Positions 1 to 64,000 of a stretch of DNA of 64,000 nucleotides are shown here, piece after piece. A program made the translations under genes and the position numbers. The first letter of the stretch is position 1. Each line of letters begins with the position of its first letter. Source of the DNA: Arenibacter catalasegens (GTDB lineage: Bacteria; Bacteroidota; Bacteroidia; Flavobacteriales; Flavobacteriaceae); NCBI RefSeq assembly GCF_002909235.1, contig NZ_PHQQ01000005.1, positions 1-64,000 on the forward strand. Direction: 5' to 3'. The notes below the pieces were generated by a model, which made no database searches, was not told the DNA's origin, and saw only the letters and a program-made list of their open reading frames with translations.

Positions 1-77
1 ATACCAAAAGAAGGCATACCGAAATAGGAAAAGTGCCGCCCGATCAAATTTATAATGCTAAAAAAATGGCATCATGA
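1..77 (+). CDS. IS3 transposase OrfB, C-terminal fragment (cut by window edge)
   Basis: The frame starting at base 3 reads TKRRHTEIGKVPPDQIYNAK and then KMAS and a stop at 75-77. This is the same C-terminus as the OrfB at 19546-20394. It is the end of the DDE integrase-core transposase. The missing part is outside the window, so nothing can be said about whether this copy is intact. Confidence 0.9.
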   Translation, partial: TKRRHTEIGKVPPDQIYNAKKMAS

Positions 78-125
78 TAAACTAAGGAATACCTTTAAGC
101 TGTCTTACAGATGGGGAGTAGTGTA
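1..125 (+). mobile_element. Right end of an IS3-family element (copy 1, partial)
   Basis: These 125 bases are identical, in inverted orientation, to the orfB-proximal end of the complete element at 19498-20726. They comprise the last codons of the transposase, about 48 bases of trailing DNA, and a terminus reading outward as TACACTACTCCCC. Sequence identity with the other copy stops at base 125, which sets the element boundary. The rest of the element lies left of the window. Confidence 0.9.
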
Positions 126-305
126 CTTCCATATTTCAACTTGCCAATTTTATTAATGAGATTACTTATATTATCATTTGAGCAACCATCAATTCACTTA
201 TTTTGTAACTTTATTTCGCTGCGATTTACGAACGATTTGATTTTGAAAAATCATATAACATCGGGGAGGTAGCCAGTTAACAAATTTATTATAATAATTG
301 TCAGT

Positions 306-1205
306 ATGAAATGGAAAGGTAGGCGTCAAAGTTCAAATGTAGAAGATAAAAGGGGTGGATCTAGTTCAAGTAGAGGAATAGGTGGATTTAATCCTATGTT
401 ATTAGGGCCATTAATTAAACTTCTTTTTTCAAAAACCGGTTTAATTATAGTTGGAGTATTATTGGTGTTTTCTTTTATTACCGGTAATAATCCTATAAGT
501 TTCCTGGGTAATATCTTTCTAGGGGGCGACAGTCAGCCGGCGTCTACAGAATCCTATCAAGGCACTGATGAGGAAAATATGCAGGCGGAATTCAGTGCTA
601 CTATTTTGGCCAGCACTGAAGATGTATGGAATAATATTTTAGATAATTACCAAGAACCGACCTTAGTGCTTTTTACAGGATACGTCGCCTCTGCCTGCGG
701 TTCTGCGTCTAGTGCTACGGGCCCCTTCTATTGTCCCGGTGATCAAAAATTATATCTAGATCTAAGTTTTTTCAAGGATATGGAACGTCAAATGAATGCA
801 CCAGGTGACTTTGCACAGGCCTATGTTATAGCCCACGAGGTTGGTCATCATGTTCAAAAACTTATGGGCACAATGGATAAGGTAAATCGTCTGAGGGGGC
901 AATTAAGCGAGACTGAATTTAATAAGGTTTCGGTGCGATTAGAATTACAGGCAGATTTTTTAGCCGGTGTTTGGGCAAATCGTTCTCAAAGAATGACACA
1001 AATGATGGAGAGCGGTGATCTAGAGGAGGCGCTTAATGCCGCCAATGCAATCGGCGATGATAGGTTACAGCGTCAATCAACCGGAAAGGTAGTACCTGAC
1101 TCATTTACGCACGGTACATCGGAACAGCGAATAAGATGGTTTAAAAAGGGGTTTGAAACAGGGGACATTTCGCAAGGAGACACTTTTAATGCAAAATCTC
1201 TTTGA
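306..1205 (+). CDS. YpfJ-type neutral zinc metallopeptidase
   Basis: This 299-residue protein matches the putative neutral zinc metallopeptidase family (Zn_peptidase, YpfJ-like). A Gly/Ser-rich, basic N-terminus (residues 1-28) is followed by one membrane segment at about 38-60, so the catalytic part probably faces the periplasm. The zinc site is AHEVGHHVQ (HExxH) near residue 176, and a downstream ELQADFLAGVW segment supplies the family's conserved acidic residues. The tail ending in SEQRIRWFKKGFETGD is also typical. The substrate is unknown. The gene stands alone, 180 bases from the IS3 end at 125, and is oriented away from the sulfatases. The assignment rests on motif and architecture; a peptidase role is inferred from the family. 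Confidence 0.88.
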   Translation: MKWKGRRQSSNVEDKRGGSSSSRGIGGFNPMLLGPLIKLLFSKTGLIIVGVLLVFSFITGNNPISFLGNIFLGGDSQPASTESYQGTDEENMQAEFSATILASTEDVWNNILDNYQEPTLVLFTGYVASACGSASSATGPFYCPGDQKLYLDLSFFKDMERQMNAPGDFAQAYVIAHEVGHHVQKLMGTMDKVNRLRGQLSETEFNKVSVRLELQADFLAGVWANRSQRMTQMMESGDLEEALNAANAIGDDRLQRQSTGKVVPDSFTHGTSEQRIRWFKKGFETGDISQGDTFNAKSL

Positions 1206-1881
1206 TTATAGCAGCGTAATTTACTAGGGAACTCAATAAAACTAAATTTGGAAAACAATATACCATTATAATTCCTCCGACTATCTAAAAAATAATGTAC
1301 CGGGTTATCCTGCTCTAAGCTCCGACAGAAAACTACCGGCAAGTTTATATTGAAATTGATGGTATTAAAAACTTCACAATTATTACTGGACAACTACGCA
1401 AATATTCATCTAATAAATGGATGACTCCAAATAAAACACTGGAAACCAAAGGGAATTTCCCTATTTGACCTGAAAAATAATTTACTAACTTTCGGAGAAA
1501 GCATTTATAATAGCAGTCAAATTTCAAATAAGGGATTAATAATAAATCACATATGGGTCTATTAAATAAAATAGAACACCCCGATGAACCTTTGGGAACA
1601 ATGTTATTTAATCCAAAAATTGGCTTCATGGATATTGATTAGTCAAGGTGGTAGCGGTTGGTATTATTTTTAGAAATTCCCATTGTAACCCTAGATCAAT
1701 GTCCCGCTAAGGTTTTAAATTTGAGATGATATTTACCAAAATCTATAAACCAGTAAGCAATTACATACTAACAGGTTTCTAACTCGTTTTTGGTATTTGT
1801 ATCCCATTTGTACCTAAAAACCTTGAAGTCTCTGTAGAATAAGGGTTTTTCTTTCAGTTTATCAATCAATACTACAAAAAA
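1206..1881. other. Intergenic stretch without a convincing gene
   Basis: About 680 bases with scattered stops in all frames. The longest frames on the minus strand (about 94-106 codons) overlap each other or the metallopeptidase gene and show no recognisable protein. A plus-strand frame at about 1553-1642 encodes 29 residues and is not convincing. This may be decayed coding DNA, but I could not identify a parent gene. Confidence 0.5.
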
Positions 1882-1909
1882 AAGGAACATTGGTCCCCCA
1901 TTGTTCCTT
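1882..1909 (-). terminator. Terminator of the first sulfatase gene
   Basis: An 8-bp stem AAGGAACA/TGTTCCTT extends inward through one T-T mismatch to TGG/CCA, closing a short C-rich loop. On the minus strand the stem is followed by a run of T (bases 1875-1883 are A on the plus strand). It lies about 60 bases past the stop of the sulfatase gene at 1968. Confidence 0.8.
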
Positions 1910-1967
1910 CTGCAACTAACCAACTCAAGTTATTGTATTACTAGCAAAAACGGTGTGATAAAATCAG

Positions 1968-3365
1968 CTACTGTTTCATTTCTGAACGAACCGATTTTAA
2001 CCAAGAATTGTGCAACTGTAAGAGTTCGTTCATTTTCTTCGGATTGGATTTCGCCAAATTGTTTTTTTCACTGATGTCATTGTCCAAATTGACCAGAAAT
2101 AATTTCTCCAAATCCTTTTTTTCTCCCTGGCCTGAGGGTTCATTTACATTGCCAATAAGCTTCCAGGGACCCTTGCGTACAGCCCATTGTGCCGTTATAT
2201 CATCATAATCGCCAAACTGCCAATATACCACCTCATGGGGAGATTCCTTTTTGTCATTCAAAATAAGAGGAATAAGGCTTTTTCCATCTAGGTTATCAGC
2301 TACTTCTGAGTTGGTCAATTCCCCAATGGTACTAAACCAATCCATCTCCATGCTCAGTTGACCACGTACTTGATTGGCAGGAATTACTCCAGGATAACGA
2401 ATAATGGCCGGTACACGGATCCCACCTTCGAATAAACTGAATTTGCTCCCCCTATACTCCCCTGCATTTCCACCACCCCAAAAAGCACGTTCCTCCAAAG
2501 AATGCCCATGGTCCGATTGAAAAATGACTATGGTGTTGTCCGCTAGGCCCATCTCGTCCAAATAATCAAGAACATTTCCGATTTTTTCATCCGTGTTGGA
2601 TACAAAAGCGGCATATTCCCGTCTAGGTGTCGGAAGGTCCTTGTAGTAATCCATCCACTTTGTTGTTCCTTGATAGGGATAATGTGGGGAATTGAACGCC
2701 CAATAAATAAAAAATGGCTCGTTCTTCCTGTGATTGATTACCTGCTTTACTTCTTCGGTCATCAAATTAGAAAAATGTTCGCCATCATAATGAACCTCTT
2801 CTGAATTTCTGTACAGGTCGTGCTTATTTGGGCCATCCCAGTAAAAGGTGTGGGAATAGTTATCTATGCAACCTCGTTGATGCCCGAAAAAATAATCAAA
2901 CCCCTGTCCGTTAGGTAAATTTTGCTCCCTATGACCTAGATGCCATTTACCAATCAAAGCGGTATAATAGCCATTTGGTTTAAGCATTTCCGCCATGGTA
3001 ACCTGATCAGTTGGTAGTCCATGTTCTCCAATCTTTTCAGCGCGTTCTGGTATTGGGACATTTCCTTCCAAACCAGCACGTAAATTGGTCTTTCCCGTCA
3101 TAAGTGCAGCGCGGGATGGAGAACAAACAGGAGCTCCGGCATAGAATTGTGTAAACCTTACCCCCTCTTTTGCTAGCCTGTCCATATTTGGTGTATACAG
3201 GTCCGTTGCCCCATAAGAATTAAGATCTATTGAACCTTGGTCATCTGTCATAATTACGATGACATTAGGTCTACTGTTAACCGAAGTTTGGGGAAAAATT
3301 TCTACGGGAAATAATAAAAAAAGTAACCCTAAATTAATGCCTATCGATTTCTTAAATACGTTCAT
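1968..3365 (-). CDS. S1-family sulfatase, secreted (CSPSR type)
   Basis: Formylglycine-dependent sulfatase that hydrolyses sulfate esters, probably in the periplasm. The first ATG gives 465 residues; the frame is open three codons further to a TTG, but the ATG at 3365 is preferred. A signal peptide covers about residues 1-29. The metal-binding start of the domain reads PNVIVIMTDDQG, and CSPSRAALMTG at about residue 81 holds the cysteine that must be converted to formylglycine. GKWHLGH and the DHGHSLEE stretch are further S1 landmarks. It resembles N-acetylgalactosamine-6-sulfatase and arylsulfatase A relatives, but the substrate cannot be read from the sequence. It is the last sulfatase of the cluster and has its own terminator at 1882-1909. 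Confidence 0.9.
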   Translation of the reverse strand: MNVFKKSIGINLGLLFLLFPVEIFPQTSVNSRPNVIVIMTDDQGSIDLNSYGATDLYTPNMDRLAKEGVRFTQFYAGAPVCSPSRAALMTGKTNLRAGLEGNVPIPERAEKIGEHGLPTDQVTMAEMLKPNGYYTALIGKWHLGHREQNLPNGQGFDYFFGHQRGCIDNYSHTFYWDGPNKHDLYRNSEEVHYDGEHFSNLMTEEVKQVINHRKNEPFFIYWAFNSPHYPYQGTTKWMDYYKDLPTPRREYAAFVSNTDEKIGNVLDYLDEMGLADNTIVIFQSDHGHSLEERAFWGGGNAGEYRGSKFSLFEGGIRVPAIIRYPGVIPANQVRGQLSMEMDWFSTIGELTNSEVADNLDGKSLIPLILNDKKESPHEVVYWQFGDYDDITAQWAVRKGPWKLIGNVNEPSGQGEKKDLEKLFLVNLDNDISEKNNLAKSNPKKMNELLQLHNSWLKSVRSEMKQ

Positions 3366-3749
3366 TTGGTTCAATTAATTATATGAAAAAATAGTCTTTG
3401 GATAAAGATTGTGAAAAATAAATAGATTCTCAAAGAAATGATAAATAGTTATTATATTTTTTACCAATATAAACATGCATTGAATATTGGAAGCCATAAA
3501 AAAAGGAACAATAGTTTCCCTTTGTTCCTTTTGCTGCTATATTAACTCAACTACACTTTATTATTTTCTATTTAGAACCGATTATAATAAGAAAATAGGA
3601 CGGACAGACCTGTCGACAAGGGAGGGTGCTTTCACATCTTTACTTTCCGTTCCTACCCTATTTATCAGGATTATGGCCTTAATACCTATCTAATTTTCTC
3701 TCTCCGTCTAGCACTTACTATAGCCATGCATCAAAACTTCTTTCCAATA
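3366..3749. other. Intergenic stretch between two sulfatase genes
   Basis: This AT-rich stretch holds the terminator of the upstream gene (3501-3532) and presumably the promoter of the downstream one. The 68-codon plus-strand frame at 3487-3693 runs through the terminator hairpin and is not credible. I saw no clear TAnnTTTG element in the minus direction. Confidence 0.5.
3501..3532. terminator. Bidirectional-type terminator of the sulfatase-GH78 gene
   Basis: An 11-bp perfect stem AAAAGGAACAA/TTGTTCCTTTT closes a 10-base loop, with A runs before it and T after it, so it can terminate the minus-strand gene that stops at 3750. It closely resembles the terminator at 1882-1909, and the bases that follow each hairpin on the plus strand are also similar, which suggests the two gene ends share ancestry. 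Confidence 0.75.
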
Positions 3750-6700
3750 TTAAAAGGAATTTATTACTAATTTGATTTCATGCTTTCCTGGCTCTAACCT
3801 GATAGAACCGAAGGCTGCAGCCACTTTTTTACCGTTGTGCATTAGTTCTTTTCCAGTGGAGGTCGCTATTTCAAATTCTGCCACCATATTTGCAGGGATT
3901 TCAACTGTATATATTTGTAATCTAGCGCTTTGAGCTTTGTAGGTAGCCTTTATTGTTCCTTTTAAAGTGGGTACTTCTATAGCACTATTCTTTAAATCCC
4001 CCATCTGTGGCTTAATAGTGGCAATGCCAAAACCTGGAATCTTTGGTTGTATCCCCCAAAGTCCTCGTGGAATGGCATTTGCTGGTACGGCCCCCCATGC
4101 ATGGTTCCAATCAAGATTATTTTTATACTTTAAATCCCACGCTTCCAGGGTAATGGTAGATCCGATCCTTATCATATTGTACCAACTTCTGTCACTAGTA
4201 TCCGTTAACAAATCCAGGGCATAATCTGCCGCACCCGCATTGTACAATCCATCCATCAAATATTGTGAGCCATACACGCTGCAGGCCATTCCCCTTGATT
4301 TCACAAATTCAACCACAGATGCTATATGGTCCTCGGGAACCATATTGAAAGCTAAAGGCATCATATTGGCATGTAAAGATGCATGGTCCGTTCCAATTCC
4401 GTCTATGTAGATTCCTCTCTCGGAGTCGAACATTTTCTCATTGAAAGCCTTCTTCGCTTTTAATGCCCTCAATTTAAAATCCAAAGCTTCTTGAGTCTTG
4501 CCTAAGGCCTCAGCAAATTCTGTCATGATTTTCATGTTCTGATAGTAAAAGGCATTGACAACGGTATTATAATCCTTAAAAACGTAACCGTCACGTTCGC
4601 CTTTGTTGGTAGGATCTCCACCCCAGCCCGCAGAGGGCCAATCGACAATATCCCTAAAAGTTTCCTTCAGGTCTTTTGAAAACCCAAGATTGGCCATTAA
4701 TTCCGGCGTCATTTTGGTAGAGGTTATCAAACCATCCTCATTCGCAAGCTCATAAAGGGTCTTATATTTTAGTTGGTCGTAGTATTTCTGGATAAGTTCA
4801 ATATTGCCCGTGTACATATAATCGGCATAAAACATAAGTGCCACATGCTGTTGCCATTCCGTCGGCCAGGTAGGGTGTTCCATAAAATATTCAATGGTCT
4901 GTCTGGCTATGGCATATTCGCGATCAGTAGTATAATGGCTTATTTGGTTCAAATACGCATCAGCCTCATAAGGAATCCGTTCGCGGTCACCGTCTACGTA
5001 AAGACCGTTAAAAGTTGTGGCCTTTATAGAGTATTTACATAAATCCCAAATTTGGTTCAAAATATCATCTGAACTCGAGAAACTGCTGGTGTCATCTTCC
5101 CAATAACTATGATGCGCCAGTTGCGTGAAATTTTCAGCAGTCAAGGGCTCTTTGGCCCCTGTAACCTCGGCATATCGCAAAGGCAATAATACCGGAAAAC
5201 CTTCAGGTAGCGCTATCGCTTTACCGGGTAGGGTGTTTCGTTTATCTGCTTTGATCTGTAGTTGATATTTGGTTTGATCGGGCGTAACCTGGACTTTAAT
5301 TTCTTGATACCTGATATTACTAGTTTTAAGGGGAGTTCTATTTATATTTTCGCCTTCCAACTGTTCTCCAATTCTGAAAGTAAGTGTATGGGCGGTTTTG
5401 GCATTATAGACAAAATCCATGGTTGAGAAGGCCGCTTTTCCAAAATCGATAAAATACGTTTCACCTCTTTTTTCAAATTCGACCGGTTTTATTTTATCTA
5501 TTTGAAAACCGTTAGGTGTTGTTATTGTCGCCTTGGGGCTGCCCATGGTGAACATCTGCGTTTTGGAATATCGTGAAAGTCGATTGTCCTGATCCCATAT
5601 ACGCACTTTCCAGAAGTAGGTCTCCCCACTTTGCAACTGAGCCCCTCCATGTTCTATATCTGATGAAGTATTGGATCTTATTTGCCCACTATTCCAGACA
5701 TTACCTATATTGTTGTTTATTTTTTCTTCGGACGAAGCTACCAATATTTGATAGGCCGATTGCGAGACTGCGCCATCTGGCACCACCCATCCGTATTCCG
5801 GTTTGAAATCAATTATCTTTACCCCAGTAGTGTTTCTTATCCATTCCACAATTAAATTGGACGGTCCTTTTGAATATTCATCTGAGAGTTCTAGAATAAG
5901 GCTATTCGTTTTATTGCGGAACGATTTAAGTTTTTCAGTATATTTTAAATCTTTAGCTAGGTTATTGATCTCTTTGGGATCATCCTTTAGATTATAAAGT
6001 TCTTCAAAAGATTTATCATTTACATAGCGAAAATATTTCCAATCTTTAGTACGTACACCTTCGCTAGGCGGAATATTTTCAAACTCCCAAAGATGTTCGA
6101 TCAAAACAGTATCCCGTTCAAAATTTTTCTTTGAATTATCAACAATCGGCATCAAACTTTTCCCCTGCCAAGTTTCAGGTTGCGGAATACCAGCTAGGTC
6201 TAGAATGGTAGATGGCACATCAATGTTCAATGCCAAGACATCGCTATCTTTTTGTTTCTTTAAACGTGGGTCGAAAACAATTAAGGGTACCCGAACGGAA
6301 TTATCATATAATAACCATTTACCAGCAAGCTGACGCTCACCCAAGAAATAACCATTATCCCCCATCAAAATGATGACGGTATTTTTATCAATTCCCTTCT
6401 TCTTCAGCTCTTCCCTAATCTTGGCAATTTCACGATCTATTCCCGAAATCATCCGGTAATAGCCTTTAACGCTATGTTGGTATTTTTCTGGGGTATCGTA
6501 GCGCCAGGTCCAGCGTAATCGGTTAAAGCCATCGCGTACAAATTTTGGCTGTGCTTCAAAGTATTTATCCTCTCCCAAATCAGGTCCAGGAATTTCCATG
6601 TTCTGAAGCAACACACCGGACTCTTGTTGCCAAAAATATTGATCTTCGGCCCCATCATGGGCATGTGGGGCGCTAAAACTTAATGAAAGGCAAAATGGGG

Positions 6701-7283
6701 TATCTGTTTTGGCATCAGCAATAAAATCTATGGCCTTTTGACCCGTATAGCGGGTAAGGTGCACAGTATCTTTACCTAAAGTTTTGTAGTAATACCCACG
6801 TCTGTCCTTGTAATTATTATTGCGATCATATGACTCATAAGTATCGAACTGTTTTTCCAACTCATCATATCGCACACCGTACTTTCCATAAAATCCAGTA
6901 AAATATCCGTTTTTCTTTAAAATGGACGGATACGAGTTGGCCATATAGGATTCTCTAATATTTCCCGTCTGAAAATTGAAGTTATGGGTACGTTCGTATA
7001 ACCCGGTCAAAATGCTAGCTCTACTTGCCGCACAGATCGGCGTGGTAACCATCGCATTTTCAAAATAAGTGCCTTCTTTGGCCAAGTTGTCCATTTCTGG
7101 GGTGGAAATGAGTTTATTGCCCGCATAGCCCAAGGCGTCGAAACGCTGATCGTCTGTTAGGATAAATATAATATTAGGGCGATCTAATTCTTTGGCCTTT
7201 GTATAATTTTGAGAAGTTAGTTTCCCCGCACTTATAATAAAGGTTAATAGAAATACGCTGCCAATAAATTTTTGATAGGACAT
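3750..7283 (-). CDS. Sulfatase / GH78 alpha-L-rhamnosidase fusion
   Basis: This 1177-residue secreted protein joins two enzymes. Residues 1-25 form a signal peptide. Residues about 35-470 are an S1 sulfatase: [11 protein letters not shown] at the metal site, [11 protein letters not shown] with the formylglycine cysteine at 84 (Ala replaces the usual Pro, still within C-x-[PA]-x-R), and a metal-site GDNGYFLGE near 308. Residues about 480-1177 match GH78 alpha-L-rhamnosidases: an N-terminal beta-rich part with [11 protein letters not shown], the (alpha/alpha)6 core with [13 protein letters not shown] carrying the expected acidic residues, and a C-terminal beta-sandwich after [15 protein letters not shown] sulfatase-rhamnosidase of this layout is known from ulvan-degrading loci of marine flavobacteria, so sulfated rhamnose is the likely target. 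The ATG at 7283 is preceded by a -7-like element. Confidence 0.9.
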
Positions 7284-7320
7284 TGATTCTTAAATTTATA
7301 AATGGATTCTTGATGAAGAC

Positions 7321-7328
7321 CAAACATA
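7321..7328 (-). promoter_or_regulatory. Probable -7 element for the sulfatase-GH78 gene
   Basis: On the minus strand this reads TATGTTTG, a match to the Bacteroidetes -7 consensus TAnnTTTG, about 40 bases upstream of the start codon at 7283. The -33 position is weak (TGGT). Upstream lie three tandem AAACG units (7399-7413) and the perfect palindrome GTTAGCTAAC (7424-7433), which could bind a regulator. Confidence 0.5.
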
Positions 7329-7460
7329 AATAAATTTCTACCCAGTACCATCCCGTGCTGTCCTGTAAAATCAAAAAAAATAAATTCCTGCTTTTTAAAA
7401 ACGAAACGAAACGTAAAATGTATGTTAGCTAACCGCAACACCTCCACCACTTAAATTTCA

Positions 7461-8903
7461 TTATTGTGAGTAAGGCACTGTTTCCGTCTTGTCCACTGGA
7501 TAATTCCATTTTGCAACATAGGTCATTCCTGCAAGAAATTCGTCTCGGTTATCTTTCAATTTTTGGTTCAGTAAACTATCAAGACTGGCCTGTTGTATTG
7601 CATATTCAGGATTACCAACTAGATTGATCTTTTGAAATGGATCATTTTTATCGTCGAACAATAGCCATGGGCCATCTAGATTTATGGTATAGGTAAATTG
7701 GGTTGTTACTACTCCCCTATATTCCTGGCCGCCATATTTATACCTGTTCCATTGTCCGAAGGGCTGTACACAAGTAATTAAAGTTGATTTCCCCACAACT
7801 TCCGTACCTTCTAAATAATTCTTATAACTTATTCCCTCAACCGTATCCGGAATAGGTATGTTGCAAAGATCTAATAAAGTAGGCATAATATCTTCTGAAT
7901 TTAAAAGGGCCTCCCTTTCTCCGATTGCAATGTCAAGATTTTCTGGAAGGTGAAAAAGCATTGGTACCCGAATAGATTCATTATATGGTTGCTGCTTTTT
8001 ATAGGCCCCATGCGAACCAAGAAGATCACCATGATCAGAAGTAAATACAATAATAGTATTTTCCCATTGTCCCGTTTCTTTAAGGTTGTGGATTAATTTG
8101 CCAACCATATCATCCAATGCCGTAATATGGGCGTAGTAGCCCGCCAAGTCCTTTTTTGCCTTATCCATTAGTGATTCCGGTACATTTTCATGGAGCTTTA
8201 TTGTTGCTGGATCATAACGTTCTTTATAGATTTCAGGTGCCGTATGGTAAGGTGCATGGGGAGTTCCCCATGAGAGGATCATCAGAAATGGATTATCCGA
8301 AACCTTTTTTTCCTTCATATAGCTAATGGCAGCATCCGTTTGTGCAAAAGTATCATAGCCATTCCATATTTTTCGATTGGGATCGTTATTGTCATAATAG
8401 ACAGATGAATTATAATCGTGGGTGCATTCATTAACTTTCCAAAAATTGAACCCCTGTCTCCTGTTACCAGGAGGGATAAACTGTAATCGGCCATGCCCGT
8501 CAAGGTGCCATTTCCCAATGTAACCTGTGTCATATCCAGCTTCGGAAAATACCTTTCCCATGGTCACGGCTGTGGTATCCAATTGAACATCGTTCATGAA
8601 CACACCATGTGTTAGTGGTCTCTGTCCTGTAATAAGTGAAGCTCTAAAAGGAGAGCAAACGGGCATTCCGGAAACCGCATTTTTAAAGTTTACGCTTTTT
8701 GATGCCAAGCTATCAAGATGTGGCGTCATCACATTCGGATCCCCAGCATATCCTGTAGCTTGAGCACGAAACTGATCAGCCAAAACAATGAGTACATTGG
8801 GTCGTTTTTTGTTTACGGGACCAACAATTGATTTATTTTTCTCTGCACACGAAAAAAGAAACGAGCTTGCTAAAACAAGTACTAAAAAATTATTTCTAAA
8901 CAT
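7461..8903 (-). CDS. S1-family sulfatase lipoprotein (CSPFR type)
   Basis: This 480-residue protein starts with a lipoprotein signal ending in LFSC (lipidated Cys at 19), so it is membrane-anchored, probably facing the periplasm or surface. RPNVLIVLADQFRAQATGYAG begins the sulfatase fold, with Asp-Gln in place of the common Asp-Asp-Gln. CSPFRASLITG has the formylglycine cysteine at 83. GKWHLDGHG and FTSDHGDLLGSHG are the remaining metal and sulfate-site landmarks. The lack of the usual LTDDQ pattern and the DHGDLLGSHG motif resemble choline-sulfatase-like and ulvan-locus sulfatases, but the substrate is not determinable. It has a good promoter of its own at 8949-8978. Confidence 0.9.
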   Translation of the reverse strand: MFRNNFLVLVLASSFLFSCAEKNKSIVGPVNKKRPNVLIVLADQFRAQATGYAGDPNVMTPHLDSLASKSVNFKNAVSGMPVCSPFRASLITGQRPLTHGVFMNDVQLDTTAVTMGKVFSEAGYDTGYIGKWHLDGHGRLQFIPPGNRRQGFNFWKVNECTHDYNSSVYYDNNDPNRKIWNGYDTFAQTDAAISYMKEKKVSDNPFLMILSWGTPHAPYHTAPEIYKERYDPATIKLHENVPESLMDKAKKDLAGYYAHITALDDMVGKLIHNLKETGQWENTIIVFTSDHGDLLGSHGAYKKQQPYNESIRVPMLFHLPENLDIAIGEREALLNSEDIMPTLLDLCNIPIPDTVEGISYKNYLEGTEVVGKSTLITCVQPFGQWNRYKYGGQEYRGVVTTQFTYTINLDGPWLLFDDKNDPFQKINLVGNPEYAIQQASLDSLLNQKLKDNRDEFLAGMTYVAKWNYPVDKTETVPYSQ

Positions 8904-9298
8904 TATTAAATTTCAATTTGGTTGCACTTTACTCCTCATTAAAGGTTACAAACATAAGGTTCTTGCGCAAATTACAAAGGAAATAGAACACCTTCCTACA
9001 AATACAAACAGATTTTTATTTAAGGCAAAAATGGAGTGCTGGACAATATTCAAATTGCCATATAATTAAAAATATCCTGTAAAATGGGAGAATCAAATTA
9101 CCAAAGCCCACGCCATTCTTATAGAAGAATTCAGAAAAATCACGAAACTATAGTGATGGTTATTTTTGGTATTAAAACCAATAAAATTAATCCAAAACAT
9201 GATCATTTGACCCACTTTTAACTTCCATGTAATTTCCGCGCCCTATTGCACCTCAACTCTCACTAAACCCCATATGAAACTTTCTCAGAAAATGTGTT
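8904..9298. other. Intergenic stretch with one promoter
   Basis: This holds the promoter of the sulfatase gene to the left (8949-8978). The rest, up to the small lipoprotein gene, shows nothing I can name. The plus-strand frame at 8788-9069 overlaps the sulfatase start and promoter and is a shadow. Confidence 0.5.
8949..8978 (-). promoter_or_regulatory. Bacteroidetes-type promoter of sulfatase at 7461-8903
   Basis: On the minus strand TTTG (8975-8978) is followed after 18 bases by TATGTTTG (8949-8956). This fits the -33/-7 arrangement of the Bacteroidetes primary sigma factor. The expected start of transcription is roughly 40 bases before the start codon at 8903. Confidence 0.65.
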
Positions 9299-9712
9299 TT
9301 AATTAGCACCAGAGGGCTTATTAATTCTGATTGTTGAGGGATTGCTCAATGTACCATCCGATGCCTCCAGTCGAACTTCATATTCTATCCAGCTTAACTC
9401 TTCATAACGAATACATTCACCAAACTCCACAATTGACCCATCATTCTCAAATGTTAGATCAACAGCATTGCCCCCTTCTCCATTGGACCAGCTAGTTTTT
9501 ATATGTATTTTTTCTATTACTAGACCAGGTGATGAAGAATAATCTACATTGATTAAGGTACCTGTTCCTGTTCCTTTTCCCGAATCACAATTATTTAGAG
9601 CTGGAATTTCAGAACTCATCGTTGCAATGTTTATGAATAAGCCATTATCATCATCACTTTTGTTACAGCTCATATTGGTAAACACTAATAATAGAATTGC
9701 TAAAATGTTCAA
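9299..9712 (-). CDS. Small secreted lipoprotein, function unknown
   Basis: The open frame begins at a TTG (9712) and encodes 137 residues with a lipoprotein signal ending in TNMSC followed by NKSDDDNG, a common Bacteroidetes surface-export-like pattern of acidic residues. The rest is predicted to be beta-rich, ending in an Ig-like SDGTLSNPSTIRI stretch. I do not recognise the family. An ATG at 9746 with a basic N-terminus (MKIKKK) lies just upstream but is one frame off, separated by nine A residues (T at 9729-9737 on the plus strand). An eight-A tract would fuse it to give a complete signal peptide, so the start may be phase-variable, or the tract length may be a sequencing error. The gene sits inside the sulfatase cluster and could be a polysaccharide-binding accessory protein, which is only a guess. 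Confidence 0.6.
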   Translation of the reverse strand: MNILAILLLVFTNMSCNKSDDDNGLFINIATMSSEIPALNNCDSGKGTGTGTLINVDYSSSPGLVIEKIHIKTSWSNGEGGNAVDLTFENDGSIVEFGECIRYEELSWIEYEVRLEASDGTLSNPSTIRINKPSGAN

Positions 9713-9746
9713 TGAATTGCCTATTTTGTTTTTTTTTAATTTTCAT

Positions 9747-10055
9747 AGCTTAAAATTTTATAGTTTATAAACTAGCATTACTGAGATTGGCCATCTATTC
9801 AGATACTCCAAAACAGTATTAAAAAAATAAAACAGGGGTTGAACATTAGGCATGGAAATATTACCAAAGGTTCTTTTATTTTATGAGGTCAAAGCTTAGG
9901 CTTTAAAATAATTATTATTGATGCAATTATTAAATCAAAAATAGCATCTATGGGAAGTCGGAACTAACAGTATGGTTCTCGATATTAACAATTTAGTTCC
10001 AAAACAATGTTTGGAGAAGTACAACCCATGTATTTAATTAAGGGATAATACAAAA
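9747..10055. other. Intergenic stretch upstream of the small lipoprotein gene
   Basis: About 310 AT-rich bases between the lipoprotein gene and the terminator at 10056. I see no gene and no clear TAnnTTTG element in it. Confidence 0.45.
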
Positions 10056-10077
10056 CCCCGAGGCTAGGCCATCGGGG
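10056..10077 (-). terminator. Terminator of the four-sulfatase operon
   Basis: A CCCCGA/TCGGGG stem, extended by GG/CC with one bulged A, lies about 36 bases after the stop at 10113. On the minus strand it is followed by TTTTGTATT. Confidence 0.75.
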
Positions 10078-10112
10078 AATTATATAAATCGATCGTGAAA
10101 AGGACTTTTAAA

Positions 10113-11573
10113 TTATTCAATTTTCCATTCCTGACTTTTTGCCGTTATTTCCACATCCCAAGATTGAGGTGGATTTGGTACGTACTTCGGGTCATTGTCC
10201 TTTAACGGGAGCGACTTAACAACAGTGAGAAGCTTATCAAAATTCTCTTTTTCTTCCGAAGTGTTTAGACTATCTATAATATTATTCCTTTCGTATGGAT
10301 CGTTCTTTAGGTCGAAGAATTTTTCAGGTTCTTTATTGGACCCTATATATAATTTATATTGCTCATTTCTAATTACCCTATCCCTATAGGCATATTGATT
10401 TTCTACACCCTTTTCCGTAAGGCGGGCGTTATTACCACCGCCCATGCCTAAAATCCATTCTCTTTCCGAGTTATCCGAGTTATTATACAGAACATTTTTA
10501 AACGATTTACCATCTATGTAATGATCGGCGTTGGCAGTAGTCCATTCACTTTTTTCAGCAACCCCTGCTATATCCAAGAAGGTGGGCAAAATATCCGTAA
10601 AATCGATCAGTGCATCAGATTCTTGATTGGATTTTATATGCCCTGGCCAACTCACTATAAAAGGTGCAGCAATTCCAGGTTCGGTAGTACTGGCTTTGCC
10701 ACCAACTATACTTTGGCCCCTATATGATCCCGTAATTGCTTTAGTAGTACCATTATCCGTGGTAAAAACAACGATGGTATTGTCTAATAATTCATTTTCT
10801 TTCAATGCCCCTAACAGCTCTCCAACAATCTTATCGGTATAACGTACCATGGCCTTATGTTTCCCTAAATTGTCTTCCGCCGACTCATCTGGCGTATTCA
10901 CAAATGGGGTATGGGTTAATACCATGGGGTAGTAAACAAAAAATGGAACCTCTTTTTTATCCGTTGTAAAATCTATTATAAAATCACGAAATACATCTGG
11001 CCCAAAACTACCATTATACGTCTTGCTCCCAGCCTTGGTGTAAATATAAGGATCTTGGTATCTCTCGGCACTCGCTTCAATACCACCCTCATAACCAGTC
11101 CACATACAAAATTCATCGAACCCACTTTTGGTAAGGGCATCTGGTTCTACCCGGAAATCATCAATTTGCCATTTCCCTGCGATACAGGTGGCATAACCAG
11201 CTCTTTGAAGCTCCTTTACCAATGAAGGATTCCTTGTTTCATCAAAATGGGCACCACCACCCCATCGGGGAACATCCCAATGATTGACCCACCCGTTCCT
11301 AAAAGGATACTGCCCCGTTAAGAGGGCTATTCTTGTGGGGGTACATTGGGGCATGGAATACACATTATTGAACTGCATTCCGGATTTGGACAGTGCGTCT
11401 ATGTTTGGAGTGATGATGTCCTGCGCACCATAACTGCTGATCCATTCCTTTCCCAAATCATCAACCAGAATAAACAATATATTTGGTGGGCGTTCACTAA
11501 CTTCTTTTGTTTTGACCATGTTTCCACAACCAAGTAAAAGCAAGCCGATAAAAGGCAAACAAACTCTATACAT
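10113..11573 (-). CDS. S1-family sulfatase lipoprotein (CTPTR type)
   Basis: A 486-residue sulfatase with a short lipoprotein signal (LLLGC, Cys 16). PPNILFILVDDLGKEW starts the fold, CTPTRIALLTG holds the formylglycine cysteine at 77, GKWQIDDF replaces the more common GKWHLG, and FTTDNGTTKA supplies the second metal-site Asp-Asn pair. The His-to-Gln change in the GKWH motif may alter sulfate-site geometry and deserves attention. It is the last gene of an operon with three more sulfatases; only 20 bases separate it from the gene upstream. The substrate is unknown. Confidence 0.9.
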   Translation of the reverse strand: MYRVCLPFIGLLLLGCGNMVKTKEVSERPPNILFILVDDLGKEWISSYGAQDIITPNIDALSKSGMQFNNVYSMPQCTPTRIALLTGQYPFRNGWVNHWDVPRWGGGAHFDETRNPSLVKELQRAGYATCIAGKWQIDDFRVEPDALTKSGFDEFCMWTGYEGGIEASAERYQDPYIYTKAGSKTYNGSFGPDVFRDFIIDFTTDKKEVPFFVYYPMVLTHTPFVNTPDESAEDNLGKHKAMVRYTDKIVGELLGALKENELLDNTIVVFTTDNGTTKAITGSYRGQSIVGGKASTTEPGIAAPFIVSWPGHIKSNQESDALIDFTDILPTFLDIAGVAEKSEWTTANADHYIDGKSFKNVLYNNSDNSEREWILGMGGGNNARLTEKGVENQYAYRDRVIRNEQYKLYIGSNKEPEKFFDLKNDPYERNNIIDSLNTSEEKENFDKLLTVVKSLPLKDNDPKYVPNPPQSWDVEITAKSQEWKIE

Positions 11574-11593
11574 GATATTTATTTAAGACTTTT

Positions 11594-13129
11594 CTATATT
11601 TTCTTATAGATATGCTGTAGGTCCAATTTATCCTCCATTGTTTTTTGTAGTTCCAATAGATCGGTAAATAGTGCTTTTACTTTTTCCGAATACTCAGGGT
11701 TATCGGCCAGGTCGTTCATTTCATTGGGATCTTTTTCCAGATCGAACAAAAGCACCTTTTCTATTTTTGGATACACCAAAAGTTTAAACCCATCTTTGCG
11801 TATCATGCGCTGAACATCGATATAGGCACCATAAACGCCATTGTAATGACTTTCCTGTCTTTCCCCTTTAATGATATCCATAAAACTGTTGAACTGTACA
11901 TAGTCCGGTTTCTCCAAGTTTGCCAACTCTAGGGTCGTTGCCATAATATCCTGCAAATAAACATCCTGGGGCAAACGCTTTCCCTTGGGAATACCCGGCC
12001 CCATTACCATCATTGGAATGCGCACACTATGATCGAACATACTTTGTTTTCCTATCAGTCCGTGGTGGCCTACTGAAAGTCCGTGGTCAGCTCCGAAAAA
12101 GATATAGGTATTGTCCATTTTACCGGTGGCCTCCAAAGAGTCCAATATGATACCGATCTGTTCGTCCATATGGCTTAAAAGGGCATAATATTCCTGACGG
12201 TGTACCTTAACGGCATATTCCGTTCTTGGATATGGGGCCAGTGCCTCGTCCCTTAGACTTGGCTGATTGCCCATATCATCTTTCCATGGGTATTCTGGCA
12301 AGAAATTTTCAGGAACCTTGATACTTTCCAGTGGATACATATCCAAAAACCTTTGTGGAGCCTGTCTTGGATCATGGGTGGCGTTAAAGGCTAGGTACAT
12401 AAAAAACGGATCGTCTTTTTGCTTGGCCGTTTCTATGAATGATAGGGCATCGTCACGAACCACTTCGCTCCAGTGTTTTCCACCTTCCCAAAAGCCACCT
12501 TGTAGGGTGTCCGTAGGTGACCACTCTGTATCATCTGGACCTGTTGGCCTACCATAGCCCAAAGGCATATAGTCGTTCCAATCTTTCATATTCCCGGATT
12601 CCTCTTTCCACTTCTTTATGGATGCCCCCAATTTATTGGCATGATCTTTTGGCATGCCCGGACGAATATGTCTGGTATCATTAAAGATGGTGCCAGCAGG
12701 TGCCTGCACATGCCATTTTCCCGTCATATAGGTGTCATAACCCTGCTTTTCCATTAATCTGCTCCAGGTCTGGTTCAGCGCAGTCGAGTCGCCCTTGGAC
12801 CATAAGTCACTTTTATCCTTTGCATTCCAAATATAGGAACCTGAGATGATCATAGCCCTTGAAGCCACGCAAATAGCACCGTTCCAACCTCCCATATTAT
12901 AGGCATGGGTAAAGGAAGTACCCCCGTTTACCAACCTATCCAAATTAGGGGTATGCACCTCATCAAAACCCAAGGCCCTGATACTTTCAAAGGTCTGGTC
13001 ATCGGCGAATAGAAAAACGATATTTGGCCTGTCTGGATTTTGTCCCTGCGCTTCTTTGTCTTTGGGAGCTTGTTTACACGCAGCTGTTAATATTATCAAC
13101 AACGCTATCAAACTTTTGGTTATTCTCAT
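11594..13129 (-). CDS. S1-family sulfatase lipoprotein (CVASR type)
   Basis: The frame opens with TTG at 13144, but the ATG at 13129 gives a clean lipoprotein signal (RITKSLIALLIILTAAC, Cys at about 18) and is preferred, giving 511 residues. RPNIVFLFADDQ starts the sulfatase fold. ICVASRAMIISG carries the formylglycine cysteine near 87, with Ala at the usual Pro position. GKWHVQAP and FGADHGLSVGHHG complete the active-site landmarks. DHGLSVGHHG resembles iduronate-2-sulfatase-like and choline-sulfatase-like members. It is the third gene of the four-sulfatase operon, 62 bases after the gene upstream. The substrate is unknown; in this context an algal polysaccharide fragment is likely. Confidence 0.9.
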   Translation of the reverse strand: MRITKSLIALLIILTAACKQAPKDKEAQGQNPDRPNIVFLFADDQTFESIRALGFDEVHTPNLDRLVNGGTSFTHAYNMGGWNGAICVASRAMIISGSYIWNAKDKSDLWSKGDSTALNQTWSRLMEKQGYDTYMTGKWHVQAPAGTIFNDTRHIRPGMPKDHANKLGASIKKWKEESGNMKDWNDYMPLGYGRPTGPDDTEWSPTDTLQGGFWEGGKHWSEVVRDDALSFIETAKQKDDPFFMYLAFNATHDPRQAPQRFLDMYPLESIKVPENFLPEYPWKDDMGNQPSLRDEALAPYPRTEYAVKVHRQEYYALLSHMDEQIGIILDSLEATGKMDNTYIFFGADHGLSVGHHGLIGKQSMFDHSVRIPMMVMGPGIPKGKRLPQDVYLQDIMATTLELANLEKPDYVQFNSFMDIIKGERQESHYNGVYGAYIDVQRMIRKDGFKLLVYPKIEKVLLFDLEKDPNEMNDLADNPEYSEKVKALFTDLLELQKTMEDKLDLQHIYKKI

Positions 13130-13191
13130 AATAGCTATTTTCAATTTTAATTCTTAATCCGTGATCGGTTAATTATTTAACAATGGATATT

Positions 13192-14637
13192 TCAATAATC
13201 GTTGCCTTCTGCACTGTTCTCTACAGAGGTTTTCCATTTTCTCCATTCAACTACCATTTCTTGCAGTTTTTCCGGTCTTTCAATCGCCAAATTATAACTT
13301 TCGGCAGCATCGTCCAAAATATTGTACAGCTCGAAATTTTCACCATTATCCTTACTATAGATTTTGAACTGGTTATCGATTAACGCTGCTTGACCTTGAA
13401 ACTCAAACGCTAAAGGTTCTGACCTCTTTGTTACACTACCATTTACAAAGGGAAGCAGGTCCATGCCATCATATGGTCTATTCTGATTTACCAGGTCCCA
13501 GCCTAATATATTTGCTATGGTCGGAAAATAATCCGAAGTAAAACAAGGGACTTTTACTTTGGTGCCCGGTTTAATTTTTCCCTGCCATTCCATAATACCA
13601 GGGACCCTGATACCTCCTTCATAAAGGCTCCTTTTCCTACCCTTTAATCCTTTGGTAAGTCCTTGTGTTCTACCTGTGACCGATTTTCCTTCAGGGCCAT
13701 TATCACTAGTATAGAAAAGCACCGTATTTTCAGCGATGCCCAATTCCTTTAATTTATCACGTAATCGCCCCACTTGTTTGTCCAAAGCGGTTATAACTCC
13801 ATAATAGTGTTGTTGATCTTCAGAAAGGTCACTATAGGGCTTTCGGTCTTCATCCCCTGCCAAAACGGGTAAATGGGGAGTATGGAACCAGATAATACTC
13901 AAAAATGGTTTATCACTATTTACCGCATGCTCAATAAAGGGAATAGCCCTATCCATAATAACCCGGGAATCGTCCCCCTCTAAATTCTCGGTTTCTATTT
14001 TTCCTGGGCCTGTCCAGTAATAAGTTCCAAACGGCTTTCCTTCCACCAAAGATCCATTCACGTCTCCTGAAGATTTAGAAGGAGTTACCATTGGATTCCA
14101 AGTTGGGACTTTGGATTCTGTCACAAAACTTTCATCAAAGCCATGCTCCCACGGTGGGGCATAATGCTCGTCATTTTCTTTTTTACCTCCCCTATTGGCA
14201 TCCAAGGTGTCGCGTGTAAGGGTGCCCAAATGCCATTTCCCAAAATGGCCCGTAACATACCCCTCTGCCTTCACCATTTCACCTAAGGTTTTCTCCTGTT
14301 CCTTTATATGCCCACAATTCGCCGTGCAAATGCCATAGCGCAGCGGATGTCTGCCCGTCATTACACTCCCACGGGTTGGGGAACATACCGCTGAAGCGGC
14401 ATAGAAACGTTCAAAAACTGCTCCGTTGGCCGCCATGGCGTCCAAATTAGGGGTCTTTAGATGTGGATGAGCGTTATAACCGGTATCGCCCCAGCCTTGG
14501 TCATCAGCCATCAACAAGATAATATTGGGAGGTTTATCCACAGTTAGATCAGGTTCCGCTTTTTTTGGACTTTCTAAACAACCCATCAAAGAAACCGTTA
14601 CTAGTAACCAATAGAAAATAAACGTAATTTTTTTCAT
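13192..14637 (-). CDS. S1-family sulfatase lipoprotein (CSPTR type)
   Basis: The frame opens at a TTG (14652), but the ATG at 14637, preceded by AACAGG, gives the expected lipoprotein signal (MKKITFIFYWLLVTVSLMGC) and 481 residues. PPNIILLMADDQGWGDTGYN begins the fold; CSPTRGSVMTGRHPLR holds the formylglycine cysteine at about 85; GKWHLGTLTRD and YTSDNGPEGKS are the other active-site landmarks. The GWGDTGYN and SDNGPEG patterns are those of arylsulfatase A/GALNS-type enzymes. It is the second gene of the operon. Function as an exo- or endo-sulfatase cannot be told apart. Confidence 0.9.
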   Translation of the reverse strand: MKKITFIFYWLLVTVSLMGCLESPKKAEPDLTVDKPPNIILLMADDQGWGDTGYNAHPHLKTPNLDAMAANGAVFERFYAASAVCSPTRGSVMTGRHPLRYGICTANCGHIKEQEKTLGEMVKAEGYVTGHFGKWHLGTLTRDTLDANRGGKKENDEHYAPPWEHGFDESFVTESKVPTWNPMVTPSKSSGDVNGSLVEGKPFGTYYWTGPGKIETENLEGDDSRVIMDRAIPFIEHAVNSDKPFLSIIWFHTPHLPVLAGDEDRKPYSDLSEDQQHYYGVITALDKQVGRLRDKLKELGIAENTVLFYTSDNGPEGKSVTGRTQGLTKGLKGRKRSLYEGGIRVPGIMEWQGKIKPGTKVKVPCFTSDYFPTIANILGWDLVNQNRPYDGMDLLPFVNGSVTKRSEPLAFEFQGQAALIDNQFKIYSKDNGENFELYNILDDAAESYNLAIERPEKLQEMVVEWRKWKTSVENSAEGNDY

Positions 14638-14708
14638 CCTGTTCAAGACCAATTCACCATTTTTTAATTAAACCTTTGAAAATATAAAGTCCAAGATAAG
14701 TTTTACTT

Positions 14709-16562
14709 TTAAAGTTTTTCGATATAGACATAGTAAGCAGGGTGCACCCTGCCATCCTTATCTATTAGTTGTGCTTCCATATCATATTTTCCTGCCGGAA
14801 TTTTAGCGGTAAAAGACACTTCTTTTTGGTCTTTTTCAATTTTGGCTGTTTGGTCCACGTCCGCAACATATAAATATGCTTTTTCAAAATCGTCTTTTAC
14901 ACTGGCTGGCATTGTCCTATCCAGTTCCACAATTTTCTCCTGTGCGGGAAAGGTTTGGTTTATGGCCAGCCCACTTTCTCTTGGAAATCGGCAAAGGCTG
15001 ATTTTATATTCACCATCCTCGATAAAGTCTATTTTCCATCTTCCAGTGGCCTGGGTAGCACTAACAGCACCATATTGATGCCACATATGCCCAAATTTAC
15101 CAGTTAACATATCATGGGCGGAAATACGGCTGGGATTTTCCTTAGGGGAACCAACCTTAATATAGGCATATCGTTCGTTTACGCCTTCATCCATAAATGA
15201 CTGCCACCATTTTTCATAACCCTCGGCCAGTTTCTCAACCACTTCTGGATGTTGAGAAAAAACATTTTTAGTCTGACTTCTATCACTGTTCATGTTATAA
15301 AGTTCAGTACCATTTACAAACCGCCAATTGTCATCCATTACGGAATACTTCCTGTATTTCACCAAATTTTGAAGCCTCTGGGTATCTATGTATAGCACCC
15401 GATTTGGCCAATCTTCAGCCTGGTCATAAAGTAAAGGTTTCAAGCTTTTACCGTCCAAAGGTTTTACTTGATTAAAATCGAGGCCCAAAAGATCCACAAA
15501 GGTCGGCAGTAAATCATATGCGGCGGCCAGCTTATTTATATCTTTTCCTCCTGTAAGTTGTCCATCTGGCCAACGAATAAAAAGAGGAACTCGGTGACCG
15601 CCTTCGTATTCACTTCCCTTCTGCCCCCGTAATCCAGCATCAAAAACCTTATTTCCACCTGCGGTACCATTGTCTGTCATAAAAATTAAGATCGTATTGT
15701 CCGCTATTTTTAATTCGTCCAATTTCTTTTGTAACAACTTAAAATTATCATCAATGTTAGTTATCATGCCGTAAAAACGTTGTTGGGATTCCTCTAGGCC
15801 CTTTACATCCTTGTACATATCCAAATATTCTTTGGGAAGGTTCAAAGGACCATGGGGCGCATTGGTGGCTATATAACAGAAAAAAGGGTCGTTTTTGTTT
15901 TCTTCTATAAAGTTCATTGCCTCTGAAAAGAAAACATCGGTGCAGTAACCCTTGTATTTTTGGGTTTGACTATTGTGCCAATAGGTATCATCAAAATAAT
16001 CGTTGCTCCAATAATCTGGACCTTGAGTAATTCCTCCCCCACCATGACGAACAACCTCATGAAATCCTCTGTCTTCAGGTCGGTATGGATAATTATCTCC
16101 CAAATGCCATTTTCCAAACATACCATTCGTATATCCGTTTTGAGCCAATACCTGAGGCAAAATAACCTCATCCTCAAAAAGTATGGAACGTCCAGTTATA
16201 GTGTGGAACACATTTATCCTATTCGTGTGCCTCCCAGTCATTATGGCTCCACGAGTAGGCGCACAGGTAGTGGAAACGTGAAAATTATTCAGTCGGACCG
16301 ACTCTTTATAAAAAGCATCAATGTTGGGCGTTTTAATGTAAGGATTACCATAACAACCCAAATCACCCATCCCTTGGTCATCTGTAATTACAATGATGAC
16401 GTTGGGCTTTTTCTTTATGGTACTTTGAGCAGTTGAAATTATTGGTAGGATAAATGCAGCCAAAATAAAAACCTGAAGGTTTCTTGCCAAATAACCGAAT
16501 GGACTTAAGTTGTCTTCAATCATAATTAAACTTAATTTATTTTTGAACAATTTAGTTATCAT
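14709..16562 (-). CDS. S1-family sulfatase with C-terminal beta domain (CAPTR type)
   Basis: First gene of the operon, 617 residues and longer than its neighbours. The start at 16562 or the internal Met 14 are both possible; the latter gives a 33-residue signal peptide (ends ISTAQS) and may be the true start. KPNVIIVITDDQGMGDLGCYG begins the sulfatase fold, TTCAPTRGAIMTGRH has the formylglycine cysteine at 100, GKWHLGDNYPYRPEDRGF and FMTDNGTAGG are the other landmarks. Residues about 480-617 form an extra beta-rich domain of the kind seen at the C-terminus of some arylsulfatases, possibly for substrate contact. The substrate is unknown. No upstream TAnnTTTG element is obvious. Confidence 0.88.
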   Translation of the reverse strand: MITKLFKNKLSLIMIEDNLSPFGYLARNLQVFILAAFILPIISTAQSTIKKKPNVIIVITDDQGMGDLGCYGNPYIKTPNIDAFYKESVRLNNFHVSTTCAPTRGAIMTGRHTNRINVFHTITGRSILFEDEVILPQVLAQNGYTNGMFGKWHLGDNYPYRPEDRGFHEVVRHGGGGITQGPDYWSNDYFDDTYWHNSQTQKYKGYCTDVFFSEAMNFIEENKNDPFFCYIATNAPHGPLNLPKEYLDMYKDVKGLEESQQRFYGMITNIDDNFKLLQKKLDELKIADNTILIFMTDNGTAGGNKVFDAGLRGQKGSEYEGGHRVPLFIRWPDGQLTGGKDINKLAAAYDLLPTFVDLLGLDFNQVKPLDGKSLKPLLYDQAEDWPNRVLYIDTQRLQNLVKYRKYSVMDDNWRFVNGTELYNMNSDRSQTKNVFSQHPEVVEKLAEGYEKWWQSFMDEGVNERYAYIKVGSPKENPSRISAHDMLTGKFGHMWHQYGAVSATQATGRWKIDFIEDGEYKISLCRFPRESGLAINQTFPAQEKIVELDRTMPASVKDDFEKAYLYVADVDQTAKIEKDQKEVSFTAKIPAGKYDMEAQLIDKDGRVHPAYYVYIEKL

Positions 16563-16940
16563 TTCTATTATTTATTGTAAAAATATTATCCAATTATGAT
16601 ACTATTTCATAGTTACAGCAAATATTTATTGTGAGTCTGGAGAACCCAAAATCATGGCAACTTACTTTGAAAAAGGTTGTAAAGTTAAAATTTTGGGGTT
16701 TTTCAGCCATAATAATATTAAACTGTAGATAAATTAATATCCGGGATTTTGAACAAGATTTTCGTTATTACGCAATTAATCGGTTGGAATAGGAAACAAT
16801 AATTCCTTAATGTTCTTCTTTAATTCACGAATTAACCAAAAAAATTAGAATTAGAATTCTTTTCACATCATAAATCTACTTGCAAAATTGCAACGAATTA
16901 TAATGCTAGCATTTAAAAATCCCGTAATGGGTACGCTCGT
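16563..16940. other. Intergenic stretch upstream of the sulfatase operon
   Basis: About 380 AT-rich bases that should contain the promoter of the four-sulfatase operon. I could not find a confident -7 element or a clear regulator site. Confidence 0.45.
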
Positions 16941-17342
16941 TTACTTTTTAATTAGTTCAATGGTTTGTTGGATATTTTTGTCAGCCCCTTTCAAAATACC
17001 TTTTTCCTTAAACAAATTGTAAATTATTTTTTTCTCTGACACACTAAAATTACGATCTTTAAACCAATCATTTATTTGAATCTTCTCGCTCTCCTCTTCG
17101 GCTAGTTGCTGTATTTCACCGGACACTATATGCCAATACACCCACCTGTTACTTGCTAAGGCAAAACCAATATCACCATTGATAAGCGATTTTACGGGTT
17201 TGTTTCTTAATCTCTCTCCATTGTCCAAGACGGCCAAAGTTTTGGTAAGACGTACCACCTCCGAAAAAGAATACCTAAAAAAATCGCCAAATCCGTTTTG
17301 ACTTACATTACATAATTGATCTCCTACTTTTAAGTCTTCCAT
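16941..17342 (-). CDS. Hypothetical protein (133 residues)
   Basis: Soluble, charged protein without signal peptide or membrane segment. The N-terminal half (MEDLKVGDQLCNVSQNGFGDFF) looks like a short beta-barrel-like segment with VLDNGERL; the C-terminal half is helical and Lys/Glu-rich. I do not recognise a family. It is transcribed divergently from the PhnA-type gene, with 200 bases between. The ATG at 17342 is the only reasonable start. Confidence 0.6.
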   Translation of the reverse strand: MEDLKVGDQLCNVSQNGFGDFFRYSFSEVVRLTKTLAVLDNGERLRNKPVKSLINGDIGFALASNRWVYWHIVSGEIQQLAEEESEKIQINDWFKDRNFSVSEKKIIYNLFKEKGILKGADKNIQQTIELIKK

Positions 17343-17517
17343 CTAAAAAAGGAAACAAAAATAAAACTCCATTAGGCTTATACAACCCTTATCCCCCATA
17401 ACTTATAAACAATACCAAATCACAGTATCATGTAAAAAATGGATATCCAGTAGAGTTGCCCATAAATCTACCTACCCATTTTTACCATTTCCATGGTACC
17501 CATTAATTCAATTCGTT

Positions 17518-17525
17518 TATTTTTG
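17518..17525 (+). promoter_or_regulatory. Probable -7 element for the PhnA-type gene
   Basis: TATTTTTG matches TAnnTTTG and lies about 20 bases upstream of the ATG at 17546. The -33 region is weak. Confidence 0.4.
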
Positions 17526-17545
17526 TCCTTACAAAATCTATTATA

Positions 17546-18124
17546 ATGAATATTGAGAGAGAATTGGGTAAAAGAAGCAACCACCAATGTGAGTTATGTG
17601 CAAGTACTGAAAAATTAAGTGCATTGGAAGTTCAACCCCCAAAAAATGGTGATTTGGAAGGTAATCTATTAGTTTGTGAAATCTGCAAGGATCAAATAGA
17701 AAATCCAGACAACACAGACCCCAATCACTGGCGATGTTTAAATGATAGTATGTGGAGCGAGCATACTCCAGTTAAGGTAATAGCCTGGCGCATGTTGAGT
17801 AGGCTGAGAAAAGAAGGATGGCCCCAAGATTTACTAGACATGTTGTATTTGGAAGAAGACATATTGGAATGGGCCAAGGCTACAGGAGAGGGTGCTCCTT
17901 CGGAGAATCAAATTATTCATAGAGACAGCAACGGTGTAGTTCTTGAAGCCGGCGATAGCGTTGTCCTTATTAAGGACCTACCGGTTAAAGGATCGAGCAT
18001 GGTTGCTAAAAGAGGTACGGCCGTAAGGCGAGTTTCCTTAGATCATGAAAACGCGGAATATATTGAAGGTAAAGTAGACGGACAACAAATTGTTATCCTG
18101 ACGAAATTTGTTAAAAAATTATAG
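17546..18124 (+). CDS. PhnA/YjdM-type zinc-ribbon protein
   Basis: This 192-residue protein has the layout of PhnA-domain proteins. An N-terminal zinc ribbon has paired cysteines (CELC near residue 15 and CEIC near 44), and the C-terminal PhnA domain begins at DSNGVVLEAGDSVVLIKDLPVKG (about 130-190). Despite the name, these proteins are not phosphonate lyases; the YjdM/PhnA family has no firmly settled role. The middle helical segment (HWRCLNDSMWSEHTPVKVIAWRML) is also characteristic. It precedes the MFS transporter gene by about 100 bases and may be cotranscribed with it. Confidence 0.88.
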   Translation: MNIERELGKRSNHQCELCASTEKLSALEVQPPKNGDLEGNLLVCEICKDQIENPDNTDPNHWRCLNDSMWSEHTPVKVIAWRMLSRLRKEGWPQDLLDMLYLEEDILEWAKATGEGAPSENQIIHRDSNGVVLEAGDSVVLIKDLPVKGSSMVAKRGTAVRRVSLDHENAEYIEGKVDGQQIVILTKFVKKL

Positions 18125-18228
18125 TTCCACTTTACTAAATCAAGAATTTTTAATTTTATAAGGCCAGATTATTCCTAAAAGTCTACGATTGGAATTTTTA
18201 TTTAGGTACGGTTAACAACAAATTGTTC

Positions 18229-19497
18229 ATGGCGAGAAAAGACCCATATGCTGCGTTGAAATATAAGGAGTTTAACGTTTTTTTGATGGTCCGTTTTGCT
18301 ATGGTTTTTGCATGGTCCATGCAATTTGTGGTCATAGAATGGGAAGTCTACTCTTTGACAAAAAACCCACTTTCCCTAGGATTGATAGGGCTTATGGAGG
18401 TTATCCCTGCAGTATCATTGGCTTTGTTTGCTGGCCACATCGTTGATCAAAAAGAAAAGAAGGGTTTACTTATTAAATGTATTTTCGGTTTTTCGTTAAT
18501 AAGCTTGGGTTTGTTTTTACTTACCTGGCCTCAAATTATTAGTGAATGGTCTAAAAACACCATTTTGTATTCCATCTATTTTTTGGTATTTCTTGGTGGT
18601 ATTGTAAGAGCTTTTTTAGGGCCGACTATATTTTCGTTATTTGCATTAATTGTTCCCAAAAAAGTTTATCCCAATGCCGCTACCTGGAGTAGCTCTGTTT
18701 GGCAAATGGCAGCTGTGCTGGGTCCCGCTCTAGCGGGATTTAGCATAAATTTAATCGGAGTGCATTGGTCCATGTGCCTAATTTTTGCCTTTTCTTTAAT
18801 GGCACTCTTAATTTTAACCAAGATTGAAAAGAAACCTATTTTAAACCCTAATATTGGCGAACCCATCATGAAAAGTTTAAAGGAAGGGGTGAAATTTGTA
18901 TTTGGGACAAAAATTATTTTGGGGGCCATTACCTTGGATATGGTTGCCGTACTTTTTGGTGGAGCCGTGGCGCTGTTGCCCATTTATGCCCAAGATATTC
19001 TAAAAGTTGGACCAGAGGGATTTGGAATTTTAAGAGCTGCCCCGGCTGTAGGCGCATTGGTTATTATGTTTACTTCCGCCTATTTTCCTTTAAATAAACG
19101 TGCTGGCCTAAAACTTCTAGGGTCTATTTTTGGATTTGGAATTTGCATCATAGTATTTGGGCTTTCTACTTGGTTCTGGATTTCGGTAATCGCCCTCTTT
19201 TTCAGTGGCGTTACCGATGGAATTTCTATGATTATTCGACAAACCATTTTACAATTAAGGACACCCGACCATATGCGCGGTAGGGTAGCATCCGTGAATT
19301 CCATGTTCGTTGGGTCTTCCAATGAGCTAGGCGCCTTTGAAAGTGGTCTTACGGCCAAACTGATGGGAACGGTTACCGCAGTCGTTTTTGGTGGGTGTAT
19401 GACCTTAATTACGGTGTTTTTCACGGGGGCCATCTCCCCTACCTTTAGAAAATTGGATTTGCGAAAAGATTTGGAAGAACACGAAAACAGCGAGTAA
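18229..19497 (+). CDS. MFS transporter (EntS/MFS_3-like)
   Basis: A 422-residue major facilitator protein with about 12 hydrophobic segments. The frame opens with a TTG six bases earlier, but ATG at 18229 is preferred. The loop 2-3 motif appears as GHIVDQKEKK near residue 75 in place of the standard GxxxDRxGRR, and the set of hydrophobic segments fits the MFS_3 (enterobactin-exporter-like) group. The substrate is unknown. The stop codon at 19495-19497 directly abuts the IS3 element; the length is normal for the family, so the gene is probably intact, though the last residues could have been altered by the insertion. Confidence 0.85.
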   Translation: MARKDPYAALKYKEFNVFLMVRFAMVFAWSMQFVVIEWEVYSLTKNPLSLGLIGLMEVIPAVSLALFAGHIVDQKEKKGLLIKCIFGFSLISLGLFLLTWPQIISEWSKNTILYSIYFLVFLGGIVRAFLGPTIFSLFALIVPKKVYPNAATWSSSVWQMAAVLGPALAGFSINLIGVHWSMCLIFAFSLMALLILTKIEKKPILNPNIGEPIMKSLKEGVKFVFGTKIILGAITLDMVAVLFGGAVALLPIYAQDILKVGPEGFGILRAAPAVGALVIMFTSAYFPLNKRAGLKLLGSIFGFGICIIVFGLSTWFWISVIALFFSGVTDGISMIIRQTILQLRTPDHMRGRVASVNSMFVGSSNELGAFESGLTAKLMGTVTAVVFGGCMTLITVFFTGAISPTFRKLDLRKDLEEHENSE

Positions 19498-19545
19498 TAC
19501 ACTACTCCCCATCTGTAAGACAGCTTAAAGGTATTCCTTAGTTTA

Positions 19546-20394
19546 TCATGATGCCATTTTTTTAGCATTATAAATTTGATCGGGCGGCACTTTTCCTATT
19601 TCGGTATGCCTTCTTTTGGTATTATAGAACTCGATATACTCCCTTACCATTTGATAGAGGTCCAGACCCCCGTTTGGAGGATTCAGATATATCTTTTCAT
19701 ATTTGATCGACTTCCAGAAACGTTCGATGTAAATGTTGTCCAGGGCCCTTCCCTTGCCATCCATTGATATTTGGATGTTATTTTCTTTGAGCACATCGAT
19801 GTATTGGCCACTGGTATATTGAGCTCCCTGATCGGAGTTGTGTATCTCAGGCGCCCCGTATTTGGCAATGGTGTCCTCCAATAGTTCTATGCACCACTCT
19901 TTGTCCATTGAATTTGAAATGCTCCAATTAAGGATCTTTCTACTGTGTACATCGATTATGGCGTTCATGTACATAAAGCCCTGCAACATGGGAATATAAG
20001 TGATATCGGTCTGCCAGAGCTGATCGGGGCGTTCTATTTTCAGGTCCTTTAGCAGATAAGGGAACTTATAGCTCTTGGGGTCCCTGATAGTGGTCCTGGG
20101 CTTTCTATAAATGGTCTGTAGGTCCATAAGCTTATATAAGCGTCTTATCCTTTTCACGTTTACGCGATACCCAAGGTCAAGGTTCAGGTAATCGGTCATA
20201 CGTTCCGCCCCGTAGTAGGGGTGTTCCAAAAAGCAGGCATCCATTTCCTTCATAAGCTTTAGGTTCAACATACTCTCACTTCTGGGCCTGTAATAAAGAC
20301 CGGAGCGATGGATATCCAGGAGCTTACATTGTTGGACAAGGTTTAGCCTTGGATGGGACCTTACCACCTTCTGTCTTCTTTCGGTAGTGCTCAT
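19546..20394 (-). CDS. IS3-family transposase OrfB (DDE integrase core)
   Basis: 282 residues. The N-terminal third is the HTH_21-like segment found before the catalytic core of IS3 OrfB. The rve-type core follows, with the first Asp in WQTDITYIP, the second in HNSDQGAQYTS, and the Glu in NIYIERFWKSIKYE. The gene's ATG overlaps the orfA stop as ATGA, in the -1 frame relative to orfA. A fused OrfAB transposase could be made by frameshifting at TTTAAAG (20409-20415, minus strand). The core is intact, so the element may be active. Confidence 0.93.
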   Translation of the reverse strand: MSTTERRQKVVRSHPRLNLVQQCKLLDIHRSGLYYRPRSESMLNLKLMKEMDACFLEHPYYGAERMTDYLNLDLGYRVNVKRIRRLYKLMDLQTIYRKPRTTIRDPKSYKFPYLLKDLKIERPDQLWQTDITYIPMLQGFMYMNAIIDVHSRKILNWSISNSMDKEWCIELLEDTIAKYGAPEIHNSDQGAQYTSGQYIDVLKENNIQISMDGKGRALDNIYIERFWKSIKYEKIYLNPPNGGLDLYQMVREYIEFYNTKRRHTEIGKVPPDQIYNAKKMAS

Positions 20395-20669
20395 TTGCCC
20401 AAGGCTTTCTTTAAAAAATCGTTCTCCACTTGCAACTGGCCGATCTTATTGTAGAGTGGCCCGGTCCCGGAATCGGGATCTTCTTTTTCTGGTTTGGACC
20501 CGAAGGCCAGATCTGCATTTTCCAAAAACTCCCGTTTCCAACTTGATATTTGTGTAGGATGTAGTTCGAATTTGGCCGCGAGCTCTTGCAGGCTGCTATG
20601 CTCCTTTAACGCCTCAATGGCCACTTTGGCCTTGAACGATGCACTGAATTTTCTTCTTGATCTCTTCAT
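20391..20669 (-). CDS. IS3-family transposase OrfA (HTH)
   Basis: 92 residues of the HTH_Tnp_1 family: KFSASFKAKVAIEALKEHSS, then LAAKFELHPTQISSWKREFL as the helix-turn-helix, and a leucine-rich C-terminus (IGQLQVENDFLKKALGK) that would form the coiled coil for multimerisation. It recognises the element ends. The slippery heptamer T TTA AAG lies in frame at codons five to six before the stop, allowing a -1 shift into orfB. Confidence 0.92.
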   Translation of the reverse strand: MKRSRRKFSASFKAKVAIEALKEHSSLQELAAKFELHPTQISSWKREFLENADLAFGSKPEKEDPDSGTGPLYNKIGQLQVENDFLKKALGK

Positions 20670-20726
20670 ATTTGACAGGGTTAAATTACAACTTAACTTG
20701 CTGTCCTAAAATTGGGGAGTATTATA

Positions 20727-20879
20727 AAATACATTCGTAGGGATTGGTTAACCCTTATCTATCCTTTACCTAATAAAAGTGATGATATAAAGGCTTACAG
20801 CGTTGTAACGAGCAGTAGAAGTCATACAATGAAAAGATTGAAGCGCATTTATAAATATTATTTAATCCAAGTTGCCTAA
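20727..20879 (+). pseudogene. Possible 3' remnant of a gene cut by the IS
   Basis: Starting directly at the IS edge, one frame stays open for 50 codons to a TAA at 20877-20879 (it includes the segment RRDWLTLIYPLPNKSDDIKA). A run this long is uncommon in DNA this AT-rich. There is no start codon near the IS, so this may be the tail of an interrupted gene. I do not recognise the protein, and chance openness is not excluded. Confidence 0.35.
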
Positions 20880-20895
20880 ACTTTAGGACAATAAA

Positions 20896-20933
20896 AAAGG
20901 ATAACCAAATTACTAACTATTTAGTTATCCTTT
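20896..20933. repeat. 10-bp inverted repeat (hairpin) upstream of the helicase-like gene
   Basis: AAAGGATAAC (20896-20905) pairs with GTTATCCTTT (20924-20933) around an 18-base loop. It could be a terminator for something to the left or an attenuator or protein-binding site in the long leader of the gene at 21085. Confidence 0.6.
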
Positions 20934-20957
20934 AAGGTGTGATAGCACCATATAAAA

Positions 20958-21001
20958 ACGTGGTTAGTTGAATGTCAATTATAAGAGTAATTGAACCACG
21001 T
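20958..21001. repeat. 8-bp inverted repeat upstream of the helicase-like gene
   Basis: ACGTGGTT (20958-20965) and AACCACGT (20994-21001) flank 28 bases, 84 bases before the GTG start at 21085. Together with the hairpin at 20896 it makes this leader unusually structured, compatible with autoregulation or a replication start site. This interpretation is inference. Confidence 0.5.
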
Positions 21002-21084
21002 ACGAGAAACCCCTCTATATAAATATAACAAACATTTGTAATAAAGTCAAGTATTTATAGGGTCTCCGAATACCAATTTTAACC

Positions 21085-23904
21085 GTGAAAAATAATGAGG
21101 TTAAAGAAATTACATTTAAAACCAAGTACGTAAGTGGTGAGGCCTTAAAGGTTTTAACCACGTTTATTAAGAGCAAATATATTATAAAGGGTTCGACTGG
21201 AATAGGGGGAACGACCGCAGTATTTAACACTAACCATGGGAACAGGATAATTATTTCCCCCAATGTGGGAATGATTAAGGGCAAGGAACTTAAAAGGTGT
21301 GAATTTGTAAGCGACAAACAGGCGTTTATTTATTCTAAGAGTGCGGACAAGTGGGAGCAAGTTGAGGACTATTTAGTTAATAGTGAGATTCAAAGCTTAA
21401 TAATAAATACCACCCCCGAACAGATATTACAATTGTACGACAATAACAGGAATCTATATAATTTGCTGATTGACATACCCATTTTCATTGATGAAATTCA
21501 TTCTTATAGCGTGGACAACTCATATAGGGAAAGTGTGGGGGCATTTATGGAGCTTGTTTATAACGAATGGTTGAAACCTTTTATACTTTCAACAGCATCA
21601 CCCGTGGCTAGCTTTATTGATATACCCAAGGGAATTGATATTGAGTGTATAAAGGTAAGCCGTGAAAATGAACCAACTAAACAACTCCATTACTCAACTA
21701 ACCTGAAAGATGTTACCAATTTCATCGAAGCTGAAAACGCCAAGGGCAATTTGGTTGTGCTATTTACCAACGATAAAAAATATCATACGGCAAATAAGGC
21801 TAAAAAGGTTAAAAACCTTGTGGGGAATAACCTCAAAATTAAAATAGCACCTTACAAACGTACTAACAATATCAATGATTCAGATTTATTTGAATGTGAT
21901 TTGTTGGTGTGTAGTTCTGCCTATTTCGCTGGGTTCGATATTCCCGTTAATTGTTCGATTTGCATAGTTAGCAACCAATCCAAGGACGCTTATAAGATTT
22001 GCGTTAATAATGTAGTGCAAGCTTATGGGCGTTGCCGTGGTGTCGTTCAAAATGCCTTATTCATAAATGGTAAAAGTAAAATTAACAACCATTACCCAAC
22101 GTCTAAAAGTGAGTTGAACGGGTACTATGCGGACTATCTGAAAAAGGTTGAATATTACACTACACAATTAGAGGGCAAACAACTCCATTACCAAGTAAAG
22201 GAACATAAGCCATATATAAGCGAACAGTTATATGTTAACCGTGGGGCGTTGGTGGCTAATACCATCAATAAATTGCACGATTACCAACTTTACAATGATG
22301 AAATTTTAAGGAAAACCTTTGAGGGCTACAACTTCAATTTGATTGATTATATTGTTGTAAGTGAGTTTGATAAGGAGTTGAGCAGTTACCCATTTAAGGA
22401 GCGTTTAACGCACTTAATGAACTTGTCTGACATTGATTTGACACAAGGCTATAAATCCATTAAAAACAACTTTAAAAGCAAGGGTAACGGGGCGTTTAGT
22501 TCAAGTCTAGCTATTGAATATTTAACAGCATATTTAATTAAGGTATCCAATATGTCCGCCATGGCGGACAAACTACATAGTAAGAGGTTAAAGGTTAACG
22601 AGTTTTACAAGTCCTTTAATGTTTATCTACGTGTTAACAGCCCTACGGAACACCTCAACCACCAATTGACCAAGGCACAATATGAAAAAAGCTTTAGTCT
22701 TTACGGTAATAATCCAATTGATGGGTTGCAATACTTAATTGATGACTGGCATTACCTATATGCAATCTACAAGCTTAAAAATGGGATGTTCGATGATGCC
22801 ATTCTTAGGGAGTTGGATAAGTATGAGCAGTTTCACAATTCAGACCTATATACGAGCCTTTTTAAAGATAAACCACATAGGGTAAGGAATGCAAGAAACA
22901 GCGTTATAAAGACTTGTGAGGGGCTTAATATTGAATTGGCGGACTTTGAGTTATTCAAGTTAGATGAATGTATAAACCACGGCTTTAATATGTGTGATTA
23001 TTCTGGTAAGTATAACAATTATCACACCGCCAAACATAACGTTAATAAAATGGTTGAGGTTATTGGTTATATGCTTACCAACGAGGGCGTTAATTTTGAG
23101 GTTAAGGAAACTAAGAATAGGAGTTATAACCCAATTACACAACTACCAAGCGCACTAAGGCGAATAGTGCCTATTAAGTATGTCGAGATTGACATAACAA
23201 GCGCAAACCCTCAAATCGTGGATAGGATTTTAGGTAGTAATATAGGGCTTGACATTTACCAGAACTTAATGAAAAATAGGGGGGTTGAACGATATGAAGC
23301 TAAGAAGCTTTATAATACATTCCTAAATAACCATAGGGCGACGGTTAAGACCGCCACCAAGTTTTATTTAAGTTGTGGCTATCCAAACGATAAAGCCATG
23401 GATTTAGCCAAATTGACCGCCCAAGTTAAAAAGGGTAGCTTTTACGAGTCAATGACCGCTAGCGAATCGGTTATAATATTTGCTTATGAACAGTTCCTAA
23501 GTGATAATGGTATTAAGTCGCTTAGGTTTCACGATGCTGTATTAATTAAGGAAACCGATGCTAAGAAAATACACTTACCTACAGAAATGAAAAATTATAA
23601 ATTTCACTTAGGCTATTTTAATAACGATGAGCAATATATAAACAAGATGAAAAACAACGAATTGATAGAAGTAAAAACTAAACCTCAACACCCCAAAAAA
23701 CGAAGCTTTACCGAAATGATAGCATATTTGGAAGACCAAGTTAGGGTTGAAAAGAGGGAAGCTGAAAGAGGTTGGGTGATGGACTTATGTACTGATGCCG
23801 AGGAATGGACACCTAGTAAAACACTACAAATAATTACATTCAGTGAGGAAAGTTATAAGAGAGAGAAACAACTACACGGGGATATAGTTACACTTGGTTG
23901 GTAA
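21085..23904 (+). CDS. Helicase-like / polymerase-palm-like fusion protein of a mobile element
   Basis: A 939-residue protein starting with GTG. The N-terminal part resembles a superfamily 2 helicase: GSTGIGGTT (36-44) at the Walker A position but without the usual Lys, FIDEIHS (134-140) as Walker B, LSTASP (168-173) like motif III, and VVQAYGRCRG (310-319) like motif VI. Residues about 330-690 are helical and unrecognised. The C-terminal part has EIDITSANPQIVD (701-713) and LRFHDAVLI (813-821), which resemble motifs A and C (the HD pair) of family A DNA polymerases, with a possible motif B between them. A combined replication protein for a plasmid-like element is the simplest reading, but it rests only on motif resemblance. 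It converges with the serine recombinase gene and is separated from it by a strong hairpin. Confidence 0.6.
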   Translation: MKNNEVKEITFKTKYVSGEALKVLTTFIKSKYIIKGSTGIGGTTAVFNTNHGNRIIISPNVGMIKGKELKRCEFVSDKQAFIYSKSADKWEQVEDYLVNSEIQSLIINTTPEQILQLYDNNRNLYNLLIDIPIFIDEIHSYSVDNSYRESVGAFMELVYNEWLKPFILSTASPVASFIDIPKGIDIECIKVSRENEPTKQLHYSTNLKDVTNFIEAENAKGNLVVLFTNDKKYHTANKAKKVKNLVGNNLKIKIAPYKRTNNINDSDLFECDLLVCSSAYFAGFDIPVNCSICIVSNQSKDAYKICVNNVVQAYGRCRGVVQNALFINGKSKINNHYPTSKSELNGYYADYLKKVEYYTTQLEGKQLHYQVKEHKPYISEQLYVNRGALVANTINKLHDYQLYNDEILRKTFEGYNFNLIDYIVVSEFDKELSSYPFKERLTHLMNLSDIDLTQGYKSIKNNFKSKGNGAFSSSLAIEYLTAYLIKVSNMSAMADKLHSKRLKVNEFYKSFNVYLRVNSPTEHLNHQLTKAQYEKSFSLYGNNPIDGLQYLIDDWHYLYAIYKLKNGMFDDAILRELDKYEQFHNSDLYTSLFKDKPHRVRNARNSVIKTCEGLNIELADFELFKLDECINHGFNMCDYSGKYNNYHTAKHNVNKMVEVIGYMLTNEGVNFEVKETKNRSYNPITQLPSALRRIVPIKYVEIDITSANPQIVDRILGSNIGLDIYQNLMKNRGVERYEAKKLYNTFLNNHRATVKTATKFYLSCGYPNDKAMDLAKLTAQVKKGSFYESMTASESVIIFAYEQFLSDNGIKSLRFHDAVLIKETDAKKIHLPTEMKNYKFHLGYFNNDEQYINKMKNNELIEVKTKPQHPKKRSFTEMIAYLEDQVRVEKREAERGWVMDLCTDAEEWTPSKTLQIITFSEESYKREKQLHGDIVTLGW

Positions 23905-23997
23905 ACTGTTAAATATTCTTGGTGTGACATGACACCAAACTAAAAATCCTAAAAACCTTGTAAAGTACTGTAAACAAGTAATTAACCTAAATTCACT

Positions 23998-24050
23998 ACC
24001 CCCGTCCGCACCCCGTTATTTCTATATAACAACCCCCTGCGGACGGGGGT
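23998..24050. terminator. GC-rich bidirectional terminator between convergent genes
   Basis: A perfect 13-bp inverted repeat ACCCCCGTCCGCA (23998-24010) and TGCGGACGGGGGT (24038-24050) encloses 27 bases that contain a smaller GTTAT/ATAAC repeat. It lies between the helicase-like gene and the recombinase gene, which point toward each other. The T tracts are short, so another role, such as an origin or resolution structure, is possible. Confidence 0.65.
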
Positions 24051-24074
24051 TATTGGTACTATATAAAACGTTCA

Positions 24075-24674
24075 TCATTGGGTTGATTTTATTAACGCCT
24101 TAACCTTTTGAACAGTTGCAAGGCTAACACCGCTTAACGCTGCCGTGTTCCTTAATGACTGTTTAGCGTTAAGGTGCCTAACCACTTGCTTATACTTACT
24201 TAGTATTTGTTGAGGTGTTTCACTACTACCCTTAATACGACCTTTATACGTTCCTTTCGCTTTCGCAATGGAAATGCCCTCCCGTTGCCTTTCAAGTATT
24301 GCAGTACGTTCCATTTCTGAAATGGAACTCATTACGCTAATGATTAGGTTAAAGACTTGGTTAGGCTTACCATCTGTACGGCTTTCAATTCCTAAGTTAT
24401 CAACTTTAAGAGTAACACCGCTATCGTTGAGCCGTTGGACAGTTTGTAATATGTCCAAATTATTGCGCCCCAAACGGTCAATACTGCTAACACTGATATA
24501 ATCAACCTCACCAAGTTCAACCGCTTCAATCAACTTACTACCTTGCTCACGTTCGCTAAATGGAATCGAACCGCTAACCACATCATTAAATATTAATTCG
24601 TTATCGGTTGCCTTGTTTTTTTGGCGGTCTAATTTTTGGGTTGAGCTTGAAATCCTGTTATAACGTGCCTTCAT
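24075..24674 (-). CDS. Serine recombinase (resolvase/invertase type)
   Basis: A roughly 199-residue site-specific recombinase. Catalytic Ser is in YNRISSSTQ near the N-terminus; the conserved arginines are in SSIDRLGRNN and in the E-helix segment SSISEMERTAILERQREGI. A C-terminal helix-turn-helix (NAKQSLRNTAALSGVSLATVQKVKAL) binds DNA. The frame extends to a TTG at 24698, but that codon lies inside a TATCTTTG promoter element, so the ATG at 24674 is the start. A 13-bp inverted repeat at 24752-24808 is a candidate crossover or binding site. It is small enough to be a resolvase or invertase, for example for resolving dimers of a plasmid-like element, rather than a large integrase. Confidence 0.9.
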   Translation of the reverse strand: MKARYNRISSSTQKLDRQKNKATDNELIFNDVVSGSIPFSEREQGSKLIEAVELGEVDYISVSSIDRLGRNNLDILQTVQRLNDSGVTLKVDNLGIESRTDGKPNQVFNLIISVMSSISEMERTAILERQREGISIAKAKGTYKGRIKGSSETPQQILSKYKQVVRHLNAKQSLRNTAALSGVSLATVQKVKALIKSTQ

Positions 24675-24695
24675 AATGTATTGCTTTAAGATGCT

Positions 24696-24703
24696 CAAAG
24701 ATA
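24696..24703 (-). promoter_or_regulatory. -7 element of the recombinase gene
   Basis: The minus strand reads TATCTTTG, a match to TAnnTTTG, 22 bases upstream of the preferred ATG at 24674. No good -33 match is visible. Confidence 0.5.
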
Positions 24704-24751
24704 CATTTAATTTATTTAATGTACTAATATTAGGGTGGGTTTATTTAGCAC

Positions 24752-24808
24752 ACTTTAAACCTAGTGTTTGCGTTATACTAAAAAAAATAAGTATGCTAGG
24801 TTTAAAGT
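24752..24808. repeat. 13-bp perfect inverted repeat, candidate res/crossover site
   Basis: ACTTTAAACCTAG (24752-24764) is repeated in inverted form as CTAGGTTTAAAGT (24796-24808) around 31 bases that include a nested ATACT/AGTAT pair and an A8 tract. It lies just upstream of the promoter of the serine recombinase, where resolvase recognition sites usually sit. Confidence 0.7.
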
Positions 24809-25243
24809 ATAATCTAATAAAAGCACATCTGAATTAACTACCAAAAATATTTCTAATAAATCTTTAGTGAAGCTGTTCTACAAGTCGAGTATAAAGGTTA
24901 TATGTAAACGATGAGAGGTAGCATTGGAATCAAAATGGCTTTGAAATGGCTTTAAAAAGTACGTAGGGGCATTTTTGGAGCGTTAGCCACTAGGTTCAAC
25001 TACCCTTCATCTTTTTTACGCGAGATTGGGTGTTAAGTTTTGGAACAAAAGGAACATTTATACGCATAATGGAATAACTAGGAATTACCCCCCCCCTTGC
25101 ATAGACCCTGTAAAATTACATGGTTTAGGTATTGGCATAAGGGCTCGCGGTGTATGTTGAGTATTCCGGCTATTTATTCTATTCTAATGCTCCACGAATG
25201 TATAGCTCCTCTCAAATTTCATTACGAATTAAAATCTTAGTTT
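24809..25243. other. Intergenic stretch with C9 tract and small repeats
   Basis: No gene seen. It contains a tandem pair of AAATGGCTTT units (about 24935-24952), a run of nine C (25088-25096) and the palindrome TGTAAAATTACA shortly after it. These may belong to an origin or control region of the mobile element; no function is shown by the sequence. Confidence 0.5.
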
Positions 25244-25888
25244 TTATTCTGTACCAATTGTTTTAATTATAATCTCATTATTTTCATTAAGAGCCTTATC
25301 TATATTGCTTTTTTCTGTTTCTAATCTTTCTTTTTCTAACCGGTTGTACCAAATTGAATATAATTCTAAAACATTATTAAAATATTTTTGACCTGACAAT
25401 CGTAACAAATGTGGGAGGTATATTTTTACTGAATAACAAAAGGTATTACCAATAGTCAAAAATCCAACTTTCTCATCGGCCACTCCTGACACAAAAAATA
25501 TTGAAAATCCCTCAAGTCTATTGTAAACATCGAGTGTCGGTAGGTCTAATATTTTAAATCTCTCGTCTTCGTCCTTAAATATTTGCTTTGTCACCATTCC
25601 GTTCTTAGTCATAGTCACCGTAGATTTCTCAAAATATTCAATATTATTCTCCCTTATTGCCCTATCAAGGATGTTTATAAGTGGAATTATTGTAGTTAAA
25701 TAATATTCGCATTTATCTGCTGCAATCTTATATGATTCACGTTTTGCATTAATAATTCTAGACTCTTTTGTGGCCAGCACCTGATTTTTAGCTTCATCGA
25801 TTTGCCTAAGCCCTCTATAAGCCAAGTAGACTAGTACTGGAGCACTAATTAAATAGATTATCTCTAAAATGTTTTTAACTATCAGCAT
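25244..25888 (-). CDS. Hypothetical membrane-anchored protein (214 residues)
   Basis: One hydrophobic segment near the N-terminus (about residues 8-26) is followed by a long, charged, mostly helical cytoplasmic part with coiled-coil character (QIDEAKNQVLATKESRI). The pattern resembles small helical membrane proteins often found as cargo in mobile elements, but I do not recognise the family. It is transcribed away from the HNH nuclease gene; 249 bases separate the two starts. A role with the nuclease in defence is possible but not shown. Confidence 0.6.
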   Translation of the reverse strand: MLIVKNILEIIYLISAPVLVYLAYRGLRQIDEAKNQVLATKESRIINAKRESYKIAADKCEYYLTTIIPLINILDRAIRENNIEYFEKSTVTMTKNGMVTKQIFKDEDERFKILDLPTLDVYNRLEGFSIFFVSGVADEKVGFLTIGNTFCYSVKIYLPHLLRLSGQKYFNNVLELYSIWYNRLEKERLETEKSNIDKALNENNEIIIKTIGTE

Positions 25889-26137
25889 ATAAATATAATT
25901 TAGTTTAAAAGTACCCTTGTCATGAAAAATGAAACAATAAATAATTATAATTATTCAATAAATTTAAAGTCTAAGATATAATAATTAACTATATCTGCAA
26001 TACCCTTAAACACAAGCACGTCCATAACATTTACAGTTACGACGTTTTATTAATTGCAAGAGTATCACATAGCTTTGGAAGCTTGTATTGACTATATTTA
26101 ATAAAATTTATAACATACATGAGCCTAAATTAAAAAA

Positions 26138-26833
26138 ATGGACATTGACAATTCAAGGAGTATGGGTTGGTCTGAAGATGAGCTAAGAGCCTCTGTTCAG
26201 TCCTATTTAGAAATCCAAACTAGAACTAGACAAGGTGAAAACCCAATTAAGAAAAGGTATTATGAGAATCTATCTCAAAAGTATGGAAGGACAATTAAAG
26301 CTTATGAGTATAGAATGCAGAATATTTCTTATGTAATGCTATTGCAGGGCAGAGAGTGGATTTCTGGACTAGCCCCAATGTCAAATGTCGGAGCCAACAT
26401 AGCTGAGAAACTAGAGAATATTATAGCTGACATTGAAAAACGTAACCCAAATCCAATCGTTGCTTTCGAAGCGAAAGTTAAATCCGCCATTGGAAAGATG
26501 AAATTAACTAGGCCAAATGGGAGACAAAAGCCAAACAAGAATATTTATTTAATAAATGATTACGAACGAGATTTCATGGTAAAAGCTTGGGTACTTAAGA
26601 ATGCAGATGGTTGCTGTGAGTCATGTAACAAGAAGGCTCCATTTGAAACAATCGGAGGCTTACCTTATTTAGAAGTTCATCACGTTTTAAGCCTTGCAGA
26701 GGGGGGTTCTGATAAAGTTGAGAATACAGTAGCAGTTTGTCCTAATTGTCATAGAGAAGCTCACTATGGCACATTTAAAACTCAAATTAAGGATGCTTTC
26801 TATGCTAACATTAATCGACTGGTTGTTGAATAA
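26138..26833 (+). CDS. HNH endonuclease
   Basis: A 231-residue protein. The C-terminal third is an HNH nuclease of the McrA-like type: CESC at about 162-165, YLEVHHVLSLAEGGSDKVENTVAVCPNCH with the two active-site histidines and Asn, and the second CxxC that completes the structural zinc site, ending REAHYG. The N-terminal half (MGWSEDELRASVQSYLEIQ) is a predicted DNA- or modification-reading segment common to stand-alone restriction-like HNH proteins. No methyltransferase is next to it, so a type IV-like or element-defence nuclease is likely. It lies 50 bases from the interrupted comM and is the last gene of the putative mobile element. Confidence 0.85.
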   Translation: MDIDNSRSMGWSEDELRASVQSYLEIQTRTRQGENPIKKRYYENLSQKYGRTIKAYEYRMQNISYVMLLQGREWISGLAPMSNVGANIAEKLENIIADIEKRNPNPIVAFEAKVKSAIGKMKLTRPNGRQKPNKNIYLINDYERDFMVKAWVLKNADGCCESCNKKAPFETIGGLPYLEVHHVLSLAEGGSDKVENTVAVCPNCHREAHYGTFKTQIKDAFYANINRLVVE

Positions 26834-26847
26834 CAAAGCTATACATT

Positions 26848-27585
26848 ATGCAATTTAAAAACTCCACATTATACAGAGTAACAGACGTCGCCCTGGTCGG
26901 TGGGGGTGCCTATCCACAACCCGGAGAAATATCGCTGTCCCATAACGGAGTTTTATTTTTGGATGAATTGCCCGAGTTTAAGAGGGGCGTATTAGAGGTC
27001 ATGAGACAACCCTTGGAGGATAGGGAAGTTACCATTTCCAGGGCTAGATTTACAGTGACCTATCCCAGTAGCTTTATGTTGGTGGCCAGTATGAATCCAA
27101 GTCCCGGGGGATATTTTAACGACCCAGATGCTCCGGTTACCTCCTCACCAGCAGAGATGCAGCGCTACTTGAGCAAGATTTCTGGACCATTATTGGACCG
27201 TATCGATATTCATATAGAAGTAACCCCGGTACCTTTTGAAAAACTATCCGAAGAACGCAAAGGGGAAAGTAGTGTGGAAATTCGGAAGCGGGTTACGGCC
27301 GCTAGAGAGCTACAGACCCAACGCTTTTCGGAAATGGAGAACGTCCATTACAATGCCCAAATGAATACCAAACACATACGGAAATATTGCAAAATGGACG
27401 ACCCTTCTAAAGAGCTGTTGAAAAATGCTATGGAGCGACTAAATCTTTCAGCCCGCGCCTATGACCGAATTTTGAAAGTAGCAAGAACAATAGCCGACCT
27501 GGAAAAAGCCACGGATGTTAGCGGAAATCACATTGGCGAAGCCATCCAGTACCGCAGTCTAGACCGTGAAGGCTGGTTGGGATAA
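26848..27585 (+). pseudogene. comM: ComM (Mg-chelatase-like AAA protein), 5' half missing
   Basis: The frame encodes 245 residues; recognisable ComM sequence starts at TDVALVGGGAYPQPGEISL, about residue 12, and runs to the normal C-terminus (IGEAIQYRSLDREGWLG). ComM is normally about 510 residues. The ChlI-like N-terminal domain and the Walker A part of the AAA domain are missing; the Walker B part (GVLFLDELPEF), sensor segment and Mg_chelatase_C domain remain. The first 11 residues (MQFKNSTLYRV) come from the inserted DNA. ComM is a hexameric helicase for branch migration in natural transformation. Lacking Walker A, this fragment cannot work as an ATPase. comM is a known insertion site for genomic islands in other bacteria, which supports an element ending here at about 26880. 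Confidence 0.9.
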
Positions 27586-27641
27586 TGCTTACTTTCTTCT
27601 TTATAAATTTCATTGTAACCAAATAAACCATTATTCCTCTT

Positions 27642-29195
27642 ATGAAAATCCTTTCTAAAATTCTTATTACAGCTTTCCTTTTTTTAGGAATCTCTTCAAT
27701 AAGTCAAACAAAATCCTTAGCCCTTGCGAAAATTAATACCGAAGGCTTTCAGAAATCCCAGGTCATGAGTCTAATTGCGGACCTTTCAGATGTTTATGGT
27801 CCTCGATTAACAGGAACAGATCAATATTATACTGCAGCAGAATGGGCAAAGAAAACCATGGAAGATTGGGGTGTAGATAAGGTGTATTTTGAAAATTATT
27901 GTGATGATTGTATGGGTTGGGAAGTTAAATCATTTAATGTAGAAATGACAGCACCTGCTTATATGAAAATACAAGCCTATCCTTATGCATGGACGGAAAG
28001 TTCCAATGGTATGCAAATAGGTGATTTGATTTGGATTGAGAGTCATTCCGATTTGGAAAAGGTAAAAAAACAATGGAATGGGAAATTACGGGGAAAAACC
28101 ATTCTGATAGGATCAGTTCCAGAACATAATATGCTATTTGATGCACTTTCAACACGGTTTACTGAAGACCAAATTGAAGAAGCTGAAAAATCAATTGTTC
28201 CTGTAATTAGCAATCCTTTGGGCCCATCTGCCGGTGATATAGATTTAATTGAAGATTTAGAAGTTATATTCGAAAGTTTTATGAGAAAGGACGATGCCTT
28301 TTTTGCATTCTTAAAGGCAGAGGGAGCTTTAAGTATTTTAGGAACTTCGCCCTTTTTTCCTGGTATTGTTCATCCAAGTGGCACTTATAATTATAAAGAA
28401 AGTCATGTAAAATCAGTACCCTATTTTGCTATTTCACCGGAAAGTTTCGGGAAATTAAAACGCTTAATAGATAGGGATATTAATCCGAAAATTAAATTCC
28501 ATTTAGATTCTGAACTTTATCTAAAACCTCAAAATAATGTGAATATTATAGGGGAAATTACGGGTTCCGATTCAAAATTAAAAGACGAAGTGGTAATGAT
28601 AGGCGCACATTTCGATTCTTGGCATCCTGCCTCTGGAGCAACGGATAATGGAGCAGGTTCTGCAGTAATGCTGGAAGTGATGCGAATTATTAAAGCATCT
28701 GGATTAAAACCAAAACGAACTATTAGAATTGCACTTTGGGGAGGCGAGGAGCAAGGGTATTTGGGTTCTATGGCCTATGCGGAAAATCACTACGGAAAAG
28801 TAAAGGATAATAATAGAAAAAAAGAGGTTGAAAAGATTTCAGCATATATAAATATGGACAATGGTGCTGGGCAAATGCGCGGTATATATCTACAGGGTAA
28901 TGAAGCGGTAAGGCCCATTTTTGAAGAGATGTTATTTCCTTATGAGTATTTGGATGTTAATAATCTTACCATTCAAAACACCAATTTTACAGATCATGAT
29001 GTTTTCGACTATTACAAAATACCTGGGTTTCAAATCATTCAAGATAAATTAAACTATGAAACAGTAACGCATCACACTAATTTGGATGCATTGGAATATG
29101 TGCCCGAACGTGACATGATGATCAATGCCACTGTAATTGCAGCGCTTGTTTATCAAATTGCAGAACGGGATGCTCGTTTACAGAGAGAGGATTAA
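27642..29195 (+). CDS. Secreted M28-family zinc aminopeptidase
   Basis: 517 residues with a signal peptide (about 1-21). The M28 metal ligands are visible in order: His in GAHFDSWHPASGATDNGAG followed by the bridging Asp, the Glu-Glu pair in ALWGGEEQG, Asp in INMDNGAG, and a late His in VTHHTNLDALEYV. A PA-like insert lies between residues about 100 and 290, as in larger secreted M28 enzymes. It probably trims peptides in the periplasm. It starts 56 bases after comM; in an intact genome the two may have been neighbours before the insertion. Confidence 0.92.
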   Translation: MKILSKILITAFLFLGISSISQTKSLALAKINTEGFQKSQVMSLIADLSDVYGPRLTGTDQYYTAAEWAKKTMEDWGVDKVYFENYCDDCMGWEVKSFNVEMTAPAYMKIQAYPYAWTESSNGMQIGDLIWIESHSDLEKVKKQWNGKLRGKTILIGSVPEHNMLFDALSTRFTEDQIEEAEKSIVPVISNPLGPSAGDIDLIEDLEVIFESFMRKDDAFFAFLKAEGALSILGTSPFFPGIVHPSGTYNYKESHVKSVPYFAISPESFGKLKRLIDRDINPKIKFHLDSELYLKPQNNVNIIGEITGSDSKLKDEVVMIGAHFDSWHPASGATDNGAGSAVMLEVMRIIKASGLKPKRTIRIALWGGEEQGYLGSMAYAENHYGKVKDNNRKKEVEKISAYINMDNGAGQMRGIYLQGNEAVRPIFEEMLFPYEYLDVNNLTIQNTNFTDHDVFDYYKIPGFQIIQDKLNYETVTHHTNLDALEYVPERDMMINATVIAALVYQIAERDARLQRED

Positions 29196-29292
29196 AGGCT
29201 TCTTATTTTTATGGAGCCAACCTTTGGTGAAATCCGCCTTTTGTTTTTGAGGCCTTGATTTCATCAAAGTCAAACTACATTCATGAATCCCT

Positions 29293-29322
29293 CCCCTCCT
29301 TGGAGGGGATTGAGGGGTGGGT
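29293..29322. repeat. Left inverted repeat of the DUF559 gene cassette
   Basis: A palindromic CCCCTCCTTGGAGGGG (29293-29308) followed by ATTGAGGGGTGGGT. An imperfect inverted copy of about 28 bases lies at 29691-29718, at the other end of the DUF559 gene. Confidence 0.7.
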
Positions 29323-29328
29323 CAACTG

Positions 29329-29727
29329 ATGAGAAAAATTATACCTTATAACCCAGATCTAGTTCCTTTTGCGAAAAAACTTCGCAACAACATGACTATG
29401 GGTGAAATTTCCTTATGGCGCGAATTAAAAAACAAAAAACTGGGAGTCAGGTTTAGTCGGCAAATACCCATCGATAATTATATAGTAGACTTCTATTGTA
29501 AAGAACTTCAACTTGCCTTGGAGGTGGATGGTTCCGTTCACTTTATAGAAGGGCAACAAGAAAAAGATACCATTCGCCAGAATCGTCTGGAATATTTGGG
29601 CGTACGCTTTATTAGATTCAGTGATTCGGATGTGAAGAACAATTTGAACGGGGTATTGGAAGAGATTAAAAAAATTATTTTGAATATTAAACCCATCCCT
29701 AACCCCTCCCAAGAGGGGAAAAAATAA
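29329..29727 (+). CDS. DUF559 endonuclease-like protein
   Basis: 132 residues from the ATG at 29329 (a GTG four codons upstream is less likely). The PF04480/DUF559 pattern is clear: LRNNMTMGEISLWRELKNKKLG, VRFSRQIPIDNYIVDFYCKELQLALEVDGSVH, and RLEYLGVRFIRFSDSDV. DFYC and LEVDGSVH form the Asp and Glu-x-Asp of a PD-(D/E)xK, Vsr-like nuclease site. The in vivo substrate is unknown. The C-terminal NPSQEGK residues are translated from the right inverted repeat, so the gene and its flanking repeats form one unit. Such single-gene cassettes between GC-rich palindromes look mobile or formerly mobile. Confidence 0.9.
   Translation: MRKIIPYNPDLVPFAKKLRNNMTMGEISLWRELKNKKLGVRFSRQIPIDNYIVDFYCKELQLALEVDGSVHFIEGQQEKDTIRQNRLEYLGVRFIRFSDSDVKNNLNGVLEEIKKIILNIKPIPNPSQEGKK
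29691..29718. repeat. Right inverted repeat of the DUF559 gene cassette
   Basis: ACCCATCCCTAACCCCTCCC followed by AAGAGGGG is the imperfect reverse complement of the sequence at 29293-29322, overlapping the last codons of the DUF559 gene. It may also act as a terminator, being followed by an A-rich stretch. Confidence 0.7.
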
Positions 29728-30050
29728 TACATATTATAATTCATTTTATCGGCCTGTGGGTGTAGTATTCCTAGTCTTGCGAATAGCACCGTTGAACAAC
29801 ATCCACTACAACTCCACCCGCTACGCAAAGTCTCCCGACTTTGTTCCATTAAAGCTAAAGCCAAGTTAACAATTGAATTTTACGAATCCAAGTAATTTCT
29901 CAAAGTAAAAGTCCGTAGATTATTGGAGTTCAAACCAATAGGTTCAAATCCCAAATATGGGTGGTAGGCAGGGTAGTGGTAGAGCCAGCACTACACTCGC
30001 ACTAGCGGCGACACCAAGTAATTACTCAAGGTAATTGTTGAAAGCTGTAT
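29728..30050. other. Intergenic stretch with 21-bp direct repeats
   Basis: Two 21-base repeats, CCAAGTAATTTCTCAAAGTAA at 29888-29908 and its 19/21 copy at 30014-30034, are 126 bases apart. Between them is an ATTGG/CCAAT hairpin around TTCAAA. The stretch GGTTCAAATCCC resembles a tRNA T-arm but no cloverleaf forms. No gene seen. Confidence 0.5.
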
Positions 30051-30503
30051 TTAATTATTTATAATTTCAATAGTTTGCTTCAAGTCTGCGGGCTCTTTAA
30101 TTCTAATATTTATAGTTTTATAAATCCATTCGTTGCCATTACGGTCCGCTTCAATATCCATTTTACTCCTCATGGTCCTTTGGGTTTTCGAACCAGTAAC
30201 ATCAACCGTTATTTCCAGTGTATTGTAATCAGGTGAATAATGGTGTGTCCCTTCTAGGATTGCCAATTTGCCTAGCGGTTGTAATTTCCCTAGTAATTGA
30301 ATTACTTTTTCATCTTTTTTAGCTATTTCCAATGCATTATGGCAAACTGACGATTCTGAATAGACTATAGCGATGCTCGCAATATTTCCACCTAATTTTG
30401 AAGAAAATAGTAGACCCAAAACTACAACCAAAAGGGCCATTAAAGGTATAAACCATTTCCAATTTCTTTTAAACCAACTTCTATGTTCTATTAGCTCGTT
30501 CAT
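30051..30503 (-). CDS. Coa1-like cytochrome c oxidase assembly family protein
   Basis: About 150 residues from the ATG at 30503 (the frame extends to a TTG). The arrangement HRSWFKRNWKWFIPLMALLVVVLGLLF, with one membrane segment, followed by a compact domain with AIVYSESSVCHNALEIAKKDEKVIQLLG and a beta-rich tail, matches the small bacterial Coa1/Tim21-like family. The role in bacteria is inferred only from the family. It lies about 36 bases downstream of sbcC on the same strand and could be cotranscribed with sbcDC. Confidence 0.75.
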   Translation of the reverse strand: MNELIEHRSWFKRNWKWFIPLMALLVVVLGLLFSSKLGGNIASIAIVYSESSVCHNALEIAKKDEKVIQLLGKLQPLGKLAILEGTHHYSPDYNTLEITVDVTGSKTQRTMRSKMDIEADRNGNEWIYKTINIRIKEPADLKQTIEIINN

Positions 30504-30539
30504 CTTTTTTATGGGATTCAAGAGGACACTACTATAAAA

Positions 30540-33500
30540 TTACTGCACCACTTTTAAGGTAGAATACCCCAAACTTCCCTTTTCTAACTGAATTTGTGTT
30601 GTAATACGTTCTTTTAAAGCCCCTACGTGCGATATTACTCCAACCGATTTGTCCCCCTCATTTTGCATTTTCTCCAATATCGTAATCGCTTGATCTAGGG
30701 TTTCTGGATCTAAGGTGCCAAAACCTTCGTCTATAAAGAGCGATTCTATTTTTACGTTTCTAGCGGCAATGTCCGATAGCGCAAAGGCCATAGCCAAACT
30801 CACCAAAAAGGTCTCACCACCGGATAAGGTGCGTACAGAGCGACGGGCGTTACCCATATATTTATCAAATACTTTGAGGGTGTCGCTTTTTTCGGCTTCA
30901 TCTGCCGTGGGAATATCTAGCAAATAACGATCGCTGAATTCTGAAAGTCGTTTATTGGCATAGCCAATAAGCTGCTCCAAAGTAAGATCCTGCACAAAAT
31001 TCGAGAATTTATTGCCTGTGGCATCCCCAATTAAATCGTTCATGGTTTTCCAAAGCGATAGGTCTTTCTTTAGGAGTTTAATTTCTTCCTGTACTTTTTG
31101 TTGGCGCTGCTTTGCCTTTCCATCTTCTTCTAAGCTTTGGGTAATCTTTCCGATATTTACGGATAGCGCATCCCAATTTGACTTTGCTTCGTTAAATAAC
31201 GTGGTTAAAGCTTCCAATGAAAGTGAAGGATCATCCTTATCCGTTAATTCGGTTAAGACTTTTATTAAGGAGCTTTCTTTTTCTGATATTCTAGTGCTTA
31301 GTTCTTTAAGTTCATTCTCACGTTTTCTAATCTTACTGGCACGCTCTTCTGGAAGTATAGCCGAACGTAGGGCTTGTATGTTTTCTAAATTTTCATTTGA
31401 AACAATACTAGACAACTCCTCTTCTTTTTTTGATTTTTGAGCCGAATTTACTTTTAGTTTTTCAGCAGAGTCTTTTATCTGATCTACAAGAGATGTAATA
31501 CTTGAAACGGAACGCGTAATGGATGTCGATAAAATATTCACCTTTCCATTAATATCTGGCCCGTCATAAAGGGTAGTGCGTTCTTGTTTTAAACTGTTAT
31601 AAGTGGTCAACGCCAACTCCCATTGCTTTAAACTCTCTTCCAAATCTTTTAAAATGGATACTGCCTGAAATGCTTGTTTCGACTTTTCCATTTTTTGAAT
31701 ACGGAGGTTTAAATCGAGTCGATGGGTTTTTAGGGTTTCTAAATCCTCCTTATAATCCCACTTTAGATGCTCGGCATGTTTGGTGAGTGTTTCTAATTGC
31801 TGGGCCTCCTCTTCTTTAAGGGTTGTTATAGCGGTATTAAAGTCGCTTATTTCCTTTGTCTGGAATCTATTTTTTGCTCTTAAGGAGATGAGATAGTCCG
31901 ACTTTGTTTGAAGCGATTTCTTCTTTTCTTTAACTAGTTCTTCCTTAGTGTCAAAATGAGGTGTTTCGGACGCATAGGGATGATGTACGGAGCCGCAAAG
32001 GGGGCAAGGCTGCTCTGGATCCAATTGCAAGCGATATTCCTCCAAACTTTGATGCTTGCGTTGTTGCGCTAAGGCTTTTTCCAGATTTTCTACCTCCTTT
32101 GTACCTTGTAGTACCTCTTTATCTAATGATGTTATCGTATTCGCATCCTTTACCAACTGCTCTTTGGCATCTTTTAGTTTTCCAACTTGGGTTTCATGGT
32201 TTTTTTGAACTTTTACAAATTGTTCTTTACAAGCGAGTAGTTCCCCAGCCTTTTCATTTAAATGGCGGTAATTATCCAATTCCGAATTCAAGTTCTCCAG
32301 AGAATTAGCACCAGAAAGTTGTATGGTTTCCTGAACGGTTTTACGGTTTACGTCAACTTTTGGTTTAAAAAGTTCGGGTTGGTCTGCCATGGGTAATGCA
32401 TACCCCAATTGATTTATATTCTTAACATAGCCATTGAGTTGACTTAAGAATAACGAAGCCTCACTTTCTTTCTTTTTCTCCTCCGCTTGAAGTTGAATAA
32501 TATTATTTCGGAAAGTGTCTAGTTTGTCATTGGCCGTTTTAACATCCACTTTTTCTTTAAGGAACTTTTCGGCTGCCTCTAAATAAGATTTTAGTTGGTT
32601 ATCTACTTCCGATTTAGATTTTTCGAGTCGATCGTTATCCTCCTTAAGTTGACTCCCTTGCTTGCTTACAACATCGTAATCTGCCAAGATTACACCATAT
32701 TTCGCTAGTTTATTGTGCAGTTCCAATTGGCCTTTAAAAGGGTTGAAAATATCCCAATCCTTTTTTAATTGAAGCTGTTGTGCTTGCAGTTCTTTCTGTT
32801 CACCTTGTTTTTGCTGAAGCTCCTTTCTGTTGGTTATTTTTTCTGATGCAGTTTGATAGGCCTTTTCTGTTTTGGGCTTTGATTCGGTCAGTGATTTAAA
32901 TTCGGTTTTCTTTTCCGCAATTTGCTCAGCGGTTAGCAGCTCAATAGTCTCAAGGCCCGCTTCTTTTAATTCTATATTCTTTTCAACTTTCTTATAGCGG
33001 AAATAGACTGCCCTTCCTATTTCACGATAGGAGCGAGCCCCAGTAATATCTTCCAATAACTTATTGCGTTCGTTTCTCGGGGCCTGCAATAACTTACTGA
33101 ATTCTCCTTGCGACAGGACCATGGCTTTTACAAACTGCTCATAGCTAAGGCCAATGATTTCCTGGTTTTTATCGGGCGTCTTGGTGCCAGCTTCAAGGAT
33201 TTCATCGGTAGCTACTTCCACCAATTCCTGTTTACGGGCGTTTAAATTGTTGTTCCTATTGCGTTCTATAGACCAGTGGCTGCGATAATCCTTACCATTA
33301 ACGCGATATTCTACCTCGGCATAGCAATGTCTCATATTGCGGGTCATAATGCCGCCATCGTCCTCTAAAATAGAATTACTTACCGCCTTGTCTACTCTGG
33401 CAATCCTATTGTAAAGCGCAAGTGTTATTACATCCAGTAAGGTGGACTTACCAGCACCAGTTGGCCCGGTAATGGCGAAAAGTCCAGCTTCTGCCAGGAT

Positions 33501-33575
33501 ACCATCTCCAAAATTTACCTCATGCTCTCCTTTTAAAGAGTGTATGTTTTCAAATCTAATTTTTAGAATTTTCAT
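30540..33575 (-). CDS. sbcC: SbcC, ATPase subunit of SbcCD nuclease
   Basis: 1011 residues. Walker A GPTGAGKST at 37-45, long coiled-coil arms either side of a zinc hook CPLCG at about 524-528, and a C-terminal ATPase half with the ABC signature LSGGET near 918, then SLFIDEGFGTLD (Walker B and D-loop). With SbcD it forms the Mre11-Rad50-like complex that opens hairpins and processes DNA ends. The start is 3 bases after the sbcD stop, so the two are translated together. Length and domains are normal. Confidence 0.96.
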   Translation of the reverse strand: MKILKIRFENIHSLKGEHEVNFGDGILAEAGLFAITGPTGAGKSTLLDVITLALYNRIARVDKAVSNSILEDDGGIMTRNMRHCYAEVEYRVNGKDYRSHWSIERNRNNNLNARKQELVEVATDEILEAGTKTPDKNQEIIGLSYEQFVKAMVLSQGEFSKLLQAPRNERNKLLEDITGARSYREIGRAVYFRYKKVEKNIELKEAGLETIELLTAEQIAEKKTEFKSLTESKPKTEKAYQTASEKITNRKELQQKQGEQKELQAQQLQLKKDWDIFNPFKGQLELHNKLAKYGVILADYDVVSKQGSQLKEDNDRLEKSKSEVDNQLKSYLEAAEKFLKEKVDVKTANDKLDTFRNNIIQLQAEEKKKESEASLFLSQLNGYVKNINQLGYALPMADQPELFKPKVDVNRKTVQETIQLSGANSLENLNSELDNYRHLNEKAGELLACKEQFVKVQKNHETQVGKLKDAKEQLVKDANTITSLDKEVLQGTKEVENLEKALAQQRKHQSLEEYRLQLDPEQPCPLCGSVHHPYASETPHFDTKEELVKEKKKSLQTKSDYLISLRAKNRFQTKEISDFNTAITTLKEEEAQQLETLTKHAEHLKWDYKEDLETLKTHRLDLNLRIQKMEKSKQAFQAVSILKDLEESLKQWELALTTYNSLKQERTTLYDGPDINGKVNILSTSITRSVSSITSLVDQIKDSAEKLKVNSAQKSKKEEELSSIVSNENLENIQALRSAILPEERASKIRKRENELKELSTRISEKESSLIKVLTELTDKDDPSLSLEALTTLFNEAKSNWDALSVNIGKITQSLEEDGKAKQRQQKVQEEIKLLKKDLSLWKTMNDLIGDATGNKFSNFVQDLTLEQLIGYANKRLSEFSDRYLLDIPTADEAEKSDTLKVFDKYMGNARRSVRTLSGGETFLVSLAMAFALSDIAARNVKIESLFIDEGFGTLDPETLDQAITILEKMQNEGDKSVGVISHVGALKERITTQIQLEKGSLGYSTLKVVQ

Positions 33576-33578
33576 GGA

Positions 33579-34781
33579 TTATAATTTCAATTCTTCCAAG
33601 ATTTCACGAAAGGCATTCTTTAATTCCGCTGTGTTTTCCATGTCGCTCTGTAGCTCCAATTTTTTTTCGAACATCTGCATAGGGGTTACATCGGCTACAT
33701 CGGTACCTACTGCAAAGGCATCACTGGCGCCACGGATTAGATTTTTAAAAATGAGTCGCGATTTTACAATTTCGATATTCGCATTGGGTTGGGAATTGGT
33801 AAGCGCATCAAAAGCTTGCCGCCGCTCCAAACTCTCACTTTCCTCATTTACTATAATCTCGGCCAAGGATGTTAAAGCGGTTTCTTCGAAATAGGCATTT
33901 AATTTGTCTTCTACTTCCTGCAGACTCCCCTCAAAAGTCACCAGGTTCCTATGCTTGGGAATAGGAACGATGGCTACCTGGCTAATTTTATTATTTTCTA
34001 CTGTAATTACATTTATTTGCTTACAATCCTCTTTTTCAGAAAAGCTCAAGGGAATTGGAGAACCGCAATAATGGATGTTTTGCGCTTCGGAAACAACTTG
34101 CGGTTTGTGGATATGACCAAGTGCCACATAATGGGGGATTTCCCCAAACATATTGGCCTCTACACCGGCTTGGTTACCGATCTGTATATCGCGCTCGCTC
34201 TCGGAAAGTTCGCTGCCCTGCACATATAAATGTCCCATTAAAATAAACACCTGATCCGCATGGTGCTGGCTGTAGTATTCATTTACATTTGAAAAATAAG
34301 TCCGCAAGCCCGACTTTATCTGTTCAATTTTAGTCGCGTAACTTTCCCCTGCGACGGACTTGCGGATATCGCGATCCTTGAGGAAAGGAATGGCAGCCAC
34401 CACTAATTTTTCGTTGTTTTTTTCTACAGTTACAAACATGTCGCCCACCTCTTCCATCGCGCCGCCAATTACGCTGATATCAAATGCCTTTAGCAGTTCG
34501 GCCGGTGCGTTTAGTACCGTTGCGGAATCGTGGTTTCCACCGGTGAGAATAATTTTGCAATCTAGGTTTATAAGATTTTTCAATAGATCGTAATACTGCT
34601 TATAGGCTGCTTGGGAAGGGTTTGCCTGATCAAAAATATCGCCTGACACCAACAATACATCTATATTTTCAGATTTGATATAGGCTATCAGCCATGTGAA
34701 AAACAACTCAAGATCCTCAGAAAGGTCATATTTAAGAAGCTGTTTCCCGATATGCCAGTCGGAAGTATGAAGGATTTTCAT
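33579..34781 (-). CDS. sbcD: SbcD, nuclease subunit of SbcCD
   Basis: 400 residues of the Mre11-type metallophosphoesterase family. Metal-site motifs appear in order: TSDWHIGKQL near the N-terminus, VSGDIFDQANPS, LTGGNHDS, and the later HLYVQGSELSESER and LGHIHKPQ segments. The capping and SbcC-binding region follows. It cuts DNA ends and hairpins together with SbcC, whose gene follows directly. Confidence 0.96.
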   Translation of the reverse strand: MKILHTSDWHIGKQLLKYDLSEDLELFFTWLIAYIKSENIDVLLVSGDIFDQANPSQAAYKQYYDLLKNLINLDCKIILTGGNHDSATVLNAPAELLKAFDISVIGGAMEEVGDMFVTVEKNNEKLVVAAIPFLKDRDIRKSVAGESYATKIEQIKSGLRTYFSNVNEYYSQHHADQVFILMGHLYVQGSELSESERDIQIGNQAGVEANMFGEIPHYVALGHIHKPQVVSEAQNIHYCGSPIPLSFSEKEDCKQINVITVENNKISQVAIVPIPKHRNLVTFEGSLQEVEDKLNAYFEETALTSLAEIIVNEESESLERRQAFDALTNSQPNANIEIVKSRLIFKNLIRGASDAFAVGTDVADVTPMQMFEKKLELQSDMENTAELKNAFREILEELKL

Positions 34782-35139
34782 GCAAATGGTTTATTTAAGA
34801 TAGTAAAATTACAAGAAAATAATCCATGGCGGAATACATAGCGCTTCTAGTAAGCTATTATTTTCTTTTATTCAATTCAGATGTAATTAAAACAACCAAT
34901 TCTTCAAATCCTATTTTCATTGCATTGCTAGCTATTTGAAATGGCAGGCTTGCACTTTACTGTCTCTTACTTAAGGGCCAGGCCATAAAGCAATAGAACT
35001 CATTCGCTGGCGCGAGCGTCAAGCTCGTGCCCATAATCGTGCTAATCATTTATAATGGCAACCATATTAAATTACCATTATCAAAAGGATATAGTTTTTC
35101 ATTATATTTAATAGTTGTAAATCGTTAAAAAGAGTTTGT
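34782..35139. other. Intergenic stretch with a REP-like palindrome
   Basis: Divergent promoter region of sbcD and the deiminase-like gene. The only clear structure is the GC-rich palindrome at 35009-35031. No further gene is seen. Confidence 0.5.
35009..35031. repeat. REP-like GC-rich palindrome
   Basis: GGCGCGAGC and GCTCGTGCC pair over nine positions (one G-U) around the loop GTCAA, in otherwise AT-rich noncoding DNA. This looks like an extragenic palindromic repeat unit; no second copy was found in the window. Confidence 0.5.
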
Positions 35140-36429
35140 ATGAGGTCACTTTTAAATTGCTTTTTAATTTCCCTCTTACTGCTTTCATGTTCATCCACTA
35201 AAAAGACCAACAATTTTTATATCATAAATCAACCAGCAGAGTTCGAATCCCAAGAAGCTATTTGGTTAATATGGCCATCAACAGATCATAAAGAAGGAGA
35301 ATCTGTTGAAAAAGTAACCTTGGCGATTATTGAAGCTCTAATAGGAGATATAGACCTGGTAATCACTTGTAAGAATAAAGAACTTTTGGCCCATGCAAAA
35401 GCAACTCTAATCAATCATTTTGGCGAACTGCCTAAACTTAAACTTCTAGAAATCCCGTCATTTGAGATCTGGGCAAGGGACATGGGGCCCATATTCGTAG
35501 AAACAAATCAAAATACCCCAGCTATTGCAGACTTCAATTTTAATTCTTGGGGGTATTCAGATACCTTGGATATTGATACCAAAACAGAGGAAATGTATGA
35601 TGTAAGGGTAGCTGAACAATTTAATCTGCCCGTGATTACGAGTGCCATGATCAGTGAGGGCGGAAATAGAGAGGTAAATGGAAAAGGTACACTAATCACC
35701 ACAGAAGCAGTGGAGCTGGACAGAAATCCGAATATGACCAAAGAAGCCATGGAGCTGGAATACAAAAGGCTATTAGGGGTGCAAAAAATCATCTGGTTAA
35801 AACAAGGCCTGGTAGAAGATAATCATACCTTCCTTGGGCCAATAACAACCTCGGAAGGACCTAAGGCCTATACCGTAGTCACTACAAATGGTCATATTGA
35901 TGAATTTGCTCGGTTTGTAAATGATTCCACCATCCTTATGGCAAAGGTAGATAGCGTGGAATTTAACGATCCCATTGCTTTCGAAAACCACAAACGCATG
36001 GAGGAGAATTACCGAATATTGTCTGAAGCCACCGATCAGGAAGGCAAACCATTTACCATTATTAGAATGCCATTACCAGGAACTATTTTTTCAACAATGA
36101 GCCCGGGAGACTATGTATATGATTATATTAAAACTCTGGACTATAGGGATGGAAGTACATTCCCTAATGGAGATACCATAACAGTCATGGCCGCGCTTAG
36201 CTATCTAAATTTCATTATAACGAATAAGGTTGTTGTTGGACAGACTTGCTGGAGAGAAGGTATGCCAAATGAATTGAAACTAAAAGACGAAAAGGCCTCT
36301 CAAATTTTGCAATCCGTTTTTCCCGAACGAAGGGTAATCATGATCGATGCCTTTGCTGTTAATTTGGGTGGTGGTGGAATTCATTGCATCAGCATGCACC
36401 AGCCAACCTTCCCAAAATATAAAAATTAA
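35140..36429 (+). CDS. Agmatine deiminase/peptidylarginine deiminase-like lipoprotein
   Basis: 429 residues with a lipoprotein signal (LISLLLLSC, Cys 17). The rest matches the PAD_porph/agmatine deiminase family: FEIWARDMGP, the SEGGNREVNGKGTLITTEAV strand, the active-site His-x-Asp pair in TNGHIDEFARF and the catalytic Cys in LGGGGIHCISMHQP near the C-terminus. It would hydrolyse a guanidino group, for instance agmatine or peptide arginine, at the cell envelope. Cytosolic AguA lacks a lipoprotein signal, so this is a secreted relative; the substrate is unknown. Confidence 0.9.
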   Translation: MRSLLNCFLISLLLLSCSSTKKTNNFYIINQPAEFESQEAIWLIWPSTDHKEGESVEKVTLAIIEALIGDIDLVITCKNKELLAHAKATLINHFGELPKLKLLEIPSFEIWARDMGPIFVETNQNTPAIADFNFNSWGYSDTLDIDTKTEEMYDVRVAEQFNLPVITSAMISEGGNREVNGKGTLITTEAVELDRNPNMTKEAMELEYKRLLGVQKIIWLKQGLVEDNHTFLGPITTSEGPKAYTVVTTNGHIDEFARFVNDSTILMAKVDSVEFNDPIAFENHKRMEENYRILSEATDQEGKPFTIIRMPLPGTIFSTMSPGDYVYDYIKTLDYRDGSTFPNGDTITVMAALSYLNFIITNKVVVGQTCWREGMPNELKLKDEKASQILQSVFPERRVIMIDAFAVNLGGGGIHCISMHQPTFPKYKN

Positions 36430-36588
36430 AATTGTTGCGAAAAAAAAGGTTCAATAGGGCAGACGTAATTATACTTCGGCTTGAACTGGCAGGGGCGCCC
36501 ATTGCTGTTACTAGCGGAGGAAAGCTTGGCTCATCCAGACAGGGAATTTAATAGCGTTGTTTTATGTAAAGTGTAGCAAAACAGATTT

Positions 36589-37101
36589 TTATTTAGAATA
36601 TGCCCCTGAAGAATATGTCAATTCATAACTATGCGTGTAGATTTCAAACACAATACCGAATGGGTCTTCAACATAACACATTTTAAAAGGCTTATCGTTA
36701 GGGTAATATTCTCTAATAGGCATTCTTTGCTTGCCTCCATAGGACAAAATTTTATCGATGAGCTCTTCAATATTTGGGTCTTGTACACAAAAATGAAAGA
36801 GTCCAGTATTGAAAGGATTAAATTCAGGAGCTTCTTTTATTCCGTTCGGAAAAGAAAATAATTCAATTCCAATACCGTCTGAAGTTGCTAAATGAGCAAT
36901 TTCAAATTCAGTCCAGTCGTCTCCGAAAACATCAATGCACATTTGACCAATAGCAGTTTCTTTTTCCTTTTTTACTTTTGATGGTTCCATAATTACGTAC
37001 CAGCCCATTACTTCTGAATAGAATTTTACGGCTTCCTTTATATTTGGAACCGTTATTCCAATATGCGAAAATGATTTAGGGTAATCTTTAATAGGAGCCA
37101 T
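36589..37101 (-). CDS. VOC/glyoxalase-fold protein
   Basis: 170 residues from the ATG at 37101, which lies inside a longer open frame starting upstream without support. SFSHIGITVPNIKEAVKFYSEVMGW begins the first beta-alpha-beta-beta-beta unit, and FHFCVQDPNIEELIDKI with YVEDPFGIVFEIYTHSYE the second; His and Glu in these are the likely metal ligands. It could be a dioxygenase, isomerase or resistance protein. It is transcribed divergently from an HxlR-type regulator gene, which probably controls it. Confidence 0.9.
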   Translation of the reverse strand: MAPIKDYPKSFSHIGITVPNIKEAVKFYSEVMGWYVIMEPSKVKKEKETAIGQMCIDVFGDDWTEFEIAHLATSDGIGIELFSFPNGIKEAPEFNPFNTGLFHFCVQDPNIEELIDKILSYGGKQRMPIREYYPNDKPFKMCYVEDPFGIVFEIYTHSYELTYSSGAYSK

Positions 37102-37154
37102 AAGTTCTAATTTAGATTGCAAAATTAGGCTATATTTACCTAGTAGGCAATAAC

Positions 37155-37182
37155 TTACCAAAAAGTAGTATAGTTACCAAAA
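37155..37182. promoter_or_regulatory. Direct repeat, candidate HxlR operator
   Basis: TTACCAAAA occurs at 37155-37163 and 37174-37182, 19 bases apart (about two helical turns), each followed by an (A/C)GAGTA-like tail. It lies in the 120-base region between the divergent VOC gene and the HxlR-type gene, the expected place for a regulator site. Confidence 0.5.
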
Positions 37183-37222
37183 CGAGTAGAATACTGATTA
37201 TCAATAATATAAAATTATCATT

Positions 37223-37534
37223 TTGAATAAAGATAATAGTTGTCCGTTACATTATACAATGAATTTAATAGGTACAAAATGGAAACCTTTAATTTTATTT
37301 CATTTATTGGAAGGCGATTTGCGTTCAGGAATATTGCAAAAGAAAATTCCAGGAATTTCAAATAAAATGTTTACTCAAACCGTAAGAGAGCTAGAAAAAG
37401 ATGGCCTTGTTTCCAGAAAAGTTTTCCCTGTAGTTCCCCCTAAAGTGGAATACGCATTAAGTACTAGGGGGAAATCACTTGAGACTATTTTAAGAAGTTT
37501 GGATAAATGGGGTTCGGAAGATTTTCCTAAATAA
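37223..37534 (+). CDS. HxlR-family transcriptional regulator
   Basis: 103 residues, start TTG at 37223. This start keeps the conserved N-terminal SCPLHYTMNLIGTKWKPLILFHLLEG with its cysteine, which an internal ATG would lose. The winged helix continues with KMFTQTVRELEKDGLVSRKVFPVVPPKVEYALSTRGKSL. HxlR proteins often sense reactive electrophiles or oxidants through that cysteine and control the gene divergent to them, here the glyoxalase-fold gene. Confidence 0.92.
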   Translation: MNKDNSCPLHYTMNLIGTKWKPLILFHLLEGDLRSGILQKKIPGISNKMFTQTVRELEKDGLVSRKVFPVVPPKVEYALSTRGKSLETILRSLDKWGSEDFPK

Positions 37535-37708
37535 TTACATAGATTCGATTTCAAACTTTTTGGGAAAGGCCCTAACCCTGTTAGTGCTGGTATAATACTT
37601 TAAACAGCTAATTTTCAAGATTGAAATAAACCTATATTTGAAGCTATTATTTTACATTAAATACTTCTTACTTAATGCTACCTTCCCTTTAAAAACTGAC
37701 ATAAAACA

Positions 37709-38317
37709 ATGAACAGAATATTCTTGATATTAATGATCGCAACCCTTTATTCCTGCGGTAGCGCCAAATACAATTACTTTTACGACACCGGAAAGCAATT
37801 GGACTTTAGCCAAGGAAAATGGATACTGAACAGCACTAAATCCAATTCCAGAGTATTCGATACTGAACTTTACGACACTTCATTGAAAGAGTTTAAAAAA
37901 ATTCTGGGCGACTCCTTAATAGAAATAAACAATTTGAGAAGTACGAAACTAGTGGCTCCAAAAATTAAGTTCGAGCTATCAGAAATGGATTTAAAAGAAT
38001 TAAAAAGAGATACGGACTGTGATTACATCATCAATATTGGGGGAAATGTAATCAGTGATGGCCTAGGTTCCTTGTCATTTCCAGATCAAAATGAAAATTT
38101 AAGCAATAGGGCATCTGTTTCAATAACCATATATGACTTAAATGCCAGAGCACTTATATCCTCTTCCCAAGTTTATGGAAAAATTGAAGATCAGGAATCG
38201 GTATTTCCAAGAGAGAACAATGGTCTTCCTTCCATAAATCCCAGTTCCCATATGATAATGCTAAAAGGCGCCAGGAAACTTATCCAAAAATATGGGAAGA
38301 ACCAACTAGACTATTAG
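37709..38317 (+). CDS. Hypothetical lipoprotein (202 residues)
   Basis: A signal ending in LYSCGS (Cys 16) marks a lipoprotein. The mature part begins YNYFYDTGKQLDFSQGKWILN and contains DCDYIINIGGNVISDG and SVSITIYDLNARAL, suggesting an alpha/beta fold similar to small lipoproteins with a TolB- or CsgG-like beta sheet. I do not recognise the family. A TATATTTG (37633-37640) upstream could be the -7 element. No operon partner is visible. Confidence 0.7.
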   Translation: MNRIFLILMIATLYSCGSAKYNYFYDTGKQLDFSQGKWILNSTKSNSRVFDTELYDTSLKEFKKILGDSLIEINNLRSTKLVAPKIKFELSEMDLKELKRDTDCDYIINIGGNVISDGLGSLSFPDQNENLSNRASVSITIYDLNARALISSSQVYGKIEDQESVFPRENNGLPSINPSSHMIMLKGARKLIQKYGKNQLDY

Positions 38318-38534
38318 AAAAATGGGGTAGGCTGGGTAATTACGCTAAATTGAAGAACCCTTCCTAAATAACCTAGGCAGTTATAATAATTATCTAGTGA
38401 TTTATGGAATTTTAAATCTCCTCCTTAGTAGGGAAAGGAAAGTCTTGCAATACGCCAATTAATGGAGTTCAAATTTAGGGTAGTGCCGAAATTGTTGGTA
38501 CTAGTTAACACTCACGCCAAGAGGTTGTTCTTAC

Positions 38535-39839
38535 TTACAGCGGCTGGTCTGCACTTTTATCTGCATGCAAGGCAATTTCAGCAGTCTTGTCCTCGAAAAT
38601 GTCGTTTACTATTTTGTACAGGTCAGGAATTACATTTTTGGCAATTTTGCTATTGTTGCTCAACAATACACAGATACCTAGTTCGGTTTCGGGATAGATG
38701 GCAATTTCATTTCTGTAATTGTTTACACTTCCACCGTGATGCCAAATGGTCTTTTCATTTTTTGAACCGTTCTCCACAAATTTATGGATCCGCCATCCAA
38801 AAGCGTAGTAGGAGGTGGTATGTCCCGGCCAACGTTGGTAATACTTGCTTTCCCCTTTAATTTCTATAAACGGGGTAAAAGTTTCCGCCAAGGCATTTTT
38901 GGTCATCAACTCTGGGTTATAACCTAATAAAAATCGCATCCATTTGCCCATATCAACGGCGCTGGCGCTAATACCTCCGGCTGCAATAGCATTGTAATAA
39001 TTGTCCGAAAGTGGCAAGGTTTTCCAGCTATTTCGTCTTTTGGTATGCGGCATGGCCACATTTTCCATATGTGAGAGGGCTTCATAATCCATAGTAGTGG
39101 AACACATGCCCAAAGGGTTAAAAAAAGTATTTGTCAAAACCGTACCGATGTCCTGTCCGGTTACTTTATGAATCATTTCTCCACAAAGGGCGAACATGGC
39201 GTTTTGATAACTGTACATTAATCCTGGTTCACTTATCGGAGTAACTGCCTTAAAGCGTTTGGCAATATCCTGTAACGGTAGCCCAGCCTCAACAAGATTG
39301 GTGTAACTGTGGTAAGGCGTACCAGAGGTGTGTGACAAAATATTAGCCAGCGTAATTTTATTGGTGTTATTCTTGTCGCCAAATCGAAACTCCGGAATAA
39401 AATCGCTGACCTTATCTTCCCAATGTAATTTGCCTTCATCCTTTAATTCTGTTGCCAATACCCCTGCAAATCCTTTGGATAACGATCCCAATCTAAATAT
39501 AGTTCCGCCATCCACAGCTGCATCAGAATTTATTTTTCTTTTACCATAGCCCTCAGATATTACAACGGAATCCTTTTGTACAATGCTAACTCCTGCACCA
39601 ACAATATCACCCTCAGCAATTGCTTTTTCAAAGTAGGCCTTTATTGCGACCCCCAATTCCTCCTGATGTTTTTTATAGAGTAGTGTTCCTTGACTATCTA
39701 ATACATCCTTTTGTTTGTAAATGGTGGAAATAGCCACCTCGGAATTAGGTTTTTCTTCAGGCTTAAAAGCACCGAATATAAGGGCAAATAGGGATAGGAT
39801 TACAAGTGAAGCTCCTATTAATACTTTGCTTCTCTTCAT
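38535..39839 (-). CDS. Beta-lactamase-fold serine hydrolase (class C-like)
   Basis: 434 residues with an N-terminal signal or anchor (about 7-24). The serine-hydrolase motifs are SLSK (nucleophile Ser, Lys two residues on) in RLGSLSKGFAG, YQN in YSYQNAMFAL, and HHGG near residue 367 at the place of the KTG triad. LSHTSGTPYHSY is also typical. These are penicillin-binding-protein-like esterases or peptidases. The real substrate is unknown. A role in antibiotic resistance is not implied. Confidence 0.93.
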   Translation of the reverse strand: MKRSKVLIGASLVILSLFALIFGAFKPEEKPNSEVAISTIYKQKDVLDSQGTLLYKKHQEELGVAIKAYFEKAIAEGDIVGAGVSIVQKDSVVISEGYGKRKINSDAAVDGGTIFRLGSLSKGFAGVLATELKDEGKLHWEDKVSDFIPEFRFGDKNNTNKITLANILSHTSGTPYHSYTNLVEAGLPLQDIAKRFKAVTPISEPGLMYSYQNAMFALCGEMIHKVTGQDIGTVLTNTFFNPLGMCSTTMDYEALSHMENVAMPHTKRRNSWKTLPLSDNYYNAIAAGGISASAVDMGKWMRFLLGYNPELMTKNALAETFTPFIEIKGESKYYQRWPGHTTSYYAFGWRIHKFVENGSKNEKTIWHHGGSVNNYRNEIAIYPETELGICVLLSNNSKIAKNVIPDLYKIVNDIFEDKTAEIALHADKSADQPL

Positions 39840-40123
39840 TGGGGTGAAATTTAATTTAGGATAAGACGCCTTAAATATAGGACGATATACTTAAATAACG
39901 GTTAAAATGCGCAATTTCTTATACCAGTCCTATTATTTAACACCTTTCTACCCAATAGTGGAAAAGTCGCTACTTGCATAATAACCATCCTAAAATGCTC
40001 GGCAACACCCACATTCTCCACCAAGTACCCAATACTCCCCATTTTAAAATGGATTATAACCCAATAATACCCGAATAAAAAATTCAACTTATCTTTGGGA
40101 AACTCAGCAAATAAATTAGCTAT

Positions 40124-40954
40124 ATGACTATTAAAAAATTTCTTCTTTTTTCCTTAATGATATTCTCCCTGCCATCATGGTGCTATGGACAAAATAAAGA
40201 GGAGAGGACAAAATATTTTCCAAAAGTGGAGCAACCGGTAGAGAGAATTCCAAACAAAGCAAATCTTTGGGTTTTCATATTAGCAGGGCAATCCAATATG
40301 GCTGGTCGTGGACTTGTGGAACCACAAGATACTGTTCCCAATGCAAGGGTATACACTATAAATGAACAAGGGAACATGATATATGCCAAAGAACCCCTAC
40401 ATTTTTACGAACCATCAATGAGCGGTTTGGACAGTGGATTAACGTTTGGAGAAGCCTTAATTAGACAAATTCCGGACAGTATCTCGGTACTGGTTATTCC
40501 TGCTGCGGTTGGAGGCAGTTCCATCACCCAATGGTTAAACGATTCCATCCATAGGGAGGTTAAACTATTCTCAAATTTCAAACAAAAAGCAGAATTGGGT
40601 ATGCGTTTTGGGACAGTAAAGGGGATTCTTTGGCATCAGGGCGAAAGTGATGCCAAAACCAAGGAGGCTCCATTGTACCAAATTAAATTAACGGAGCTGT
40701 TCTATCAGTTCAGAAAGATAATTGGGAACCAAGAGGCAACCGTTGTAATAGGACAATTGGGTAGTTATTCGACCAATCCATTGTGGTCAAAAATTAATGA
40801 TCACATTAAATATTATGTATCCACTGATCCATATTCAGGAATGATCAATACCCAGGACTTAAAGGACAAAGGGGACAAGGTGCACTTTAATTCTGAAGCA
40901 CAACGAACTATGGGCGAGAGATTTGCCAATGAGTTTATTAAAATGCAGGATTAG
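40124..40954 (+). CDS. SASA-type carbohydrate esterase (CE6-like)
   Basis: 276 residues with a signal peptide ending near CYGQ. Family landmarks: VFILAGQSNMAGRG (block I Ser), VGGSSITQW, GILWHQGESD and the Asp-x-x-His in DKGDKVHFNSEAQ. This sialate-O-acetylesterase-related fold removes acetyl groups from sugars, commonly xylan or uronic-acid polymers. In a genome with many sulfatases, action on algal polysaccharide is plausible but not shown. Confidence 0.9.
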   Translation: MTIKKFLLFSLMIFSLPSWCYGQNKEERTKYFPKVEQPVERIPNKANLWVFILAGQSNMAGRGLVEPQDTVPNARVYTINEQGNMIYAKEPLHFYEPSMSGLDSGLTFGEALIRQIPDSISVLVIPAAVGGSSITQWLNDSIHREVKLFSNFKQKAELGMRFGTVKGILWHQGESDAKTKEAPLYQIKLTELFYQFRKIIGNQEATVVIGQLGSYSTNPLWSKINDHIKYYVSTDPYSGMINTQDLKDKGDKVHFNSEAQRTMGERFANEFIKMQD

Positions 40955-41503
40955 GCCTATATTGGCAACCAACATCTCGTCTTGCTATACTATAGCGGGA
41001 TTATAGGTGACCACCTTATCCTGATTCAAACTATTGACAAAGCCTTCATAGATTTTAATCTAGACGCCTGTGATGCTTCTAAATTGTGGATTGCCATTAT
41101 TTTCTCCCCAATTCTTAGCCTAAGAACAACACATACAAGGCCCACGAAAAGCAAAAGGCGCAAAAGAAATAAAATAAAAAATCGATTAATGTAGTATTTT
41201 CCTTCATACGATCGGGTTTATATTTAAAACCCTAAATCAAGAGGAAAACGATTTTGTTACCCATGTATGGAACAAAAATTCGACAACTTGACCCATTGTC
41301 GGACAAAAGGTCAAAAACTTCTATGAAAGTAAAATCCTACAATTACGTAAAACCCTATAAAGCAACAGTTTACCGATTATTTTTACTCACTAAGTGAGAT
41401 TTGAATGCTCCAAGGCTTGCCCGTCTGAATATTATTAGTAGCTTTTTTAGATGCCTCATGCATGGGCTTGCCCTGAGGTAATTGATTTATGAAAACTACA
41501 AAA
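40955..41503. other. Intergenic stretch with a possible gene remnant
   Basis: About 550 bases. On the minus strand a frame at 41383-41511 encodes 42 residues including LPQGKPMHEASKKATNNIQT and ends in a proper stop, with no start codon before it; it directly follows the oxidoreductase gene in another frame and may be the decayed 3' end of a lost gene. A 6-bp palindrome CTCACTAAGTGAG lies over its end. The 70-codon plus-strand frame at 40982-41194 is unconvincing. Confidence 0.35.
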
Positions 41504-42592
41504 CTATAATTTCACCAAACAATTTTGGGCAGCCGATTTGTAGATTGCCTCTACTACGTGAATATCCCGAAGTCCTTCTTCCCCTGGAACCAATAAGTCG
41601 GTCTTGTGCATAATTGCCATGGCATCCTCATCCATTTGTTTGGCTTGCTGGTTGGGAATGGGAAATTCAATAATGGTTCCATCGGACATGCTCCCGTTAT
41701 TTCCTTTGTAGGAAGAGTGGGGTTCCATTTTTAACCAACCTTTCTCATAGTTTACTTGAAGGTGGTTAATATTGATACCAAAACTGGTTTGGCAGGATGC
41801 CCGGGCACCACTGGGAAATTCTAATTGAAACATCATTGTTTCCTCTACCTCGTGATAAATTTCGGGCCTTGTAGTGGAGGCCTGCGCCAAAACGGAACTA
41901 GGTTCTTCACCGGTGGCCAATCTGGCTCCCTGTAGCGCGTAAACGCCCATATCGCCCATTGCCCCACCTCCTAATTGCTTGTTCTGCTTCCAATGGTTGG
42001 TTCGCCCATCAAAATACCCTGCCGCCGAAGTCACCATTCTAACCTTACCAAAAGACCGTTCTTTACCTACTTTCATGTAGGCCTGAATATTGGGGTCGTG
42101 CTGACAGCGATATCCAATGGCCAGTTTTACCTTATTGTCCTTGCAGGCCTTGATCATTGCTTCACAATCTGCAACGGAGGGTGCCATTGGTTTTTCGCAC
42201 CATACATGTTTTCCTGCCTTGGCTGCACGAATAGTATACTCCGCATGCATGGATGGTGGCAACACCACATAGACTACATCAATATCCGGATTGTTGGCAA
42301 TACTATCAAAATTTTGGTAATTGTAAATATTCTTATCCTTTATACCGTATTTCTCTTGCCATACAGGGATTTTTTCAGGACTACCAGTAACAATGCCCCT
42401 TAATTCACAATTGTTGGTCAATTGTAGGGCAGGGGCAAGCAGATCGGTACTATAATAACCTAATCCTACAAGGGCTACTCCTAGTTTTTTCTTTTGTGCT
42501 GCTGTTGCGGATAGCAATATTTGTGGCGTAAATGCACTTACAGCTGCAATTATACCCGCTTTTTGAATAAATATTCGTCTTTGTTTTTCCAT
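41504..42592 (-). CDS. Tat-exported Gfo/Idh/MocA-family oxidoreductase
   Basis: 362 residues from the ATG at 42592. It starts with a twin-arginine signal (RRIFIQKAGIIAAVSAFTP), so it is exported folded, with its cofactor. The Rossmann domain reads GVALVGLGYYSTDLLAPAL; the conserved EKP of the family appears as HVWCEKPMAPS. The C-terminal domain has the usual alpha/beta sheet with GGGAMGDMGVYAL. Likely a periplasmic glucose-fructose-oxidoreductase-like enzyme with bound NAD(P), substrate unknown. No obvious operon partner. Confidence 0.93.
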   Translation of the reverse strand: MEKQRRIFIQKAGIIAAVSAFTPQILLSATAAQKKKLGVALVGLGYYSTDLLAPALQLTNNCELRGIVTGSPEKIPVWQEKYGIKDKNIYNYQNFDSIANNPDIDVVYVVLPPSMHAEYTIRAAKAGKHVWCEKPMAPSVADCEAMIKACKDNKVKLAIGYRCQHDPNIQAYMKVGKERSFGKVRMVTSAAGYFDGRTNHWKQNKQLGGGAMGDMGVYALQGARLATGEEPSSVLAQASTTRPEIYHEVEETMMFQLEFPSGARASCQTSFGININHLQVNYEKGWLKMEPHSSYKGNNGSMSDGTIIEFPIPNQQAKQMDEDAMAIMHKTDLLVPGEEGLRDIHVVEAIYKSAAQNCLVKL

Positions 42593-42785
42593 GGTTCCCA
42601 ATTGAACCTAGAAAATAATACAAAAAATTGAATTATCCCTGAAATAATGCAACTCATGGAATATAAATGAGTCAATTGGAGGCTAATAAGAAAAAACAGG
42701 AAAGTATTACTATAGGGTAGAATTTGTTTATTCAAGATAGTTTGGCATCCCAAATACGGCAGAAAGATTATGAAAGGATTCCTTT

Positions 42786-43325
42786 TTATTCTTTTTTCTG
42801 AAGCGTTTGTACCATTAAGTCTTTTAAAATGTACACCGTAACAAGAATAAATCCAGTAATGAGGGTAGATGTGGCATATTCCCATTCCAATATCTTGGTA
42901 AGGCCTCCTATTATAATGGCCAATATCCCAATGATCATCATGGTATTCCAAATAAAATACACAATGTCACTTCTATTGTCATCCTTGTCATCTATGAGAT
43001 ACGTTGTGCCCTCCATGATGATCCATATAATGAATGCCACGCCACCAATAAGCTGAAAAAATTCATTGTGTGATAAATCAAGGATTTTCAATATGCCATT
43101 TAAGGACCAAGAGGTAACTAAAACCAATTTGTTGTATTGTAGGAACCCCTTTTTACTTTTTTTCCAAAATCGCATTCCGTACAAAGTACTGATAGCACAA
43201 AGGGATAAAATTATGATAGGGTTAGCTAAAGTATGGAAATGTAAAATCTTACAAATGAATCCAACAAGAAGTAGGGAAATGGCAATTCTCAAAGGTGTTC
43301 TTAAAATCTTCTTTTCTGTTTCCAT
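42786..43325 (-). CDS. Hypothetical membrane protein (179 residues)
   Basis: Five or so hydrophobic segments spread over the whole length and a basic C-terminus (QTLQKKE). It resembles GldL-neighbouring or DUF-type small membrane proteins of flavobacteria, but I cannot name the family. It is preceded by another minus-strand gene and has no clear partner. Confidence 0.6.
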   Translation of the reverse strand: METEKKILRTPLRIAISLLLVGFICKILHFHTLANPIIILSLCAISTLYGMRFWKKSKKGFLQYNKLVLVTSWSLNGILKILDLSHNEFFQLIGGVAFIIWIIMEGTTYLIDDKDDNRSDIVYFIWNTMMIIGILAIIIGGLTKILEWEYATSTLITGFILVTVYILKDLMVQTLQKKE

Positions 43326-43414
43326 AAGATGGTTTTTAAGATTCTGGACATTTTAGTTTTAAATTATCCGAATTCACCTTGTCCTTCCTTGAAAGACATT
43401 TCCCTAACGTATCA

Positions 43415-43861
43415 TTAACTAACTGCCTTAATATTGGCCTTGAGTCCTTCCATAATACCTAAAATATTATTCACGGTTTCCTTTAAATAATACTTAATGA
43501 GTACGTGGGGGATACGAATGGTGGTAAATCCATTTTTAAACGAATGCATGGCTTCCTCCAAGTCATTGATGGCTTGTTCATGGGTGAGGGAATGATATTC
43601 GGTATCTATTTCTATATTAAGTTTTACCCTAGATATAGCAATATCCACTGATTTTTTTCCATCCCACCATTCGAGCATTGGATTTACGCCTGCATTTTTT
43701 AAACCATAATACAATTGTATGGCTTCTTTGGGGGTCCTTTTGAGTTTAATTAGCTTTTCCATTCTGCTTTTATGCTTCGCACAAAGCTCTATTCCAAAAA
43801 GATCCATTGCGCTTTTATGGTCAAGATAACTAAGCTCTTTTTTACAATCTAAACATGTCAT
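43415..43861 (-). CDS. Zinc-finger plus Vsr/DUF559-like nuclease candidate
   Basis: 148 residues. The N-terminus has CLDC and CAKH at about 3-6 and 27-30, a probable zinc finger. The C-terminal half has VDIAISRVKLNIEIDTEYH, where Asp and Glu-x-Asp sit as in PD-(D/E)xK nucleases of the Vsr/DUF559 group, followed by FTTIRIPHVLI. No methyltransferase is adjacent. A nuclease or DNA-repair role is inferred from the motif only. Confidence 0.6.
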   Translation of the reverse strand: MTCLDCKKELSYLDHKSAMDLFGIELCAKHKSRMEKLIKLKRTPKEAIQLYYGLKNAGVNPMLEWWDGKKSVDIAISRVKLNIEIDTEYHSLTHEQAINDLEEAMHSFKNGFTTIRIPHVLIKYYLKETVNNILGIMEGLKANIKAVS

Positions 43862-44075
43862 TCAAGTAGGTTAAAAATTTAATTTGGGACTATTATAACC
43901 GTAATATTTTTGGATTATTATGTTGGGGTTCTCCAAAAAGGTCAACTTTTAGATGAACTGCAGCTTTTTAGATGAACTACCGCCTTTTTATACTACATGT
44001 TCGGTTAAATTTAAATATGCTTCCCCATTTTGTAATATCCATATATTTACATATTCACTTTTACAAACCAAAACC

Positions 44076-45191
44076 ATGGATTCACGACCAATACTGAAAA
44101 CAATAGGTATAACTTTATTTGTTTCTTTCCTTCTCTTAGGCTGTAAAGACGAACAAAAGCCAGAACCAAAAGGAGATATCTCCCTAACGGTTCCCGAGCT
44201 TACTTTTAATGAAGCCAACCGTTTGGTGCGTTTACCTTTGGAATGTCTACAGACCGAATACCCCAATAAATTAAACCAGTCCCTTCTGGATTCGACGCAT
44301 TTAGGAGGTCCCAAAGCATTGCACCCGGCCTTCTATGGTTGTTACGACTGGCATTCATCCGTTCATGGGCATTGGTCCCTAGTGTCTCTAATAAAACAGT
44401 TCCCTAGTCTAAATCAGGCCTCCACGATCCGCAATAAGTTGGTTGAAAATATTTCCAAGGAGAATATAATCGGAGAGGTGGCCTATTTTAATATGACCGG
44501 TAATAAAACTTTTGAGCGTACTTATGGCTGGGCATGGATCCTTAAATTGGCAGAGGAAATCCACACCTGGAATGATCCCTTAGCCCGTGATTTAGAGGAT
44601 AATCTGCAACCCTTAACAGATTATATAGTAACTGCTTACGTGGAGTTTTTGCCTAAATTAAATTACCCCATTAGGGTAGGAGAGCATTCCAATACCGCTT
44701 TTGGGCTTTCTATGGCCTGGGATTATGCCGTTGTAATGGAAGATGACACCTTAAAAGATGCGATCATTTCAAGTGTGGCCCGTTTTTATACAAATGACAC
44801 CAATTGCCCCTTGACGTGGGAGCCAAGCGGATTCGATTTTCTATCTCCTTGTTTGGAGGAGGCCAATTTGGTTCGAAAAATTTACGGCCCTGAAAAGTTT
44901 AAAAAATGGCTCAACAAATTTTTACCACAGTTGACCATGCCTCAATTTAGTCTAGAACCCGGAAAGGTATCGGACAGGACAGATGGGAAATTGGTGCATT
45001 TGGATGGATTAAATTTTAGTAGAGCTTGGTGTTTGTATGGAATTGCGGAAACCCTACCAGAATACGCCCACTTAAAGCAAATTGCCACCGCGCATATTAA
45101 TTACTCGCTTCCCAATATTGTGGACGATAATTATAGTGGAACCCATTGGTTGGGAAGTTTTGCTTTATACGCCTTAAATACCCCTAAATAA
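44076..45191 (+). CDS. DUF2891 lipoprotein
   Basis: 371 residues from the ATG at 44076; the open frame extends much further upstream but encodes no plausible signal there, while MDSRPILKTIGITLFVSFLLLGC is a clear lipoprotein signal. The rest is the DUF2891 family: RLVRLPLECLQTEYPNKLNQ, HPAFYGCYDWHSSVHGHWSL and EWHTWNDPL-like segments, a helical toroid of the kind found in glycoside hydrolase-like proteins. Function is unknown. Its stop is one base before the Nramp-like gene, so it belongs to the five-gene operon with the 5-oxoprolinase genes. Confidence 0.88.
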   Translation: MDSRPILKTIGITLFVSFLLLGCKDEQKPEPKGDISLTVPELTFNEANRLVRLPLECLQTEYPNKLNQSLLDSTHLGGPKALHPAFYGCYDWHSSVHGHWSLVSLIKQFPSLNQASTIRNKLVENISKENIIGEVAYFNMTGNKTFERTYGWAWILKLAEEIHTWNDPLARDLEDNLQPLTDYIVTAYVEFLPKLNYPIRVGEHSNTAFGLSMAWDYAVVMEDDTLKDAIISSVARFYTNDTNCPLTWEPSGFDFLSPCLEEANLVRKIYGPEKFKKWLNKFLPQLTMPQFSLEPGKVSDRTDGKLVHLDGLNFSRAWCLYGIAETLPEYAHLKQIATAHINYSLPNIVDDNYSGTHWLGSFALYALNTPK

Positions 45192-45192
45192 T

Positions 45193-46386
45193 ATGTTCGG
45201 AAAAATGGGGCCAGGGGTTTTGGTCGCGGCAGCCTTTATTGGACCAGGTACCATTACTGTATGCTCCATGGCTGGAATACAATTTGGGTATTCCCTTCTA
45301 TGGGCCTTATTACTCTCCATTGCAGCCACGGTGATCTTACAAGAAATGGCGGCGAGATTGGGAATTGTCACCCAAAAAGGACTGGCAAATATCATAAAAA
45401 AGGAGATAGTCACACCCTGGATGAAGATTTTAATCTTAGGCTTGATCTTATCTGCAATAGTTATAGGAAATGCCGCTTATGAAGGAGGCAATATTGGAGG
45501 CGCTTCTTTGGGGCTGGTGGCCCTATTTGGGAATGAATACCTTAATGTTTATCCTATAGTCATTGGTCTTTTTGCTTTTTTACTTTTATTTTTTGGAAAT
45601 TATAAAATATTGGAAAAGGTATTGATCGGCCTTGTGGTGGTCATGAGTTTATCATTTCTGATGACAGCCATAATTACAAAGCCCGATATTTCATCCTTGC
45701 TCCAAGGTCTATTTTCCCCCAAGGTTCCTGAAGGAAGTATATTGACCATCATCGCTTTGGTAGGAACTACGGTGGTACCCTATAATTTATTTTTACATAC
45801 CTCCCTCGTAAGTGAAAGGTGGAAATCCACAGCACACTTGAAGGAAGCGCAGAGAGATACTTATGTGTCCATCACATTGGGCGGTATGGTTTCAATGTCT
45901 GTAATGATTACAGCAACTGCCATACCATCCAATGAAATAAACAACATAATGGATATTGCCAAAGGCTTGGAGCCACTACATGGGGACAGCGCCCGGTATT
46001 TCATGGGGATTGGACTCTTTGCTGCTGGGGTAACTTCTGCAATTACAGCCCCCTTGGCCGCCGCCTATGTTGCCAATAGCTGCTTTGGCTGGAATGCCAC
46101 TATGAAGGACATTCGATTCAAGTTGGTCTGGATGCTTATCATTTTAATGGGTGTTATAGTTATGTCCATGGGAATAAAACCCTTGGAAATTATCAAATTT
46201 GCACAAGTGGCCAATGGTATGCTATTACCTATTATCGCTATTTTCCTGCTTTGGGTCGTAAATAATAAAAAAGTGATGCAAGAGCATCAGAATACCCATT
46301 TCCAAAATATATTGGGAATTATTATAATCCTTTTATCGGTAATATTGGGAGTAAAAAGTATACTCACAGTTTTTGAACTATTTTAA
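45193..46386 (+). CDS. Nramp-family transporter lacking metal-site motif
   Basis: 397 residues with about 11 membrane segments. The first segment has GPGT at 17-20 where metal-transporting Nramp proteins have DPGN, and segment 6 has VVPYNLFLH where they have MPH. Without the Asp, Asn and Met ligands, manganese or iron transport is unlikely. The B. subtilis relative ycsG sits next to the ycsF, kipI and kipA genes, the same context as here. Transport of 5-oxoproline or another small organic solute is a reasonable inference. It is cotranscribed with DUF2891 upstream and pxpA five bases downstream. Confidence 0.85.
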   Translation: MFGKMGPGVLVAAAFIGPGTITVCSMAGIQFGYSLLWALLLSIAATVILQEMAARLGIVTQKGLANIIKKEIVTPWMKILILGLILSAIVIGNAAYEGGNIGGASLGLVALFGNEYLNVYPIVIGLFAFLLLFFGNYKILEKVLIGLVVVMSLSFLMTAIITKPDISSLLQGLFSPKVPEGSILTIIALVGTTVVPYNLFLHTSLVSERWKSTAHLKEAQRDTYVSITLGGMVSMSVMITATAIPSNEINNIMDIAKGLEPLHGDSARYFMGIGLFAAGVTSAITAPLAAAYVANSCFGWNATMKDIRFKLVWMLIILMGVIVMSMGIKPLEIIKFAQVANGMLLPIIAIFLLWVVNNKKVMQEHQNTHFQNILGIIIILLSVILGVKSILTVFELF

Positions 46387-46391
46387 GTGAT

Positions 46392-47129
46392 ATGATCAAT
46401 ATAGATATAAATTGCGACGTAGGGGAGGGCATAGGCAATGAAGCACAATTAATGCCCCTTATCTCTTCATGTAATATAGCCTGCGGTGGCCATGCCGGTG
46501 ATAAAGGGACCATGATGCAGATAGCCCGTCTGGCCAAAGATCACCAAGTCCTAATTGGTGCTCACCCATCCTATCCCGACAGGGAAAATTTTGGAAGAAA
46601 TACCATAAATATATCTGAAAAGGATTTACAAAAAAGCATCCTTGCCCAAATAGGGGATTTAATAGCGGCACTGAAATCCTTGGGCATGAGGTTGCACCAC
46701 ATAAAACCACATGGAGCATTGTACAATGATATTGCAAAGGACAGGAAGTTGGCCTTAGTGTTTTTAAATTGCATCAAGGAATACAGGAAAGATGTTTATT
46801 TATATGTTCCCTACCGATCAAAAATAGAAGAGGAAGCTATACGATTAGGATTTAGGATAAAATTTGAGGCGTTTGCCGATAGAAATTATAATCAGGACCT
46901 CTCACTAGTTTCCAGAAAGGAACCCATGGCCTTGATTCAAAACCCCCAAGCGGTTTTGGACCATCTTTTAAATATGGTTAAAAAAGAAACCGTTTTAACC
47001 TTATCCAACAAGGAAGTAAAAATCAAGGCGGATACCTATTGCATTCACGGAGATTCTCCTTTATCATTACAAATATTAATGTATCTTTCACAACAATTAC
47101 CTAAGAACCAAATCTTAATAAAAAAGTGA
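46392..47129 (+). CDS. pxpA: 5-oxoprolinase subunit PxpA (LamB/YcsF family)
   Basis: 245 residues. INIDINCDVGEGIGNE at the N-terminus, SCNIACGGHAGDKGTM and GAHPSYPDRENFGR are the family signatures. PxpA with PxpB and PxpC hydrolyses 5-oxoproline to glutamate using ATP. Its stop overlaps the GTG of pxpB. Confidence 0.95.
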   Translation: MINIDINCDVGEGIGNEAQLMPLISSCNIACGGHAGDKGTMMQIARLAKDHQVLIGAHPSYPDRENFGRNTINISEKDLQKSILAQIGDLIAALKSLGMRLHHIKPHGALYNDIAKDRKLALVFLNCIKEYRKDVYLYVPYRSKIEEEAIRLGFRIKFEAFADRNYNQDLSLVSRKEPMALIQNPQAVLDHLLNMVKKETVLTLSNKEVKIKADTYCIHGDSPLSLQILMYLSQQLPKNQILIKK

Positions 47130-47863
47130 GCGATTTCAAAATATCCGTCAGGCAATTTGGTGTCCATGCCATTTTGGTGGAATGGCCCAATAAGGTGCAA
47201 GAGTCCATATTGGAGGAAATTCTTCAGTTCATTCAGTATTTAAAGAAAAACAAATTAAATGAAAAGGAGTGGGAGTTTGTACCTGCTTATAATTCACTTA
47301 CTTTGATTTGCAAGGATACCGTCTTAGATTTTGACAATCTTAAACCAAAAATAAAGGAGTGGTATGCCATTAAAGAAAAGGTAGCTTCTGCTACCAAATA
47401 CCTTTGGAGATTGCCAGTTAGTTATGATTTGGAATTTGGGTTAGATCTACAGGAAATTTCCGGCGAATTGGGATTAACAGTTGAGCAAATTATAGAACAA
47501 CACTCCCAAAGTACCTATACCGTTTATGGTATCGGTTTTTTACCTGGTTTTATGTATTTGGGAGGAGTTCCTGAAACTTTGGAGGTCCCCAGAAAGTCGG
47601 TACCAAGATCTAAAGTGCCTAAGGGTTCTGTTGGCCTGGCGGGAAAACAAACTGGAATTTACCCTCAAGATTCGCCAGGGGGATGGAACATAATCGGCAA
47701 ATGTCCAGTACCCATGTTCAACGTGAAAAATGAAAGTCCTTGTTTTGTTAATGTAGGGGATAAAATTCAATTTTATTCTATTTCAATGGCCGAATACCAA
47801 CTACACAAAATAGAAGCTGAGGTCGGTATATATAACATAGAAAAAATAGTTCTGGATGCTTAA
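47126..47863 (+). CDS. pxpB: 5-oxoprolinase subunit PxpB (KipI family)
   Basis: 245 residues with GTG start overlapping the pxpA stop (GTGA). Signatures are YGIGFLPGFMYLGGVPETL, VPRSKVPKGSVGLAGKQTGIYP and DSPGGWNIIGKCPVPMF. Together with PxpC it forms the ATP-dependent 5-oxoprolinase; in Bacillus the KipI homologue also inhibits a sensor kinase, a role not implied here. It overlaps pxpC by 8 bases. Confidence 0.94.
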   Translation: MSDFKISVRQFGVHAILVEWPNKVQESILEEILQFIQYLKKNKLNEKEWEFVPAYNSLTLICKDTVLDFDNLKPKIKEWYAIKEKVASATKYLWRLPVSYDLEFGLDLQEISGELGLTVEQIIEQHSQSTYTVYGIGFLPGFMYLGGVPETLEVPRKSVPRSKVPKGSVGLAGKQTGIYPQDSPGGWNIIGKCPVPMFNVKNESPCFVNVGDKIQFYSISMAEYQLHKIEAEVGIYNIEKIVLDA

Positions 47864-48695
47864 CATTTTAAAATCTGGTTTTTTCACTACAGTGCAGGAT
47901 ACTGGCAGATTTAGATATCGGGACAAAGGAGTTCCGGTTGCCGGGGTAATGGATTCATATTCTGCATCCAAGGTCAATTCTTTATTGGAGAACGATGAAA
48001 ATTGCGCCGTTTTGGAAATAACCATGACTGGGCCCTCATTGGAATTTGAAGAAGAAACCTATATCGTTTTGGGGGGGGCAGAAATGTCCGTCACCCTAAA
48101 CAAAAACGCTATTGAAAACTATAAAGTTTATAAAGTTAATAGTGGCGATATATTAAGCTACGGGAAATTGGAAATAGGTTTCAGGGCCTATTTGGGGATA
48201 AAGGACGGATTCAAAACAGCACAGGTTTTGGGTAGCAGGTCCTTTTTTAAACCAATTACAGAAAAAGATTGCATAAAGAAAATGGCCGATCTTCCTTATA
48301 CCACTTGCAAACTATTCAATCCAAAAATTTCCAAACTTAAGGTAGATTCTGTCTTGGATAAATCCGTATTGGAAGTTTATAAAGGGCCAGAATATAAACT
48401 TTTAACAGATAGCCAATTAGCTAAATTATTTTATCGCGACTTTTCAGTAGCCAATGAGAACAACCGAATGGCATATCAGCTCAATGAGGTGATAGATGAA
48501 AACAAGATTTCCATGTTAACCTCGGCCACCCTTCCTGGAACGGTGCAATTGACCCCTTCTGGAAAATTAATTATTCTTATGAAAGACGGACAAACTACAG
48601 GGGGTTATCCTAGAATTTTGCAACTGTCGGACATGGCTATGTCCATTTTAGCACAAAAAAGATCTGGAGACCACATTAATTTTAAATTAAAATAG
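47856..48695 (+). CDS. pxpC: 5-oxoprolinase subunit PxpC (KipA family)
   Basis: 279 residues. TTVQDTGRFRYRDKGVPVAGVMD and the NRMAYQLN and GTVQLTPSGKLIILMKDGQTTGGYPRI segments match the biotin-dependent-carboxyltransferase-like KipA/PxpC family. It is the last gene of the DUF2891-Nramp-pxpABC operon. Confidence 0.94.
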   Translation: MLNILKSGFFTTVQDTGRFRYRDKGVPVAGVMDSYSASKVNSLLENDENCAVLEITMTGPSLEFEEETYIVLGGAEMSVTLNKNAIENYKVYKVNSGDILSYGKLEIGFRAYLGIKDGFKTAQVLGSRSFFKPITEKDCIKKMADLPYTTCKLFNPKISKLKVDSVLDKSVLEVYKGPEYKLLTDSQLAKLFYRDFSVANENNRMAYQLNEVIDENKISMLTSATLPGTVQLTPSGKLIILMKDGQTTGGYPRILQLSDMAMSILAQKRSGDHINFKLK

Positions 48696-48749
48696 GTGCC
48701 TCAAACTTATTTCTTTGTCAATTAAATATTAATGTTTAATTTTACAGTA

Positions 48750-48797
48750 ATGAAATTAAATGAAAACTTAATCAGTGTAGTCATTATCGTCCCTTAA
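48750..48797 (+). CDS. Ilv leader peptide
   Basis: A 15-residue open frame, MKLNENLISVVIIVP followed by TAA. It has Leu, Ile and Val at eight of its 15 positions, mostly in the run LISVVIIVP, similar in kind to the E. coli ilvGMEDA leader, and lies just before a terminator/antiterminator pair and 320 bases before ilvD. Ribosome stalling at these codons when branched-chain aminoacyl-tRNAs are scarce would favour antitermination. Confidence 0.8.
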   Translation: MKLNENLISVVIIVP

Positions 48798-48802
48798 GGG
48801 GG

Positions 48803-48864
48803 TGATACGGATTTCTATTGATTTAAAAAGCCTGTATCAGATATATTTGATACAGGCTTTTTTT
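48803..48864 (+). promoter_or_regulatory. Ilv transcription attenuator
   Basis: The terminator is an 11-bp stem AGCCTGTATCA (48829-48839) and TGATACAGGCT (48848-48858), 8-base loop, followed by T7 (48858-48864). TGATACGG at 48803-48810, just after the leader stop, can pair instead with the 5' arm of the terminator, forming an antiterminator. The leader peptide provides the sensing step. Confidence 0.8.
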
Positions 48865-49117
48865 ATGTTTTCATCAAATGATTTTGGATTTTATGTCCAT
48901 TTCAACCAAAAAACAAAGTTATATAAGGGAATAAAAGCCTACTGAATATGATATGGTTTATCTATTTAAACTACTGATTACTAGCTAGTTAAAATTAAAT
49001 CATTATCATTGAATTTAAATCAAAGTTTTATGTTAAAAACGCAAGGGTTTTTAAACTTTTATCTTTGGAAGTCGTAGTGTATATAGTTAAGTATTAAAAC
49101 AGAAAGAATATAGATCA
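48865..49117 (+). promoter_or_regulatory. Leader after the attenuator with a possible second promoter
   Basis: TATCTTTG at 49060-49067 matches TAnnTTTG, about 50 bases before the ilvD start. Its -33 region is poor. If active, it would give attenuator-independent expression. No gene lies in this stretch. Confidence 0.4.
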
Positions 49118-50794
49118 ATGGAATTAAATAAACATAGTAAAAACGTTACCCAGGACCCTACACAACCGGCTGCTCAGGCCATGTTATATGCCATTGGTTT
49201 GGACGAAGAGGATTTGAAAAAACCTTTGATCGGAATAGGCAGTACAGGTTATGAGGGGAATCCTTGTAATATGCACTTAAATGATTTGGCCCAGGAGGTA
49301 AAACGAGGTACGGAAAAAGGGGGCTTAATTGGGCTTGTGTTTAATACTATCGGTGTAAGTGATGGTATTTCCATGGGTACTTACGGCATGAGATATTCCC
49401 TGCCTTCGAGAGACATTATCGCAGATTCCATGGAAACAGTGGTACAGGCTATGAACTACGATGGTTTGATTACGGTGGTTGGATGTGATAAGAATATGCC
49501 TGGTGCACTAATGGCTATGATCAGATTAAACAGACCTTCCGTTATGGTTTATGGTGGCACGATCGCTTCTGGATGTTTTAAAGATAAGAAGTTGGATATC
49601 GTTTCTGCCTTTGAAGCATGGGGTGAAAAGGTTGCTGGAACCATGAACGAAGAAGATTTCAAAGGAGTAATCCAAAATGCCTGCCCAGGAGCAGGGGCCT
49701 GTGGTGGTATGTACACTGCCAACACCATGGCTTCCGCTATTGAAGCTTTGGGCATGGCCCTTCCTTTCAATTCTTCCAATCCTGCCATTGGCAAAGAAAA
49801 GCAGCAGGATGCGATAAGTGCTGGTTTTGCTTTAAGAAATTTATTGGAAAATGATATTAAGCCTAGCGATATCATCACTAGAAAATCTTTTGAAAATGCC
49901 GTGCGTTTGCTAACGCTTTTAGGAGGGTCCACCAATGCGGTGCTTCACTTCTTGGCCATAGCCAAAGCTGCAGATGTTGAGTTTACATTGGATGATTTTC
50001 AAAGAATTAGTGATACTACTCCATTTTTAGCGGATTTAAAACCAAGTGGCAAATACTTAATGGAAGATTTACATCGTGCTGGTGGTACACCCGCCGTGAT
50101 GAAATTTATGTTGGAAAACGGTATGTTGCACGGTGATTGTTTAACCATAACTGGAAAGACCGTTGCAGAGAACCTTGCCAATGTTCCAAGTTTAAAAGAA
50201 GGTCAGGAAATAATTAAGCCTTTGAATGCTCCAATTAAGGCATCCGGACACTTGAGAATATTATATGGAAATCTTGCAGAAGAAGGAGCTGTAGCCAAGA
50301 TTACAGGTAAAGAAGGGTTGCATTTTAGTGGTCCTGCCAAAGTTTTTGATGACGAGTTTTTAGCCAATGCCGGTATCGGAAAAGGATTGGTAAAAAAAGG
50401 GGATGTAGTGGTGATAAGGTACGAAGGTCCAAAAGGTGGGCCTGGGATGCCAGAAATGTTAAAACCAACAGCTGCTATAATGGGTGCCGGTCTAGGTAAA
50501 GACGTCGCCTTGATTACGGATGGTCGCTTTTCGGGTGGTACCCACGGATTTGTGGTAGGTCATGTCTGCCCTGAAGCCCAAGATGGTGGCACCATAGCCT
50601 TATTGAAGGATGGGGATATCATTACCATTGATGCAGAAAAGAATAGCATTTCTGTGGCCTTGTCCGATGAGGAGATAAAAACACGTAGAGCAAATTGGAT
50701 ACAACCTGCTTTAAAGGTAAAAAAAGGTAGTTTATATAAATATGCCAAAACAGTATCCTCTGCATCGCAAGGTTGTGTGACCGACGAAATTTAG
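49118..50794 (+). CDS. ilvD: Dihydroxy-acid dehydratase
   Basis: 558 residues. Cys ligands for the Fe-S cluster are in [18 protein letters not shown] and [13 protein letters not shown]; the C-terminal domain has [20 protein letters not shown] and [16 protein letters not shown]. It converts dihydroxy acids to keto acids for valine and isoleucine synthesis. First gene after the leader and attenuator. Confidence 0.97.
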
Positions 50795-50869
50795 GATTAG
50801 GAAAATAGATACCCAAGAGAAATAATAAAAGTTTTATACCAAGTATGTTAACCGATTAGGTCTACAATT

Positions 50870-52603
50870 ATGGAAACATTAAATAAGGAAAAAGAAACGT
50901 CAACAAAGCAGAGCACTGTTAGGATCAGTGGTGCAGAGGCTATCATCCATTGTCTATTGGCCGAGGGTGTAGATTTAATATATGGATATCCTGGAGGGGC
51001 AATTATGCCCTTATATGATGAATTGTATAAATTTCAGGATAAACTTACACATATATTAACAAGACATGAGCAGGGAGCTACCCATGCGGCCCAAGGGTAC
51101 GCTAGGGTAACCGGAAAAGTAGGTGTGGCCGTGGCCACTTCTGGTCCAGGAGCTACTAATTTGATTACAGGTATTGCGGATGCCCAGATAGATTCAACTC
51201 CAATGGTCTGCATTACTGGACAGGTAGCAAGACATTTATTGGGGTCAGACGCTTTTCAGGAAACTGATATCATAGGAATTTCAACTCCTGTAACCAAATG
51301 GAATTGTCAAGTTACCAAAGCTTCTGAAATTCCTGAGGCATTGGCAAAGGCTTTCTATATTGCAAAATCCGGTAGACCAGGACCAGTATTGGTAGATATA
51401 ACCAAAAATGCTCAGGTTGATGAGTTCGATTATTCATACGAACATTGTAAAGGGGTTCGTAGCTACAATCCTTACCCTAAACCAAACCTAAAAGCGATTG
51501 AGGAAGCGGCCAATTTGATCAATGCGGCCAAAAAACCATTCATTGTTTTTGGACAGGGTGTAATTTTAGGGCAAGCAGAAGAACAGCTTAAAGCTTTGGT
51601 GGAAAAGGCTGGTATTCCTGCAGCTTGGACGATTCTTGGACTCTCCGCTATGGATACGGACCATCCTTTAAATGTAGGTATGGTTGGAATGCACGGAAAC
51701 TACGGGCCTAATCTATTGACAAATGAATGCGATTTACTCATTGCCATTGGCATGCGTTTTGACGATAGGGTAACAGGAAGTCTGGACACCTATGCGAAAC
51801 AGGCCAAAATAATCCATTTCGACATAGACCCTGCAGAAATAAACAAAAACGTAAAAGCAGATGTTGCGGTCTTGGGCGATTCCAAGGCAACTTTGGATTT
51901 ATTATTGCCTTTGATCAAAAACAATAAACACGAAACTTGGCACAATCAGTTTAAGGAAAAATATAAGATAGAATTTGACCAGATCATTAAAAACGATGTT
52001 TATCCTACCAAGGATAAACTTACAATGGCCGAGGTTATAGAGGAAATCAATTTAGCCAGTGGCCATAAGGCAATCATAGTATCGGATGTGGGTCAGCACC
52101 AAATGATTGCTTGCCGATATGCCAAATTTAAACAGTCCAAAAGTAACGTTACTTCAGGTGGATTGGGCACTATGGGCTTTGCCCTACCAGCAGCGATAGG
52201 AGCTAAAATGGGAGCCATGGATAGGGAAGTAGTTGCCATAATTGGTGATGGTGGATATCAAATGACTATACAGGAATTGGGAACTATTTTTCAGAACAAG
52301 ACCCCTGTTAAGATTGTGGTACTTAATAATGATCATTTGGGAATGGTTCGCCAGTGGCAAGAACTGTTCTTCGAGAGTCGTTATGCATCAACCGTAATGG
52401 TTAATCCAGATTTTGTAAAAATTGCGGAAGGCTATGATATAGAGGCAAAACGTGTTAGCGAAAGAAAGGATTTAAAGCCCACTATACAAAAGATGTTAGC
52501 ATCAAAAGACGCTTTCTTTTTAGAAGTGTGCGTGGAAAAGGAAGACAATGTTTTTCCAATGATTCCGTCAGGAGCATCGGTATCGGATATTCGTTTGAAA
52601 TAA
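50870..52603 (+). CDS. ilvB: Acetolactate synthase large subunit
   Basis: 577 residues, thiamine-diphosphate enzyme. GAEAIIHCLLAEGVDLIYGYPGGAIMPLYDEL, the catalytic Glu in LTRHEQGATHAAQGYAR, SGPGATN, and the ThDP-binding GDGGYQMTIQELGTIFQNKTPVKIVVLNN are all present. It makes acetolactate and acetohydroxybutyrate. Follows ilvD by 75 bases. Confidence 0.97.
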   Translation: METLNKEKETSTKQSTVRISGAEAIIHCLLAEGVDLIYGYPGGAIMPLYDELYKFQDKLTHILTRHEQGATHAAQGYARVTGKVGVAVATSGPGATNLITGIADAQIDSTPMVCITGQVARHLLGSDAFQETDIIGISTPVTKWNCQVTKASEIPEALAKAFYIAKSGRPGPVLVDITKNAQVDEFDYSYEHCKGVRSYNPYPKPNLKAIEEAANLINAAKKPFIVFGQGVILGQAEEQLKALVEKAGIPAAWTILGLSAMDTDHPLNVGMVGMHGNYGPNLLTNECDLLIAIGMRFDDRVTGSLDTYAKQAKIIHFDIDPAEINKNVKADVAVLGDSKATLDLLLPLIKNNKHETWHNQFKEKYKIEFDQIIKNDVYPTKDKLTMAEVIEEINLASGHKAIIVSDVGQHQMIACRYAKFKQSKSNVTSGGLGTMGFALPAAIGAKMGAMDREVVAIIGDGGYQMTIQELGTIFQNKTPVKIVVLNNDHLGMVRQWQELFFESRYASTVMVNPDFVKIAEGYDIEAKRVSERKDLKPTIQKMLASKDAFFLEVCVEKEDNVFPMIPSGASVSDIRLK

Positions 52604-52636
52604 ACAGAAATCGGCCTCCAGAATTAAAGTAGAAAA

Positions 52637-53215
52637 ATGAACGATTTAAATATTTTAGACAGACCAGTGCAACATGCCGATATAGAAAAAAGATCCAAGG
52701 AGATCGGTTTTGCTATGTCATCGGATCTGTATATTGGAGTATTGCTAAAGTCGTTGATTGCCTCAAAACCTAACTCACGATTCTTGGAATTGGGAACTGG
52801 AATAGGTCTTTCACTTTCTTGGATGGTCGCTGGAATGGATGAAGAATCAGAATTGATTACTATTGACAACGACCCTAAGCTCAGTGAAATTGCGATGGAT
52901 TACTTTGGACAGGACGCTAGGGTGAAAATAATTTGCGAAGATGGTAGTGAATGGCTGAAAAATTATAAAGGTGAAAAATTCGACTTGGTCTTTGCGGATG
53001 CGTGGCCGGGAAAATACAGTGAGTTGGAAGAATTATTAGATCTAATCAATGTTGGTGGATTTTATGTTGTGGACGATTTAATTCAACAACCCAACTGGCC
53101 AAAAGGACATCCAGAAAATGTTAAAAGATTTGTGGATTACTTAGAGGGAAGAAAAGATTTAATTATTACCAAAATGAATTGGTCCACGGGCTTGATTATC
53201 GCAGTAAAAAAATAA
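52637..53215 (+). CDS. SAM-dependent O-methyltransferase
   Basis: 192 residues. SRFLELGTGIGLSLSWM is the SAM-binding glycine loop, LITIDNDPKLSEIA the acidic strand end and FDLVFADAWPGKYSELEELLDLINVGGFYVVDD the catechol-O-methyltransferase-like segment. The substrate is unknown. It is located between ilvB and ilvN in the same orientation with short gaps, so it should be transcribed with the branched-chain operon. Confidence 0.88.
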   Translation: MNDLNILDRPVQHADIEKRSKEIGFAMSSDLYIGVLLKSLIASKPNSRFLELGTGIGLSLSWMVAGMDEESELITIDNDPKLSEIAMDYFGQDARVKIICEDGSEWLKNYKGEKFDLVFADAWPGKYSELEELLDLINVGGFYVVDDLIQQPNWPKGHPENVKRFVDYLEGRKDLIITKMNWSTGLIIAVKK

Positions 53216-53258
53216 AATAATTATTAATTAAAATTGCCCATAACCTTATATATAGATA

Positions 53259-53801
53259 ATGGATTGGGTTGAGGAGATGGAAAAAAAATGGTTTACAATT
53301 TCAGTATACTCCGAGAATAGCGTAGGATTACTGAACAGAATATCAGGGATATTTTTAAAACGTCATATAAACATTGAAAGTTTAAATGTCTCAAAATCGG
53401 AAATTGAACATGTGTCCAAATTCACAATAGTTGTGTACACCACTGAAGACTGGGTGACCAATATTGTTGGGCAGGTTGAAAAACAAATTGAGGTTATTAA
53501 AGCATTCTACCATACCGATGAAGAAACTATATATCAAGAGTCGGCATTGTTTAAAGTAGCTTCCACCTTGCTGTTCGATGAACGAAATATTCAAAACATC
53601 ATTAAGGAAAGTAATTCTCAAATTGTTACTGTGTCCAGAGATTTCTTTGTACTAGCGAAAAGTGGAAGAAGAAATGAAATTGATGACATGTACCAACAAT
53701 TAAAACCCTATGGTATTATGCAATTTGTGCGCTCAGGGCGAATAGCAGTTACTAAATCGGAAATGAAAATTTCATCACTATTAAAAGAGTTTAATCAATA
53801 A
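53259..53801 (+). CDS. ilvN: Acetolactate synthase small (regulatory) subunit
   Basis: 180 residues, starting at MDWVEEM or six codons later at MEKKWF, which follows GAGGAG. N-terminal ACT domain: FTISVYSENSVGLLNRISGIFLKRHINIESLNVSKSE. The C-terminal domain (SRDFFVLAKSGRRNEIDDMYQQLKPYGIMQFVRSGRIAV) is conserved. It binds valine for feedback control and activates the large subunit. Confidence 0.95.
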   Translation: MDWVEEMEKKWFTISVYSENSVGLLNRISGIFLKRHINIESLNVSKSEIEHVSKFTIVVYTTEDWVTNIVGQVEKQIEVIKAFYHTDEETIYQESALFKVASTLLFDERNIQNIIKESNSQIVTVSRDFFVLAKSGRRNEIDDMYQQLKPYGIMQFVRSGRIAVTKSEMKISSLLKEFNQ

Positions 53802-53846
53802 ATAATTAACCCCGGAGTTAATCGGGATATAAATCGAGTTAGAAAA

Positions 53847-55322
53847 ATGGCAAATTACTTTAATACACTTTCATTAAGAGAACAACTTACCCAATTGGGA
53901 AAATGTAGGTTTATGGAATCTACTGAATTTTCTGATGGTGTATCCGCTTTAAAAGGGAAAAAAATTGTAATCGTAGGCTGTGGTGCACAGGGTCTTAACC
54001 AAGGTCTTAATATGCGCGATTCCGGATTGGATATTTCCTATACCCTTAGGGATGCTGCAATAAAGGAAAAAAGACAATCTTTTGTGAACGCAAGTGAAAA
54101 CGGATTTAAGGTAGGTACTTATGAGGAACTTATCCCGACTGCTGATGTGGTTATCAACTTAACTCCGGACAAGCAGCATACAAGCGTAGTTTCTGCGGTT
54201 ATGCCATTAATGAAAAAAGGAGCTACATTATCCTACTCACATGGTTTTAACATTGTGGAGGAAGGAATGCAGATTCGTGAGGATTTAACAGTTATCATGG
54301 TTGCACCAAAATGTCCAGGTTCTGAAGTACGTGAAGAATACAAAAGAGGTTTTGGAGTACCTACATTGATTGCTGTACACCCTAACAACGATCCGCAAGA
54401 CAAAGGATTGGCCCAAGCCAAGGCCTATGCCGTTGCTACAGGAGGACATAAAGCCGGTGTTTTGGAGTCTTCTTTCGTTGCAGAAGTAAAATCTGACCTA
54501 ATGGGAGAACAGACCATTCTTTGTGGATTGTTGCAAACCGGTTCTATTCTTTGTTTCGATAAAATGATTGAAAAGGGAATGGATGCTGGATATGCTTCCA
54601 AGCTTATTCAGTACGGATGGGAAACAGTTACTGAAGGTCTTAAATATGGAGGTATTACCCATATGATGGATCGCTTGTCCAACCCTGCAAAAATTAAGGC
54701 CTTTGAATTGTCAGAAGAATTAAAGGATATTATGCGTCCCCTTTTCCACAAGCATATGGACGATATCATGAGCGGTCATTTCTCCAAGACTATGATGGAG
54801 GACTGGGCCAATGATGATAAAAACCTATTGACCTGGAGAGCGGCAACTGGAGATACTGCATTCGAAAAAACTCCTGCTGGATCAGATAAAATTTCCGAAC
54901 AAGAATTTTATGATCACGGTGTTTTAATGGTTGCAATGGTTAGAGCAGGTGTTGAATTGGCTTTTGAAGCCATGACAGAATCTGGAATTATTGCCGAATC
55001 TGCCTACTATGAATCACTTCATGAAACCCCATTGATAGCAAATACTATTGCTAGAAAGAAATTGTTCGAAATGAACAGGGTAATATCCGATACAGCGGAA
55101 TACGGTTGCTATTTGTTTGATCACGCTTGTAAGCCGTTATTGGCCGATTTTATGAAAAACATAGACACAGACGTAATTGGAAAACATTTTGCCGATCAAA
55201 AACATTTAAGTGTTGATAACGCAAAACTAATTGCCGTTAACAAGGCATTACGCGAACATCCAGTAGAGATAGTAGGTTCAAGGTTGCGTGCTTCCATGAC
55301 TGCTATGAAACCTATAGTATAA
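53847..55322 (+). CDS. ilvC: Ketol-acid reductoisomerase (long class II form)
   Basis: 491 residues, the long E. coli-like form with a duplicated C-terminal domain. NADPH site [69 protein letters not shown] is the next conserved block. Two acidic metal-binding stretches follow in the helical domains ([11 protein letters not shown] and a later repeat). It makes dihydroxyvalerates from acetolactate. Confidence 0.96.
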
Positions 55323-55340
55323 TCAAGCGTCATTAATCTG

Positions 55341-55375
55341 AAGACCTGCCAAGTTTCTTGAACTCGGCAGGTCTT
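55341..55375 (+). terminator. Strong hairpin between ilvC and ilvA
   Basis: AAGACCTGCCAAGTT and AACTCGGCAGGTCTT form a 15-bp stem with one A-C mismatch and a TCTTG loop, followed by TGTTTATAC. It ends 15 bases before the ilvA start. It may reduce transcription into ilvA or separate the two messages; the T tract is short, so partial read-through is likely. Confidence 0.65.
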
Positions 55376-55390
55376 TGTTTATACAAACAT

Positions 55391-56644
55391 ATGAAACCAT
55401 ATTTTCCCAAATTGGAGGACATTAAGAAAGCTGCAGAAACCATTAGGCAAGTGGCGGATATTACCCCATTAATGCAGAGTATTAGATACTCCAAGGCCTA
55501 CGACGCCAATATTCTATTGAAAAGGGAAGATTTACACAGGGTAAGAAGTTATAAGATCAGAGGTGCCTTCAATAAAATTAGTTCGCTTACCAAAGCTGAA
55601 ACTGTAAATGGGGTTGTATGTGCCAGTGCAGGGAACCATGCCCAAGGAGTAGCATTCGCTTGTAATTACTTAGGTATACATGGCACTATATACATGCCCT
55701 CTGTTACTCCTAAGCAAAAGGTAGAACAGACCAAATTATTTGGCGGGGATTGGGTAACGGTGATACTCCAAGGCGATACCTTTGATGATTCCTCAGATGC
55801 TGCTAAAATTTTCTGTGCCGCTGAAAACAAAACCTATGTGCATCCTTTTGATGATCCCAAAATAATAGAAGGACAGGCTACCGTTGCCCTGGAAATACTG
55901 GATCAGGCAAAAAAACCTATAGATTACGTTTTTGTAGCTGTTGGTGGTGGCGGTTTGGCTTCGGGCCTTTGTGCCGTATTCAAAACCTTATCGCCCGATA
56001 CAAAAATTATAGGTGTGGAGCCCGAGGGTGCCCCATCCATGAAGACTTCCATAGAAAAGGGAATGAATACCGAATTGGAACATATAGATAAATTTATTGA
56101 TGGAGCAGCTGTAAAAAGAGTTGGCAATCTTACTTTTGATATCTGCAAGGAATATCTTTATGATATGGTCACTGTTCCCGAAGGCAAGGTTTGCCAGACC
56201 ATTTTAGATCTTTATAACCGGGATGCCATTGTAGTAGAACCAGCTGGAGCATTGACCATCACCGTTTTGGATGATTTTAAGGAAGCCATTAGAGGCAAGA
56301 ATGTGGTTTGTATAGTAAGTGGTAGTAATAACGATATTACGCGTACCGCTGAAATTAAGGAACGTGCTTTGTTGTACGGTAAATTAAAACATTATTTTAT
56401 TGTGCGCTTTCCCCAAAGACCTGGTGCTTTAAAGGAGTTCGTTGTTGATATTTTGGGTCCCACTGATGATATTACCCATTTTGAATATTCAAAAAAATCG
56501 AGTAGGGAGAATGCTCCTGCCGTAGTTGGAATAGAATTGAAAAGTCCGGAAGATTTGGCACCATTGGTTAAGAGGATGAAAGACAACAACTTTTTTGGTG
56601 ACTACATCAACGACAAGCCCGATTTATTTCAGTATTTAATATAA
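55391..56644 (+). CDS. ilvA: Threonine dehydratase
   Basis: About 417 residues from the ATG at 55391. The PLP lysine is in the RVRSYKIRGAFNK motif, followed by SAGNHAQGVAFACNYLG and VAVGGGGLASG. The C-terminal HYFIVRFPQRPGALKEFVVDIL is an ACT-like regulatory domain. It deaminates threonine to 2-oxobutanoate, the first step specific to isoleucine. It lies after ilvC and the hairpin at 55341. Confidence 0.95.
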   Translation: MKPYFPKLEDIKKAAETIRQVADITPLMQSIRYSKAYDANILLKREDLHRVRSYKIRGAFNKISSLTKAETVNGVVCASAGNHAQGVAFACNYLGIHGTIYMPSVTPKQKVEQTKLFGGDWVTVILQGDTFDDSSDAAKIFCAAENKTYVHPFDDPKIIEGQATVALEILDQAKKPIDYVFVAVGGGGLASGLCAVFKTLSPDTKIIGVEPEGAPSMKTSIEKGMNTELEHIDKFIDGAAVKRVGNLTFDICKEYLYDMVTVPEGKVCQTILDLYNRDAIVVEPAGALTITVLDDFKEAIRGKNVVCIVSGSNNDITRTAEIKERALLYGKLKHYFIVRFPQRPGALKEFVVDILGPTDDITHFEYSKKSSRENAPAVVGIELKSPEDLAPLVKRMKDNNFFGDYINDKPDLFQYLI

Positions 56645-56807
56645 TCACATTTCACATATTTTTTATGATTATGTAAGTAACGAAAGCCTTTTCGTGACCT
56701 TATTACATATATTCCATCAAATTTATAGAGAATTAAAATTCTTGTTTTATTAATTTAGTGGATTGGAAATTAATTTTAACCATTTCATTTTTCATAAAAA
56801 ATCAACT

Positions 56808-58394
56808 ATGGGTAAATCAACTATACCATCAGAATTTAAAATTAATGAGGTTATCCATCAAAAAACCTACTTGGTCAATGGAGAATTAAAAGCTTGGAAC
56901 GGTAAAACTACCGAGGTATTCTCAACTATATCCAGCACGGACGAATATGAACCCACCTTATTGGGAAGTATACCGGACATGGAAGAAAAAGAAGCTTTGG
57001 AGGCTTTAGATGCAGCCTTGGCGGCCTATGACAAGGGTAAGGGCATCTGGCCTACGATGAGGGTAAAAGAGCGGATCGACTGCATGGAGATTTTTGTAAA
57101 GAAAATGCAGTCCAAAAGAGAAGAAATTGTAAAACTATTAATGTGGGAAATTGGGAAATCGCTCCCGGATTCAAAAAAAGAGTTCGATAGAACTGTAGAA
57201 TATATTAATGACACCATTGAGGATTACAAGCAACTCGACAGGGATGCAGCCAAGTTTGAAAAGAATGATGGTGTATATGCCCATATTAGAAGGGGGCCAC
57301 TAGGTGTAGTACTATGTCTAGGGCCTTACAACTATCCTTTGAACGAAACCTTTGCCTTACTTATTCCTGCCATAATCATGGGGAATACCACTATTTTCAA
57401 GCCTGCAAAACACGGTGTCTTATTGATTACGCCACTTTTGGAGGCATTTCAATCCAGTTTTCCTAAAGGCGTTGTCAATATAATTTTTGGAAGGGGTAGG
57501 GCAGTGGCTGCACCAATAATGCAGACAGGAAAAGTTGATGTTTTGGCATTGATAGGTAATAGTAAATCTGCCAATGCGCTACAAAACCAACATCCAAAGA
57601 GCAACAGACTTCGTTTAGTCCTTGGTTTGGAAGCTAAAAATCCGGCCATTATACTTCCTGATGCCGATTTGGACCTAACTATTAATGAATGTATTGCAGG
57701 TACTTTATCCTTTAACGGGCAACGTTGTACCGCTCTAAAAATAATTTATGTACACGAAGATATTGCAGATGAATTTAATAAAAGGTTTGCTGCAAAAGTA
57801 GACGCACTAAAATTCGGAAACCCTTGGGAAGAAGGGGTAAACTTAACGCCATTACCGGAACCCGGAAAACCTTCCTACATACAGGAATTAATTGATGATG
57901 CCAGGGAAAAAGGCGCTAAAATATTAAACAAAAAAGGAGGAACCCATTCCGAGAATTATATTTGGCCTGCGGTACTATATCCCGTAAATAAAGAAATGCG
58001 TGTCTATCAGGAGGAGCAATTTGGCCCCGTAATACCTATTGTAACCTTTAAAGATATTGAAGAGCCCTTGGATGATATGGCCGAGTCTAACTATGGGCAA
58101 CAGGTAAGTTTGTTTGGCAAGGATGTATATGCTATAGCACCTTTAATTGATACCTTGGTAAACTTGGTTTGCCGGGTTAACTTAAACAGTTCCTGTCAAC
58201 GTGGTCCCGATGTTTATCCATTTACAGGGCGAAAGGATTCTGCCCAAGCTACCTTAAGTGTCTATGATGCATTGCGTTCCTTTTCCATACGAACCTTTGT
58301 GGCCTTTAAAGACAACGAACTTAATAATGAAACTGTGGAGCAATTATTGGAGTCAAGATTGTCTAACTTTATTAGTACCGACTATATTTTGTAG
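56808..58394 (+). CDS. gapN: NADP-dependent glyceraldehyde-3-phosphate dehydrogenase
   Basis: 528 residues from the ATG at 56808 (the frame extends upstream to a TTG, unsupported). It belongs to the aldehyde dehydrogenase superfamily, GapN subgroup. Catalytic Cys is in [13 protein letters not shown], Glu in [11 protein letters not shown], and [18 protein letters not shown] and [21 protein letters not shown] are conserved in the subgroup. It makes 3-phosphoglycerate with NADPH, bypassing the ATP-yielding step of glycolysis. Confidence 0.92.
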
Positions 58395-58443
58395 CTGAGG
58401 AAACTATTGGTTAGCAACTTTTTTTCTAGAAGTTCAGAAAATT

Positions 58444-58475
58444 AAAGGCCCCACTTAATATTAAGTGGGGCCTTT
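58444..58475. terminator. Perfect 16-bp bidirectional terminator
   Basis: AAAGGCCCCACTTAAT directly followed by ATTAAGTGGGGCCTTT, with T and A runs on the outer sides. It lies between gapN and the convergent histidine kinase gene and can terminate both. Confidence 0.85.
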
Positions 58476-58606
58476 TCCTTTTGCTACTCTATTTCTAGCT
58501 TCAAAAAGCTAATATGCTATTGATTTAGAAACAATATACCTTTAATGCCAGGTTCACCATTGCAATTTCAACATATATGACCTAACCCCTTAATTAATTT
58601 ATCTAT

Positions 58607-60373
58607 TTAATGAATATATTTCTGCTGAAGAATTGTCGTCAATGTTTTAAATAGTTCAGTGGGATTAAAAGGTTTGCAAATAAGGCCATCTATTCCGTAT
58701 TCTCCCAATTGGTTCTTAATATCCATTCCCGTGGAGGCGGATAAGGCGTATATTGGCATGTACTTATTGTAAGGGTTATTCGATTCTCTTATGATTTTGC
58801 TTGCTTCAAAACCGTTCATAACTGGCATTTGAAGATCCATTAAAATCATATCGTAGTTATTCTCCATAGCCATATTGTAGGCTATAAGGCCATTTTCAGC
58901 AATATCAAAATCCACTTGCCATTTGAAAAGAAACTTCGCAATGACCATAATATTTACTTTGTTATCCTCGGCCACCAAAATCCTGGCCCCTTTCAAATTC
59001 TCTTGCAGATGTATACTGTTGACATCAAAGGCATATAAATCCTCCTGATGATCTGCCATAGTACTCTTTTGTAATTTCAGCTTAAAACTAAATGTGGAAC
59101 CTTTTCCCACTTCACTTTCCAATTTTAAATCACTATCCATTAATTCTAGCAAGCGTTTGCAAATGGCCAACCCTAGCCCTGTACCCCCATACTTTCTAGT
59201 GGTATCTGAGTTAGCTTGAGCAAACGACAGGAATATTTTATCCCGTTTATCCTCAGGGATTCCAATTCCCGTATCAGATATAAAAAATTCCAAAACGCAA
59301 TAATCATCTGTTACTTCCAAGGCTTCAATATCCACCGTTACCTTACCCTCCTCGGTAAATTTAATGGCATTGCTAACCAGATTGGTCAGAATTTGTGACA
59401 ATCTTGTACTGTCACCTATAAACATTTTAGGAAGAGTTGTATCTGTCTTTACAAGAAGCCTAAGATCTTTATCCTTTGCCGTATTGTGAAATATACTCTG
59501 TAATCCTGTAAGGAGGTGCTTTAAACTAAAATCCCTTTCTTCAAGTTCTAAAAGGCCAGAGGCAATTTTGTTAAAATCCAAAATATCATTTACCAAACAC
59601 AACAAGTGTTCCGAGGAATGCTTGAGGGCATTTAGATTTTCCAACTGTTCCTTATTGGGGTTTTCCAATAGCAACAAGTGGCTTATGCCTATAACCGCAT
59701 TTAGCGGGGTTCGTATCTCGTGGGACATGGTGGTAAGAAAATCGTCTTTGGCTTTATTGGCCATAGACTCCTTTTCTTTGGCCTCAATCAAAGCTAATTC
59801 CGTTTCCTTTATCTTGGTTATGTCAACAATGGTACCAATGTAGCCTTCTATACTTCCATTTTCCGCCTTGATGACCTTTAAAGAAAAATCCAACCATTTG
59901 TGTTCCCCATCAGTGGTCTGGGATTTAAAACTTTTACTTATTGTCTTAAAATTAGGCTTCTTAAGATCTACTAGAGTCGTGTAGTCATTTCCTTTGTCAT
60001 CCTTCAAGAAATGGTGAAACGGTTTTCCCAAACAGTCTACAACCTTAAATCCTGTCAACTTTTGCCAGGCGGGATTAAGATAGGACCAATTGCCTTTCAG
60101 GTCCATTTCAAAAATAACATCTTTAATATTACCCGCTACTTTCGAAAGTTGCCCGCTAATGGATTCTACACTATTTTTTAACTGCTGATTAGTTTGAAAT
60201 AATTCTTGCGAACTTTTCTCCAAGACATTCTCCACTTGATCTAAATCACTGTCAAACGCCTTATATGCTTCATTAATTTGATACAATAGCGGAGCTATAA
60301 GGTTAAGACTACTATCGTCCAAGTCTACCTTTTTGAGCTGTCTTTTAAGTAATCTGTGGTAATTATTGATCAT
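58607..60373 (-). CDS. Hybrid sensor histidine kinase
   Basis: 588 residues without a membrane segment, so a cytoplasmic sensor. A helical N-terminus is followed by a PAS domain (about 78-190, [22 protein letters not shown]), HisKA with the phospho-acceptor His 218 in SHEIRTPLN, a HATPase with [20 protein letters not shown] and GGTGLGLAI, and a C-terminal receiver with [14 protein letters not shown] (Asp 513). Its start overlaps the stop of the FIST-domain gene (ATGA), so the two act together, the FIST protein being the probable signal-binding part. Confidence 0.95.
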
Positions 60374-61497
60374 TCAGAAAACGTTGTTATGGTCATCGTT
60401 TGATTGTGTAGGGAACAGGGCGAAAATTTATCAAAGGGAGCTATCTCCCCGTAAGAATAAAATCCAGTCGTATATATATCATTATCAAACACTTCATTTA
60501 CAGCCTCTACTTCTTCTTCCACCAATTGTTTCATGACTAGTCTACGGCCCACACAACTTATTAAAAATGCCAATTGATGTCGATTTTCCGTACTGTTCTT
60601 AGTAGTTATAGCAGATTGTTCGGCACCTCCAATAATTCTATCGATATTGGCCTTCATTAATCTTACATAAGAACCTTGGGGAATGTTTCCCGCGAAAGTA
60701 AGACTTCCGTCTTTTTCATCTATTCCTAAAATAGTCCTCACTACTGGTATTTGATTATCCTCATCCCTCATGCTCAAAGGAAATAAAAGTCCTGAACTAG
60801 GCAAATCCTTGGCCATGTCGCCCAAAAATGATTTATAGAGCTCCAATGCCGGTTGGCCGTCCAATTCGTAGAGGACATTATTTTCAGATTTCGTTACCAA
60901 TCTTTCAATACCAAAACTGTCCCAACCTCCCTTGGATCCAAACCCTATTTTTAAATCAGGACCATATAGACCTAATGCAACTATCTTTTTGGATGCTATT
61001 TTACCCCCAGCAATTACAAAGGTGTTTTCAAAGTTTGAACAGTCTCCTGCCAATCCACCCGTAATACTTACGGTTTTATCTAGATCAGTATGCAAGCCTT
61101 TCACCAATTCCGCACCATTAACTATAAGTCCATCACTAAGAACAAAAATATGCCTCAAATCGGCAGCCTTTAATTGATTGCTAATGGCTTTTCCAGCCTC
61201 AAAACTATCCAGATTATGGGAAACCAAATCTACTTCTTCAATTCGAATTTTAGTCTTTTCAAACCTAACGGCCGTTAAGACAATAGTAGAATCCAGTACC
61301 TGATTTCCCAAAATCTCACCCGCTGTGGAACATCCGATCAAAATAGCATTTTCAAATTTTCGGGAAAGTCTTGCCACAAATTCTTCTGTACCAATAAACG
61401 AAGGTGAGGCGAAGAGAAAAAATACCTCAGGAATAAAATCCAAATCCAAATGGTCAAGGTCTTCTAGATGAAGTATTTTTTGCTGATATATTTCCAT
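60370..61497 (-). CDS. FIST-domain sensory protein
   Basis: 375 residues of FIST_N plus FIST_C type: VFFLFASPSFIGTEEFVARLSRKFENAILIGCSTAGEI, then GGLAGDCSNFENTFV and the C-terminal LISCVGRRLVMKQLVEEEVEAVNEVF. FIST proteins sense small ligands, proposed to be amino acids or derivatives. The gene overlaps the histidine kinase gene by 4 bases and is upstream of it, so this is probably a two-protein sensing unit. Confidence 0.92.
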   Translation of the reverse strand: MEIYQQKILHLEDLDHLDLDFIPEVFFLFASPSFIGTEEFVARLSRKFENAILIGCSTAGEILGNQVLDSTIVLTAVRFEKTKIRIEEVDLVSHNLDSFEAGKAISNQLKAADLRHIFVLSDGLIVNGAELVKGLHTDLDKTVSITGGLAGDCSNFENTFVIAGGKIASKKIVALGLYGPDLKIGFGSKGGWDSFGIERLVTKSENNVLYELDGQPALELYKSFLGDMAKDLPSSGLLFPLSMRDEDNQIPVVRTILGIDEKDGSLTFAGNIPQGSYVRLMKANIDRIIGGAEQSAITTKNSTENRHQLAFLISCVGRRLVMKQLVEEEVEAVNEVFDNDIYTTGFYSYGEIAPFDKFSPCSLHNQTMTITTFSE

Positions 61498-61840
61498 ATG
61501 ATAATTAATTGTAAGAAAAATACTAAAATATATGTAAGTATCATTTTAAAACTTTCCTATGACATCAACGGTTATTATCGGCAAATCGTATAGTTATTTA
61601 AAAATTTAAGGCCAATAAGGGCCGTTACTTTTGGGCCACTAATTAACTTTCTAAATATTAAATCTTTCCCAAAGAAACACATTATCCATGATGAAAGCGC
61701 ACCCATTAAACTAAAGAGTATTACTTTTGCCGCTTTTTTTACTGGATATAATTGCATATAAATAGGATAATTCTCCATAGCAATGTGAAAATACCTTCTA
61801 GTAATTTTGTAGCTGTAATAATTCATTAAATAATAATATT
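61498..61840. other. Divergent intergenic stretch
   Basis: 343 bases between the FIST gene and the MFS gene. TAATTTTG (61802-61809) 32 bases before the MFS start matches TAnnTTTG. An 83-codon minus-strand frame (61575-61826) overlaps this promoter and looks unlikely to be a gene. Confidence 0.45.
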
Positions 61841-63043
61841 ATGAGTATGGACAAATCAAACAAAAAAGCACTTATTGCCCTAGGGGTAGGAGGCTTTGGT
61901 ATAGGTATGACCGAATTTGTAATTATGGGTATTTTACCTGATGTGGCAAGTTCCCTTGAAATAACTATTCCACAAGCCGGTCATTTCATTTCCGCCTATG
62001 CCCTTGGCGTTGTTGTTGGCGCACCAACCTTTACTGCTTTAAGCGGAAAATGGCCAGCACATAAAGTGCTGTTATATCTTATGATATGGTTTACTGCCTT
62101 CAATACGCTCTCCGCTTTTTCCTCAAGTTATACCACATTAATGATTTCAAGGTTCCTATCGGGATTACCACATGGAGCATTTTTTGGAATTGGTGCGGTA
62201 GTGGCTGGAAAACTAGCAAAGGAAGGAAAAGCGGCCCAAGCTATTGCCACTATGTTTGCAGGGCTCACCATAGCCAATGTAATAGGAGTACCTATAGGCA
62301 CGTATCTGGGACACCACTATAACTGGAACCTATCTTTTCTATTGGTAGGGATTGTTGGTGTTATAGCAATGTTAAGCATCTACTTTTGGATTCCAAAAAT
62401 GGAAAAATCCTCTTCCGAAGGGTTTATTCAGGATTTAAAAGTTTTTAAACGAGTTGAAATATGGCTGCTTATATTACTTACCACCGTCGGTACAGGAGGA
62501 TTCTTTGCATGGTACAGTTATATTGCACCACTTTTGACCAATGTATCAGGACATACTGAAAGTATGGTAAGTTATGCCATGATATTGGCAGGTATGGGTA
62601 TGGTGTTCGGTAACTTTATTGGCGCCAAAATGGCTGAGATATTTAGCCCATTGAGAGCAGTGATCATCAGTCTATCCTTAATGGTTATGGTACTGGTAAT
62701 CAATTCAATGGTAGCGGCAAATCCAGTAGCCATTCTAATTTTGACTTTTATAATTGGAATCGTTTCCTTTATGGTAGGAACCCCCATTCAATTGGCTATA
62801 ATTAAAGCATCCAAAGGCTCAGAAATGCTGGGATCTTCCATGAATCAAAGTGCCTTTAATATGGGTAATGCATCCGGTGCATTCTTTGCCGGATTGCCTA
62901 TTGCCATGGGATATGGTTTTACATCCGCCAGTTTGGTCGGTGCGGTTATGGCAGGAACCGGTATAATTATTGCGGTCTTGATAATAGTTTTTTCCAAGAG
63001 TAGAGCTGTTAACACCAAAAGAAAAATGGCGTTTAACTCCTAA
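61841..63043 (+). CDS. MFS exporter (AraJ/DHA1-like)
   Basis: 400 residues with about 12 membrane segments. FGIGMTEFVIMGILPDVA at the N-terminus and SRFLSGLPHGAFFGIGAVVAG are typical of the AraJ/YdhP-like sugar-efflux and drug-efflux transporters. The exported substrate is unknown. It is followed by a bidirectional terminator. Confidence 0.92.
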   Translation: MSMDKSNKKALIALGVGGFGIGMTEFVIMGILPDVASSLEITIPQAGHFISAYALGVVVGAPTFTALSGKWPAHKVLLYLMIWFTAFNTLSAFSSSYTTLMISRFLSGLPHGAFFGIGAVVAGKLAKEGKAAQAIATMFAGLTIANVIGVPIGTYLGHHYNWNLSFLLVGIVGVIAMLSIYFWIPKMEKSSSEGFIQDLKVFKRVEIWLLILLTTVGTGGFFAWYSYIAPLLTNVSGHTESMVSYAMILAGMGMVFGNFIGAKMAEIFSPLRAVIISLSLMVMVLVINSMVAANPVAILILTFIIGIVSFMVGTPIQLAIIKASKGSEMLGSSMNQSAFNMGNASGAFFAGLPIAMGYGFTSASLVGAVMAGTGIIIAVLIIVFSKSRAVNTKRKMAFNS

Positions 63044-63080
63044 TTGAAATCTTTAGCTTAAAACCTGATTGGATATAAAA

Positions 63081-63111
63081 ATCCCCTATAATGAAAGTCA
63101 TTATAGGGGAT
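63081..63111. terminator. Bidirectional terminator between MFS gene and leuB
   Basis: ATCCCCTATAATGA (63081-63094) and TCATTATAGGGGAT (63098-63111) form a perfect 14-bp stem with a 3-base loop, followed by seven T on the plus strand and preceded by five A, serving both convergent genes. Confidence 0.85.
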
Positions 63112-63168
63112 TTTTTTAGTTGATAATTGAATAGCCAATTAGATAAGCAACGGTTTAAAAGTTATCCA

Positions 63169-64000
63169 TTAAATGTGCGCTGCCAACCAATCACCTATTT
63201 CACTAGTTTTATAAGCTTTACCACCTTCTGATAAATCTTCTGAAACCACTCCTTCTGCCAAGGACTTGTTTACTACATCCCTGATAGCTTGGGCTTCTTC
63301 TTTTAAATCGAAATCCTCGAACATCATAGCTGCTGAAAGTACAGTGGCCAGTGGGTTGGCAATATCTTTTCCTGCAGCCTGTGGATAAGATCCGTGAATA
63401 GGCTCATATAATCTAACTTTGTTTCCCACGGAAGCCGATGGCATTAACCCCATAGATCCTGATATTACAGAAGCCTCATCCGTTAAAATATCTCCAAAAA
63501 GATTTTCAGTGATAATAACGTCATAGGAACTTGGCCACTGTACCAATCTCATTGCAACTGCATCAACAAATTCATAGGAAACCGTAACTTCAGGATAATC
63601 CTTTTCCATAGCTTGTACCGTTTCTCTCCATAATCTGGAAGATTCCAAAACGTTGGCTTTATCTACACAACATAGTTTCTTTGATCTGGTCATAGCCAAT
63701 TCAAAACCCTTCTTGGCCAATCGTGTAATTTCAGCCCTAGTATAGGTACAAGTATCGTAGGCCGTATTTCCATTATCTTCCCTACCTCTTTTACCAAAAT
63801 AGATTCCTCCTGTAAGTTCCCTTAAAATAATCAAATCCGTTCCCTCAATGCGCTCTCGTTTTAAAGGGGATTTATCTATTAGTGAAGGAAAAGTAAAGGT
63901 GGGTCTAACATTGGCAAACAGACCCAATTTTTGACGCATTTTTAATAACCCCTGTTCTGGACGCACTTTGGCAGAGGGGTCATTGTCGAATCTTGGATGC
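63169..64000 (-). CDS. leuB: 3-isopropylmalate dehydrogenase, C-terminal part (cut by window edge)
   Basis: The frame continues past base 64000 with the family sequence PRFDNDPSAKVRPEQGLLKMRQ. Visible landmarks are the LRELTGGIYFGKRGRED active-site segment, KLCCVDKANVLESSRLWRE with the catalytic Lys, DAVAMRLVQWPSSYDVIITENLFGDILTDEAS with the metal ligands, and HGSYPQAAGKDIANPLATVLSAAMM. It oxidises 3-isopropylmalate for leucine synthesis. The N-terminus is outside the window. It lies about 7 kb from the ilv operon and points toward it. Confidence 0.95.
   Translation of the reverse strand, partial: HPRFDNDPSAKVRPEQGLLKMRQKLGLFANVRPTFTFPSLIDKSPLKRERIEGTDLIILRELTGGIYFGKRGREDNGNTAYDTCTYTRAEITRLAKKGFELAMTRSKKLCCVDKANVLESSRLWRETVQAMEKDYPEVTVSYEFVDAVAMRLVQWPSSYDVIITENLFGDILTDEASVISGSMGLMPSASVGNKVRLYEPIHGSYPQAAGKDIANPLATVLSAAMMFEDFDLKEEAQAIRDVVNKSLAEGVVSEDLSEGGKAYKTSEIGDWLAAHI

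Follow-up and report, generated by a model that had tools for sequence, protein, structure and literature searches.

The window analysed here, a stretch of 64,000 nucleotides from Arenibacter catalasegens, encodes a protein in which a helicase-like region is joined to a polymerase palm. As far as sequence and structure model tell, this helicase-polymerase fusion in a mobile element is real. Its gene (21085..23904, plus strand) begins with a GTG start codon, is free of internal stops and specifies 939 aa. We consider it fairly likely that the product serves a comM-integrating mobile element as its replication protein, one polypeptide in which an SF2-homologous motor and a middle region are joined to a minimal TV-Pol-type family A polymerase; replication is the role that we infer for it. 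The fusion also provides one compact protein as a candidate for unwinding, priming and synthesis together.

Architecture and distribution of the fusion

The helicase-like motifs named in the initial annotation lie where, and in the order in which, they had been placed, namely GSTGIGGTT at residues 36-44, FIDEIHS at 134-140, LSTASP at 168-173 and VVQAYGRCRG at 310-319, and the same is true of the palm residues D703 within EIDITSANP and D817 within LRFHDAVLI. The exchange of the Walker A lysine for glycine was also read correctly, the lysine position in GSTGIGGTT being G42. Both halves are of the kind that had been claimed, with hhalign pointing to an SF2-type helicase region and the structure model and fold matches to a family A-type palm. 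The middle region between them (residues about 340-640, 22102..23004, plus strand) is conserved in the relatives and apparently helical, its helices coming only from a full-length structure model that was built from three sequences and is of low confidence. At the other end of the protein, the C-terminal tail (window 23700-23904) exceeds those of the relatives by about 35 to 60 residues in all.

The fusion is conserved in five genomes. Full-length relatives of the window protein are encoded by Winogradskyella vidalii (L033, 45.7%) and a Bacteroidia MAG (L034, 43.0%), both among 15 loci from a genome scan, and by G894 (L078, 43.2%) and G990 (L079, 33.9%), among the seven matching of 397 genomes of the family. 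An alignment of the window protein with L033 and L034 showed identical residues at K35-A45, D136, E137, Q312, G315, R316, R318, R692, D703, H816 and D817, and at the sequence level the motifs shared with the full-length relatives exceed chance. Three other genome samples, which overlap with each other and with that of the family, contained no further fusion: 60 genomes yielded the window's own fusion only, 395 genomes of the order gave five matches (the own fusion, three palm-only proteins and one chance match) and 395 genomes of the phylum gave four (the own fusion, two palm-only proteins and one helicase-only protein).

Searches of the fusion protein against 72,556 plasmid and 50,697 phage records gave no match at E 1, a plasmid megablast with 20670-26880 was likewise without a match, and protein scans of viral contigs revealed no relative. 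Eighteen stretches picked up by a motif-pattern scan of the viral contigs were dismissed as chance-like (best profile score 4.2 bits), as was a match in G311 to residues 349-533 (E 3.7e-4), which contains one stop and sits among ordinary chromosomal genes. Solved-structure searches, run with the single protein and with the full-length alignment, returned nothing credible (best E 0.14); PADLOC had no match for the window protein, and for window 19000-28000 Rfam gave no match up to E 1.

The helicase half and its Walker A motif

Residues 1-330 (21085..22074, plus strand) are homologous to SF2 helicases on sequence grounds, and DNA unwinding is their predicted activity. The profile search proposed by the initial annotation was run with a six-member helicase profile, made from the five fusions (window, L033, L034, L078 and L079) and from L071, which has no polymerase part, against 15 frames of SF2 helicases from the window's genome that had been fetched with the DEAD family and include one protein twice. 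It resulted in an hhalign probability of 97.4 (274 columns, E 1.1e-11), and motifs I, II, III, V and VI fell into register. The result was unchanged with the 14 distinct frames, and the five fusions alone reached E 5.8e-11. Among the controls, a PolA alignment and the palm alignment each had a probability of 0.1 with the helicase profile, and column-shuffled SF2 alignments had 0.1 or less in all seven that gave output. When SF2 sequences were taken one at a time, this profile reached a probability of only 0.1 to 56.2, so that the link depends on profiles on both sides. In Pfam, the window protein matched DEAD (5.8e-4, residues 31-173) and Helicase_C (4.9e-3, residues 210-317), both below cut-off, and L033, L034 and L079 had no helicase match; L078 passed the ResIII cut-off with 24.2 versus 22.5 bits. 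Motifs II, III, V and VI of SF2 occur in order, and the lysine of GKT/S, an SF2 helicase hallmark, is absent. We therefore call the region SF2-homologous.

The helicase group is broader than the fusion. In the class, 16 of 395 genomes matched the helicase profile at E 0.001 when the own fusion is counted, and in 13 of these 16 the protein has no polymerase part and an open frame spanning 601 to 722 aa. The remaining matches include a fragment at a contig end (L125), which by eye reads INKGRCGVGGTT, and L131, a more distant protein of 1165 aa from G1210. By eye, L131 reads as the fusion of a DnaG-type primase, in its N-terminal part, with an SF2 helicase whose Walker A is canonical, and it possibly represents a parallel primase-helicase fusion.

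Textbooks present the Walker A lysine as the hallmark of P-loop ATPases. In the window protein, the deviant motif reads KGSTGIGGTT (residues 35-44, 21187..21216, plus strand), with G42 at the canonical position. An alignment of 18 helicases, consisting of the five fusions and 13 polymerase-free proteins and excluding L125 and L131, has alanine at this position in ten, glycine in seven, leucine in one and lysine in none, in a set that was partly collected with profiles whose lysine position is G or A and could favour such members. L078 and L079 likewise have glycine there, and their adjacent Walker A residues vary. Seven residues upstream, K35 is lysine in all 18. L131, aligned by eye, has the canonical GIGKT and a glutamate in place of K35. 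The pattern looks like an exchange of lysines, and we infer that K35 performs the job of the P-loop lysine. If K35 does replace it, the motor would be active despite the loss of the canonical residue. WNK kinases have relocated their lysine.

The same absence of the canonical lysine from all 18 helicases could also mean that the helicase half is an ATPase-dead scaffold that binds DNA, with the polymerase half working alone. We regard this as rather unlikely, because motif II (DEIH, residues 136-139, 21490..21501, plus strand) retains D136 and E137, motif VI (QAYGRCR, residues 312-318, 22018..22038, plus strand) retains Q312, G315, R316 and R318, and the upstream lysine is kept, each in 18 of 18 proteins, none of which a dead ATPase would need. 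Moreover, 13 of the 18, with lengths of about 600-720 aa, have no polymerase part. Returning to an active motor, it is quite possible, if somewhat doubtful as a whole, that a group of Bacteroidota helicases, several of them in mobile elements, moved its P-loop lysine seven residues upstream with the motor still active, and that one branch was fused to a family A polymerase able to prime its own synthesis, arriving anew at the layout of Pol theta in a one-protein replicase. Searches of the accessible parts of the open-licence literature turned up neither an SF2 group with a relocated lysine nor an SF2-TV-Pol fusion. A helicase group that lacks the canonical lysine and keeps the other motifs and a nearby invariant lysine offers a direct test of whether this lysine can move.

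The polymerase half and its relatives

Residues about 640-860 (23002..23664, plus strand) form a TV-Pol-like set of family A-type palm, fingers and thumb according to model, VIA matches and alignment. The polymerase half is a family A-type palm whose catalytic aspartates are predicted from conservation and model. The model has the palm-fingers-thumb fold of a family A DNA polymerase, and in it the candidate motif A metal ligand D703 (23191..23193, plus strand) ends the first palm strand and the candidate motif C ligand D817 (23533..23535, plus strand) lies in a later hairpin turn, as the initial annotation had anticipated for a true palm. Both aspartates, together with R692 (23158..23160, plus strand), the candidate for the conserved hairpin arginine, are found in 21 of 21 palms; this tree set leaves out L028, L030, L081 and L082, which appear to repeat listed contigs, and L077. 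The fingers motif RxxxK (R736-x3-K740, 23290..23304, plus strand) is present in 15 of the 21, including the window protein, the six D5-type rows being gapped.

Among the further checks proposed for this half, structure prediction and fold search showed the palm, and the comparison with a PolA profile reached an hhalign probability of 4.9. The palm profile showed no link to PolA, Pfam or PDB sequences, and DNA_pol_A is absent from the Pfam matches of 16 palms. In the fold list, the rows of Pol theta stand first and those of T7 polymerase and Pol I follow 1 to 2 lower; as rows within 1 Z count as ties and the latter two are only 1 to 2 below, Pol theta is hardly distinguished. The hallmarks of TV-Pol were found in the hairpin arginine, the two aspartates, RxxxK and a minimal core without exonuclease, for which the window protein had no Pfam match. 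Helices at model positions 61-79 and 90-105, of moderate confidence, are candidates for the two-helix coiled-coil thumb of TV-Pol. The ORF 22746-24266 of Ma-LMM01, which we take to be its TV-Pol, was the one candidate published member compared, and its sequence link was not significant (E 3.3). Since no significant link to a published member was found, we file the polymerase half as TV-Pol-like rather than as a proven TV-Pol.

In six relatives, the palm is followed by a common C-terminal module, which is 40-58% identical to that of L047 over 369-405 aligned columns and always contains a GRGK[ST]-like P-loop. From its motifs and search neighbours we call this module SF3/D5-like; Pfam gave it no name in the two proteins tried (L003 and L047). 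A Salinibacter plasmid protein that matches the L047 module has a zinc ribbon of DnaG type (Pfam E 0.002) and TOPRIM (Pfam E 9.9e-4) in front of it, both below cut-off; the module also matches a protein of phage Leef_1 that is annotated as DNA primase/TOPRIM and for which Pfam lists nothing but DUF5906, below cut-off. As the same module follows DnaG-type primase parts in the Salinibacter protein, the palm occupies the primase place of at least one relative, which we count in favour of a replication protein. The same argument was applied to TV-Pol in 2008 by Iyer, Abhiman and Aravind, in the accessible part of their paper (PMC2579912).

One of the six module proteins, L003, belongs to the window's own genome and adjoins an ORF that by eye reads as an integrase. 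These ORFs form part of a second element of that genome (L003, 5245-13964 of G000 C1), which also encodes a 742-aa protein matching the phage virion structural family PHROG 15220 (7.5e-94). Palm proteins of about 800 aa occur at loci L028, L029, L030 and L035-L043, and the shared module is absent from ten such proteins. By eye, integrase-like and small DNA-binding-like ORFs lie beside the palm protein in L028-L030; that of L028, the one tested, had no Pfam and no PHROG match.

The comM element, proposed function and known systems

The right junction of the element with comM is a GT at 26887..26888 (plus strand, comM codon 280), followed by the 3' part of comM (26887..27585, plus strand), which is 97% identical to the intact comM of a genus relative. 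L033 and L078 are split at this very place, GT at comM bases 838-839, and in L078 GATGT flanks the element in comM on both sides. Just before the core, the right end of the window element resembles that of L078 by eye (CCACATTATA and ACAGAYGT). A large serine recombinase (Pfam Resolvase, Recombinase and Zn_ribbon_recom) adjoins the 5' comM half in both L033 and L078. L034 also begins in comM, with the break at base 609 and no 3' half found on its contig; in L079 no match to comM was obtained, and a tyrosine integrase lies close by. In the genus genomes G005 and G008 (L019, L021 and L027), comM is split at another site, near residue 206-210 of the query fragment, and comM therefore looks like a recurrent target.

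Between the fusion gene and comM, the window encodes a small serine resolvase (24075..24698, minus strand; Pfam Resolvase 4.8e-23), which is 58% identical to that of L033, and two genes (25244..26833) for a 214-aa protein on the minus strand and an HNH endonuclease on the plus strand. On the left, the fusion gene is preceded by a leader (20871..21084, plus strand) with inverted repeats common to L033 (compared with 5840-6056 of that locus). The leader hairpins are kept between these two sequences, both partners having changed in six of the 43 predicted pairs; read on the minus strand, one arm pair also resembles a terminator by its score. Ahead of the leader lies what is left of a gene whose product has 92 aa in relatives, its C-terminal half only (20733..20870, plus strand; tblastn 58.7% to L033 residues 46-90), cut off beside an insertion sequence; the gene precedes the fusion in L033, L034 and L078. 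This insertion sequence (19546..20669, minus strand; two transposase ORFs, Pfam rve and HTH_Tnp_1), presumably of IS3 type, marks the left edge of the element remnant. Outside the element, window 1968-16562 holds seven minus-strand genes that by eye read as sulfatases.

No 5' comM half and no large recombinase ORF were seen in the window. When comM residues 1-273 were searched against the own genome, only residues 1-22 were recovered, alone at G000 C34:542-607 (L032), near a contig start that by eye matches the insertion-sequence end. With residues 23-273 not found, comM was apparently broken twice, and what the window contains is probably the remnant of a rearranged element in which the fusion gene is still intact. 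Of the integrated plasmid-like element that had been proposed, the integrated mobile context is thus supported by the comM site and the recombinases, while a plasmid form was not found among the plasmid records.

The job of the fusion protein is probably to copy the element. In intact relatives, the large serine recombinase would excise the element as a circle, the motor, with K35 in the role of the P-loop lysine, would open the DNA or move along it, and the polymerase itself may start strands and then extend them. The small resolvase would resolve dimers, before the recombinase puts the circle back. A repair enzyme resembling Pol theta, which joins or fills the ends of element DNA, for example after excision or transfer, and takes no part in replication, is an improbable alternative in our view: its domain order and the top of the fold list would fit, and so would the missing plasmid form, but the fold list hardly singles out Pol theta, and related palms in the place of a DnaG-type primase of a related plasmid protein favour replication. 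That the motifs arose by chance in an unrelated protein would fit the lack of a curated family above cut-off for the window protein (sole PHROG match E 0.11) and is nevertheless very hard to believe, as its motifs are invariant in relatives, its helicase profile match is backed by controls and its polymerase half has fold matches.

The helicase-like ATPase of Pol theta belongs to the SF2 class and has a canonical Walker A. The window protein differs from this eukaryotic repair enzyme in its bacterial mobile element, its minimal polymerase and its lack of the canonical lysine, and as a bacterial counterpart of the same layout it may be easier to study. The accessible part of PMC8470613 describes Pol theta with its helicase-like ATPase at the N-terminus and its family A polymerase domain at the C-terminus, as in the window protein, so that the domain order had a precedent when the initial annotation took it for unknown. 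To speak of a new primase/polymerase-helicase arrangement also went too far, because the polymerase half resembles TV-Pol, which the available text of PMC2579912 presents as proposed primase-polymerases of mobile elements with other helicase fusions. The two share the minimal family A core with hairpin arginine, two aspartates and fingers RxxxK, helicase partners, and mobile elements with a gamma-delta resolvase or integrase, the last being true of the window as well; the mutually exclusive TV-Pol fusions described there have a C-terminal D5-like helicase or an N-terminal all-helical domain, in contrast to the SF2-homologous region at the N-terminus of the window protein. In SCCmec, the family A polymerase complex CCPol-MP primes de novo, a precedent that we count in favour of a self-priming replicase, and with Cch2 it places a family A primase-polymerase beside an element-coded helicase; unlike the fusion, these are three separate proteins, priming requires MP and Cch2 is another helicase, according to the accessible part of PMC7581432. 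That case has been extended to Pol-SSB pairs (PMC10061031, as far as accessible). Finally, the PolA-S3H fusions of eukaryotic viruses, in the available portion of PMC11071308, also join an exonuclease-free family A polymerase to a helicase, which is of superfamily 3 where the window protein has its SF2-homologous region.
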